Assembly: GCA_011033025.1 (NCBI GenBank)
Contig: WFMF01000083.1
Coordinates: 62,001 to 126,000 of the forward strand
Reading direction: 5' to 3'
DNA: 64,000 bases
Source of the DNA: Beroe forskalii
Taxonomy: Eukaryota > Ctenophora > Nuda > Beroida > Beroidae
The notes beneath the pieces are model-generated. The model was not told where the DNA came from. It did no database searches and saw only the letters and a program-made list of their open reading frames with translations. The translations under genes and the position numbers were made by a program. Shown here one piece after another: positions 1 to 64,000 of the stretch (its first letter is position 1; each line of letters begins with the position of its first letter).

Positions 1-390
1 TATTAATTTTTCGCATCATTTTCAAATGGTATCTCATTTTGTTTCTGATTTTTATCACACGTCTTTTTAAAATGGTACCCCATTTGCCTTCACTCCTTTC
101 TGAAATGGTACCCTCTTATAGTGTCTTTTTATAGTGTCTGATTTTTCACAAGTTTTTAAAATGGTACCATTTTATCTCTGATTTTGCACGCCTTTCTGGA
201 ATGGCACCATTTTGTTTGTGATTTCTCTTTTTCTCAAATGGTACCTTTTTGCTCCAGATTTTTAACACACTTTTTTGAAATTGTAACAATTTTATATATG
301 TGATTTTTTGCACCTTCTTGAAATGGTGCCATGTTTCTCTGAGTTTTCACGCCTTTCTGAAATGGTACCATTTTTGTTGTCTTAGTTTGG
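1..390. repeat. Degenerate minisatellite, AAATGGTACC motif
   Basis: The stretch repeats a degenerate unit of roughly 55 bp built from AAATGGTACC, then a T-rich run, then TCTGATTTTT and CACGCCTTTCTG. About seven diverged units can be counted. The same array opens copy B at 20672, where it is slightly shorter because one unit has been lost. No coding function is visible. Confidence 0.75.
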
Positions 391-639
391 TAATTCTTTC
401 AGACTGTATGAATGGTTGCCTATCTAGACTAATTTCTGGTGTCGATAGGGATTTAATTTTGGTGGGTTTGATTTGAACCCCCAAGTGGATTTAAAAAATT
501 TCCAATAAGGGATTTAATTTGAGGGAGCTTCCCCCCCCCCCAATACAAACCTACACACTTAAAACACTGGAAAACGTGAATAAAATACCAACTAGTGCTA
601 GTTGCTGAGGGAGTACAATACAAACTGTTTTTCAGCCCA

Positions 640-1318
640 TAATATGTAAGATGTCAACAATTTATTCCAATTTCGCTCTAAATGAGCAACATTGACTCTA
701 TAAATAATTTTCATGCATAATCAGATGGTTTGAACTTTTCAAAAATCAAACAGGGTCCTTCCGTGGTCCTTCACTACGCCTCCAACACAAAGAGATACGT
801 TTTATTCGTGCCTTGACGGTAGAGATCATAGTCTGTTGTGTATTCACCGTACTGACCATGTTACAACCATTCTTGGAATTCTTAACATCTGATCTGCGAT
901 ATTGGACCTTTGAAAGGAACACTCACAAGGTTGGTGAAACATCATATAATTTGTTACATTTGCCGTAAGATGGATATTTAATTCTTATGACTATGAGCTT
1001 ATGGAGTGAGTAGTTAGTTTGTTTCAATATTGTTCCAAATGAGTGATATGAAATCTATGAATTATTTACATAGCATAACCAGATCGCTTTAACTTTTCAA
1101 TAATCAAACAGGGCTCCGAGTTCCTTCCCTATGCCTCCAACACAAAGCGATACGACGCACTCATGCTTTGATGGTACAGATCATGATCTGTTGCGTATTC
1201 ACCGTGCAGACCATGCAACAACTATTCATGGAATTCTTGCCTTCTGGGATCCGCGATACGATATCACTATCAGACCTCTGGAAGGAACACTCAAAAGGTT
1301 GGTGAAACATCTATAATT
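640..1318 (+). repeat. Diverged tandem duplication with a short open frame in the second unit
   Basis: Two related units of about 310 bp follow each other (about 640-955 and 1005-1318). Both carry CCTCCAACACAAAG, then GTATTCACCGT, then AGGAACACTCA and GGTTGGTGAAACATC. In the second unit a frame from an ATG at 1131 stays open for 61 residues. In the first unit the corresponding frame (SCLDG.DH..L.IHRTDH) is broken by stops. The open copy is kept in block B (21758-21943) with a few amino-acid changes. I do not recognise the peptide; it may be a relic exon or chance. Confidence 0.55.
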
Positions 1319-2022
1319 TCAAAATGGCAGAAGAATTTCAAAATTTGAGATGAAAATCTTATCTCCGTGAGAAATATTTTTGTTAGACCCTCGAACTTCT
1401 GGGGGCTGCGCCCCCAGACCCCCGCTGTCCTTTTGTTGGACTGCCTGCTCGCTGTGATGCTTCAATTCCTTGCTATTTTCAAGGAATATCAGCTTAACAT
1501 ATGTGTTTGAAGTATGTTTTTAAATCGTGTTGTCAATATTCCTGAGGCTTGATTTCGTGCCATGATTCCCTGACAAGGATAAAAAGCGAACTTCATTCTT
1601 TAATTACCATTCAGTCAAAATGAACTAAATTTTTTGTCTGACTTGCTGTGCCAGCCACATTTCATAGTTTACATTCTTTAATCTTGTCATTAAATTTATA
1701 ATTTCGGCTGATTCTTTGTAAACAATTCAATGGACATATCTTAGAAACATTTTCGAAGTTTTTGGTGGGGGGTTGGTCGAATTTTTGAAATTCAGGGGTG
1801 GGGTGCCCAAAGGGGGGGTATGAGGATTTAGAAAATTCAGCCCGTTTGGCAAGCGGGAGTTAAAAAATTCAGGGGGATTGGACCCAGGATGAAGCTATGA
1901 TAAATATCCCTCGCAAGGTTTTTGGATTTCAAAAACATTTTTTATCATCTTGATACATAGGCGTTAGCATGAGGAACGGAGTAGCGGACTTTTCCCCCTC
2001 AGGACATTTCATTTTGTAATAT

Positions 2023-2250
2023 GTGACCACCGTTAGGCAAAGGTTAGGGCCTGGGTTAGAGCTGACGTATTTATCTCTATCTCTGCTGGCCCTAGCCTAT
2101 GACTCTACTCTAGCCCTAAACAGTCAACAATATACGCAATGGTTAGGGTTTCGCTCTGCACCTTCTGGTAATAATGTTGCGATATACACGCCTCTTGTTG
2201 TAATAACCCTATCCCAGACCCTAACCATTGCGTATATTGTTGACTGTTGA
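2023..2250. repeat. CCCTAACC-rich inverted repeat (hairpin)
   Basis: The arms CAGTCAACAATATACGCAAT (from 2121) and its reverse complement (ending near 2247) enclose CCCTAACC-like sequence. The left arm and loop are missing from copy B, where CCCTAAAC joins directly to ATAACCCTATCCC near 23190. The element resembles the other CCCTAACC hairpins in this window (7386-7456, 17336-17523). Confidence 0.7.
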
Positions 2251-2633
2251 AATATCATGTGGTAAAATGTCGTGAGGTGAAATGTCCGACGTCCGTTCCC
2301 CAGCGTCGGTTTAGACTGGGACATACCGGCCTCGTGTCTTGCACTAAGTCCCTGATCACCCCCGCCCCCATTTTAACGAATAATAACAAACATTTTTCAG
2401 ATGCCGATTTCCGCGTAGTCATCAGTTTTGGGAATGTGAACATTGATGGGTACAACCTTGCACCACTGGAATACGGATATCCTTGCCACCCGGTCACGTC
2501 ACACCTCCCCTCTGAGAAAATTTTAGATGAAAGCCGTCCAACGCCATGCCCTCTTCTTACAATGATTGGTATCTACCTATCAGGCTTCAGAAATCTCAAG
2601 GTTGGCCAAAAATATGAAATTTGGTATATTTGA
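2247..2633 (+). other. Open frame of 128 residues kept in both duplicate copies, unrecognised
   Basis: The frame opens with ATG at 2247 and ends with TGA at 2633. Block B carries the same frame at 23235-23621 with few replacements and no stops. It has no domain I recognise, no clear signal peptide and no repeats. Recent duplication alone would keep the frame open, so conservation is weak evidence. It may be an exon relic or non-coding DNA. Confidence 0.25.
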
Positions 2634-3375
2634 GAATTGACTATTGGGATGTATCTGTTAGAAAATGACGGTAAACGCTGATGATTTACAGTTGAGAATC
2701 TCATCGATCCTTCTGTTTCTGTATTTACTTATTCATATCATTTACTTACTCATATTTACTTATTCATATTATAATGAATTTGTACTTTAGAAGCGTAAGA
2801 CGAACACGCAAACAATATAAATGCCTGTTTATAGAGCAGGCATTCATATAAAATTTGAATGTCGACTGCGCAGCTGGAGACATTTAAATGATTAAAGTGC
2901 GAGGCGAAGCGAAGCTGAGCCGAGTGCTCTAAATCGTTTCAGTGCGAGTTTGAGCCTCTAAAAGTTCAAAGTACTTATATAGTAGTCTCACGACATGTTT
3001 AGTTAGAGCGATTAATTCAAGACAGTAAAATTTGTGCTGGGTAGCTCAAAAAATCATCCCAAATGGCAAAGTTTCATCAATAAACTTCAAAGTTATTAAG
3101 ATTTACTTTTGTCAACTTTCGAGCCATCCGATATAAATTCGTCTATATTTAAGTATTTAGTACTAATTGGCGTTCGGTAATCGTGCTTTTATAGAAAAAT
3201 AAATTCATATATACTAGAGTCTAGAGTAGTTAGTTATAAATAAGTAAATAGAGTTGGAGTTTTTCGATAAATTTTGGGATGGTTTAGAACTAGATCACAC
3301 ATTTTTGCGATAAAAATTTGAAATACCGGGTGTCGTAAAAAAGTGTACAAAAGTGGAGCTCTATAACCAGTTTTT

Positions 3376-4149
3376 CAGTAACAGGAGAGTTTACCCCGCG
3401 ACAGTTTAACCTGCGACAGTTTACCCCGGATCGCATGATTCTCTTCTGGGAGAAAAAAATGTGATCCGATGTATCACCATGGAGCTTGTCAATGTCTCAT
3501 TTTGCAATAACTATAAGCTTGTGCTTGGATGGGATAGAGTCACGGTATCAGTAAACAAGGATATGACGAATTCATAGTATAGGTATATCAGCCTGTTGGA
3601 TCGAAAGTGTCGTTCACGATGTCTACGTTCCAACGAACATTCCTGCACATAGCTGATGCCAACAGCCAACCGCGTCCAGCCTCCTGCCTCCACTCCCTCA
3701 CCTTCCTCACCTCAACCTTCTTCCACTCTTGCTGGACCACTTACCTTCATCCTCAGTGGGAAAAGGAGGCCCAAGCTTGTCCAATGTCCATGAAGGATAT
3801 CAGATAGTGCGGATTCATTGCTTGGCGGTGTGTCCTCAACAACGAACACACAAGAGAAGAAGGGCATCAACTGCTCCTCTACAGCTGTGACAGCTGGCTC
3901 CACTTCCTCATCCTCCCTTGACTATGCCCCACCTTCCCAACTGTTCCAAAGTTGCAGCCCTAACGATCCTTGGAAAAACGAAAACAATTGCTGTGGGAAA
4001 TCCTGCTGCCCCTCCCGTCGATTATCATCATTTCCTAAACCAAACTTCTAAACCTCTTTTGCACATAAGATTTTACTCAAGTGCAAATGATTAGATCCGG
4101 GCGGTAAACTGTCGCGGGGTAACATTTCGCGGGGTAAACTATCGCCAAC
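3376..4149. mobile_element. Mutator-like non-autonomous element, copy A
   Basis: A perfect 9-bp direct repeat CCAGTTTTT flanks this segment (3367-3375 and 4150-4158). Both ends carry inverted motifs built from GTTTACCCCGCGACAGTTTA: the left end reads inward as AGTTTACCCCGCGACAG, and the right end in reverse complement as ATAGTTTACCCCGCGAAA. A 9-bp target duplication with repetitive G/C-rich termini is typical of Mutator-like elements. The interior (about 3590-4050) is more GC-rich than the flanks and has overlapping frames on both strands, but no transposase motif. The copy in block B has lost about 145 bp internally. Confidence 0.75.
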
Positions 4150-4159
4150 CCAGTTTTTT

Positions 4160-4625
4160 ACCCATAACTCCGTTTGTGGGACTCAGAAGTGTTAGCCGCT
4201 CCATGGTCATGTTGGTCTGATGTTGCCCGTAATATCCTGAAATTTTTATCAAGATTGCTCAAAAAACCTCTGAGGTATGCGCCTTTTTTGTATCGCAGAA
4301 AGTGTAAATCACGCACAATGTAGGGGCACATATGCAAGCTTGCATAGTTTCACAACTCCAAATATGGGATAAATACCATTACCATTACCTACTTAAGTAC
4401 ACGTTTGTTAACTATACATTTTATAGTTTTCTATCTGCCGATTTGAGTGTAAGGTTGCGTGTATACAGTATACACTTTTTTTGCGCTACAAAAAGTAGCA
4501 TATATCAGAGGTTTTTCTAGCTATCTCGATAAAACTTTCAGGATAATGCGGGCAACATCTGACCAATATGGCCATGGAGTGGCTAACATTTTCGGGTCCC
4601 AGAAACGGAATTGTGGTAAGAAACA
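4160..4625. repeat. Inverted repeat with ~120-bp arms
   Basis: The left arm (about 4160-4285, with GATGTTGCCCGTAATATCCTG) is matched by the reverse complement at about 4500-4625 (reading GATGTTGCCCGCATTATCCTG on the minus strand), with about 210 bp between them. A third related copy in direct orientation lies at about 10166-10285, beyond the foldback insertion. Arms are diverged, perhaps 80-85% alike by eye. Function unknown. Confidence 0.7.
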
Positions 4626-4751
4626 AATTTTTGTTAACTCAGACATTTTTGAGCTTGATACTTAGATAGACAGTTCTAATTTTTTCGGATAAACTTATCA
4701 TCCATACATAATATGACTATTACCAAAATTTCATTAAGAATCTCCAAACAG

Positions 4752-4759
4752 AACAAAAG
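4752..4759 (+). repeat. Target-site duplication AACAAAAG, left
   Basis: AACAAAAG lies immediately left of the foldback element. The same 8 bp recur at 10134-10141, and only once in the matching place of block B (25592-25599). Confidence 0.95.
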
Positions 4760-5289
4760 GGTAAAATGGTAGTACAGGAACATGGATGAATTTAGCCCCC
4801 AATAGCCCCCATTAGCCCCCATGGGGGCTACGTGAGGGGCTAATAAGGGGCTAGTGAGGGGCTAATTTTAAGCATTTAGCCCCCGTGGGCGCTAAAATAG
4901 CGTGGGGGCTATAGCGCCCACGGTGAGGGGCTATTTAGCCCCCATTAGCCCCCATTAGCCCCTCACTAGCCCCTCACTAGCCCCTCACGTAGCCCCCACG
5001 GGGGCTAAAAATGAAGGTTAGCCCCTTATTAGCCCCCCATTAGCCCCTCACAGAAAAAATTAGCCCCATTAGCCCCCACGGATTTTAAGTTTGTGAATTT
5101 CCATGGGGCTATTGTGCCCATATGAGGGGCTATTGCTCTCATATGAGGGGCTATTGCGCCCATATGAGGGGCTAATTTGCTGGTTTCTGGCAAAATCAGC
5201 TAGCCCCCACCAGAAGTAAATTTTGTGCTAAAAATGCAAATTTTCAAATCGTATTAAAAATTGCAAGACCACTAGCCCCCACCGTTACA

Positions 5290-6285
5290 AAATACCTAAC
5301 TAGGTCCCTGCCCCTTACTAGCCCCTCATTAGCCCCTCACTAGCCCCTTATTAGCCCCACACTAGCCCCTTATTAGCCCCTTATTAGCCCCTTATTAGCC
5401 CCTTATTAGCCCCTTATTAGCCCCTCACTAGCCCCTTATTAGCCCCCTCAGCCCCTTTATTAGCCCCTTATTAGCCCCTCACTAGCCCCTTTATTAGCCC
5501 CTCACTAGCCCCTCACTAGCCCCTTATTAGCCCCTTATTAGCCCCTTATTAGCCCCTTTATTAGCCCCTCACTAGCCCCTTATTAGCCCCTCACTAGCCC
5601 CTTATTAGCCCCTCACTAGCCCCTTATTAGCCCCTCACTAGCCCCTTATTAGCCCCTTATTAGCCCCTTATAGCCCCCTTATTAGCCCCTCACTAGCCCC
5701 TTTACTAGCCCCTCACTAGCCCCTTATTAGCCCCCTTATTAGCCCCTTACTAGCCCCTTATTAGCCCCTTATTAGCCCCTCACTAGCCCCTTATTAGCCC
5801 TCACTAGCCCCTTTATTAGCCCCTCACTAGCCCCTTATTAGCCCCTTATTAGCCCCTCACTAGCCCCCTTATTAGCCCCTCACTAGCCCCTTATTAGCCC
5901 CTCACTAGCCCCTTTATTAGCCCCTTATTAGCCCCTCACTATCCCCTTATTAGCCCCTCGGCCCTCACTAGCCCCTTATTAGCCCCTCACTAGCCCCCCT
6001 TATTAGCCCTTATTAGCCCCTTTATTAGCCTCTCACTAGCCCCTTATTAGCCCCTCACTAGCCCCTTATTAGCCCCTCACTAGCCCCTTTATTAGCCCCT
6101 TATTAGCCCTCACTAGCCCCTTTATTAGCCCCTCACTAGCCCCTTATTAGCCCCTCACTAGCCCCTTATTAGCCCCTCACTAGCCCCTTATTAGCCCCTC
6201 ACTAGCCCCCTTATTAGCCCCTCACTAGCCCCTTATTAGCCCTCACTAGCCCCTTATTAGCCCCCTCACTAGCCCCTCACCTGCC
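5290..6285 (+). repeat. Left-arm array of TAGCCCCTTAT/TAGCCCCTCAC
   Basis: About 1 kb consists almost wholly of two 11-bp variants, TAGCCCCTTAT and TAGCCCCTCAC, in irregular alternation, with occasional 12-bp units that have one extra T or C. It is the mirror of 8641-9602. Confidence 0.95.
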
Positions 6286-6561
6286 CTCATGCATTCAGAT
6301 CATAGTGCAGTTACTACGTCACGTGATATGTCACGTGACATTTCACGTGGTAGACCACAAGAAATATCACGTGAACTCTAGTTCTCTCCAGTGCAGATTA
6401 TATCCAGTGCTGATTATATCCAGTGCCGATTTTATCCGATGCTCTGTTGAATCGTAAATAAATACTAATAAGTAAAATTCGTGCGCGGCTCTTCCACTTT
6501 GATCCTTGAAGCAGAAAAATACCATTACTGATACTAATCCTTTATATTGTCAGACGCACGC

Positions 6562-7385
6562 CCCCGCTGGCCCACCAAAAGCAAAGGTGAAAGGGATCAG
6601 ACAACGTCTGACAGACTCTTTGAGTCTGTGCGCGCGAGTGCGCGGAGGGGCCTGGCAACGCCAGGCAAGGATTAGGAAGTCACCCTACACACCGCTAGCA
6701 TTGCTTCTAAACCTAACCATAGCTCTAACCAAAACCCTAACCTTAATGCAGAATGCAAACCCTTCCTAAGTATAAGGGCTTAGGAAAGGTGTATGCACGA
6801 TTGCGGCTTCCCCTTACCAGCGTATGTCTCGCATGTAAACAGGGCTGAGTGACCTCACAGATCTAAAGGTCAAGTTTTTGTATCCTCAACCTAACTGTGA
6901 CCCTAAGCAAAACAAAAATCTTAATCCTAACCCTAAACATTGCTGTAGGATGTTACCCTACCCTCCGCCGCGCACACATCGTTTGCAACATGACCCTCCA
7001 AACTTCGGTATGTCTCCCATATAAACGGTTCTGAGTGACGTCACAGATCTAAACGTCAATTTTTCTGTAGCCCTAACCAAAACCCTAATCCTAACACTAA
7101 CCCTAACAAATCCTGACCCTAATCCTGACCCTAACCCTGACCCTAACCCTAGTCCTTAAAGCGATAGGTGCGCGTAATTATATTTTTCTGAGTGACGTCA
7201 TTGTCATAGATAATTAAGGCTCCCTTTTATATGGTAGACCAACCCAAACTTCAGAGTGTTGCGCGCTAGGGATGGGAGAAATCCATCAAAAACATTGTAT
7301 TTTTAAATCCCGACCCTAATCCTAACCTCTAAAGCGCTAGAGTGACGTCATTGTGATAGATAAGATAATGAAGGCTCGTACTCGA
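6562..7385. repeat. Foldback centre: CCCTAA-like and TGACGTCA-containing repeats
   Basis: The part of the element not in the inverted arms holds at least two diverged units of about 185 bp (6823-6954, 7008-7105 and beyond). Each runs GTATGTCTC.CAT.TAAAC, then GAGTGACGTCACAGATCTAA, then a CCCTAACC-rich run. TGACGTCA or a close variant occurs several times. The same module lies reversed at about 62035-62300, outside any foldback. No convincing gene is present. Confidence 0.8.
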
Positions 7386-7456
7386 AGTTTGTGATGCCCC
7401 TGGTCACTGGTTAGGGCTAGACTAGCCCTAACCAGTGACCAGGGGCATCACAAACT
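7386..7456. repeat. Perfect 35-bp-arm hairpin
   Basis: 7386-7420 and 7422-7456 are exact reverse complements separated by one A. The apex reads GGTTAGGGCTAGACTAGCCC. It sits at the inner edge of the right arm of the foldback element. Confidence 0.97.
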
Positions 7457-7563
7457 GGAAGAGGCGTGCGTCTGACAATATAAAGGATTAGTATCAGTAA
7501 TGGTATTTTTCTGCTTCAAGGATCAAAGTGGAAGAGCCGCGCACGAATTTTACTTATTAGTAA

Positions 7564-8498
7564 TAGTGCGTTCGGAAAAGATTGTCACTTGGAATTTTCT
7601 GGAAAAACGGCTGCCGGGAGTGACTTTTTGATGTGATATTTGTTTTTTTCAGGCATTTTTGGATTAAGATAATCGGGTTTTACCGATAACTAAGTTTTCT
7701 TAGCCCATTCTACAGCAGATTCAAATTTCTAATTATTTGCTCCGCTGTACGAAACTGACCACAAATTTCGTTGTCAAAGAAAACGTGCTATCAACGGACC
7801 CAAGAAGTGTGAGATAATCAAAATGAAGCTGTTGCAGCACACGTGGATGCTAACCGGAACAAATGGACTGTTTTTGGTCGAGATGAAATAATCCTAAGGG
7901 GTGCTTTGACCTCAAAAAGTATATGCTCCAGATAGGGCAGTTGCAACTTTTGCTCTGGTAATTGCCCAGAAACAGAACATTTAAATAACTTGAAACCTTC
8001 GGTTATCGTGTTAGGCTATTAGTTCAGACCCTTCCGTACAAGACACAACCATTTTTAAGATTTTGACTAATTTTCTTAACATCAGAAACGTGTGTGCTAG
8101 CTGTGTACTGCATTATCGGTTACTGAACTGTTAAATTTGCCACTTTTTAGCTCCACTCATTATCAATAATGCAGGGTTAAATTGTACAGAAATTTGCCCC
8201 GGATGTCAACCAATCATCCTATTCTTTAGTTTTGGACCTGAAGGCCCTGAATATGTCCTGAATAGTGAAATCGGACCATAAAAACATGTCCTAGAAGATG
8301 TAGAATTCGCCATACAGCGGAGCACCTGAAAACAATCAAAAAACAGGCTAGATGACCCACTCAAAAATCTTCGTTAACACTGAAAATTTGCAATTCAGTC
8401 TGTTAGAGACCCTAGTACTCGACTATGTTGAAATTTTGATAATTTTGGTCATATTCGTCATTTTATGCCTGTAGTGACAATCATTTCCGAACGCCCTA
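7564..8498. mobile_element. Nested DNA transposon in the right foldback arm, no transposase
   Basis: The left end TAGTGCGTTCGGAAAAGATT and the reverse complement of the right end (TAGGGCGTTCGGAAATGATT) match over about 25 bp. Removing the segment restores the symmetry of the foldback arms, whose left-arm counterpart is near 6455-6475. The flanks suggest a short duplication around GTA(A/T), with one mismatch. No long frame lies inside, so it is a non-autonomous element of undetermined superfamily. Confidence 0.8.
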
Positions 8499-8640
8499 GT
8501 ATTTATTTACGATTCAACAGAGCATCGGATAAAATCGGCACTGGATATAATCTGCACTGGAGAGAACTAGAGTTCACGTGATATTTCTTGTGGTCTGCCA
8601 CGTGACATATCACGTAGTAACTGCACTATGATCTGAATGC

Positions 8641-9602
8641 ATGAGGGGCTAGTGAGGGGCTAATAAGGGGCTAGTGAGGGGCTAATAAGGGGCTAGTGAG
8701 GGGCTAATAAGGGGGCTAGTGAGGGGCTAATAAGGGGGCTAGTGAGGGGCTAATAAGGGGCTGGTGAGAGGCTAATAAGGGGGCTAATAAGGGGCTAGTG
8801 AGGGGCTAATAAGGGGGTTAGTGAGGGGCTAATAAGGGCTAATAAGGGGCTAATAAGGGGGCCAATAAGGGGCTAGTGAGGGCTAATAAAGGGGCTAGTG
8901 AGGGGCTAATAAGGGGCTAGTGAGGGCTAATAAGGGGGCTAATAAGGGGCTAATAAGGGGCTAGTGAGGGCTAATAAGGGGCTAGTGAGGGCTTATAAGG
9001 GGCTAATAAGGGGCTAATAAGGGGCTAGTGAGGGGCTAATAAGGGGCTAGTGAGGGGCTAATAAGGGGGCTAATAAGGGGGATGAGGGCTAATAAGGGGC
9101 TAGTGAGGGCTAATAAGGGCTAGTGAGGGCCAATAAGGGGCCAGTGAGGGGCTAATAAGGGGGCTAGTGAGGGCTAATAAGGGGCTAGTGAGGGGCTAAT
9201 AAGGGGGCTAATAAGGGGCTAGTAAGGGGCTAGTGAGGGGCCAATAAGGGGGCTTGTGAGGGGCTAATAAGGGGCTAATAAGGGGCTAGTGAGGGGCTAA
9301 TAAGGGGCTAGTGAGGGGCTAATAAGGGGCTAATAAGGGGCTAGTGAGGGGCTAATAAGGGTGCTAGTGAGGGGCTAATAAAGGGGCTAATAAGGGGGCT
9401 AGTGAGGGGGCTAATAAGGGGCTAATAAGGGGCTAGTGAGGGCTAGTGAGGGGCTAATAAGGGCCAGTGAGGGCCATAAGGGCTAGTGAGGGGCTAATAA
9501 GGGGCTAATAAGGGCTAATAAGGGGCTAGTGAGGGCCTAATAAAGGGCTAATAAGGGGGCTAGTGAGGGGCTAATAAGGGGGCTAGTGAGGGCTAGTAAG
9601 GG
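8641..9602 (-). repeat. Right-arm array, reverse complement of the left-arm TAGCCCC array
   Basis: The sequence is built from GTGAGGGGCTA and ATAAGGGGCTA units, which are the reverse complements of the left-arm units. Unit order and indels differ from the left arm, so the arrays have evolved by unequal exchange or slippage since they formed. Confidence 0.95.
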
Positions 9603-10133
9603 GCAGGACCTAGTTAGGTATTTTGTAACGGTGGGGGCTAGTGGTCTTGCAATTTTTAATACGATTTGAAATTTGCATTTTTAGCACAAAATTTACTTCT
9701 GGTGGGGCTAGCTGATTTTGCCAGAAACCAGCCAAATTAGCCCCCTCATATGGGCGCAATAGCCCCTCATATGGGACAATAGCCCCCATATGCCGACGCA
9801 ATAGCCCCATGGAAATTCACAAACTTAAAATCCGTGGGGGCTAATGGGGGCTAATTTTCTGTGGGGGCTAATGGGGGGCTAATAAGGGGCTAACCTTCAT
9901 TTTAGCCCCCGTGGGGCTACGTGAGGGGCTAGTGAGGGCTAATGGGGCTAAATAGCCCCTCACCGTGGGCGCTATAGCCCCCACCATAGCCCCACGCTAT
10001 TTTAGCGCCACGGGGCTAAATGCTGTAAAATTAACCCTCACTAGCCTTATTAACCCCTCACGTAGCCCCCATGGGGGCTAATGGGGGCTATTGGGGGCTA
10101 AATTCATCCATGTTCCTGTACTACCATTTTACC

Positions 10134-10141
10134 AACAAAAG
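10134..10141 (+). repeat. Target-site duplication AACAAAAG, right
   Basis: Direct repeat of 4752-4759, followed by TTTTAAAGCTC exactly as after the single copy in block B at 25592-25599. Confidence 0.95.
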
Positions 10142-10913
10142 TTTTAAAGCTCTTCTTTTGTGCACTATTTTGACTATATCTCCGCTTCTGAAATTCGAAA
10201 ATGTTAGCTACTCCATAATAATGTTCTTCACATGCTGCCCGTAATATCCTGAAAGTTTGATTAAGATTGCTTAAAAAACGGCGGAGTTATGTGCTTTTTG
10301 TAATTAATGTAAATAAGCAACGTGATTATTACCATATAAGGTAATGTGTGCTTGTTATGTACACGAACAGTACACAGGGTGTGAAACTGTTCGACTACTA
10401 TAATAAGTATATGGAAGTATGAACTTATTGATAAGACGTGAAAATAACACTTTAATGTTATTTGACATTTTTGCACTAATCGACTAATCGATAAATCATG
10501 TATCCGAATGCACCGTGAAATGGGACAAAACTGCAAACACATCTTTTTGACTAGCAGAATTTCCGTAAAGTATATAGAAAGCACTCTTTTTCAGCATTTA
10601 GCAGTCACCTAATTATAGGTGAGACGCATAGGATTTTCAGAAAACTTGATAGTACCGTGCATCATGTTGACCTTTCATAAAGTCAATTGCCAAAAATTTA
10701 ATCGAAAGCTCATTCTATGCCAATTTCATGGCCTCATGGTGGCAGTTCAATTTTCGCAACTTCGTCCTATGCATCTCTACTATTATGACTTAGTGATATG
10801 TAAGGCCTTCGGCCAAGGGAATGTTTGATGTGGGAAATGACACAAAAAAACCGGGTGTGGTGTGCAGTATACAAGTACAACATCAACGCAGATTTTTGTG
10901 AATTATTACGTTA

Positions 10914-11355
10914 CTAGCAGGCCCATTCGGCGCTGCTACGCAGCATCACACTCACAAATTTCGGACCTACGCAGTTCAAATTAATGAAAATCTTTTACCC
11001 ACATCGAAAATTCGAATCAAGAACCAAATTTATTCAGGGAAATAGCGTAACAAAACCAACAAATCAAGAAATGAAATTCACACTTCTCATATTACCATAG
11101 CAACGCAAGCATTTCCCACTATCTGCACGTGCATGCCGACACAAATCCATACACACATCGACACAGTGCCCATACACAGTTTCCCATTCTAATCTATGAT
11201 GCCGACACAATGACCCATACACACGCCGACACAAAATCCACACACGCCGACACAGTGTCCATACACACAGTTTTTCCCATTCTTATCCATGATGCCGACA
11301 CAATAATCCACACACACCGACACAAAATCATACACACTTGCCAAATTATAATTAA
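10914..11355. mobile_element. Insertion in copy A with ACTAGCAGGCCC end and GCCGACACA minisatellite
   Basis: Blocks B and C read GTTATATATGGGCG here; copy A instead has about 440 bp beginning ACTAGCAGGCCCATTCGGCG and ending near TTATAATTAAAATGGGCG. The first ~50 bp (CGGCGCTGCTACGCAGCA) recur at about 27476-27535. The right part (11130-11340) is a minisatellite of GCCGACACA and CCATACACA words spaced roughly 18-40 bp. The shared 5' sequence and presence/absence pattern indicate a mobile element, but no family is assigned and no clear target duplication is seen. Confidence 0.6.
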
Positions 11356-11659
11356 AATGGGCGTCGACTCTTTGAACTTTTAAGTGAGACTGCTGCCATT
11401 CAGTCTGCTTCAGAGAGAAACTATTGAGTTGCATCCCGGCCATTTCAGCCCCCGATTGAATCAGGTTACCTACCATATTATTGCTGAAACAACCATGCCC
11501 TAATATGTATGATTTATGCATCCTTAAACTTCAAGTTAAAGTCAAATATAGCGTTATCTTAATCCTCAGTCTAATATTTAGGATTGGATTCAGGCCTTTA
11601 CTTGTTATAGGTACAATTTTGATGGACATCGATTTGTCATCCGACCGGTTTTAAATTGT

Positions 11660-12370
11660 TTGGGTAAAAATGTCCAAAAGGGTTTTTTTGGAATTGGCCC
11701 CCCAATATGTTCCAATGGAAACCATTGGGATTTCCCTCTTTTCAAGGGGCGGACCAAAGGACATCCATTGGTATGATGTCCATCGGTAAAATTGTCCAAT
11801 GGTGTTCAATGGATCCAATGGATCCATTGGATCCATTTTGATGTTCAATGGACATGTTCAATGGATCAATGGATGTTCAATGGATCCATCTGAGTCAGAT
11901 CCAATGGACTGTCACAAACATGGTTTGGTAGATGGACATCAGACTGGTATTTTTGTTCATTGGATCCATTGTGTCCATTGGATCCAATGGATCAATATGT
12001 CCATTGAACACCATTGGACATGTCCATTGGATCCATTGGATCCATTGCATTAATGTCCATTGGATCCAATGGATCCATTTGTCCATTGAACTGGATCCAT
12101 TGGACAATGAATCCAATGGACACAATGTACAATGGATCCAATGGACATGTTCAATGGTGTTCAATGGACACAATGGATCCATTGGATCCAATGGACACAA
12201 TGATCCATTGAACAAAATACCAGACTGATGTCCATCTGCCAAACCATGTTTGGTGATTGTGTCCATTGGATCACTCAGATGGATCCATTGGACACAATCA
12301 TAACATGGTTTATTAGATGAACATGGTCAATGTATTTTTGTTCAATGGATCCATTGCGTCCGTGGATCAA
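11660..12370. repeat. Palindromic satellite of GGATCCATTGGATCCAATGG words
   Basis: The stretch is built from short self-complementary words (ATGGATCCAATGG, CCATTGGATCC, TGTCCATTGAAC). At larger scale 11924-11965 (CATGGTTTGGTAGATGGACA) is the inverse of about 12205-12250, giving a fold centred near 12085; a third related piece lies near 12295-12350. Frames open on both strands are a by-product of the stop-poor repeat. Confidence 0.9.
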
Positions 12371-12446
12371 TCATAGAGTTATTAGAAGAAACTTCTATCT
12401 ACCCAAGTTAATCTATACACAAACAGCCCCCATTCAAATTACAAAC

Positions 12447-13700
12447 CTGTGAATAATTCTTGGGGTAACTCCATTATGCAAATAATTCAGTCCAAGAGCA
12501 ATGTGCCGGGACCAAATTAATAGCTGTTCAAAGTCAGGAGGCTCCTCTTTTATAACATGATACAGTGAACCATGTTCTGCATATTCTAAAAAGATAAATT
12601 ATTAGACAATAAATAAAGAAATAAGGTAACTATAATTTAATAAACAGTAAGATAAAATAAGAATTTAAAGCCATCAAGGAACATCAAGTAATTGTATAAC
12701 CATGGAAATCATGAAAAATATTCATTGCTTGCCATAAAAATCGTCGAAAGATGTCCTCAAGAAGTTCCTATCTCACCTAAAACAATAGCCTTAAAATGAT
12801 CCTCTTCAACAGCTCCAAGGAACTGAACAATGTGCTTATGCTGGATTCTTTGCAACTGATGTACCTACAAATTTATTATTGACAACAATACTATGTACCA
12901 TTCAACAGAGAGTTAACTACCAATCACTAGACTGATAAGCCAAGGAAATCTGCTGTCACAGGACAATTCTGTGAAAGTATGTATTCAAACTACATCAAAT
13001 ATCTGTGAAATATGATCATCACCTCAGACTCTAACTCAAACACCTGCTTAACAGCAACTATTCTTTTTTGTGTCTTCCATGTTGCTTTAAATACGGCACC
13101 TTGAGCTCCTGAGGAAATTAAGATCATTATTGTAGATTTAAAGAATATTTGGGTGAGCCCAGGTGGCTTTGGTTGGCTTTCAGTGATCAGCTGGTTCAAT
13201 TGCTGCATATTCTGAAATCAGGATAAGATTGTCTAATAGGGAATTATGTTATGGACAATCCTCAAATCCTAATAAATGATTAAGTTAAAGCAAATTTAAG
13301 AAAATGAGGCGAGGCAATAAGTAGTATTAGCCAATTTTGAGGGTACTTGTAGCCGTGCAATAATAAGTAATATTGCACTCCTCACATTGGCTAATACACT
13401 AAGAGCATGGCAAATGGTCATGGCAGCTAATAAAATTATTGCACTCGGCTTCGCCTCGTGCAATAATTTGGCTATTGTCGCACTCGGCCTGCTCCTCGTG
13501 CGACAATACAAATTATTGCACTCGGCTACGCCTCGTGCAATAATTTCTATTAGCGCATTCCCAGCCATGCTCTAAGCGTATATTATTATTTATTAAAACC
13601 AACCTTTTCCAATTTGTTCATAGACATTGAGCTCATCTTTTGCTATTTCCAAGTAGGGCCGATTTGAGAGCATCCCATCTGAACTCAGATGGGCCACTTG
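12447..13700 (-). CDS. MAP3K-type (ZAK/MLTK-like) protein kinase, partial, four exons
   Basis: Four minus-strand exons join in frame through GT-AG introns: 13700-13604, 13108-13023, 12864-12777 and 12585-12447. They encode the N-lobe and start of the C-lobe of a Ser/Thr kinase. The glycine loop IGKGAQGAVF is split by the first intron after the G of its third Gly; it is followed by VAVKQV with the ATP-binding lysine. Then come a LESE helix, HKHIVQFLGAV, the hinge region LEYAEHGSLYHVI, and GLNYLHNG.TPRIIHR, which stops just before the catalytic Asp. Loop, hinge and LH..P..IIHR patterns resemble mixed-lineage/ZAK/TAK1 MAP3Ks, cytosolic activators of JNK/p38 cascades. The next exon (D-L-K to DFG) was not found between 1 and 12446, which is satellite and duplicated DNA. 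The gene either has a very long intron, is truncated, or the assembly is broken. The first coding exon upstream is also missing. Confidence 0.8.
13296..13580. repeat. Clustered GCACTCGGCTTCGCCTCGTGC hairpins in a kinase intron
   Basis: Three adjacent imperfect palindromes of the form ATTGCACTCGGC-N-GCCTCGTGCAATAA occupy 13430-13550. They are enclosed by an outer inverted pair around AGAGCATGGC (about 13398) and GCCATGCTCT (about 13564). Similar words lie at about 2893-2925 and 56960-56975. This looks like a MITE or hairpin satellite inserted in the first kinase intron. Confidence 0.65.
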
Positions 13701-14037
13701 CTACTTATAAAGGTTGTTGTAAATGAGCAAAATATATCATGGAAATAATATTATCAATCAGCTAGTCAAGGTGCAGGATAATCGATTGCGATTTCTGACT
13801 GATCTACAAAATATAATAAATTAATATCAAGAGGATCTGAGATTGGCAATGTTGCCATTTAGCCAGTAATAGCAAATATTTGACCCAATAGATTGGCCAA
13901 ATAACATTAATTACTAGCTACCAATATTTGAAAATATCCAATAACAACACAATTCGATTCAATTTGATTTTGCTTTTGGTCAATCTTAAATAGCTCTCAA
14001 TTCACGTTATTTCCGTTAAGATATCATCAACTCAGCA

Positions 14038-17000
14038 TTGATTAAAATCGACCAACGTCTGCCACAGATTTATGAAGAGATGCCATCAGAAATAGCCTCC
14101 ACAATGACAGCCAAACCCGATCTCTATCTTCAGGTCAAATTAAGTAATATTGGTGTTGTGCCAAGCTTCTACAAGAAGGGACTCATTACACCGCTTTTTA
14201 AAAAAGGTAGTAGATGTGAAGCGGCTAACTACAGACCTGTCACTCTGACTTCTCATGTTGTCAAGGTCTATGAAAATGTGGTCAAAAAGCACATGGTACA
14301 GCATATTGAATCCAACATTCTTCTCACCGATAAACAACACAGATTCAGATCAAATAGAAGCTGCCTTACCCAAATGCTCGACCATTTTGATGACATATTT
14401 GAAGGGTTCACGCGTGGCGAGGACACAGACTCTATTTACCTCGACTACGCAAAAGCGTTTGATAAAGTGGATCTAGGTCTCCTTGTTCAGAAACTGAAGA
14501 GATATGGATTTCATGATAAAATCATTGATTGGATTCAGTCCTTCCTTTCTGACCGGGAGCAAACTGTAGTACTTAATGGTACTCATTCTGACAGTGCTCT
14601 TGTTCTTAGTGGTGTTCCTCAAGGAAGTGTTCTGGGGCCGCTTTTATTCATCATGTTCATTAATGACCTGGAACATATAGTACTCTCACCAAAGGTGAGC
14701 TTCTTTGCTGATGACACTAGAGTTCCAAAACAGATCAGATGCTACGAAGACTGTTTGTTACTTCAGGATGACTTGTTCCGTATTATTGGTTGGTCACACG
14801 CCAATAACATGAAACTTCACGAACAGAAGTTTGAGCTTCTGAATCACCTTCACAATCAAAGAAGCCTTTTCCTCGAACTCCCGTTCTTTGCTGAAGCATT
14901 GCAGTACAAGGTATCCGATGAGGAAGTACTCTACCCTGTTGAGAATGTTAGGGACCTCGGTGTTCAGGTAGCAAGCGATCTAAGCTGGTCAAGACACATC
15001 GCAAGCATGGTCACCAAGGCTAAAAGTACACTATCATGGGTGCTCAGTGTCTTCAAAACTCGTGACAGTAAGTAAACAAAGTTTAAGTAAACAAAGTTTT
15101 TATTGATCTCCACAATTTACAATCAAACAACACACAAAAGAAGGATGAAGATATAATGCTACCAAATTTCACCAATTATATATTAGTATCTGAGGTAGAT
15201 AATTTATTTCGGATACACTAAATATTGTTATTAAGATTCTCGTTTTGAATTCTTTAGATAGGTACAGACAATCAAATAATTTAAGAATGGTTCATGATAG
15301 TATGATTTGTAGCCTATAATAATTATAAGTCATATCATTTTTAATAAGTATTATTTAATTTATATCTGGATGTATATTGTATTATCTGTATTGTGTCAAT
15401 AGGTACCATTATAGTTCATCAGACCAATTAAGGCCTAGTTAAATGAAGCACACTTGACATGTTAGTGGCGAAATGCCATGGTTTAGAAAACTCTACAGCT
15501 TGGTCTGCTACACAAAGGAGAGTGATATCAGACCCCTTTGCAAAGCACGTACTTCATGACATGGCAGTAAAGCACGCATCTTGGGGCACACCAAGCGTAT
15601 AGAGAGGTCTACTTAATGTCATTTACATGAAGTTATTAACAAGGCTTTTTAAAACTGGTCCAATGAATTTAACTATTATTCATGGTTGTGTTGACCAATT
15701 TTGTTTCAGAGGACCATTTGACCAGTGTAGCAGTATTTGTGGCTGGAGAAAGGACACTGTTGCTATATGCTTAAGAGTGCCCCTGGGGACCACCTGCCAC
15801 ACTGACCAGGGCCCACTTTTATATCTTTATTTAGTAATAACTTTATCTTCATAAGAGTGTATTTAAATTTAATAGACATCATAGTCTATGGTACAGAAAT
15901 AAAGCCTTATCACGTACAACTCATCAAGTACGACTTTCATGTACTGCTCTCATAATTCACAACTCTCATTACAACATGAAAGTTGTTGCACATCTTGATT
16001 TACAAGTGTGCAACATTGTCCAATGAAAATGTGCTATACCTGTACACCTTCTTCCTTTTATAGCACGCGCCCACTGGGCAATGTTTAGTTGGTTTGAGCT
16101 TTGTCTTTTCTTTCAAACTATAACAACAACATACTTCAATATGCAGTGTATTCTCATAACGAATTTGAGAGTAGTTTATGTGCAAGTCTATGTAAAATAT
16201 AAAATTCTTGATCACTTGATTATAAACCTGTTTCAAAATTTTAGATCAGTAACAAATTGATTTCTCTGTGTAATGGTCGACCTACCGAACCTTCCTTTCC
16301 AGGTTATTTTCAAAAGTTGGATTAAAAATGGGATGAACATTGGTCAGAGGCTATGTTATCAGTAGGAATTTTCAGACAGTGCTCAGCCGGGACTGCACAC
16401 CCCGTGCACGGCATCAGTTACCCGCCCGCTCACACAGCACCAAAAAGCAGCATGACATGAGCAGATCACGAGTGATCAAGAGGGGGGACGGGCAAGTGAA
16501 ACCGGCACAAAGCCACTGTCATGACTACAATGTACAAGTCAATTGTAAGAAGTACACTAGAGTACTGCTGTCCCCTGTGGAACCCGAGCAAGATAACTGA
16601 CATTCAACTGATTGAAGGGGTTCAAAGGACATTCACAAGTTGGATAGGAGGCCTCCGCCACCTGAACTACTGGGAGAGATTGGCTAAGCTGAAATTGATG
16701 TCACTTCAACGCAGACGGGAAAGGTACATCATCCTTATGATGTGGAAGATCTTCCACAATGTTGTCCCAAACTGCTGCAATATCAAGTTTAGTTTGACAT
16801 CAAGGCACGGTGCAGTAGCAGTTATTCCTCCCCTGTCTAGGTTAAGCTCATTAGCCAATCAGATGCTTTATGATAGATCATTTGCAGTCCTAGGTCCAAA
16901 ACTATGGAACCAAGTACCGAGCACTATTGAAGAATGATGTGCATTGAATCGTGTTGCCCAATTGGCAAAATCCTTTTATTTATTTTATTTAATCGATAAA

Positions 17001-17132
17001 TTTGACACGTTTAAAACTAGTTTGTCAAAATATATTGCTTTGATACTGGACAAGCCTCTGGTCGTCGGTTACAGCTGCAGCTGGTCCAACTCTCTGGTAG
17101 ACTACTCACCAACGCGGTGGTCGGACCTCTGA
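14038..17132 (+). pseudogene. Jockey-superfamily LINE reverse transcriptase, decayed and interrupted
   Basis: The first part (14038-15067) is the reverse-transcriptase domain of a non-LTR retrotransposon. It has ITPLFKKGS and NYRPVTLTS, catalytic motif A YLDYAKAFD, motif B GVPQGSVLGPLLF, motif C FFADD at about 14701-14715, and the thumb VRDLGVQ. The second part (16513-16937) continues with MYKSIVRSTLEYCCPLWNPS and the C-terminal helices. A third fragment in another frame (about 16990-17132) ends in CSWSNSLVDYSPTRWSDL, typical of LINE C termini, and then a stop. The 5' end and endonuclease are absent and the first frame has no upstream ATG, so this is a 5'-truncated dead copy. The L2/CR1/Rex-like wording supports the Jockey superfamily; the exact clade is undetermined. 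Confidence 0.9.
15068..16512 (+). other. 1445-bp segment splitting the LINE, with intron-like borders
   Basis: The segment begins GTAAGTAAAC directly after the LINE codons CGT GAC A and ends CACAAAG before CCACTGTCATG. Removing it from GT (15068) to AG (16512) rejoins the frame exactly as R-D-T-T-V-M. It begins with a short direct repeat (AAGTAAACAAAGTTT twice), is AT-rich, and has a GC-richer last 150 bp. It holds no recognisable gene. It may be an inserted element whose ends resemble splice sites. Confidence 0.55.
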
Positions 17133-17335
17133 TGACCCTACGACTCTACGAAAACTCTACCAAGTTACCAAGTGCTCTGAGTGTAGTGGTATCAGCAAGT
17201 TCTGTACCTGGTGTCCACAAGAGGGACAGTGTAGCAAGCAGGAGAACGCTCCATGCAACGAATATCTAATGAAATTGAAAAACAGTTAACATGTCGTTCT
17301 TTCAAATGCTATATTTATAATCATATCAGAAAGTT

Positions 17336-17385
17336 GCCCTAACCAGGACCCTGGTTACGCGCACGGAGCGACGCCCCTGGTTAGG
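17336..17385. repeat. CCCTAACCAG hairpin, copy 1
   Basis: The inverted ends CCCTAACCAG and CTGGTTAGGG enclose a GC-rich loop with ACGCGCACGGAGCG. It is one of a family found also at 17447-17523 and 62334-62416. Confidence 0.75.
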
Positions 17386-17446
17386 GGAATCAGAAAGCAC
17401 TCATATAGGACTGATTATATTCTGCACGTGCAGAACACCTGTATTT

Positions 17447-17523
17447 GCCCTAACCAGCGCCCTGGTTTAGCGCACGGAGTGCGCGGCGCGGCAAGCCGTA
17501 TCGCGACACCCCTGGTTAGGGGA
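17447..17523. repeat. CCCTAACCAG hairpin, copy 2
   Basis: It has the same inverted ends, with the longer loop GCGCACGGAGTGCGCGGCGC and TATCGCGACACC. The loop closely matches that at 62334-62416 (CGGAGTGTGCCATGCGGCGC, TTCGCGACGGCC). Confidence 0.75.
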
Positions 17524-17632
17524 ACACCTGTATACATAACAATGGAGTGACTCAGCCTGGCTTAGCCTTCATATCTCTTGATATTTTCTTGGCAAGCTCA
17601 AGTTTAATTGTGCAAGCTTGTCGCGTCGTACG

Positions 17633-20445
17633 ATGTGTGACCCGCTGACGCCAGCCGCAAAGCGACTGAGGATCTGTCATGGTCATGGTCAACGTCAGAC
17701 AAGCGCGAGCCAAACAGAGATATACGTGTTTAACAATTGGTTTGTTCTAACCAGATTCCTAGTTTTACGCACGCAGCGCACCGCGCCTTGCACTCTAACC
17801 ATTGTGCATTGCTAAACACGTATATCCCTGTCTGCGTTGCGGCACTCCCCCCTGCGCCGCGCATCACTTTAAAATAGTCATCTACGACAAAATCCAACGC
17901 GATAATGGAAACACAACATTTAGTGTACACTGACGGCCATATTTGATTGTGTCTGTTCTTTTTGCAGTAATGTCTGTAAAACAATGAATATAGTGTGTTT
18001 TATTACGTGTTGTGAAACCTGGCAATTGATATGAGTGGCTTAGTATCTGTAATTTATTGATTGTTATATACCTACAAAATTCCATATCTTCAATCTGCAT
18101 CTTGAATATGAATCTTTCGTATTAATACATCGACTTGTAAGCTTAGCTTCGAACAATCAATTGTGATAGCGTAATAATTAATTAATTTTAATTCTTTTGT
18201 TACCTTTTAACTCATCTTTGCTATGATTTTTTGCTAGGATGCCCAAAGTTCAACCCAAGTTCCACTTCCAGTTCGGCATATTCTGCTGTGAGTAATCATA
18301 ATGTACCCTTAAATTACATTAGTTGATTTGCTATTATTGCTTTATTGTAATTATCTATCAAATTTTATCTAGCAGTCAAAAGAATATTGTTTATATTTGC
18401 TACAAGTTCAATACGAACTTGTCTCAAGCCAATGTCTGATTTATTGCTTATATAATAAGGATCCACTTTCAGTTTCTAGATTGTATATTCTAACTATATT
18501 AAATGCATTCATGGCTAATCTGTGTTCCTTGAATGCTTCCTAACTGATGCTCAGATATGATAGCTATTCCATCGAATATGCAAGTGAGAAAGTGGATTCA
18601 TTCTTGCAGTTGCTGTTGATTGATTGCTTATAAGGTTCCACTTTCAGCTTCTAGATTGTATCTTCTAACTATATTTAATGCATTCATGGCTAATCTGTGT
18701 CAAGTCATCCAGCTGAAAATGAACAAAAATTGAGAAATCCAATGACCTGAATGCTTGCTCGCTGATGCTCAGATATGATAGCTATTCCATCGAATATGCA
18801 AGTGAGAAAGTGGATTCATTCTTGCAGTTGCTGTTGATTCATTGCTTATAAGGGTTCACTTTCAGTTTCTAGATTGTATCTTCTAACTATATTTAATGCA
18901 TTCATGGCTAATCTGTGTCAAGTCATCCAGCTGAAAATGAACAAAAATTGAGAAATCCAATGACCTGAATGCTTGCTCGCTGATGCTCAGATATGATACC
19001 TATTCCATCGAATATGCAATTGAGAAAGTAGATTCATTCTTGCAGTTGCTGTTGATTTATTGCTTGTAAGGTTCCACTTTCAGGTTCTAGATTGTATCTT
19101 CTAACTATAATTAATGCTAATCTGTGTCAAGTCATCCAGCTGAAAATGAACAAAAATTGAGAAATCCAGTGACCTGAATGCTTGCTCGCTGATGCTCAGA
19201 TATGATAGCTATTCCATCGAATATGCAAGTGAGAAAGTGGATTCATTCTTGCAGTTGCTGTTGATTCATTGCTTACAAGGGTCCACTTTCAGTTTCTAGA
19301 TTGTATCTTCTAACTATAATTAATGCATTCATGGCTAATCTGTGTCAAGTCATCCAGCTGAAAATGAACAAAAATTGAGAAATCCAATGACCTGAATGCT
19401 TGCTCGCTGATGCTCAGATATGATAGCTATTCCATCGAATATGCGAGTGAGAAAATGGATTCATCCTTGCAGTTGCTGTTGATTCACATACCAATTTAAC
19501 AATTAAAGAATTAAGGTTAGGTATACCGTATATAATATTTCTGATCTCAATCTCGTTCTTGATTCATTCCTACATATTACTTATATAACAACTATCAAGC
19601 TGACAGCCTGTTACCCACCTCACACCTAGCACCTCCCCTACACACTTATACCAATACCATGACACCACTCATTAAAGCATTTCTGACCTTAACGCTCAGC
19701 TGGCTGTGACGATGATAATTTCTAAATTGGCTGATGTCAATGAATGGCCTGAGCTGTGATGTCTCAAATGATCCAGCTGTTTTATTTCATTCTGACCTCT
19801 CATGTCTCAGGTGAGCATGTGATGTATCAACTAATTGGCCAGTGCTGTCTCAAATGGGCTTGTATTAAATCAAATGGGCCTGTGATGTCTTAAATGGACC
19901 TGTGTTAACATGATCAAGTGGACACATGTAGCTCTGTAGCGAAAAAATGGACCTGAACGACGACAATAACACAGCATCCTTCTTTCCTAAGGTGGGCCTG
20001 TGGCTACCTGAAAAGAAAGCTTTACCTTACTGGCCTTGTAAGACCTGTGTCTTACATACCTAAGTTGCCATCATTCCAAGTTCAAACTTCAGGACCAAAC
20101 GCAATTTCAATCTTGCTGAACTACTTCTAGTTCTTGGCTTCTAGAGGGCAGTTAAACTTAACCAGCCCATTGAATCTAGGCCTCTAGAGGGCCGGTTAAG
20201 TAGAGCCAGTAACACTCTTAATGTCTCAGACATACTTGAGCACTGGTGTCAACTTTACTTCGCACTTTATTTCATACCGATGGTAATTTCATACTGTCGT
20301 CAACTTCATGGGCAAACAATATGACATGATAGAAATTAAAATTGACACAATAAAATTTCCCGTAGGTGAATTCACAACGCTTATCAGACATATGCCTGAG
20401 TAGCAGTGGTTGCAGTAAAAGTGAAGAAGCAGAAAACATGAATGT
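17633..20445 (+). CDS. Possible small gene, three candidate exons, unrecognised
   Basis: An ATG at 17633 opens a short frame (MCDPLTPAAKRLRICHG, basic and NLS-like) that could end near 17681 with a weak donor. A 50-bp segment, 18238-18287, lies between a strong acceptor (TTTTTTGCTAG) and a consensus donor (GTGAGT), encoding CPKFNPSSTSSSAYSA. A 78-bp segment follows, bounded by CCCGTAG (ending about 20366) and GTGAGT (about 20445), encoding NSQRLSDICLSSSGCSKSEE. The phases agree (1, then 0, then 0). No domain is recognised and no further exon is seen before the duplicated block at 20672. Spliced-transcript evidence would be needed to accept this. Confidence 0.3.
17704..17840. mobile_element. 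Small MITE-like inverted-repeat element
   Basis: The left arm near 17704-17733 (AACAGAGATATACGTGTTTA) matches the reverse complement of 17811-17840 (TAAACACGTATATCCCTGTC) with a few mismatches. The loop contains CTAACCAGATTCCTAG and GCACGCAGCGCACCGCGCC. A related GGGTATACGTTG end is seen near 62521. Confidence 0.6.
18430..19490 (+). repeat. Tandem satellite of ~218 bp, five copies
   Basis: Copies of TCTAGATTGTATCTTCTAAC start at about 18475, 18650, 18868, 19086 and 19295. Spacing is 175, 218, 218 and 209 bp; the first and third intervals differ by deletions. Each unit contains AAGTCATCCAGCTGAAAATG, TGCTCGCTGATGCTCAGATA and AGTGAGAAAGTGGATTCATT. The copies are highly similar, indicating recent homogenisation. 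Confidence 0.9.
19491..20366. other. No gene seen; intronic or intergenic
   Basis: Loose repetition of CAAATGG(G/A)CCTGTG and GATGTCT words is visible at about 19740-19910. Two copies of CTCTAGAGGGC.GGTTAA lie at 20140-20200. Nothing coding is supported. Confidence 0.6.
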
Positions 20446-20671
20446 GAGTTATTTTATCATTTTAGAATTTTTAAAGTTTATAGGCAATTCTAGTTTCGAT
20501 TATGGGGGGGGGGGTCACTGTCCGTAGTGTCCTTGGCCATTTTGTTATTAGTTGGGTGTGGCGATAACACTGGTCGCCCTCCGAGTACCAAGCAGTGGAT
20601 GACCTTCGACTGACAGAATTAATACAGCCGGGGGGGGGGGGCAACCTTTTTGAAATGTTCACATTTTTGTT

Positions 20672-23600
20672 TATTAATTTTTCGCATCATTTTCAAATGG
20701 TATCTCATTTTGTTTCTGATTTTTATCACACGTCTTTTTAAAATGGTACCCCATTTGCCTTCACTCCTTTCTGTAATGGTACCCTCTTATAGTGTCTTTT
20801 TATAGTGTCTGATTTTTCACAAGTTTTTAAAATGGTACCATTTTTATCTCTGATTTTGCACGCCTTTCTCAAATGGTACCTTTTTGCTCCAGATTTTTAA
20901 CACACTTTTTTGAAATTGTAACAATTTTATATATGTGATTTTTTGCACCTTCTTGAAATGGTGCCATGTTCTCTGAGTTTTCACGCCTTTCTGAAATGGT
21001 ACCATTTTTGTTGTCTTAGTTTGGTAATTCTTTCAGACTGTATGAATGGTTGCCTATCTAGACTAATTTCTGGTGTCGATAGGGATTTAATTTTGGTGGG
21101 TTTGATTTGAACCCCCAAGTGGATTTAAAAAATTTCCAATAAGGGATTTAATTTGAGGGAGCTCCCCCCCCCCCCAATACAAACCTACATACTTAAAACA
21201 CTGGAAAACGTGAATAAAATACCAACTAGTGCTAGTTGCTGAGGGAGTACAATACAAACTGTTTTTCAGCCCATAATATGTAAGATGTCAACAATTTATT
21301 CCAATTTCGCTCTAAATGAGCAACATTGACTCTATAAATAATTTTCATGCATAATCAGATGGTTTGAACTTTTCAAAAATCAAACAGGGTCCTTCCGCGG
21401 TCCTTCACTACGCCTCCAACACAAAGAGATACGTTTTATTCGTGCCTTGACGGTAGAGTCTGTTGTGTATTCACCGTACTGACCATGTTACAACCATTCT
21501 TGGAATTCTTAACATCTGATCTGCGATATTGGACCTTTGAAAGGAACACTCACAAGGTTGGTGAAACATCATATAATTTGTTACATTTGCCGTAAGATGG
21601 ATATTTAATTCTTATGACTATGAGCTTATGGAGTGAGTAGTTAGTTTGTTTCAATATTGTTCCAAATGAGTGATATGAAATCTATGAATTATTTACATAG
21701 CATAACCAGATCGTTTTAACTTTTCAATAATCAAACAGGGCTCCGAGTTCCTTCCCTATGCCTCCAACACAAAGCGATACGACGCACTCATGCTTTGATG
21801 GTACAGATCATGATCTGTTGCGTATTCACCGTGCAGACCATGCAACAACTATTCATGGAATGCTTGCCTTCTGGGATCTGCGATACGATATCACTATCAG
21901 ACGTCTGGAAGGAACACTCAAAAGGTTGGTGAAACATCTATAATTTCAAAATGGCAGAAGAATTTCAAAATTTGAGATGAAAATCTTATCTCCGTGAGAA
22001 ATATTTTTGTTAGACCCTCGAACTTCTGGGGGCTGCGCCCCCAGACCCCCGCTGCCCTTTTGTTGGACTGCCTGCTCGCTGTGATGCTTCAATTACTTGC
22101 TATTTTCAAGGAATATCAGCTTAACATATGTGTTTGAAGTTTTCTGGGCTTGATTTCGTCCATGATTCCCTGACAAGGATAAAAAGAAAAAATCTGTTGT
22201 TTAATTACCATTCAGTCAAAATGAACTAAATATTTTGTCTGACTTGCTGTTTTAGCACATTTCAGGCTTGATTTCGTGCCATGATTTTTGGATAATTTCC
22301 TTTTATGTTTTGGATAAAAATGAAATGGATTTGTTAGAAACTTCTTTAAACAGAAAATATTGTTTTGATTCAGTCCCAAATTTTGATGATTTTTGGCAAC
22401 TAAATTTTTTAAAAATTCATCTGACTTGCTGAACAAATTTGGAAAGTTTCAGGATGATTCTTTCATAGATTTTTTTTACATTCTTTAATCTTGATCATTA
22501 AATTTACAAAGGCAAATTCCGGATGATTTTTAAATTTTTCATTCCGTAAAAGTTTTTTAATGGATGCATCATTTCTTAGCCAAAACTCCAACATATGTGT
22601 TTGAAGTATGTTTTTAAATTGTGTTGTCAATATTCCTGAGGCTTGATTTCGTACCATGATTCCCCGACAAGGATAAAAAGCGAACTTCATTCTTTAATTA
22701 CCATTCAGTCAAAATGAACTAAATTTTTTGTCTGACTTGCTGTGCCAGCCACATTTCATAGTTTACATTCTTTAATCTTGTCATTAAATTTATAATTTCG
22801 GCTGATTCTTTGTAAACAATTCAATGGACATATCTTAGAAACATTTTCGAAGTTTTTGGTGGGGGGTTGGTCGAATTTTTGAAATTCAGGGGTGGGATGC
22901 CCAAAGGGGGGTATGAGGATTTAGAAAATTCAGCCCGTTTGGCAAGCGGGACCCAGGATGAAGCTATGATAAATATCCCTCGCAAGGTTTTTGGATTTCA
23001 AAAACATTTTTTATCATCTTGATACATAGGCGTTAGCATGAGGAACGGAGTAGCGGACTTTTCCCCCTCAGGACATTTCATTTTGTAATATGTGACCACC
23101 GTTAGGCAAAGGTTAGGGCCTGGGTTAGAACTGACGTATTTATCTCTATCTCTGCTGGCCCTAGCCTATGACTCTACTCTAGCCCTAAACATAACCCTAT
23201 CCCAGACCCTAACCATTGCGTATATTGTTGACTGTTGAAATATCATGTGGTAAAATGTCGTGAGGTGAAATGTCCGACGTCCGTTCCCCAGCGTAGGTTT
23301 AGACTGGGACATACCGGCCTCGTGTCTTGCACTAAGTCCCTGATCACCCCCGCCCCCATTTTAACGAATAATAACAAACATTTTTCAGATGCCGATTTCC
23401 GCGTAGTCATCAGTTTTGGGAATGTGAACATTGATGGGTACAACCTTGCACCACTGGAATACGGATATCCTTGCCACCCGGCCACGTCACACTTCCCCTC
23501 TGAGAAAATTTTAGATGAAAGCCGTCCAACGCCATGCCCTCTTCTTACAATGATTGGTATCTACCTATCAGGCATCAGAAATCTCAAGGTTGGCCAAAAA

Positions 23601-26600
23601 TATGAAATTTGGTATATTTGAGAATTGACTATTGGGATGTATCTGTTAGAAAATAAAGGTAACCGCTGATGATTTACAGTTGAGAATCTCATCGATCCTT
23701 CTGTTTCTGTATAATTTACTTATTCATATCATTTACTTACTCATATTTATTTATTCATATTATAATGAATTTGTACTTTAGAAGCGTAAGACGAACACGC
23801 AAACAATATAAATGCCTGTTAGAGCAGGCATTCATATAAAATTTGAATGTCGACTGCTCAGCTGGAGACATTTAAATGATTAAAGTGCGAGGCGAAGCGA
23901 AGCTGAGCCGAGTGCTCTAAATCGTTTCAGTGCGAGTTTGAGCCTCTAAAAGTTCAAAGTACTTATATAGTAGTCTCACGACATGTTTAGTTAGAGCGAT
24001 TAATTCAAGACAGTAAAATTTGTGCTGGGTAGCTCAAAATATCATCCCAAATGGCAAAGTTTCATCAATAAACTTCAAAGTTATTAAGATTTACTTTTGT
24101 CAACTTTCGAGCCATCTGATATAAATTCGTCTATATTTAAGTATTTAGTACTAATTGGCGTTCGGTAATCGTGCTTTTATTGAAAAATAAATTCATATAT
24201 ACTAGAGTCTAGAGTAGTTAGTTATAAATAGAGTTGGAGTTTTTCGATAAATTTTGGGATGGTTTAGAACTAGATCACACATTTTTGCGATAAAAATTTG
24301 AAATACCGGGTGTCGTAAAAAAGTGTACAAAAGTGGAGCTCTATAACCAGTTTTTCAGTAACAGGACAGTTTACCCGCGACAGTTTACCCTGCGACAGTT
24401 TACCCCGGATCGCATGATTCTCGGCTGGGAGAAAAAAATGTGATCCGATGTATCACCATGCAGCTTTTCAATGCCTCATTTTGCAATAACTATAAGCTTG
24501 TGCTTGGATGGGATAGAGTCACGGTATCAGTAAACAAGGATATGACGAATTCATAGTATAACTATATGTATATCAGCCTGTTGGATCGAAAGTATCAGTG
24601 AGAAAAGGAGGCCCAAGCTTGTCCAATGTCCATGAAGGATATCAGATAGTGCGGATTCATTGCTTGGCGGTGTGTCCTCAACAACGAACACACAAGAGAA
24701 GAAGGGCATCAACTGCTCCTCTACAGCTGTGACAGCTGGCTCCACTTCCTCATCCTCCCTTGACTATGCCCCACCTTCCCAACTGTTCCAAAGTTGCAGC
24801 CCTCAAGATCCTTGGAAAAACGAAAACAATTGCTGTGGGAAATCCTGCTGCCCCTCCCGTCGATTATTATCATTTCCTAAACCAAACTTCTAAACCTCTT
24901 TTGCACATAAGATTTTACTCAAGTGCAAATGATTAGATCCGGGCGGTAAACTGTCGCGGGGTAACATTTCGCGGGGTAAACTATCGCCAACCCAGTTTTT
25001 TACCCATAACTCCGTTTGTGGGACTCAAAAATGTTAGCCACTCCATGGTCATATTGGTCTGATGTTGCCCGTAATATCCTGAAATTTTTATCAAGATTGC
25101 TCAAAAAACCTCTGAGGTATGCGCCTTTTTTGTATCGCAGAAAGTGTAAATCACGCACAATGTAGGGGCACATATGCAAGCTTGCATAGTTTCACAACTC
25201 CAAATATGGGATAAATACCATTACCATTACCTACCTAAGTACACGTTTGTTAACTATACATTTTATAGTTTTCTATCTGCCGATTTGAGTGTAAGGTTGC
25301 GTGTATACAGTATACACTTTTTTTGCGTTACAAAAAAGAGCATATATCAGAGGTTTTTCTAGCTATCTCGATAAAACTTTCAGGATAATACGGGCAACAT
25401 CTGACCAATATGGCCATGGAGTGGCTAACATTTTCGGGTCCCAGAAACGGAATTGTGGTAAGAAACAAATTTTTGTTAACTCAGACATTTTTGAGCTTGA
25501 TACTTAGATAGACAGTTCTAATTTTTTTCGGATAAACTTATCATCCATACATATGACTATTCCCAAAATTTCATTAAGAATCTCCAAACAGAACAAAAGT
25601 TTTAAAGCTCTTCTTTTGTGCACTATTTTGACTATATCTCCGCTTCTGAAATTCAAAAATGTTAGCTACTCCATAATAATGTTCTTCACATGCTGCCCGT
25701 AATATCCTGAAAGTTTGATTAAGATTGCTTAAAAAACGGCGGAGTTATGTGCTTTTTTGTAATTAATGTAAATAAGCACCGTGATTATTACCATATAAGG
25801 TAATGTGTGCTTGTTATGTACACGATTTTAGGGTGTGAAACTGTTCGACTACTATAATAAGTATATGTAAGTATGAACTTATTGATAAGACGTGAAAATA
25901 ACACTTTAGTGTTATTTGAGATTTTTGCACTAATCGACTAATCGATAAATCATGTATCCGAATGCACCGTGAAATGGGACAAAACTGCAAACACATCTTT
26001 TTGACTAGCAGAATTTCCGTAAAGTATATAGAAAGCACTCTTTTTCAGCATTTAGCAGTCACCTAATTATAGGTGAGACGCATAGGATTTTCAGAAAACT
26101 TGATAGTACCGTGCATCGTGTTGACCTTTCATAAAGTCAATTGCCAAAAATTTAATCGAAAGCTCATTCTATGCCAATTTCATGGACTCATGGTGGCAGT
26201 TCAATTTTCGCAACTTCGTCCTATGCATCTCTACTATTATGACTTAGTGATATGTAAGGCCTTCGGCCAAGGAAATGTTTGATGTGGGAAATGACACAAA
26301 AAACTGGGTGTGGTGTGCAATATACAAGTACAACATCAACGCAGATTTTTGTGAATTATTACGTTATATATGGGCGTCGACTCTTTGAACTTTTTAAGTG
26401 AGACTGCTGCCATTTCAGTCTGCTTCAGAGGAAACTATTGAATTGCATCCCGGCCATTTCAGCCCCCGATTGAATCGGAGTTTACCTACCATATTATTGC
26501 TGAAGCAACCATGCCCTAATATGTATGATTTATGCATCCTTAAACTTTAAGTTAAAGTTAAATATAGCGTTATCGCCCAATCCTCAGTCTAATATTTAGG

Positions 26601-26655
26601 ATTGGATTCAGGCCTTTTACTTGTTATAGGTACAATTTTGATGGACGCCGATTTG
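20672..26655 (+). repeat. Segmental duplication, copy B
   Basis: This is the direct duplicate of 1-11640 without the foldback and the 10914-11355 insertions. It follows a region with two runs of ten or more G (about 20505 and 20630). B has about 455 bp extra at 22140-22600, which is a diverged tandem copy of the adjacent TTAATTACCATTCAGTCAAA sequence. It keeps the single AACAAAAG site (25592-25599) into which the foldback went in A. Confidence 0.93.
24356..24991. mobile_element. Mutator-like non-autonomous element, copy B (internally deleted)
   Basis: The same 9-bp CCAGTTTTT duplication flanks it (24347-24355 and 24992-25000), with the same GTTTACCC/GCGACAG termini as 3376-4149. It lacks about 145 interior bases. 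The shared site shows that insertion preceded the A/B duplication. Confidence 0.75.
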
Positions 26656-27305
26656 TCACCCGTACCGGTTTGTCATACCTTGTTTGATATACCTCATACC
26701 TTGTGCTCTTGTACTTCATGTATCCGACAGACGACTGAAGTAAGGACACTTGTAATATCAATAACACTTCTATAGAGACATATTGCGACGGTACTGGTGG
26801 AAAATCGGTGTTCAACAAAAATTCAATTTCAATACGTCCTGAGGCGTTTCTAAAGCTGCATTTTGATCAATACTTTTATATTTGGGTTGCATATTTCCCT
26901 GCTATTGCTAGTAGTAGTTGTTTCCTCCTTTTAAGTGTTGGCTTCATGAGATTCAACCGCTTTTATCACTCAGCTCATGATGCAACCTATGGCAATTTAA
27001 GTCCAAGGGACCTAGTATCATATTGTTGGAGCGTGGAGATTGGTCTATAATACTATAACATTGTTCTCAGAATTCTGTTGTGTTATTATTCAGTTGTCTT
27101 TTATATTTGCGTAACCAATTAATTAATAATTATATTTTACTTTTAGTGAATTCATATGATATGATACGTGTCGACTGTAATCAATTATCCTTAATCTTGA
27201 GCAATTTTGATGCATATTGGCATTTAATTGTCTATACCTTCAAGTACAACGTACGGCGCGGGCTGTAATCCGCGCACGCGAGTTCCTATTCTTAACCCAT
27301 GCGCG
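25921..27305 (+). repeat. Segment repeated inverted at the right end of the window
   Basis: The reverse complement of this stretch runs from 64000 back to 62604 with very few differences, including a short in-frame-length insertion near 62995. The shared segment ends in CGCGCACGCGAGTTCCTATT. Stretches open for 60-80 codons within it lack a plausible start or recognisable domain. Confidence 0.93.
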
Positions 27306-27475
27306 TTATTTATAACAGTTATTTATTTATCACAGTAATTTATTTATCATATTATTTTATTTGACACTGTTGATCATTTATCACCTAATTAACTGTTTAT
27401 GAATGATTTTTTACGATGTTTAATGGGCACCTGAGTTGAATGGTGTGTACGAATGTTATCAATGTTATTTATATA

Positions 27476-27690
27476 CTAGCAGGCCCGTTGGGCCTGCAAA
27501 CACACAGCTCACTCGGCGCTGCTACGCAGCACCTCGTTCGCAAGTTTTAAACACTGCCATTCGAATGGATTGGATACTTTTTACCGCATCAAAAGCTTCC
27601 AATTTGGTCAAAAGTTATGCGCAAAAATAAAATATTCAAAAAAATTTTATGAAGGAGCAGAGTGGAAAATAGATCGAATTCGTCGGTTAT
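27476..27690 (+). repeat. Dispersed repeat with ACTAGCAGGCCC head and ATGAAGGAGCA motif
   Basis: It begins ACTAGCAGGCCCGTTGGGCC and contains CTCGGCGCTGCTACGCAGCA, shared with 10914-10965. Its right part holds TTTTATGAAGGAGCAGAG, then GAATTCG. The same TTTTATGAAGGAGCA word recurs at about 43372 and 56815. Probably a degenerate retroposon or MITE; the class is unknown. Confidence 0.5.
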
Positions 27691-30445
27691 TCTTAGACGT
27701 GCTAAACCATGTGAGTTTTGTTCCAGCACCCGTTTTGATTGTAAGATGATGTTAATTTTGACAACTGATTATCATACTGACACTGACATTGAATAATTTT
27801 GTTTTTTCACAGGCCAGGAACTGTCCTCGTAATCTGCTTCACCTACATTCGACTCGATTGAATTGTACATGACACCTTGTAACCTTAACGGTTAATTTTA
27901 CAATTGCAGTTACTACTGTTTTCACTAACTAAACTTTGATTATCGACCAACCTCTGCCACACTGAAAGCAATCCAACTGCAATATCCTCCGTTCTTCAAG
28001 TTATACCCATTCCCATCTTGAGATCTTAAATTTGAGAAACGTCAAAAAATCTCAAAAGCTACAGCAAAAGCATTAAACAGTAGTAGCGTAATAGAAAGCT
28101 CTCGCAGATAGAACTAATTGTAATCTGCACGTGCACCAAAATTGGTTCCCATAGCAACAGCACCAATATGCACCACTTCGCCTTCGTTTTCTCTTGATAT
28201 TTACTTGGCAAGCTCAAATTTAAAATGTGCGCCCGCACATACATAATTCACGTGCTCTTACGAAATTATATATAAGATTTGAAGTGATTGATCATTTCAG
28301 TGAAACACAAGAATTCTCAAATATGAAATCAAACCCATACACTTTGCACCACTATTCAACTGTCAGTTTCGAGGAACTCCACAAAGTGTGACACAACATT
28401 CTGAGATTATGATAGTGTGGCGATATATGGAAATGTGAAAACCATTCAAAAGGATGTTAAAACTTTAAAAGCATCACACAGTCAATGTGTAAATTGTGAT
28501 GGTAAAATACCATTACCCTTTTATTATTTTCATTTATTTATTACAGCCCAGCAATTTGGAAAAGTGAGCTACCCAAGGTTAGGTTGGGTTGTTCAATATA
28601 TGTTGTGTTATGTTAAAAGATTCATGATTAGGTTGGTACATTTAATATACGTTGTGTTGTAGGTTTAAAAGATTTATGATTTGAATATATTTTAACCCTG
28701 AATTTCTGGAGGAAACCATCTCTCAATATGAAGGATTGGATCATGATAAATGCCATTCACATTTTCTCAAAGTTAAACCTGGATCCATCAACTGATCCTC
28801 TACTTCTCTTAATTTCCTGATGCTTGGATAAAAACATAGACCAATGAGCAATGTTGATGGTGCTATACCTGGGTCCCGGTGGTAAAAAGTAGCCTATCCT
28901 GGTATCCTAGTTGGGCAACAACTCTTGGTCAACAATGCAACAAATTCAAAAAAAATCTCCATGATTTATCTAGCAAATCTGCTCCGTATTATATTCATTC
29001 ATAGCACATCACTTGACATTTGAGTACTGGAGCTGGGAGCAGTGGCTCTCTCCAGCAGCCTTCCTCTCAACCCTTATATAAAAATACACATCACATAATA
29101 TCCTTCGTAATAATTTATCATCCGTATAATTGCCTACACTGGTACAGCGTACTCAATATTTGTGACTCAATCAACTTCCTTGCCACTCAAGTCCCACTTC
29201 ACGTTGCATGGAATTTATTTGTTACTTTAACGTTAGGTTGCACAACCTCCTACTTCCACTCAGGATAGGTATCCTAGAGCAGGATAGCTATCCTGAGAAG
29301 TAAATTGACTTATTGGCAACCACCTCGTACAACATCAAAGAAAATGAAAGCTAGATCACACATTACCCATGATCCGTGTTTCAAAGTGAGGAGAGAGGGA
29401 CTATGGAAATCGAATTAATGTGCAGTACTGGATGGAAAGCATTTACAAAACATAGAGGCAGGCAGACGTAAACTTTTAATCATGACGTGATAATGTTTAC
29501 CTAACCACTGTCCAGTGTCCCATGATTATTTGTTAAATTATGATTAGTTGGCAAAAAGTAAGAACCACACAAAATTTAATTGCCATCCACAATTCCACAC
29601 ACTGAAGTGTCATAGCCCATTATATGTTGTGCTGTAGCAGCATTAAAATTCATATAACTAGGCTCATTCGCCCATCACAGCCATGCAACCAAGTTGTTTT
29701 GCCCAAAACCAGTATTGGCAACCATCCAATGATGGTTGCCAATTCCTATATAAATTCCTATATAAATAAAATTCCTATATAAATAAATATGCTCATTGCA
29801 ATTCCTTTGAACCTTATCTCAACAATCTTAATGGAGTTATTAACCAAAACATGAATATTTGTAATAGCTGCTGACTTGTGCCCTCTTTTTAGGAAGTTAG
29901 GAAATTGCCACCCCAAACCCTCATATTACCCCTTTTTGGGACAATTTGCTTTCCTTTCTGACCTTCAGAGAAATATATGATGGATCAATACCTAAGAATG
30001 TAATTATATACTTATTTGGCTGTCTTCAAAAAACTAAAAAAGGACAGTCTGGGATTGATTCTTGTAATATACCTAAAAAGGTTGACAACCTTTTCCTCAA
30101 GGAAAGGTGAACTGAATTTGCCCTCCCTTAGATAGGATTTGCCCTCCTTTTGATGTCAAAAATTGCCATTTGTCCACTGCTATGATATTCCTTGGCCACA
30201 CTCAACTTAAAATCTATTTACAGCACTTTTCCTATGTGGGAAAGTTGCTAGGTTAGTCTATCATGCCAAAAACTTAGGGGAACAGCCAACATTTCTTGGT
30301 GTAGTAGTTGCCATTGAAAAATCATTAATTGAATTGTGTGCTATTTCAACTTTTTACTATTTATTTTTATTTTAATATCTTGTTTTCTTCAGATATCTTG
30401 TTTTCTTCACTTATATGTATGTTCTAGATGATGAACTGACTCAAG
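27691..30445. other. No gene seen
   Basis: AT-rich DNA upstream of the PET-LIM gene. Small inverted words CAGGATAG.TATCCTAG.GCAGGATAGCTATCCTG lie at 29260-29300. 28110-28225 resembles 17415-17608 (CTGCACGTGCA, then TCTTGATATTT.CTTGGCAAGC). No exon is supported, though promoter or 5' untranslated sequence of the downstream gene may lie near its right end. Confidence 0.5.
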
Positions 30446-33400
30446 ATGCTGACAACTGCTGACAAACCTCTACCAGTGAGTTCAATATTAAATGTTTCTT
30501 TGTATTCAATGGGAAATCCATATTTTGATTCTATATTCATAATAGTGAGAGTCAACAACTATTTATTCTTATGTTTCTGGTCCTTTCATTATTTTATGAA
30601 AATGATCTTACTGACCAAATATTGATACTAAGATTTTAAAAATTCGCCTTGGAAGCACCTCCAAATAATTCACTTCAATCTACTTCTAATCTTATCCTCA
30701 CACAGCTGCTACATAAATATGTATGTCTTTCCATGCACAAGAAAATATGCCCTTAAACTCATGCTATCTATAATCATATAGCTCTGCTTCTAAGTTCTAG
30801 AGCTCCCACAATGTTTCTGTGAACATACAGTTGCTCTCTTACATGTCAGTTTAAGAAAATAGGATCGTACTACTGGTTATGGTATAATGCTTGCCAAGCA
30901 ATCAGCAATATTGTGTACACTTAATCCACTCTGTAGCTGGTACTACAGCAGGTCATGCGAGTAATTTTATTGACAAAGTCCCTTCCACTGACTGTCACTC
31001 TGTTGGGAGGTACTGCTGCTTGGTCAGCTTAAATCTGGAAATTGTCAAAAAAATGATGTATGTATATTGTACATTGTACAATGTACAGTGCCTATAATGT
31101 TTCTTCAATGCACGATATATAATGTATATTTGTATGTACCATGTGTTTGTGTATGATTTCAGTACAGTACTGCTTATATTTTCACCTCTAAATCTCCTGT
31201 TGCAGGTTCTCCTCCATGAGACAGATGCAGGGTTGCCGTGTTTGGTGTGTGAAGAGGACTGTCCCGGCTTGGAGATACACTTCTGGAGGTACGTACTCTT
31301 GTTTGATGTAATGTATTACAATATTAATTCAAAACTTACCAGGATTTTAAAGAAATTCAGACAAACTCTGTTGTCATAGTTTTATGTTTGTCTTATACAG
31401 TTGCCCCATTTTATAACCGATAATTTGAGGGATTGTGTCACTGACTGAAAGATGTTGAGAGAGTGGGGCAGAGTGAGAGTCTTATTCTTATTTTCATCAT
31501 TATTCCTTTTGCGGTCAAAACCGTTTATACCTACCGCAACTGATGTCAAATGTTGTAAAATGGCAATGGTTGGTTTATTACAGCACAATGTTCCGAAAAC
31601 CCTCGCCAAGTGAGTTAAACACGGGCAGTGAGTTAAACACGGGCAGCCTCATTGTTAATTGAGTTATTGCACTGATAAATGCATGCAATCCGGATGATAA
31701 ACCCTTTATTTAACTATTTGCCTTTATGATCCTACTCAGCATATAATCTTATGATATTTTACTATTTTAGGGGGTATTTTAATAGCAATTGAACTTCTAC
31801 TACCGAATCAAGTCATCGGATTAATAAATAAAATCCCTGGACAATTCCTTTTACACTTTTACACGCAAAATATGCTTATATTTTAGATAGGGTGGTAACG
31901 CTGAGCAGTGTTCTCAATTTATATGTTATAACACACATAATATTAAGATTACATATTAGTAATATTATGTTTCTTGCGTATGAATGTCTGCTCATAGCAA
32001 GCAGGGAGTGTTACATCTTACGGTGACATACATAGGGTGTAAACTGAGTGTATAGTGTGCAGTGTAAAGTATACATTTCACACAGTGTACACTGTACACT
32101 GTGGGTAGTTTTCATACACTGTGTGGACTTGGCACACTGCGCTCTGTGAAATTCAGCGTGTAACTTAGGTCTATCTACTGTAGTTAGAATCTCGTAAACC
32201 ACACAATGAACTCAATTACATATTCTATCAGCTTTTAACATCTGCTGTGCTTCTTACACCAGGCAGGTATGTAAATCACACACTCAAACATACATTGCGC
32301 AAACATACAGCTCACATTCTACACACACAAACAAAGAAACAATTACAGGTACACTCACACAAACAATCACAGGCAAAAAGCGTGACACAAACCCATTACC
32401 CACATCCGGAAATACTGGGGTAGAAAAATATTCACAATTTCCCGTACGGACATATTTTATACCCTTGCACCTTACATGGAGACTCGACAGATTACGGGTG
32501 TAACACTACTGTACTGTGGTTTGTAGATTAAAACATGTTTTCAAAGTAACTGTGGGAAGTGACCGCTTAGGTCCACACTATAAAACGCATACGGCACTGC
32601 ATCGTGCCCTATTGTCCATCTAACGGCAAGTACTCATGAACTGAATGTATTGAATTACAGTTAATTGTACACGTGTGATAAGGAATTGTTTCAGTTTTAC
32701 GTACAGACTTTTGTGATAGCTGGTCAAGGACACAATTCAAAATCATATTACAAAACTTTAACTGCATTATTTAAAATGAAATATTGTTATAGAGCATATG
32801 TTTTCTAGTACTACAAAAATACAAAATTGCTGTTTTACGATGTCCTAATGCGATTTCATATATTATTGTAATTTGATTTTAATGTAACTTATGGAGAATT
32901 TATCATGATGTAAGAGCCATTTCTCATTTTTCAGAATTTACATTCAAGACAAATTGTTATATACTGCTCCGTCACCATGTTATTAAGATTCATCATCTTT
33001 AACAAAGAAACGTTTCAAGATAAATCCTTGACTAAACCATTAGATTCAATTGGTGGGGATTTTACTTAGAGCATGCACTGGACATTAAAATTGGCGATAG
33101 AGTCATAGCTGTGAGTGTGCCCACACAAAAAACATTTTACCTGATGAACTACTGTTTTCTTCTTTTTTCCTTTGGGGCAAGGCAGCTTTTGAAATGCAAT
33201 TGAAGAGGTACAAACATTGTTACATTGGTTAACTTATTTTAACTTCTGTGCTTGTAGCCAAACCTTATTATCATGTTAAGTTAACATCTTGTGTGCATAA
33301 CATCGAGAGAGCGTGACAACACATTTTCGATGTCACAGAATCATCCGTGTTTTGTGCCATGACATCACCTCAATAAAATAGCTCACATTGAAGGCCGTAC

Positions 33401-36400
33401 ACAAACAATTAGCTGTGGAGTTTTACGTCATAATCATGGTTCCTAGTGGTGAGTTGACTACGACAAACAGCTCACATATTTTAGTGTGATTTATTCTATA
33501 ATCCTCGGAGTAGGACCAGGTTGAGTGACCGTGATAAATTCCACCTGTAATTCCAGGGGCAAATCGAATTGGAAAACAGGGCACAGCATTTAATATGTTC
33601 AATATATGATAGTTATATTTTAGTTGCAATTATTGGTGTATCGTATAACATAATTCATGGTCTGTAAGGCAGTCGAACAATCCATGGACGTAATAGGGAC
33701 AGACTGTGAAAAGGTGTCAATAGGGTAAACTTGATAGTTGGTGCACAATTCGCTTTTGTATAGCAAATTGCAGAACCTATTACAAAAGTGCAAATTTTAC
33801 CCGGATATCTTGTCGTTGGCCCTCTGAGCATCTGTGATCCTCTAGTCCTAAGACTAGTGAGCACTGAGTAGTGGTCGACAGGTACCAGTCATATCTTACA
33901 CTGCGTGCCGTAAGTTGGTTCATTTCACACACAGAATGAGCTGGTATAATTCACTGTCTTTTAACATGAGTCGAGGAGATATGAGAACTCTCCTCTTCTC
34001 CTCATCACTGTTACCATGGTAACGAAATTGACATGTAAACGCCATGTCAACCGTGGGAATAAAACATGAGATATTCAACCTAATTACTGAAATAACATGA
34101 GTAAATGTCTGCTGCAAGAATAGTGAAACCTTTCGCTGCAAATGTTTTAACTTTTTAAAACCGAGTTGAAATTGCTCGTGATTTCCTTATCATATAGCAA
34201 ATATTCGATATCCTTCTCTCCTGCCATTTGCCTAATATTTCCATTTATGAAATAATTAAGACCATTTCTACATAAAAGTGTAAAAGGTGAAAGCTTCTCA
34301 TGATTTTCCAGGAACGTACTGGGGCACTCATCGAAACAGCTCAAATTACTGTGTTTTCATATCAGTGTTAAATAAATACGTTTAAATTATTAAAAAGTGG
34401 CGCAAAACTCGATGGATTCATCCAATAACATTCTAACGTAAGTTTGTGTTATCTAAATGTTTTACACTGTATGCGTTCTTATGTCGATACATAGTTACAG
34501 CATACTTGGATTGAAAACGCTTGGCAAAATTGTTGAAGCATAGTTAGTGCACGAGTTGCCTTAGATCTTTTCACTTACTATCTACCATTTGATCTTGTGT
34601 GTCAGGACGCATGTCTCAATATAAAGTCTCATGCTGCAAACGTTTCTTGTCAGTGAGCATCTCAAATAGTCAAATTCCAGTTAAGGTAATTGTGATGAAC
34701 CTCTGTTCCACTTGATGTGGCAAACCTGTGGTGGTGGTTGTTGAGACTATGATTGACACGTTGGTTAGTTGGTAGCTTTCAAATAGCATGTTCTAATCGT
34801 CTTCAGCCCATGTGGCAAGTCATGATCAATGCAGTGATGTACAATGCTGCCACTAGCCCTATCACATGATCTCTCCCATTCTGTAGGCGATATTGTGTGT
34901 CTTCCCCACATGCTCCTTTAATACGATTGTCAATATTGTGTACGGGATCCACTGATCATTGACCAGGCGTGTATGGTTATATCTGGGAATACCCTTGATA
35001 ATAATATGACCCAGCTCACATTGCCCCACTAGAAAGTCGGGCTTCCAGACTACCACTCTCCCCAGAAGCCCGGGGAGAAGGGTTCGGGAGAATCCGGGAG
35101 ATCTAATTTGCCGGAGTTCAATACGCAAAACACAGAGTTTGGCGCTGGTTTGTCTACTTATTAACACAACCTATCCAGTGAGAACCACACTCTTCAATAC
35201 TAGTCTACCACTCAACTTTACAAACCAACAAGTACCAAATACTCAATTATTAAGGGGGTCTGGTGTACTGGTACACAGATAACTTCTTGTGATCTTGTGC
35301 AGGACAGATCGTGGAGCACTGGAACTCATGTGTCATGAAGTTCCTTCCCCAGATCAAGACAATGATGTAACATTCAGCCTGCTATTGTTCTGGCGCATCC
35401 TATGTTAATAGCGCCCTTCTTTTCGCTCTAATATGCCCTCTAAGTCAACTGGAGCGGCAGGCAATACCAGGGCTTGGTACACATTTCACTCTTACTACAT
35501 AGTCGCATATTGGGCATAAACCAATGCTACGCAGTATCCTAGGGTCCCTGGGATACAAAACGATACTCTGCACAGACTTATTTAGGTATTTATCTGCTGT
35601 CCACTGTTTGTAAGAGAGAAACAATAGAAAGATCATGTAAATCAACATTGGTTTCTTCATCCTGCATCGTAAATGTATGGTCCTTTCCTTCCTACCAAAG
35701 AAAAAAGTTCTATAATGCGTTCTACAATGCCAGACTGCCTTGGAGTAATTTCTTGAATAATCCTTGATCCTTAAACCATGCACATGATATGACTTGTACT
35801 CTTGTCATTAAGGAAGAGAGAGTTCACGCGGTTCCAGTGCTTGGAGATCACCAGATCAGTGATCACTATGCTCTATATCTCTCACTTTAATCTCCTAAAT
35901 CAGTATCAAATACAATGCTGTGCACAAGGTGACTTAGGAACTGTGAAGACTGGAGCCAGCCACAATAGCAGTAAATTGCACTGATACTGGAGATACACAG
36001 CTGGGAGTATTGGATACCAGGTACATGGAAAGTACAATATTCATCTTCTTTCTTGGTAATGAATAATCATTAGACATCAGTAGTACGATTTGTATTATTG
36101 GTACTTCATGATCATGCTAGATCATGGAAGCATCTGTCAGCTAGTCATACTGCTCAGAGCGATATAGCAGATACTGCATTGATAGAATGCTGCAAATCAT
36201 ATGGAAGTCGGAATCAAATATAGATTTCATCCCCACCTTCTTTCCAGTTCCCAACTTCCCAAATGTCCACATGAATCAATCACTAAACAGGCAGGTCAGA
36301 ACACACTGGTACGCAAAAGTTTTTATGAGAGCTCGTATCAACCACTCACACTTGGTGTTTGTTATGTTTCAAGTTAAGCCATCTTACTCAGAATTCAGAA

Positions 36401-39400
36401 ATCTCTTCCTTCTTCAACTGAAATCTGAACAGTTTCATAAAACGGAACATTTTGCACAGTATTCGTTACAATTTCTATTGCATTCTCCAGTGAGTAGTGT
36501 AACCCTGCACAATGGGGGGAGGTTTGCTACTTTATACCTTTTGTATATAGAAACTCAGTATTTGGCTACTGTTACTGTGTGACGCATGAGTTGGTGACAG
36601 GGCCCAAGCTTTGTTTCAAGAACAAAGGAGCAGGTTACTAGTTCCTGAATTCTTTACTCCCATTTGGACAAATGCGTAGGGTAGAGCTCGACTATGAGTT
36701 GTATCGCTTAAGGAAAGTGACGACATTTTTGAAATTCGAAATCACAAATATTTTGCCCAGCAAATTTTGCCGCGTAGTATGCCCTATATAGACTTAAAAA
36801 GAGATTCATAAAACTTTCTAAAGTGGTCCATTAATGGCATCCAAACACATGTCTAATGTCTATTCTGTGCGACTAATTGTAAATTTATCTTTCAAATACC
36901 CAGGAACCGGTAAAACAAAGCATAATTACACCTGCCATCAGCTATCACTCTTTGGTTACCACCTGTGTTCATCAGTATATGGGGCAAGAGTTGATTCTCA
37001 TTTGAGCTGCATGACAATTCCTGAGTATGATAATAAACATTTTTCTTTGCTAAGGCTATTTTTATCATTCCCTTCAGTACTTATGAAGCTCCTTTTAATT
37101 TATTATATGTACTGGAACTTTATGAATTAGCATATCAAAGTCCGATCCTTTGCTTCAAAATTTGAGTGCACACTCATGATACATCATACAAATAAAAAAT
37201 ACGAAAGCTCCATGCGAATTTTGACTGATCACGTCTTATATTAAAAGATTCAAAGATGTTCTTAAAGTTACTCATGAATTTTAAACTTAAACAATTTTAA
37301 ACTTGTTGAGAAAACTCAAAGACCTTGAAATGATTTTCATTGATTGAATCATCATTACGTTGATAGGATAAATCATAAACTTCGAGATTGTGAATGGTAT
37401 GCCTACGTTGAATCATATCAACACTTATGGCTCCTAATAAGGAGTAAGTTCCTAATAAATAGTAAGTACCTTCAGAGAATAAGCTTGTATTTTTCTCAGA
37501 ATATGGGGTACTATGAAAAGCAAGAAATTTGAATTATAAAGCATGATACCCATTATATTAGTATATTGATTTGAATGTACCCTTTGTGATAAAGACCTAC
37601 CACTAAGACAGAACATGCCCATATAAGGTGAAATAAAGAAATTTCTTATGGTTCTTTATTAGTTTATTGATGTGTGGGCTGCAATACGCACACGGTTACT
37701 TCACTTCGTCATGAAAATATGCAATCCGAGTATTTGAGATAAAAAACTAAAATTAAAAACAACAACAAACAAACAAACGAAGAAAACGAATCCGAAAAAG
37801 GAAAATATTTCGCAAGTCACTGACATATTTGTGTTTCAGGAAGATCTGTATCAACTGTAAGTGCTCGGTTTCAGACCACCAGGCTCCGTCCTCAGCAGAC
37901 CAAATAACACAGGTATTGTACAGTGTTCTGTTATTTGGGATAATGTGTGTTTGAATTAAGATTTCAAAAAATGTTGAAATGAAAACATTGGGATTTTTCA
38001 ATTTCGGACCTTATTCTTGTTGTTTTTGACCGATCAGATCAAAAGTTAGTGTGTCATATCGTTATTATATTGTTCAAATGATGATATCCGAGATATCTGA
38101 TATTTGATTTTATTCGAATTGAAGTCTGTACCTTTTGAGCTTTATTCAAGTAGCGAGTAGTCACTACGCCCCACTGCTCCACTACAATAGTCCTGTAATC
38201 CAGTGTTCTGGTAGATAATCACTCCCTCATTCCTTCATAGTAATACATGTGATTTACTAAGTGGTTTAGTGATTTACATTCTATAGTTCGAGGCTCCAAC
38301 TGGCCTTACTGACTCTTTGAGACTGATGAACATGACAATGAACTAGCGCTCGGAGCTGGATTATTGAGCTCTGTGGAATGGCAGGGCCTGTGGAGATCAC
38401 AACTCGTTCTTGAGTGTAAAGGATGGGAGATATTTCCTTGCGTTTATGTTCCCACTCACACTCCCTATAAAATGTTTTCTTGTGTTTAAGTTCCCACTCA
38501 CACTTCCTCTAATTTCTGCAGGTGAAGCGAGGTAAGCAGCTAGATGACAATGTAAAGGCGCAGTTTGAGTGTGGGAAATACAGCTGGATCCCACCAGGAC
38601 TTTCCTCTTCACAGGTAATTCAAGGATTCGTTATCAGCTATGCATTTTATTGAAAATTCGAATCCATTCCCCATGCTATTACAGCTTTACAGTTTCCCTT
38701 TTTATCGCACTTTTAACTGATGTTCTAAAATTTCCATAATTTGCTACTCCTATTATCCGCTTTCGATTATCATAACATCATAAAAACATAAATTACAAGG
38801 TGCACCATTCTCCAATCGGTATACCATGTTTAACGTTACTCGTTCACGAAGGAAACAGAACATATATTAAATTTCTGAATCTCAAGTATCGGAAATTATG
38901 ACGCAAAACGATTCGCTGATAAGAATTCCTTCACCTCACATTCTGATATACTTACGTCTTACATCCCTTGTTATATGTTCTTGTTATATCCAGAAGGAAC
39001 TTATTAAAGTATTAACAAGGAACGCAAGCTGCGCCGCTTCCTTTAATATCATCATATTATCGTCACGATAATGTGCGTGTATTAAAACAAGGTGGTCAGG
39101 CTCGCCGTTCTCTCTAGAACTTTTAGAAAAGAAAGCATGATGTCACTTTGATAGGGACACAGTTATAGATGACGTCATAATCATCACCAACAAGATCACC
39201 GTGTTTCTTGCTTGTTTCCGTACACACACACACACACTCAAGCGAGTGAGAGGGACACCACATTATTATTATGTAGATTATGATTAACATTGAATATGAG
39301 ATTATGAGCTGCTTGTTGTTGAGTTCAGCTTATAATAACGCAATATTTAATGTACATAAGATGCTCCAAACGCTCTCTTACTCATGTAAAAGTAATGTAT

Positions 39401-42400
39401 ATGATATTCGTGTACAATGCTCCTTCATAAAAGTCTTTTAATCACTCCCTGGAGGGGTCTGTGTGTACAAGGGTATGAGAGTACGCTGGTACATCGTGTT
39501 TTACTGTTGAATTTGGTGAAGGAGCACCATCAGTGATGGTGCTCCTTCGCCAAGTTCATATCAACACATAATCATACGTTCAGCACTTGCTTTCCTTCTC
39601 TTGGAATAAATCGCAGTTTCTCATCATATGCTATCTTTCCTTCGTAATATCAACACGCTCATAATATAATGCTTACATTTGTAGCGTTCAGTGGCGCATG
39701 ATAGGTAAGTAGAAAGCATGATAATGGTCGATTGTTTCGCCACCACACACACTCTCTTTATCTGCTAACCATTTCAACTTTAAAGCTTTAACTATGTTAT
39801 AAACTACCTACATCAGCTCTGAGCTCTCTATTCTCTCTTAGTCAGCTCCCTGGAGCAATGGAGAACCCCAATTACCACACTAGAACACATGTCATGTGTT
39901 GTACAATGCGTGTAGTGATAGGAGTTAGGAGTAAGTACAGTATATTGATACATCTGTAGCTCTCAAATCAAACAGGTACTAAAATCAAGAAATCTTGAGT
40001 GATATTTTTAGAATTTCAAATCAAACAGTTAACAAATAGTCAACGTGATTCCTCCTCCCCCGTAGGGGGAGGAGGGGGCGAAATCTTTGAGGATGGTTTG
40101 CAGGCTCGTTTGCAGGCTCGTTTGCAGTGTGGTTTACGGGGCCGTAAACGAGGCTGCAAACGAGTGGGAGAGGCTAGATATTTTCTTTTCATTGTTTATT
40201 TGCAGCGATTTATACGCTAGTAAAAAATATTTGAGTACTGGTGAAAAGTTGAAGTATAAAGTCATTAACAAGAGATTATCTTGTGTTTGAACGGTGTGAA
40301 TATATCATTGTGAGCACTTGATTTTGATGTTAGTAAATAATTGCCCCATGTGACAGAACACGTGATTTCATACAAAATAACAGAGAGTTGCCTCTGTTCT
40401 ATTGCCTCAATAGAACGTAGTCAGCAGTGTAGCACATATGTCTAGCACGACTCTGACCCCCGTAATTACTCCATGTGACAGAACACGTGATTTCATTCAT
40501 AACATACAAATAACAGAGAGTGTCACGACATATAACGTGATGCATTAGCTCATTGGAGTGAGGTGGTGTGCTCATCTCAAAATAGATACATCAACAATAG
40601 AACGAGCGTAGCTACTGTGCGGTTCTCGAGATAATAACTCAGTACGCTGAAATTAAAAACCAGTTATTATCAACTCATTTGAATGAATGATTAAAACAAT
40701 ACAATGAGGCAGGGTGTCGAAGCCGGTGGGGTTGGAGGGTTTTTAAAAAACGCAATTCTCATAACACCCCCAAATTTGAAATATTCTAAAATATTTGGAA
40801 AATTGCAAAAATCAAACTTAATATTCAAGAGACTTCCAGCACCGTTTCTGAATCTCAAGTATCGGAAATTATGACGCAAAACGATTCGCTGATAAGAGTT
40901 CCTTCATATCACATTCTAATATACTTACGTCTTACCTCCCTTGTTATATGTTCTTGTAATACCCAGAAGGAACATATTAAAGTATTAACAAGGAACGCAA
41001 GCTGCTTCCTTCAATGTCATCATATTATCGTCATGATAATGTGTGTGTATTAAAACAAGGTGGTCAGGCTCTCCGTTCTCTCTAGAACTTTTAGAAAGCA
41101 TTACGTCACTGAAATAGGGACACAGTTATAGATGACGTCATAATCACCACCAACAAGATCACCGTGTTTTTGCTTACTCACACTCAAGCGAGTGTGAGGA
41201 CACCATATTATTATTATTATGTAGATTATGACTTACATTTTATGAGCTGCTTGTTGTTGAGCTTATCATAACGCAATATTTAATGTACATAAGATGCTCC
41301 AAACGCTCTCTTACTCATGTAAAAGTAATGTATATGATATTCGTGTACAATGCTCCTTCATAAAAGTCTTTAAATCACACCCTGGAGGGGTCTGTGTGTA
41401 CAAGGGTATGAGAGTACGCTGGTACATCGTGGTTTACGGATGGTGCTCCTCCACCTAGTTCATATCAACACATTATACGTTCGACTCTTGTTCTTGTACC
41501 GTAATTGATCATGCTTTTCCTTTTCTTTGAATCAATCGCAGTGTCTCATCATATGCTATCCTTCCTTCATAATATCAACAGTCAACACGCTCATATTATA
41601 ATGCTTTCATTTGTAGCGATCAGTGGCGCATGATAGGTAAGTAGAAAGCATGATAATGGTCGATTGTTTCGCCACCACACACACTCTCTTTATCTGCTAA
41701 CCATTTCAACTTTAAAGCTTTAACTATGTTATAAACTACCTACATCAGCTCTGAGCTCTCTATTCTCTCTTAGTCAGCTCCCTGGAGCAATGGGGGACCC
41801 CAATTACCACATCCTACCACACACTAGAACACATGTCATGTGTAGTACAATGCGTGTAGTGATAGGAGTTAGGAGTAACATCTACCCTCTTACCACACGC
41901 TCAAGAACACAATATGTCATGTTTATGTTGTAGTGATGAGAGTAATATTAGGGATGTGCAAGCAGAGAGCAGTCTCTTAAGACGCCGCACCTGAGGACCT
42001 CTAAAATTCTAAAGACCTGAAAGTGATGCTATTACCAAGGTTTATCTGATTATGATGGTTAACAATAATAAGATGATAATGATATATTGATAACATTTTC
42101 GACTCTTCTTCTAACGAAATATACACAGTTTATCAGGTTAAAAGAGCGGCTGATAAGAAATCCACTGCACAATGTCCAGATGAATCGTTATTTTCTTATT
42201 TTCCAGTCTGTTGCTTCTTGGTCTGTAAATTTTAAATTCTTCGCTCAATATAATTATTGCTCAATAGTACTGCAGTCTACAAAAGGAGAAGTTGCAAAGT
42301 AGTACTTTCTATAAATTCACTAAGTTTTTAAAACGCCTTGGACTGTAGATCTGAAGACTTCAAGAGATGAAATCATCAAATTCTGTGTGCTTCGGATAAT

Positions 42401-45400
42401 ACTGTATTAGAGCATGATATGGCGTGATGAGTTTTATGTTGCGAGTCGCGACGAAAATGCTCTTCTTGCCACTGGTTTGATAAATGCAAACCCCCTAGAG
42501 GCTTGATCTGAATCCTCCGATGTGGCATTAGTATTCCGGTATTCTGCATCATCCTTGCACTCATGATATGAATTTAAGGGAAGGAGGAGTTCATCAGGAG
42601 AAAACAGTATCATGTTCTCTCAAATACCAAATTTACCTGCCACAATGATACACAGCAGAAGACATTCTGTTTTGTAAGTTGGTTGCGATCTTCACGTCGT
42701 TTAATGAGTTATGTTTGGCCCTACTCACTGCTCCATTGATTGTGTGTCATGTAGAATGGGAGGATGCAATTAACCCTGCGGGGTTCTCCTGATTGACTGA
42801 ATAAGTTACTAAATAAGGTAGTAAATAGATCCTTTCTTTCATGTCCGCAAACTTAGGAACGTTGAGACAAATTCGTTACTTGTATACAATCACACGGGGC
42901 TTCGAAACAGATAATGGAGTATTATTCTGTCTGCTTCACATCGAATGTTATTACGTTTCTAATAATATTACAATCAAATCTCTCGTTACCATGGTTACCT
43001 TTACCTCACACGATAATATATATGCTAATTTGGTGGCAGAGTTTGTAGGTAAAGCTCAGTAAAGCATTAACAAGCAATCTCAAAGTACGTGTGTGTATGT
43101 TTTAAGGTCTGTGTATGAGATGTGGTTATTATTATGCTACGACTGGTTATGGGCATGAGTGGGGTGGAAATCATGAACGCTCACTGTGCTCAGTGATAGT
43201 CTTTGTAAGAGTGTGGTTTACACTGCAGTATGTGGTATGGGCCACTCATGGGTAAAGCTTGAGCTTTGATCTGACAATTTTACGTGTCAACTCCAAAGTT
43301 CGTTTTAGTGACCATGTAGAATACGGTCACTACGAAAGTGGACTTCACAACAGTAATGAATCGAATTGCATTTTATGAAGGAGCAATTTAAAATATATTA
43401 TTATTGAATCCAGGCGATTGTTTCAAGGTACTGAAAAGTTTTCCGTCAGGGTTTAATTCAGTTCCATGGTCTCAACTGTAACCGTCTACTTTCGAGAATG
43501 AATTAGGTCACCACTTCGCCATTTAAAACATTGAATATTGCTTGTGTTTTATTGTCGTTATGTCGTCATCATAATGCCTGGAATTAAGCTGAAAATGATA
43601 TCACCTGCATTAAATTCATTCCATTACCTTGACTGTGGGTGATAACAATTTACCCTAAATTCTCCTAAATATAAAATATTTTCTACAACTTGTAAGGTAT
43701 CCACCGTTGTAGTGATGTAGTATATATGCCGAGTGAGAATGTGAAATTTAGTAAAATATATGTACGGTGAGAGAGTCCTGGAATGAACAGGGTTATTAAT
43801 AGATTCATGTCAACATCCGGGGGATATCAGTGTTTGGTATCATGAAATCATCGTATTTCATGAGTAATCATGAGACCATTTCAAAGCAATTATTTTAAAA
43901 ATCAATTTCATCCATCATCATTAAAAATCAATTTCATCATTAACACTGATTCCACTCCTTAGGTTGGAATGACAGAATATGTCTTTTAGATCTCCCTAAT
44001 CCCTTGTTCATGAATCTCGCTGAACTATCCTGTATCTACAATAATTACTACTAAGACTATCAACCATCCTCCCAAGTTTTCAATGATGACAGAATATTCG
44101 AAGGAATTGCTGGAAAGGCCAACTCAGAAGAGATCCTCAAATTCACACGAAAGACAGACACCAAAGTATTGGATTATGCCTGAATATTTGAGGCGAACCC
44201 AGAAACAGTCCTCACATCCACACGAAAGAATTAGCAATGCAAGTGCATCGCAGTCGAACATTCCAAAGACTGTGCAAACCGCTGAATCTGTATCAGAAGC
44301 AGCAATAACACAGATGTTTGGTGATGGAACAGAACTTGAGAGGAGGCGAGCGAAAAGGCGAGAGTACGCCAGAAAGTGGTTATTGACAGAAACACCAGAA
44401 CGGCGGGAAGCCAGACTGTCGAGGGTTCGAGAGGCTACACGACAGCGACTATTGATGGAAAGTGAGGCAGAGCGAGAACGCCGTCTTGCGCGCCAGAGGG
44501 TTACCCAGAAAAGGTATTATGCTAGAGAGACACCAGAGAAAAGGGAAAGAAGGTTGGAAATGCTTCGAGTGAAAGAACGAAAACGACGAATGTTTGAAAC
44601 TGAAGAGCGAAGGGAGCAAAGATTGGCAAGGATGAGAGAAAGAGCTAAGGAAAAGCGATTACTAAGGTTCGGAAGGGAAGAGAAAGGTGACGAAAAATCT
44701 GTATCAACTGAAAATGAGATGTTATCTGGACATGGAAATGTTTGCCGTCTTCAATTATGGGCATACCATCTGGATTCGTCGACAAACAATCTGGCCGCAT
44801 GTCCATCCCATCTGGTTCTTTGGCAATGTCATGTAAAGGTGAACTCGTTGATTTTAGCTATGAAGATTGTGAACCACAAGCAAAACTGTGGTGAATCCAA
44901 TGAGGGACATGGAGTTTGTCAAAGTAAAGGTGGAATTGCTGGAGGAATTGGAATTGGCGCACGGCTCCTTTGCTCATATCAGAAGCTTTTCACATCTCCC
45001 ACAATGTTATCATGCTGAAACAGCTGAATAATTACATCCATTTTTTGTATTTCATTTTTGTACAGTACCAGCTTTTGATAATTAATTAGTCATATTTTGT
45101 GATCTGCATTTGGAATTAAATTGTATTGATATTAAGTGATATTAATTTCCTTTTCAACTTATCATTAGATGTTCCATTCATTTTGTCTTAGTTTCTGCTT
45201 TTACCTAGCAATTTTTCACACGAATAATGGTAAGATTTTGCTGTGCCTGCAGTTTAATTGAGAGCACTGATGTTGAATTTATATTTCTACCCTTATTGCC
45301 CATGATAATAATTTACCCAAAATTCTCCTACTGTATGTATGAAATATTTTACACAACTTGGAAGGTATCCACTGTCGTTGTAGATTTGAGTGTGAATGTG

Positions 45401-48400
45401 AATTAAATTTATTAGCAAAATATATATATTTTTGAACTGGGTTCTCAATAAATTCATGCCAACATACTGGGGGTATCAGTGAGATATTTAGGGAGATATC
45501 ATAATATCACCCTATGCCAATATATTTCACATCTTTGGTTGTCATGAGATCATTTCATTGAGTTCCTAAGAAAATTCATTATACTTTGAAAAGTAAATCA
45601 ATTCATCATCATTCATTAACACTATTTCACTCCTTAGGTAAGCATGATGAAATAGACTTTTGAGGCTCTACAGATGGAAAACTGTTCACTCACCAAAGTA
45701 ATAATTTAATGACGCCGAAATCTACGAAAAAATTAAAAGGCAGACAGGCCCAGAAACAGTCTCCGTCTAACAGTGGGCAGGGTGAAGCAGGTAGTTCGCA
45801 GTTCACTGTGCCCAGAGACTGAACAAGCCGCTGGATCTACTCAAAAAATGAAGAAGAAAGTCCTGCTGGAAGACGAAGCAAAGCTTGAAGTTAGGCGAGA
45901 GAAACAGCGGGATTATGCTAGAAAGCGCCTTGCGATGGAAACGTCTGAACAGCGGGAGGTTAGACTGTGTAAGCTTCGAGAGAATGAACGAAAGCGACGG
46001 TTGTTGGAAAGTGAGGAGGAGCGAGAATATCGTCTGGCAGTCATGAGGGATGCCCAACGCAAACGTTTACTCAAGGAGACGCCAGAGAAAAGGGAAGAAC
46101 GACTGAAAAGGATGCGAGAGAATTCTCGAAAGCGACGAATGTTAGAAACTACGGAGCAAAGAGAACTAAGATTAGTTAAGATGAAAGAAAGAGCTAGGGA
46201 AAAACGAAAACTTGAGTTAGGAGGGAAAGTGGAGAATGAAGAAAAAATGGTCTTTCAAGGAAATGGGGTGCCATCAGCTGAACTTGAGGTGCCATCTTGG
46301 CCCGTTGACATGCCATGTAAAGTTGAGCTCATGGATTTCAGCTATGGTGATTGTGAACACCATCGACAAACAGATGCTCAAAATGGCAACCAGGATGATT
46401 TTAAAAGTGAAAGTTGAAATCCTGGAGGAATGGGAATTGTCAAAGGTGCATATCCCAGGAACTTAACTAACTCAGATGAATAGTGAAATTCATGGAAATA
46501 TTGTTTGAAAGTTTATTTCTAATTCTTTGCTACCAACTTTTTAAATTATAATTATCGGTATTTTGAATTGCAATTTTCATTGATAATGGTTTAGTTATTG
46601 TTAACTTATTAATAAACTTTTTTTCTTACTTAATTGGTTTTGTTCTCTCCTGTTGATTCACACTCTGTACATGGATCGTTTCTTCACTTTGGCCTATTTA
46701 AATTCATATTCAGCCACAATCCGTATATCAACTGCTTTAGCCTAGAACTCTTTAAACTGCTATCATCAGGCCGTACAAACCATAAAGACAGTGCCTGCCC
46801 AGGTTCCAAATGTTCTCCACCTGCAATACATAAAACTGTTACATCTGCTCGTTAGTCCACGACCCCTGATTCTATTAGTTTTCAACTGATACCAGTCCAA
46901 TCTCCCTACAGTTCCAACTGGGTTGTTAATGAAGTGGATTATATATCATTTCATAATAGATTAACCATACATACTCAATAGCAAGTGCTCCGAATAATCT
47001 AATGATATATGTACATAGTTTATTTTTAATGCGCAGCCTATTCATCCACTATCGGGTTACAGACGGCTGGACTTGATTCTAAGGTTTAGGTCCAGTTTTA
47101 ACGAGAATAATAATATTATTATTTTCGATGTAGTGTATGTAGTGTATTATGGCATTATTTCCTGCATGCGGTGATGAGGGGAAAAGGAACTGGGTGATTT
47201 CATTACAAGTGAAGTGCCAAATACCTTTAAACTATGTGACATCATTTTACTGTGATTGTTTTCATGCCATCATAACAAATAACTCTTGAAAATCAGTGTA
47301 AGGTTACGTAATTCTATAATGAGCTAATCGTTCTGATCGAAAGAGTTGAAAAATCCTTCAAACTGGTATTTTTTATATATTATCAAAACTTTCATTCGAC
47401 TTCCCGCAAAGGAGTCCAGTTTCATTTTACATTTTGTAATTGCATTTATTTCAATTCATTAACACCCGTCAGCTGTCAATATGATCTGATCCAGGTGAAT
47501 CCAGGGTGGATTGAACAACACTTTGTAAACAGCTGTTGAACCTCCATTGTCTCACCACAAGCTACATAACATCTCAGTACCAATATATTATATGGTACGA
47601 GTAATTAGTTACGTAACACAGGTTACACAATTCATCATGGCAGTTGCTGATCATAACCATTGAAATGCCTTCCATAACACTACAATTATGTAATTGTATT
47701 GCTAGGCGTGAGGAGTAATTGTGTAATTGTTGCTAACGGAGGCTGATGCAAAGAATAGGCGGTTCTACTTCACTAATTGCACATTTTAGTTCATGGTAAC
47801 AACGTCACTTCTAAAGGCCTCTTAGATTGGTGCAGGCCTTAATCACTTGCAGCCGTGCCCCTTTCTCGGGGCTGTAATTTGAGTGTACTGCAACCTCTTA
47901 TCTCTTCGCTGACGGAAAGGAATTTGAGAAAATGTATCGGGGTGTGTTTTTGTGTAAGATGGGAATTTTAGTATGTCAAAAGTAAAACGGGAAAAATTCG
48001 TCACAATTTTCAGACGCAATTTAAGATACCACAAAAGTATCTCTAACAAAACGTCTTGGTCTATTTATAGATGAAATGAGAAAACCCGTAGATACTGCTA
48101 TACTGGATAAAGTTACAACGGCTTTCGAGAGAGATTAATGTATGCAAATTTCTTAATAAGTTAAATTTGGGCTATACCCAACGCTTCCAAAAAGTTATCA
48201 TTGGTGACCAAAAAAGTCAAATGTGATGGTGCCATAGCTTTTCAAAATAGTGGACCATTGATTTATTGATTGTATTCATATCACAGTTCAACATTTTTCG
48301 GCACTTTTCATCCCCCTCCCTAACTTCCTTTCCACTGGCAGAATTTGTAGATCCCTGTCCTCTTCCCATATGCAGAAGTCAGCATTGAGCAGCCTCCCCA

Positions 48401-51400
48401 CTTTCAATTTATAGTTTCTTTACCATTGGAAACAATAATTCGAAACATTCGCAAGGCAGCAATAGTTCAAAATACTAAAATAGTTAAAGCTTTATTCATG
48501 TCTTAGCCCTTAGGTGTGGAAGTGGGTACAACACTAATAAAGTAAAATAATAACCCAGTTACGCTTTGAAATCAATAATTTGAGGTTGTCAATCTCAAAA
48601 TATTTGCTTTCAGTTCATAGATACTTTAGTTATTAATGTACTAAATAGTGAAATGATGCATGCAAAACTTTGAATATCTAATTCATCTAAAGAGCTACAT
48701 CTAAATGGCACTATTTGAATAACTTCGTTCTTTATTGAATGCCCATTGATTGGCATTCATTAACCCCTCCAAATTGAAAACCACAGAAAGCTTACGACGC
48801 TGGTCTGCAATGCCCCAAGTGCGCACATTGTGTATGAAACAATGTCCACAGACAGGAAAGCTACTAAAGAACATCCAATCAGAGCACCTAATTTACTAGA
48901 TCCTTCAATAGTTACAGATGCTAGTGCTTTGATGGATGGTTCAAAGGCTTCCATCATGTAAAGCCACAGAGTAAGATTTAAATAGGAAAATGCAGCTTCG
49001 ACGACCCCCATAAGGACTTCAGATGAGACCAAAACTTCTTGCACATCGAGCACAGATAGCAAGAGGAAACTTACTGAACTGACAAATGAGGAAAAAAACA
49101 AGGATGCAGGAAGTGAGACATAAAATTGGGCAATGTAAGCTGCTAATTCGGCGGCAAATGGGACCAGTCCAGATAAGAGTGCCATCTTTATGAACTGCCC
49201 CCAAAGACGTTGCTGCAGTTCGGCGAATTGCTGTCAACTTGAACATTGTAGTTGCTATAGACCTTAGGGACGAAGAGAATAAGGCCCCATCCCTGAGCAA
49301 TGTCAACAATATAGACAATGGTGAGTTGGGCTATGAGAATCATGACTGCTGTGCTTGGTTTACTTGAGTTCTTTTGAGAGTAATCCTCGTCTGAAGTTGA
49401 ATAACTCAAGGTAGTCTCAGCTGATTGTTTTAGTCTAGATCTTTCCATCGTATTTGCTTGCTCTTCTTTCTGACTGAGGTAAATATCTGTTTCATCCAAG
49501 TAAAATATGAAACAGATCAGGGGCCCAATGAAGATCGGTGAGGAGCAAATCACAAAGAAGATTCTCCAGCCAAGGGTTGGAAGTGTCCAGTAAGCCAAAA
49601 GGGACGTGTAGCCAGCCCCTGCATTAAAACCTTGACCTGCAATGAAGATGCCTAGGTTTTTCATTTCCTTTGACGGACTAACTTCTGCCCAGTAAACATA
49701 TGTGATTGCACAGTTAGATCCCACCAGAAGACCAGTAAATGCTCGGCTTATCAGCAACAGGTAGAAATCATGGCACAGAGCAGTCAAAATGGACACTAGG
49801 AAAGCTAAACTTATGGATATTATGATGGTTTTCTTCCTGCCAATCCTGTTAGCAAACCATCCGGAGGTGAAGGAACCTGCTGCATAAAATGAATAGAACA
49901 CAACACTCAGTATGCCCTGTTTGGCTTCAGTGAGTTGTAAATCACAACTTATCTCCTGTGTCAAAACAGACGGGAGGAATATCTCCACTGCGTCCCCTAG
50001 GTTTATCAGGCAAACACAGAGCAGAGCAACCTTTACTTTCAGGTTATTAGCAGCCTCCAAACTGAGCTCTGACTCTGGTGGTAGCTGTTGTTCAGCATTT
50101 GACTCGCAGCCAAGCTCTCCTGATTCCATGCTCCTGTCAACTGATGGATTCATTTTACCGCTTGAACTGGAAACTGATGATGTAAAGAATCTATGTAAGA
50201 ATGTACATAATATAATGTATATCATAAAATTGTTTGCTATGAGATGGACAGGATACGAGAATCGAGATTCAAGATAGCTAGATAGAAATCAAATTTGAAA
50301 GATTGAAATCGAAATTATGGATAAAGACAAGAAAAATCGAATCGCTCAATTTTTTGTTTTCTAAGGAAGTGTCCAGAAAGATTTTAGCGAGATTAGTTAT
50401 TTTCGTGAAAACATGGAGTTGTGATGGATATTATGTCTGATAATGTAACCCGGCTTGCTTCTAGTGCGTAATAACTAATAAGGTAACATTAATGTGAGAA
50501 AGTGCGACATTTGACCCCCCGACACTTGACCCCCCGACATTACATCCCCCGACATTACATCCCCCGACACTTGACCCCCTGTAGTTACTAAAAATGTGAT
50601 AGACAGGATTTGGATATTGCAATAATTTTATAGTGTATAGAATAATTGTATATCACAAATTTTTCACACAAAATATCGGATTAAACACTCTAAGACATGT
50701 AGTTGTAAGCAATTCCAGTCAGGAAGGTGTCAGCAGAAGGTCTGGAGTAGTTCCGGAGGAGGTTCTTGACCCTGTCGTTCCTCCTTCTCTCCAGATGGAG
50801 GGGTCCAGATGGAGGGGTGGTGGCAGGACAGCAGGGAGTTGAAGGAGTGGTGAAAGGACTCAAGGGCGTTGGTGGTGCGGGCAGATCCAGCCGAAGCTCT
50901 GTCACGGACGTTCCACATGTGGAGAGGGAAGATTGGGGGAAGTCGTCGTCCTCCAGCTGGAACTCCGATCTAGGTCCTCTAGCCACGACATCCGCAGCAG
51001 GAAGGAAGGCCAGTGCCGCCAGCTTCTTCACTGTGAGCTTGAAGTCGTCGTCCGACCGGTGCTTCCTCATCAGGCCATGCTCCTTAACCAGCCGCTTGCA
51101 CAAGTGGAAGAAGCAGCCTTCTGCTCCAATCCCAGGAAACACTTCCAGAAAAGCCTGAAAAGCACCTTGCTCATAGTCCGACAGAAAGGCCTCGAACAAC
51201 CATTGACTCTACGTCTCAACTCAGTCGATGGTGCGACACCTGAACCCCCGTTCCCAAGCAAAGTTGCATGGGAGTTTACTGTGCCTATAAAGGGGATGTG
51301 ATGTCGGGGGGTCAAATGTCGCACTTAGACACCTTGGTCAAGCCGCGGATCAGTGCGTTTGATCTATGTTTATTCATCGGGGGATGTATTGTCGGGGGTC

Positions 51401-54400
51401 AAATGTCGCAGCAATCGTCGAACTGCGACGTTTGAACCCCCGCTTTCCTCTTTAGATTTAAAGTACTGTAGTAGGGGGTGAAGTGTCGGGGGATGTAGTG
51501 CCGGGGGATGTATTGTCGGGGGATGTAATGTCGGGGGGTCAAGTGTCCCTTTACCTAATGTGATATGCTTATACACGTCCGCCGATTGCTCTATTTACTT
51601 ATTTTAGAAATTCGAAGATAATGCGTTCAACAGATGAATCAACCATCAACACAATACTATTTGAAATTTGAAATGATGTGTGACTTACGAGGTATGTGGT
51701 CAAATAACAGTTGTTACAATTTTACACAATATGACTTGACCGCGCTTTCTCGTTGAATGAATGTCAATAAATCTCATGCGGTTCTGACAATCAAACATTA
51801 ACTGTGCCAACTTCCTCAGCACAATTGCCGAGGTCAATCATCATTGATCGAACTCAAGTTGCTCATCGTCAATTGTCTCCTGCTAAAGAAAGAAATATTA
51901 ATTTGATTGAAACCCAATCAAAATCCCCCAAAACACGATTTCTGTTAACCTTTTCTCAACGCATGCTGAAGTAATTGTCGCTTCGATGATACCTTTCTTT
52001 TTATGTTCACCTTCACGAAACTTGTTTACTTTTATCTAAAAATGGAATTCAAGAAATAGATTTATTTGTTATTCCTACATCATTCACTTTCTCACTTTCT
52101 ATAGTTTATTCATATAGTTTATTCCTATGTTATCAAGTCATGATCTCGAGTTCTGACAATTTTGATGACACAGCCCGCTCTTTATAATCGTAAATATCTA
52201 TCAACAAATTTGACCGGTCATGCCATGAATTTCTTGATTAATTGATAACTACAAGGTTAATCACCACCCAAAATATCCTCAACCCACCCGAAACAAGTGG
52301 AACCAGGCGAACCCAACCAGAGTATGATTTATGGTTGGTTTCGGGATGGGTTCGGGTGGTTTCAGATGGGTTCGGGTGGTTTCAGGTGGGTTTGGTGGTT
52401 TCGGGTGGTTTCTGCTTTTAGTATCAACGGCTTTCCTGAACTATTTTCACGGGAAACATCATAATTTGAAAAACTGGTTTTAGAATGGGCTTATTTGGAT
52501 AACAGGTTTTATTAAGTAAGCCAGCGGAATCCTTTTCTTCACCACCCTGCAAAAATCTCCGTGGGTTTCAGCTCCATTTGGTTCAGTTATTTGCGAACTG
52601 CGGAGAGCACTGGGCAATTCCCCCTCCTTCCTTGTTGTGTGTGCGTGATATTAAGCTACTGTATGTGTGTTTGTCAATTGACCAAGACGGATGGAATTCA
52701 CAATATTCTAATATTCTATTCGCTTTGCAATGAATATAATATGCAATAACTGTTGATGATAAACTAATAAAGTAATAATAAAATAATAAGGTAATATGCG
52801 TATGGTCGGCTTGCCGTCAATTCCACTTAGTCTAATTGCACTAGTCTAGCTCTAGTCTTGGCAAGCATCTCTGTTTATTGATGGGTTTACTGATGAAATT
52901 ACGCCTGAAATAACTGGCTGTTGATGTAACGGCAGCTTTAACTTTGTTCTATTACAGCAAATAAACACAAACTCAACAGCTTTATTTAGCGTTTCTCAAC
53001 GCTAAAACTTGAGGTGAGTTAAGAATATACCCTGTCGTATAAGAACGTAATCTCTTAAGATCTATGCAAGGAATTCAGTAACTTTTGTCATGGTTCACAG
53101 ACCTGCTTTTTCAAAGCGTGTTCTGAATATGCTTGCCTATGTTAACGTTGACCCTTGTCCATTGAATTAATCACACATTAATAAGAACACAGAGTATACA
53201 TGGTTCTCATGAGTATATCATGTCTTTCATTCTCAACACATCCAATAGATTAATGAACTGGCTTATGGTTCATTAAAAGTCGGCTTTTATTACTCCAAGG
53301 CATAGGTGAACATTTGCGTGCACAAAATGATGCAAATTTTGAGGTATTCTTTGGAACGCGCGGTAACAGTTTTCGTGGTATCATGTGCGCAGAATTTGTG
53401 CGCGTTTGCCGCGCGCGCTTAGGTCAAATTCTTTGGGTTTTGGCGCAAATTGTTTAACTGGCAAGTTGATGGTAAAAACAATGCCGCTGGGATTCACTTG
53501 TTGACATCTGGGATATGCTGTTATTAAACATCTGACATATAACTTAGTACTAAGGCTTCTTTCTTGCCATGAATATGCAAAGATTCACGCATTTGCTCGC
53601 GGTAAAATGGCTAATAATATCGACACAGTTTCAGCGGTAGTTTCTACTTTTCTAGACGCCCCATTCACACCCCTTCACGGTGCACATTAACATGTTTTCC
53701 TGAAGCACTACCCGCATTACTTAATAAATGTCTCAGTCCTCGATGCTTTTATCTCATTTGGGAATATCCGATTCCAATATTCCATCACTCAATTGCTGCT
53801 CCCACTTTACTCCCTTAAATTCCCCCTAGTCCCTGCACCCTTTGATATCCCTTTTACCTCTCCTGACTCCCTAATTTCAGGTTGAGGAGTACATGCGGCT
53901 CATACCTCCTGAGTACAGACCTGTTGTGGGAAGCGTGGGGGAACAGTACCGTCGGAAACTTCTCATGACCCAGCTACCAGCCCACGATCACAATCCAAGG
54001 TTAGATTTACACTGAATTTAGATTAACAATACTGATAGATGAATGCTTATAGCAAAAATTTTCGGGTACAGATCCAACATTCAAGAGTAGTGTAGATCTG
54101 AGTTTTTGCCATGAACTGGTGCCAATCAGTCTCAGGCGGCTGATGTGTACGTTAGTAAGCGAGGATTGGTGCCTGAGGGAAATGATGTCCGATTAAACTT
54201 GTTTCAGAGACCAGAGTAGAATTAAAGATTAATTCTGGTCACCAGAGTGATCATCTGTAAACCTGAATTGGTGTCAGTGATAATTGGCTAACTGCTTAAC
54301 TGAAGTACAGAGATAGCGTCAGTGTGAATTTACCTTACACCCTTTCAGTGAGGGTTTGAGCAAGGCTCAAGCTGACGAGTTGACCGAGTTCAGCAGACTC

Positions 54401-55468
54401 CGATATGAAATGAGTTACGGGGTAGGGCAAATCAGAACGGTCACGAGTCAAGAAGCTGACATGTTCGATTGCAGGACTGTAAGTGAATGATGTACTTACT
54501 CCATTGACTCATTAGATATTTCTGAAGGTTACCAAGCACCAAATCTTTTCATTTTCGTACCGAATCTCTTCGTTTATCTGTCGTTTACCCCCTTGACTCC
54601 TTTCTCCCTCCACCTGATTCCTTACTCTCACCCCTCTCTCGCAGTGTCAGTCGCCCCTCTATGAGTCACAGCTCGGTGTGTTCACTGAGCGGGCCGGTGC
54701 GGCGTGCATCTGGTGTGTCACGTGTTTCAAGTGTGACGTGTGCCAGGACCCTCTCGTAGACCTACATTACTTCTACAAGGACGGGGAGATCTTCTGTGGG
54801 AGGCATCATGCTGAACTGCTGAAACCCCGGTGTAATGCTTGCGATGAGGTAAGAGTTCGCTGAAAGTGTCTTTTATATTCCTAGCTTTTGTACCCACGAA
54901 TAGTCCCTTAGATACCTGAGCTAGTCCACGCTCCAATGGCTCTTTCCCCATTCGAGGTACTCCGCTTTCCCCCACTCCATATGTCTAAATACTGACCTCA
55001 TACGTAGACCACCGAACTATATGATGTCCCATCTCAAATCTCACTTCCCCTCTCACTTGTTGACTATTCTCCCTCCCTCTCACACCCTTCCCTCTCACAC
55101 CCTTCTCCCTCTCACACCGTCCTCCCTCTCTTACCCCCTCCCTCTCACACCCCCTCTCCCTCTTGTTGACCAATCTCCCCCCCCCCCCCTCACGCCCTCC
55201 CCTCTCACACCCCACCCTCTCACACCCCCTCTCCCTCTTGTTGACCAATCTCCCCCCCTCACGCCCTCCCCCTCTCACACCCCATCCTTCCTCTCACACC
55301 GTCCCTCTCAGCTGATCCTGGCTAAGGAGTACACTCTGGCAGAGGATCAGAACTGGCACATCGACCACTTCTGTTGTTGGGAGTGCGACTCCCCCTTGGG
55401 CGGACAGAGATACGTCACCCGAGACGACCACCCCTTCTGTATCCTGTGCTACGAGGAACTCTTTGCTC
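30446..55468 (+). CDS. Prickle/Testin-family PET-LIM protein, eight exons, 3' end not found
   Basis: Eight exons join with matching phases: 30446-30475, 31206-31288, 37840-37912, 38522-38614, 53881-53999, 54349-54478, 54645-54848 and 55312-55468. The first gives a short N terminus (MLTTADKPLP) and is the least certain. Exons 2-3 encode a Cys-rich module (PCLVCEEDCPG, HFWRKICINCKC) like the N termini of Testin and Prickle3. Exons 4-6 encode the PET domain (YSWIPPGL, QLPAHD). Exons 6-8 encode LIM1 and LIM2 (CGRHHAELLKPRC, WHIDHFCCWECD, LGGQRY). WIPPGL, HHAELLKPRC and LGGQRY favour Prickle, a cytoplasmic planar-cell-polarity protein; QLPAHD and the N terminus recall Testin. LIM3 and the C terminus are missing: exon 8 ends in phase 1 at a GTGAGT donor. 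Introns reach 15.3 kb, and intron 4 contains other genes. The first LIM His ligand is Cys. Confidence 0.9.
31289..37839 (+). other. Intron 2 of the PET-LIM gene; no other feature supported
   Basis: This 6.55-kb intron has a GTACGTAC donor and a GTGTTTCAG acceptor. Open stretches on both strands (for example minus-strand 34862-35167) lack recognisable motifs. A GTGTACACTGTACACTGT palindromic patch lies near 32085-32105. Confidence 0.7.
38872..39933 (+). repeat. 1-kb direct repeat, copy 1
   Basis: It starts TTTCTGAATCTCAAGTATCG and ends GATAGGAGTTAGGAGTAA. It is repeated in the same orientation at 40845-41878, about 1.97 kb away, with small indels. It contains a near-perfect hairpin at 39517-39552 that is broken in copy 2. 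Confidence 0.9.
39517..39552. repeat. Hairpin GGTGAAGGAGCACCATCA / TGATGGTGCTCCTTCGCC
   Basis: Arms of 18 bp with one mismatch are separated by a single G. The matching place in the second copy of the 1-kb repeat (about 41433-41455) keeps only GGATGGTGCTCCTCC, so the left arm is absent there. Confidence 0.85.
40050..40165. repeat. GC-rich hairpin and short tandem repeat between the 1-kb repeats
   Basis: CCTCCTCCCCC-GTA-GGGGGAGGAGG forms a hairpin at about 40051-40076. It is followed by TTTGCAGGCTCG repeated, and by an inverted GGTTTACGGGGCCGTAAACG. Confidence 0.75.
40845..41878 (+). repeat. 1-kb direct repeat, copy 2
   Basis: Counterpart of 38872-39933. Both lie in intron 4 of the PET-LIM gene. 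A shorter local duplication (CATGTGACAGAACACGTGATTT, about 40347 and 40472) precedes it. Confidence 0.9.
41879..44082. other. No gene seen; region upstream of the STPR genes
   Basis: A dispersed TTTTATGAAGGAGCA word lies at 43372. From about 43610 to 43980 the sequence (AATTTACCCTAAATTCTCCT, AAGGTATCCACCGT.GTAG, CACTCCTTAGGT) is paralogous to 45295-45650, so the promoter or 5' region of the two STPR genes was duplicated along with them. Confidence 0.65.
44083..45018 (+). CDS. STPR-repeat DNA-binding protein, paralogue 1
   Basis: The frame starts ATGATG at 44083 and encodes 311 residues. After a Ser/Gln-rich N terminus come about four and a half tandem 23-residue repeats (residues ~86-205), such as LSRVREATRQRL followed by LMESEAERERR, and LEMLRVKERKRRMFETEERR. 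Each is an Arg/Glu-rich helix with a conserved ET/ES-x-E-x-R-E-x-R-L boundary. This matches the STPR (score-and-three) domain of silkworm FMBP-1 and vertebrate ZNF821, which binds DNA; nuclear action is inferred. The next gene is a tandem paralogue. Downstream of the repeats the frame differs from the paralogue. The conserved tail CK.EL.DFSY.DCE is encoded at about 44830-44875, but one frame off, so the translated C-terminal ~90 residues are probably a frameshift product. Intronless as read. Confidence 0.82.
   Translation: MMTEYSKELLERPTQKRSSNSHERQTPKYWIMPEYLRRTQKQSSHPHERISNASASQSNIPKTVQTAESVSEAAITQMFGDGTELERRRAKRREYARKWLLTETPERREARLSRVREATRQRLLMESEAERERRLARQRVTQKRYYARETPEKRERRLEMLRVKERKRRMFETEERREQRLARMRERAKEKRLLRFGREEKGDEKSVSTENEMLSGHGNVCRLQLWAYHLDSSTNNLAACPSHLVLWQCHVKVNSLILAMKIVNHKQNCGESNEGHGVCQSKGGIAGGIGIGARLLCSYQKLFTSPTMLSC
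45848..46417 (+). CDS. STPR-repeat DNA-binding protein, paralogue 2
   Basis: The first in-frame ATG is at 45848 (MKKKVLLEDEAK), giving 189 residues. Four 23-residue STPR repeats and part of a fifth follow, for example LCKLRENERKRR followed by LLESEEEREYR, and LAVMRDAQRKRLLKETPEKR. The tail contains CKVELMDFSYGDCEH and ends in acidic/Gln-rich sequence. An upstream ATG at 45709 opens a frame (TPKSTKKLKGRQAQKQSPS) homologous to the N terminus of paralogue 1. A one-base insertion near 45812 (GCCCAGAGACTG against TTCCAAAGACTG) throws it into a stop at about 45818. So the N terminus is either shortened or disrupted. AATAAA lies at 46611-46616, about 195 bp past the stop. The gene lies on the same strand as its host PET-LIM gene, within its intron. 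Confidence 0.82.
   Translation: MKKKVLLEDEAKLEVRREKQRDYARKRLAMETSEQREVRLCKLRENERKRRLLESEEEREYRLAVMRDAQRKRLLKETPEKREERLKRMRENSRKRRMLETTEQRELRLVKMKERAREKRKLELGGKVENEEKMVFQGNGVPSAELEVPSWPVDMPCKVELMDFSYGDCEHHRQTDAQNGNQDDFKSES
46611..46616 (+). terminator. Polyadenylation signal AATAAA for STPR paralogue 2
   Basis: AATAAA on the plus strand about 195 bp after the stop codon, followed by a T-rich stretch. Confidence 0.55.
46617..48730. other. No gene seen
   Basis: Intron 4 sequence between the STPR pair and the MFS gene. It is AT-rich, with short open stretches but no recognisable motif on either strand. Confidence 0.65.
48731..48736 (-). terminator. Polyadenylation signal AATAAA for the MFS gene
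   Basis: TTTATT on the plus strand is AATAAA on the minus strand, about 24 bp past the MFS stop codon at 48760. Confidence 0.7.
48760..50153 (-). CDS. MFS transporter, SVOP/SV2-like, intronless with one-base frameshift
   Basis: The likely start is the ATG at 50153 (MNPSVDRSMESGE); an upstream in-frame ATG at 50225 would add a hydrophobic leader. The first frame runs to 49188 and covers transmembrane helices 1-6 plus the central loop. It has GDAVEIFLPSVL in helix 1, the loop 2-3 signature GWFANRIGRKK, RAFTGLLVGSN, and a long polar loop after helix 6. A run of five C at 49198-49202 (five G in the sense strand) shifts the frame to TAA. With a six-G run the sense frame would continue as FIKMALLSGLVPFAAE through helices 7-12 to the stop at 48760. 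Total length would then be about 465 residues, normal for MFS. The family is the SLC22/SV2/SVOP branch, moving organic ions across membranes; the substrate is unknown. It lies antisense inside the PET-LIM intron. Lack of introns suggests a retrocopy, and the frameshift suggests a pseudogene or an assembly error. Confidence 0.85.
50498..51555 (-). mobile_element. MULE (Mutator-like) transposon with decayed transposase
   Basis: A TAATGTGA direct repeat flanks it (50490-50497, 51556-51563). Both ends carry inverted arrays of CCCCCCGACATTACATC/GACACTTGAC words about 17 bp long. On the minus strand, 51199-50690 encodes a piece of MULE transposase: SDYEQGAFQAFLEVFPG, then EGCFFHLCKRLVKEHGL, then KKLAALAFLPAADV. 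These match the conserved D-E-..-A..FP....C.FHL pattern of the MULE domain. The downstream part, TNALESFHHSFNSLLSCHHP, is in another frame (about 50918-50730), so a frameshift has occurred. The element is about 1.06 kb, much shorter than an autonomous MULE. Confidence 0.87.
51564..53880. other. No gene seen; right part of PET-LIM intron 4
   Basis: A GGGTTCGGGTGGTTTC.G repeat patch lies at 52335-52415. Nothing else is recognised before the pyrimidine-rich acceptor tract and exon 5 at 53881. Confidence 0.65.
55040..55311 (+). repeat. CCCTCTCACACC microsatellite forming the acceptor tract of exon 8
   Basis: About 270 bp of repeated CCCTCTCACACC words, with two copies of CTCCCTCTTGTTGACCAATC, run directly into the CTCTCAG acceptor at 55311. 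The repeat therefore supplies an extremely long polypyrimidine tract for exon 8. Confidence 0.85.
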
Positions 55469-56913
55469 GTGAGTCACACTTCCAATACCCGCTCACTTTA
55501 GTATGCGGAATTAAATACCTTGTTCCAAGGAACTCTTTGCTCGTGGCTTTCAATTCCCACTTACTTTAATAAGCATAATTGTTTTTCTAGATTCCGTAAT
55601 GGGATGGCTGGAAATTGGAATTTAACGCTAAATAGCTGGTTGATTTTATGAGCGGCATCGTAAAATAGTTACAATAGTTTTTCCCGAATCTCACAGAACT
55701 CTCATAGAACGCAAGGTGCGACTATTCGAATATCTGCATCGGATTTTTCCTTTCTCATCGATTTATTCTTTTTTCGAGAGTTTCTTTGATGGATTGGTAT
55801 TCAACTATTCACTTTTAAGTACGGTACTGGCTCTCCATTTAACCTCTTAATTTACCTAGTTCGTCTTGCGCACCCGCCACCCTATTCTACAAGTTATGTA
55901 GTCAGCACCCGTGAGGTTCTGTCAAGAATACTGCTGTCGGTTTTGTTTTATTTCTTGACTAACTAGGGTATAATAGCAAGAAACAACAATGCTCGGTCTC
56001 GAAACTTCAACGTGCGATTTCAATGTTGTTAGTTTACTCATGATATATTCATTTATCTTTTGTTGTTTACAATCCTCAGAGGTACTGTCACAGCAATATA
56101 TTATGATGATTTTACGCAAGCCATTGTTGAATGTTGATCAATGATCACGTTTTCATTAAAACCATTGAAAGTTTTTTAAATGTTTTTCCATCCTAAAGTC
56201 GTGAAGGTACTGAAGCTCAGTAAACTACGCGTAGAATTATTTAAGTGATAATTGTGGTACTTGTTTTCACTCTGTCCACTTAACAAGCTCAGAGCGCCAA
56301 TAAAAGATGTTAACATTTATTTATAGAGCAAGCAGGGGGCTCCCAAAGTATATATCTCCTTCACATGTACTGTAAATGTGAACCGTAAGTAGCTGGACAC
56401 CAAAGATATGGATTTCAACGGATTTATTTGTGCTTGAAATATTTAAACGCGCCCAATACAAAACTACATTCTTGTATACTTGTACAATGATTGTGCATGA
56501 TGACGCTCCACTTTGCAAGGCTCTGCGGTCATATCTTGTTTTATAATGAGAACAACCTACGTTACAAGCTTGATAATATCTCGTGAAGATCCCGCATACA
56601 TCAGTTAAATTCCGAACACGTGCAGCAAGCATGAAAATACGGGGAATTTTAACATGTCAGCAAACTTGTCCGAGCTGTGTTCATTTGCATAATTACCATT
56701 ATTACCCTCCCGTGGCTCAAACTCCAGTGTGATAATTATCGATATATCACTCCTTTATAGAACTACTGAACAGTGGCGGAATAATAGAGCAGAATATCGT
56801 TGAATAAATTGTTGATTTTATGAAGGAGCACTCGAAAATCTATAAAAACGTTGAATTCAGACGAGGGTCGTCAGACCCGAGTGGTAGGGAGTACTGTTTT
56901 GTCGGGTAATAAT
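55469..56913. other. No gene seen; intron after exon 8
   Basis: GAACTCTTTGCTCGTG (exon 8 end and donor) recurs at 55530-55545, followed by similar sequence (CAATTCCCACTTACTTTA against CAATACCCGCTCACTTTA). Otherwise AT-rich. No LIM3 exon is recognised. Confidence 0.6.
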
Positions 56914-57018
56914 ACAATTAACAAACTCATGGATCGTGTGATATCGAAAATTGTCAAACTCGGCTGACGCCTCGTGTGATAATTTTCGATATAACACTCC
57001 CATTCGTTTGTTAATCGT
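56914..57018. repeat. Inverted repeat with ~42-bp arms
   Basis: 56914-56956 (AATTAACAAACTC, GTGTGATATCGAAAATTGTC) pairs with 56977-57017 (TGATAATTTTCGATATAACA, GTTTGTTAATCG). The loop is AACTCGGCTGACGCCTCGTG, the same loop type as the hairpins at 13430-13550. Confidence 0.8.
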
Positions 57019-57854
57019 ACAACATCTGCGTAATTTCAACAAGAATTGCGCCTGCTGGCGCATTTCTTGTGCCCGTTGTTCCCGTATGCAGGCGCTTAAT
57101 TTCCTGTTCCCCGGGGCTGGAATAAAAACATGCCGTCATGAGTTGACGATAAAACACTGCTATCAAGTGTCACCATGATATCAAAGTACCAACATCATTG
57201 AATCAATTTTATAAATATTTCATTCATAAGTATAGACTGAAAACAATAATTGCGCTTGTTTTCTCTAACATCGGTGAGCGCTTAAATTTCATGAAACAGT
57301 AAAGTTCGTACGTGATCATAAATCGCACGTGCATTTTATTGCGCGCGCAACACCTGCCATGTTCTGTTGCGCGCAACACCTGCCATGTTCTGTGTTCTGT
57401 TTGCGCGCGTACCCATTCATTCTTGGTTGTTTCCTTTTGAGTTTTGTGTGACATCTCGTGTACACATCAAGCGTTGCGCATTATCAAGCGTTTCCATTGA
57501 TGACAATAATTATATCATACGATATCGCATTATTTTCTGACCTTGCAAGTTTCTGCAGTTTGAGTTTATGTTGCTCAACAGTCAGCTATCACAGTCAGAG
57601 CTCACTTTAAAATAAAAACTTTATCGAGGATTTCTCATGGTGACTATTGATATTCAACCAATTAATGTAATGTACTTCCTGGGCATCGAAATTTGTGATT
57701 TTAAGATCAACCTTGCCAACTTGAAGATAAAGAGAAGGATTTACTAACCAAGATTGACGATTCAGATATCTTTAATTCATCAGGATTCAGGTACCGGGAT
57801 AAGATTTCATCTTACTTTCTTCAGCTCAATTGCTTAAGTTTCAATATTAGGAAG

Positions 57855-57930
57855 GACAGAGCATTGAACCGGGATACCTGTAAGCTAGCTGCAGTGCGCA
57901 CTGTACAGGATGCCACTACACCAAGCTATA
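57855..57930 (-). ncRNA. tRNA-derived SINE head or tRNA pseudogene
   Basis: On the minus strand an A-box-like TGGTGTAGTGG (57923-57913) is followed about 45 bp later by a B-box-like GTTCAATGC (57869-57861). Both fit the RNA polymerase III internal promoter consensus, with spacing like that in tRNA genes. The cloverleaf is imperfect, so I read it as the 5' region of a SINE rather than a working tRNA. The tail is not defined. Confidence 0.5.
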
Positions 57931-58585
57931 TTGACGCGAGTGATATTATAAAGGAGCAGTTGAATGCTTGAAAATGGAGCATACGTGCATACATACCAAA
58001 TCGGATCACACCACCTATTTCAGATTTAACAGTACACGTAAAGGTAGTATACACACAAACCCCACTAAACACGATCTCTGCTAACCTTTTCTCAATGCCT
58101 TTTTGTAAAACAAAAACGCGATTGGGAACAGGAAAAAATAAGAAACGTATAACAATGGGCGATGTTTTCAAATGCAATAAGCTCGCGAATCTTACAATAG
58201 ATGGAAGTTATTATGCAAAGAAGCAATGACGTTAACCTTTCGAGATGACATAAAGACGTTTTCACGCGCTCAAATTTCATTTCGAGAAGAAATTTTCTTT
58301 CGTTTTTCCCCCTTTTTTCGATGTTGGAACTCCTGACCTTCCAGCAGCATGTACAAATGTTCGGTAAGTAATCGCATTATTTGTCTGTTTTGTGACCAAA
58401 AAAACACATTGAATTCTTGAAATTCAGGTTCTACCCTGTAACCCACATGATCAGTTTACAGGAACACAGTCATTGTGGTTATGTGTTGTCAACATAGCAA
58501 ATATTACATGGTCAAGAAATATTTCAAAGCCATGTCACGACATCCTAACTACTTGCACTTCCTGCTACTACTGCATAACCATATA

Positions 58586-59182
58586 AGGGGCTGCACACAC
58601 GTGGATTATAAGCCATGTCGACTATAGTCTACGCCGAGTTTTGGGGTGAAGACACACGACGTGGAGTATAAGCCACGAATCCTACGTGTGTCTTGTAGAC
58701 TATTGTCAACACACGTTATTGTAACAAAACTTCGAAAGCAGTTTCTTCTGAGTCTCCGAATAGAAATTGATTGATGCAATTTGACCTGATACCCTCGGAT
58801 GCTCTGATCGTAACACAACGCAGGAAATATCGGAAACATTACCCCTATCGCTTTTCTTGCTTTTGATTGGTCAATGACACGCGAGATACAGCGCCCTGAT
58901 TGGGTAGCGTTAATGTATACAGCTTTTCTCGGAATTATGTACAGTGTCGACTATAAGCTACAAGACACACGTGGCTTACAAGCCATGTGGATTGTAATAC
59001 CACATTTAAGACCGGCTATTTTTCATGGACTAATCTCCACACTTTTGTAGAGTGTAGTCGATACTTTCACCCAAGACACACGTATGGATAATAGTCCATG
59101 GGTAAGTTATCGACAGCACACACGTAGCTTATAAGCCATGGCTTATAGTCCATGGCTTGTAAGCCACGTGTGTGCACCCCCT
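58586..59182. mobile_element. TA-flanked MITE rich in CACGTGG-CTTATAAGCCATG palindromes
   Basis: TA dinucleotides (58584-58585, 59183-59184) flank inverted ends: AGGGGCTGCACACACGTGG on the left, and reverse complement AGGGGGTGCACACACGTGG on the right. A TA target suggests the Tc1/mariner or a related superfamily. Internally the word CACACGTGG-TTATAAGCCATG occurs at least six times in both orientations, so the element can fold in several ways. No transposase. Confidence 0.85.
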
Positions 59183-59184
59183 TA

Positions 59185-60344
59185 GATGACGTTTTGGACA
59201 TCCCAATTCCCACGCAGACAATAATTACTGGACTTCAATTTTGTGGTTTGCAATTTGCATGTCTCCAATTTTGAAGCAAATGCTTCCCAGTTCCCTCACG
59301 TATTCCATGTTACGTTATCCTCTTGTTCTATCCTTCTATTGGAAGATTAAAGCCGTCAAAATGTGTTTAGGTGCAAGTCGGTTTCACTAACTACTTCACG
59401 GTTCATGAGTTCACATCCCTCATTGGTGTGAATTTGGAGTTTTGCCTAGGGGGTGTCCTCATCATTCAATGTCAGACAATTAGATCAGTAGCTGTAGATC
59501 GGATAATTTAATGCTTTTTCTACACGCGGTAAATACCTTTTCTCCCTGTCGCTGAACAATGGACATACCTTGACTTGTTTATGTATTTTGCGATGTTTCG
59601 TTTTTTCAGACGTTTTGTAACCGCCAATCTTGATGTTGTTACGAATTATCAGAGGCATGACTGTCCTGAACCGCTGTTTTTCTTTCGATGGTCTGCGAGT
59701 ACATCCCTCATACCACCCATAGATTGCTCAATCCTCAATAATGTATTGACTTGAGGCCAGAGGTAACCCAGTACTACATTAGGTACTAGTATACTTCACT
59801 ATTTTACTAATCCTTTGAGTGACGATGTGGATTAGATGTACCTAGGAGGGATCCATCATCCAGGGCACGTCTTATCATTACCCTATTTCCATTATATGGG
59901 GTCACATATTATTGTCAAACTATTATATTTCACTTCGTTGAATATGCCTTAGTATAGTTTTACACATTGTGTTGGCAATAGCATATATCACATTTATTAC
60001 CTTACATTTAGAACAATAGACCATGACATCTGTTTCTGCATATAGTCACATTGTGCACCCTAATGTTACTGTGTTTTGCTCGAATTATCACACGGCTGTG
60101 CACTGTTCTTTTGGTTTGATCATTGCTACGGCCTGATATTATCAGCTCTTTTCTTTCTCTTTTTCACTGTTTCAGTATTTTGATTTTGCCATTTGATTTG
60201 ATAAAATCGTGATGGTTCAGTTGAACTGAACGAGTGAAAGGGTACACCGACTATTCAAGCATCCTGACTTTATACGCATTACGCTGTACTCATTACGACA
60301 AGACAAAACTTGATACGATATCGTTGCTGAGGACTTTTCCCTAG
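59185..60344. other. No gene seen
   Basis: AT-rich DNA without recognisable coding or repeat structure on either strand. Confidence 0.6.
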
Positions 60345-61600
60345 GAAAAGGACTCCCCTCAGGATCAAGGAGCTCTCTGCATCAAGTAAAAAGGACAATC
60401 TCTCAAGGATCATAGATCCCAGGATCAAGGTAACTCTCAGGATCATAGAGTCTTCCCTAGCATCACGGAGACTTTCTCAGGACCAAGGAGACTCTCTCAG
60501 GATCATAGAGTCTTCACTAGGATCAAGGAGACTCTCTCAGGATCAAGGATACTCTTGCAGGATCATGGAGACTCTCTCAGCACAAAGGACACTCTCTCAG
60601 CATCAAAGAGACTCTCTCAGCATCAAGGAGACACTCCCAAGATTAAGGAGGCTCTCTCAGGATCAAGGAGACTCTCTCAAGATCAAGGAGACTCTCTCAG
60701 GATCAAGGAGACTTTCCCAGGATCAAGGTAACTCTCTCAGGATCATAGAGTCTTCCCTAGGATCACGGAGACTTTCTCATGACCAAGGAGACTCTCTCAG
60801 GATCATAGAGTCTTCCCTAGGATCAAGGAGACTCTCTCAGGATCAAGGATACTCTTGCAGGATCAAGGATACTCTCGCAGGATCAAGGAGACTCTCTCAG
60901 CACAAAGGACACTCTCTCAGCGTCAAAGAGACTCTCTAAAAATCATAGAGTCTTCCCGAGGATCAAGGAGACTCTCTCAGGATCAAGGAGAGTCTCCCAG
61001 GATCAAGTAGACTCTCTCAGGATCAAGGAAACTCTAAGCATCAAGGAGACTCTCCCAGGATTAAGGAGATTCTCTCAGCACCAAGGAGATTCTCTCAGCA
61101 TCAAGGAGACTCCCAGGATCAAGGAGACTCTCAGGATTAAGGATAGCATCTCCTAGATCAAGGAGACTCTCTCAGGACCAAGGAGAATCTCTCAGGATCA
61201 GGGAGAGTCTCCCAGGATCAAGTGGACTCTCTCAGGATCAAGGACACTCTCTAAGCATCAAGGAGACTCTCCCAGGATCAAGGGGACTCTCTCAGCATCA
61301 AGGAGACTCTCTCAGCATCAAGAAGACTCTCCCAGGATCAAGGAGATTCTCTCAGCATCAAGGAGACTCCCAGGATCAAGGAGACTCTCAGGATTAAGGA
61401 TAGCGTCTCCCAGGATCAAGGAGACTCTCTCAGGACCAAGGAGAATCTCTCAGGATCATATATTCTTCCCTAGGATCAGGGATGAAAGAGTGTATCCTGG
61501 TATGAAAGAGTCTTTCAGATGAAGGAATCTTTCCCAGGATCAAGAAGTCTTTACCAGGGTCAATGAGTCTTTCCCAGGATCAAGAAGGATCAATAAAGTA
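60345..61600 (+). repeat. Minisatellite of ~20 bp (AGGATCAAGGAGACTCTCTC)
   Basis: About 60 units of AGGATCAAGGAGACTCTCTC and variants (GATCATAGAGTCTTCCCTAG, CATCAAGGAGACTCTC) run without break. A decayed tail (CCCAGGATCAAG.AGTCTTT) reaches about 61830. Higher-order blocks of several units repeat, for example 60421-60560 against 60721-60860. Three units make 60 nt, so a chance frame at 60565-60939 has a 20-residue period; I do not consider it a gene. Confidence 0.95.
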
Positions 61601-61969
61601 TAAGTATAAAGTTTAAAACTTTTTGCTTTACAGCAACATTGTTCCACTACAAACTCTTCACAAAACTACTATAATTCAATCCCGGGAACAAGGAATGCAT
61701 ACTGGGAAGGAGTCTGTCTTAGAATCAAGGGGCCTATTCCAGTACCATGGAGGCTTTCCCAGGGCCAAAGTGACTTTCCCAGGATCAAAGGGATCTCCAA
61801 GGATCAAAGATTAAGATTTAGTCCCAGGATCAAGTGTGTATGTGAATATGTTGAACTGATAGCGGAGGTATAATCGGAAGCAGAACAACGGTTTGATGAT
61901 TTGGAGACATTATCCATAATCCAAGCTTGAAACTTCAGAAATTATTAAAATTTTCGCTGCAAATTGCGA

Positions 61970-62330
61970 TATTCCACGTTAGAGTGCGCGGCGCGGCTTT
62001 GTTGCAATTCGAATCACAAATATCGCGTCGAATTTTGGGCTAGTGTCCCATATAACTCCTGGCTCTTCATTATCTATGATAATGACGTCAGTCAGAAAAA
62101 TATAGTTAAGCGCACCTAGCGCTTTAAGGACTCAGGTTAGGGTCACGATTAGGGTCAGGATTTGTTAGGGTTAGGGTTAGGATTAAGGTTAGGGTTTTGG
62201 TTAGGGTCATGGTTAGGTTTAGGATACAGAAAAATTGACCTTTAGGTCTGTGACGTCACTCAGCTAGAGTTATATGGGACACATACCGAATTTTGACTTT
62301 TACGGCGCGCGAAGTAGGATTTTACGCTAC
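61970..62330 (-). repeat. TTAGGG-like repeat module shared with the foldback centre
   Basis: Contains GGTTAGGGTCACGATTAGGG and TGTTAGGGTTAGGGTTAGGA, flanked by TGACGTCA motifs and ATAGTTAAGCGCACCTAGCG. The reverse complement matches 7040-7210. The TTAGGG words are degenerate and interstitial, so this is not a telomere end. Confidence 0.8.
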
Positions 62331-62333
62331 CAT

Positions 62334-62603
62334 TTGCCCTAACAAGTACCCGGAGTGTGCCATGCGGCGCGGCCGCGGCAAGCGTTTCAATTTCGCGACG
62401 GCCCTGGTTAAGGGTTCCTAAGCCCGGGCCGCATAGGTGTGTGTATACGCTCGCGGCGCTTCCCTACGGGGAAGCGCGCCGCACGACAAAGAAGCACGCC
62501 GCGCGAGCGACGATAACAGGGGTATACGTTGCCAGACGTTGCCTGCCCCACATTTTTTTCAAAATAAGGGCCAGAACTTTAAGTTGAGAATCGGGAAAAG
62601 CCG
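62334..62603. repeat. GC-rich hairpin region
   Basis: CCCTAACAAG at 62336 and CCCTGGTTAAGGG at about 62402 are imperfect inverted ends of the same family as 17447-17523. The following 150 bp is unusually GC-rich (GCGGCGCTTCCCTACGGGGA, GCACGCCGCGCGAGCGACG), unlike the AT-rich surroundings. Confidence 0.65.
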
Positions 62604-64000
62604 CGCATGGGTTAAGAATAGGAACTCGCGTGCGCGGATTACAGCCCGCGCCGTACGTTGTACTTGAAGGTATAGACAATTAAATGCCAATATGCATCAA
62701 AATTGCTCAAGATTAAGGATAATTGATTACAGTCGACACGTATCATATCATATGAATTCACTAAAAGTAAAATATAATTATTAATTAATTGGTTACGCAA
62801 ATATAAAAGACAACTGAATAGTAACACAACAGAATTCTGAGAACAATGTTATAGTATTATAGACCAATCTCCACGCTCAAACAATATGATACTAGGTCCC
62901 TTGGACTTAAATTGCCATAGGTTGCATCATGAGCTGAGTGATAAAAGCGGTTGAATCTCATGAAGCCAACACTTAAAAGGAGGAAACAACTACTAGTACT
63001 ACTAGCAATAGCAGGGAAATATGCAACCCAAATATAAAAGTATTGATCAAAATGCAGCTTTAGAAACGCCTCAGGACGTATTGAAATTGAATTTTTGTTG
63101 AACACCGATTTTCCACCAGTACCGTCGCAATATGTCTCTATAGAAGTGTTATTGATATTACAAGTGTCCTTACTTCAGTCGTCTGTCGGATACATGAAGT
63201 ACAAGAGCACAAGGTATGAGGTATATCAAACAAGGTATGACAAACCGGTACGGGTGACAAATCGCCGTCCATCAAAATTGTACCTATAACAAGTGAAAGG
63301 CCTGAATCCAATCCTAAATATTAGACTGAGGATTGGGCGATAACGCTATATTTAACTTTAACTTAAAGTTTAAGGATGCATAAACCATACATATTAGGGC
63401 ATGGTTGCTTCAGCAATAATATGGTAGGTAAACTCCGATTCAATCGGGGGCTGAAATGACCGGGATGTAATTCAATAGTTTCCTCTGAAGCAGACTGAAA
63501 TGGCAGCAGTCTCACTTAAAAGCTTAAAAAGTTCAAAGAGTCGACGCCCATATATAACGTAATAATTCACAAAAATCTGCGTTTATGTTGTACTTGTATA
63601 TTGCACACCACACCCAGTTTTTTGTGTCATTTCCCACATCAAACATTTCCTTGGCCGAAGGCCTTACATATCACTAAGTCATAATAGTAGAGATGCATAG
63701 GACGAAGTTGCGAAAATTGAACTGCCACCATGAGTCCATGAAATTGGCATAGAATGAGCTTTCGATTAAATTTTTGGCAATTGACTTTATGAAAGGTCAA
63801 CACGATGCACGGTACTATCAAGTTTTCTGAAAATCCTATGCGTCTCACCTATAATTAGGTGACTGCTAAATGCTGAAAAAGAGTGCTTTCTATATACTTT
63901 ACGGAAATTCTGCTAGTCAAAAAGATGTGTTTGCAGTTTTGTCCCATTTCACGGTGCATTCGGATACATGATTTATCGATTAGTGGATTAGTGCAAAAAT
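62604..64000 (-). repeat. Segmental duplication, copy C (inverted)
   Basis: Reverse complement of 25921-27305, continuing beyond the window end. It shares B's version at the site where A has the 10914-11355 insertion (GTTATATATGGGCG), so B and C both represent the state without it. Confidence 0.93.

Follow-up and report, generated by a model that had tools for sequence, protein, structure and literature searches.

What occupies positions 4760–10133 of a 64,000-nucleotide stretch of Beroe forskalii DNA (the window), and how did it get there? An earlier note had described a giant foldback element between 8-bp target duplications. Exact matching located AACAAAAG on the + strand of the window at 4752, 10134 and 25592. 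GGTAAAATGGTAGTACAGGA starts at 4760 and its reverse complement ends at 10133, and the element with termini GGTAAAATGG...CCATTTTACC is flanked by two perfect copies of AACAAAAG, so that the claimed duplication was exact to the base. The paralogous flank carried only one AACAAAAG, and alignments of the element's flanks with the paralogue (24595–25599, 98.2%; 25592–26366, 97.4%) joined at this single copy, confirming that copy B is the empty site. Inverted ends, arms, duplication and empty site were thus all found, as expected of the proposed foldback element. We assign a probability of about 0.9 to its being a non-autonomous foldback (long inverted repeat) DNA transposon.

Table 1. The element, its target site and the segmental duplication around it (window positions)
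Feature	Position	Strand	Basis
Complete non-autonomous foldback element (probable), 5374 bp including one nested insertion	4760..10133	.	Ends, target duplication, paralogous empty site
Target duplication, left copy AACAAAAG	4752..4759	.	Exact match
Left outer arm: AGCCCC units, some direct and some inverted, and conserved terminus GGTAAAATGGTAGTACAGGAACATGGATGAATTTAGCCCC	4760..5309	+	Terminal 76 bp identical elsewhere in genome
Left array, 87.5 copies of 11-bp unit (TAGCCCCTTAT / TAGCCCCTCAC)	5310..6277	+	Tandem-repeat count
Left inner arm, unique sequence in which CACGTG repeats were noted by eye	6278..6562	+	Matches in other copies
Loop with CCCTAA-like repeats, no ORF of at least 120 aa	6563..7464	.	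ORF and repeat analysis
Right inner arm, first part	7465..7562	-	Inverse of left inner arm
Nested unrelated insertion, GCGTTCGGAAA-type inverted ends, interrupting right inner arm	7563..8496	.	Left arm without it at matching place
Right inner arm, second part	8497..8643	-	Comparison with left arm
Right array, 87.5 copies of 11-bp unit (reverse complement)	8644..9604	-	Tandem-repeat count
Right outer arm and terminus	9605..10133	-	Inverted end, arm comparison, 76-bp end match
Target duplication, right copy AACAAAAG	10134..10141	.	Exact match
Paralogous empty site, single AACAAAAG	25592..25599	.	Exact match and flank alignment
Copy A of segmental duplication	1..4759 and 10134..11651	.	Alignment to copy B
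Copy B of segmental duplication	20672..26671	.	Aligned pieces 93.7–98.2% identical to copy A

The ~1-kb arrays of 11-bp units described for the arms were recovered on both sides (Table 1), and the whole terminal inverted repeat of the window copy extends for approximately 1.7 kb per side. The word "giant" was wrong, since the 10 paired copies measured span 3.9–7.8 kb, which puts 5.4 kb in the middle of the range, and ~0.93 kb of that length is the nested insertion in the right arm. The short target duplication of this insertion is ambiguous, TAGTA or shorter.

The element is one of a dispersed family (family 1): its 20-bp end had 35 exact matches in the 216-Mb genome and the reversed-pattern control had 0, which excludes chance as the source of these ends. 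Further copies with the same ends and 8-bp duplications, sought as a check, were present: at 11 insertions both ends were exact and the target duplication was perfect, at 8 bp (once 9 bp). In all 10 paired copies that were measured (the window copy and L009–L017) the duplication was perfect, 9 bp long in L015 and 8 bp long in the other nine. In 8 of the 10 the terminal inverted repeats were 1.2–1.9 kb long, while the aligned pieces of L010 and L014 were shorter, at 436 and 112 bp. The 11-bp unit was frequent in all 10 by unit counts, and the paired copies thus show the long inverted arms, tandem arm subrepeats and target duplication of the foldback class. We could recover an empty site for the window copy and for 5 of the 10 further sites searched (L010, L012, L013, L015 and an eleventh copy, split by a 29-kb insert), and the best matches across these five joins were 98–100%. 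Among the 13 exact ends without an exact partner, two (L021 and L032) had a degenerate partner and two (L026 and L029) ran off the contig; for the remainder, no inverted partner was found at up to 5 mismatches within the ~10 kb read. Since the arrays were found again at loci independent of one another, spread over many contigs, it seems unlikely that the arms are an assembly artefact.

As a separate observation, L020 carries an intact complex I 51-kDa-type ORF (PF01512, E 3e-49), which, like the genome size of 216 Mb, is in keeping with a eukaryote.

A sister family, family 2, had 298 exact ends in the genome (37+94+167). The two families share one plan, with a similar terminal motif, 8-bp duplications (perfect in 11 of 12 family-2 copies) and foldback arms of short units, which in family 2 are ~10–11-bp AGCCTCC units. 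Perfect duplications also flanked its long copies L051, L052 and L053 (6.2, 5.9 and 4.8 kb). Two of three empty sites searched were found (L041 and L043, 99% and 97% across the join).

The claim that the element moved recently stood only in a relative sense: the 76-bp end was identical in 20 of 40 near-full-length end matches among the matches listed, including both ends of the window copy, but the outer 300 bp differed by ~5% on average between arms. Identity of the outer 300 bp was 94.9% within elements and 95.1% between them, the own partner was best in 1 of 11 cases, and 1170 of 2000 shuffles reached the mean within-element identity. For the inner arm the corresponding identities were 96.3% and 95.1%; in none of 9 cases was the own partner best, and the mean was reached by 29 of 2000 shuffles. 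Homogenisation of arms within an element was rejected, since the outer 300 bp were no closer within than between elements and the inner arm argues for it weakly at most. Nor is such equal likeness of outer arms predicted by simple whole-element copying.

The claim that no transposase is encoded agreed with our ORF survey, which took in the window copy, L009–L017 and the long family-2 copies, the small copies L033–L039 lying outside it; none was detected in the window element or in the copies read. The window element had no ORF of at least 120 aa, and the non-repetitive ORFs of at least 110 aa inside L009–L017 (in L010, L011 and L014) had no Pfam match at E 0.01. Among the ORFs of at least 80 aa in L051–L053, five were scanned: the four from L051 gave no match, and the one from L053 matched reverse transcriptase (PF00078, E 2.3e-8) and belongs to a nested retroelement. 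On these five ORFs, the long family-2 copies were rejected as the autonomous partner. The genome contained 35 Merlin (PF12762) and 46 MULE (PF10551) matches, of which only 12 and 18, respectively, were on a contig with a listed end. When these matches were compared with 288 listed ends (57 family-1-like with 0–2 mismatches, and 231 of the 298 family-2 ends), the nearest Merlin match was 28.2 kb and the nearest MULE match 39.6 kb away, and the suggested search for an autonomous partner with the same ends and 8-bp duplications found none. Neither an IS1595-type (DDE_Tnp_IS1595) nor a MULE transposase was seen in the elements read or in any partner sharing their ends. For lack of the former, the family is likened to Merlin and not filed under it.

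How the window copy came to differ from copy B can be read in two ways. Insertion into copy A after the A/B duplication, which the earlier note took as directly documented, appears to be the simplest reading of the empty site. Alternatively, the element was ancestral to both segments and was precisely excised from B, in which case the empty site dates no insertion. A perfect empty site would look identical in either case, and precise loss of foldback elements is known from Drosophila. However, the empty sites of five other insertions also had a single duplication copy, several with many empty relatives; this is expected for insertion into repeats, and repeated precise excision is less simple. 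We regard excision as improbable and prefer insertion into copy A. A larger structure was suggested by the eleventh paired copy, whose outer ends lie 33.8 kb apart with the common duplication CAAAAACC at either side, as if two elements enclosed genomic cargo; a foldback composite with cargo is known in Drosophila as the Ising TE (PMC6431247, excerpt). But what lies between them proved to be an independent insert of 29 kb: its inverted ends are ~810 bp long (97.8%), it is flanked in the foldback loop by a 5-bp duplication of its own, CCTAA, and 40 scored places in the genome carry its end sequence. This copy is an ordinary foldback element split by the insert, so a composite or giant transposon was ruled out here, and as a general account of the family a composite is scarcely credible.

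For the mobilising enzyme, hAT was set aside on termini, as hAT ends are CAG or TAG, and the P-type profile PF21787 had 0 matches here and equally 0 in 14 control genomes. Mutator target duplications are mostly 9 bp, with a range of 8–11. The same non-autonomous foldback might owe its movement to a transposase of the Mutator-like (MULE) type, the enzyme suggested for most foldbacks: the genome has MULE matches, and duplications of the Tm1 foldback are 8–10 bp (PMC3169594, excerpt). Those of Tm1 are mostly 9 bp, however, a length seen in one of our 10 paired copies (the other nine have 8 bp), and the nearest MULE match was 39.6 kb from any listed end; we consider a MULE enzyme plausible, with the odds somewhat against it. 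The 5'-GG termini of the GGTAAAATGG / GGCAAAATGG ends and the duplications of 8 bp (9/10) or 9 bp (1/10) are both Merlin-like, Merlin having 5'-GG termini and 8-bp or 9-bp duplications (PMC8101967, excerpt). Judged from termini and duplication length alone, a transposase of the Merlin (IS1595-like) superfamily has a chance just short of even. As for the arrays, 903 of 961 bases in one window array and 832 of 968 in the other fall within canonical G4 motifs, which favors G-quadruplex/i-motif or replication-blocking structures over protein-binding sites. But all four family-2 copies examined had 0 G4-motif bases despite the same plan, and AGCC-type units ~10–11 bp apart persisted there. G-quadruplex formation was thus ruled out as a function common to both families, and structures of this kind are an unlikely role for the arrays. 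Most likely, the arrays provide multiple putative binding sites for a trans-acting transposase; there is precedent in Galileo, where the THAP domain of the transposase has its binding sites within the tandem repeats (PMC3688188, excerpt).

Under this preferred reading, a transposase supplied in trans would recognise the terminus GGTAAAATGGTA... and excise the element, and the staggered cut at which it reinserts would leave a target duplication of 8 bp, at times 9 bp. In each arm the array of 11-bp units probably acts as many binding sites around an AGCCYC core, at spacings of roughly one helical turn, as reported for the Galileo repeats, and would grow and shrink by unequal exchange or slippage. 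The enzyme most likely to be involved would be Merlin (IS1595-like). A more tentative and, in our view, doubtful extension is a Merlin-driven foldback lineage in which binding sites became ~1-kb helically phased arrays and sister families have diverged in the unit (TAGCCCC-type to AGCCTCC-type) but retain the core and roughly its spacing. If true, sister families would be a natural record of transposase and site arrays changing together. The enzymes that move foldbacks, and the role of their repeat arrays, are settled for few. Two sister families with similar termini, whose ends number in the hundreds and whose empty sites are documented, supply well-defined end points, duplication lengths and a common array core, making the array role and the enzyme directly testable.

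Among the titles and abstract starts listed from a library poor in subscription papers, none described a family like this. Tetris and FB of Drosophila and TU of the sea urchin are like family 1 in long inverted arms with tandem subrepeats, a variable middle, a short duplication and non-autonomous copies. The unit is 31 bp in FB and 15 bp in TU, which has 8-bp duplications, and Galileo has CA-type termini and 7-bp duplications. Galileo (P superfamily) shares long, internally repetitive arms with family 1 (PMC3688188, excerpt). It has a P-type transposase, whereas none was seen in the present genome with a profile (PF21787) that equally lacked matches in control genomes. Tm1 (Mutator/foldback) of root-knot nematodes is similar in its composite arms, varying number of a ~14-bp motif and 8–10-bp duplications, but differs in having asymmetric 7-bp ends and a member that carries a transposase, neither seen in family 1 (PMC3169594, excerpt). 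Merlin shares the 5'-GG termini and 8/9-bp duplications, and some Merlin families have internal tandem repeats, but its inverted repeats are 24–462 bp, compared with 1.2–1.9 kb in 8 of 10 family-1 copies (PMC8101967, excerpt). In Tetris, according to the excerpt of PMC4079207, arms reach 1,735 bp, duplications are 8–9 bp in complete and 9–10 bp in rearranged copies, there is no coding copy, and the array unit is ~220 bp, in contrast to 11 bp in family 1. The window element represents a new family of foldback elements of a general kind already known, and is a clear, fairly ordinary case of it.

Exact sequence matching showed that the foldback element at 4760-10133 is flanked by two exact copies of AACAAAAG, and that the paralogous copy B (20672-26671) of the segmental duplication in the window carries a single AACAAAAG, each at the position given by the earlier note. 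The flanks of copies A and B, described there as otherwise near-identical, shared 93.7-98.2% identity across the aligned pieces and met exactly at the join. The simplest reading is that the A/B duplication came first and the element then entered copy A; alternatively, it was precisely excised from copy B. The ~1-kb arm arrays of an 11-bp repeat were likewise recovered (87.5 units in one arm and 87.5 in the other), and the element contained no ORF of at least 120 aa, in line with the claim that it encodes no transposase. Its loop was rich in CCCTAA-like, telomere-like repeats. Other features are listed in the table.

Features of the window and of contig C1091
Feature	Position	Description
Foldback-loop stretch, ~200 bp	window 7040-7239	recurs alone at window 62065-62264; also outside an element in region L014, 8559-8763
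Insertion inside right inner arm, ~0.93 kb	window 7563-8496	GCGTTCGGAAA-like ends; short ambiguous duplication
Segment of copy A missing from copy B, ~443 bp	window 10914-11356	join near 26366-26370; no clear duplication
Probable LINE	window 14020-16937	reverse-transcriptase ORF (PF00078, E 2.6e-25); downstream ORF without Pfam match
Tandem repeat	window 18471-19633	~218-bp unit, about five copies
Weak MULE transposase match	window 50690-51205 (- strand)	PF10551, E 0.0022, under cut-off; unlinked to foldback ends
Split family-1 copy	C1091:205712-239499	ends 33.8 kb apart, CAAAAACC flanking both
29-kb insert (L018/L049/L050/L019)	G000:C1091:207595-236590	inverted ends of ~810 bp (97.8% identity) with CACCCCATACGCGTG at the termini; 5-bp duplication CCTAA
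Degenerate foldback copy inside the insert	C1091 230349-234828	

The 216-Mb assembly of 1134 contigs, which contains the window, was searched for the ends of this family (family 1, TAGCCCC-type units). The 20-bp end had 35 exact matches (17 forward, 18 reverse) against 0 for the reversed control, and 393 against 27 at up to 3 mismatches. With the 76-bp end, at least 81 matches were obtained (40 of 112 initial candidates scored); 40 of these matches were near-full-length ends, of which 20 were identical over all 76 bp, including both ends of the window copy. The sequence around each of the 35 exact ends was read (20 plus 4 regions and the window): 22 formed 11 pairs and 13 were unpaired, with a degenerate partner at L021 and L032, a contig edge at L026 and L029, and no inverted partner at up to 5 mismatches in the ~10 kb read for the remainder. 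Ten paired copies (the window copy and L009-L017; 3874-7829 bp) all had perfect duplications, of 8 bp in nine and 9 bp in L015. L021 was a 346-bp derivative whose duplication matched at 7/8 positions. Two 1.0-kb copies on C203 (L033, L035) had one common duplication and four copies of 0.66-0.83 kb (L036-L039) another, so each set is probably a single insertion spread by segmental duplication.

Considering that the insert in the split copy, which interrupts its loop, has its own inverted ends and duplication, the split copy is an ordinary foldback element holding another element. Replication protein A domains (PF08646, E 6.5e-15; PF16900, E 1.3e-6) were found in ORFs of the insert. Its 300-bp end had at least 40 matches among the 40 of 272 candidates scored, many on contig C1069; several form pairs that face each other across ~4-8 kb.

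The sister family 2 (AGCCTCC-type units, including CAGCCTCCACT and TAGCCTCCACT) had 298 exact occurrences of its end GGCAAAATGGTACCACAGGA, preceded by A in 37, T in 94, and C or G in 167; its insertion is therefore not indifferent to the neighbouring base. Perfect 8-bp duplications flanked 11 of the 12 two-ended copies (L040-L048, L051-L053), L046 having none, and terminal inverted alignments in nine copies ran from 47 bp to the entire element. The AGCCYC core was set by the search pattern, and the informative parts are spacing, flanking bases and parallel arrangement. For intervals of up to 40 bp, consecutive cores lay 11 bp apart in 904/1450 in family 1 (10 copies), and 10 or 11 bp apart in 275/697 and 20-22 bp in 218/697 in family 2 (9 copies). 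G-quadruplex motifs occupied 86-94% of the arrays in the window copy and were absent from the four family-2 copies examined.

Joined flank pairs from 13 sites were searched genome-wide, ten belonging to family 1 (the split copy plus L009-L017) and three to family 2 (L041, L043, L044). Among the 40 of 833 candidates scored, where misses carry little weight, join-spanning matches occurred at five family-1 sites (L010, L012, L013 over 100 of 108 bp, L015 and the split copy) and at two from family 2 (L043, and L041 over 98 of 108 bp), and none for L009, L011, L014, L016, L017 or L044. The empty site of L015 confirmed its 9-bp duplication. Several insertion sites, with many matches, sit in repeats, and this accounts for the existence of empty relatives. 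As for the suggestion that the element moved recently, the identical 76-bp ends favour fairly recent spread, but it cannot be dated because the outer 300 bp of the arms differ by ~5%, within elements as well as between them.

DNA transposition is evident from the perfect duplications, the dispersal of the copies and the presence of pre-insertion sites. The three non-repetitive ORFs of at least 110 aa that lie inside the elements of L009-L017 (in L010, L011 and L014) had no Pfam match, and transposase coding was not found in any copy read, although spliced or shorter pieces would escape; we therefore infer mobilisation in trans. PMC8101967 gives GG termini and 8- or 9-bp duplications as Merlin hallmarks, and Merlin is our tentative choice for the mobilising enzyme (probability about 0.45). 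Mutator, to which most foldbacks belong according to PMC4079207, is a somewhat less probable source, and another superfamily is unlikely. The genome had at least 35 matches to the IS1595-type (Merlin, PF12762) and at least 46 to the MULE-type (Mutator-like, PF10551) profile; in the search for an autonomous partner, none of these matches lay within 28 kb of the 288 listed ends.

These results confirm a new, well-behaved family of foldback transposons that are non-autonomous; a sister family is built to the same plan. Foldback transposons of this kind are already known; the family itself is new.
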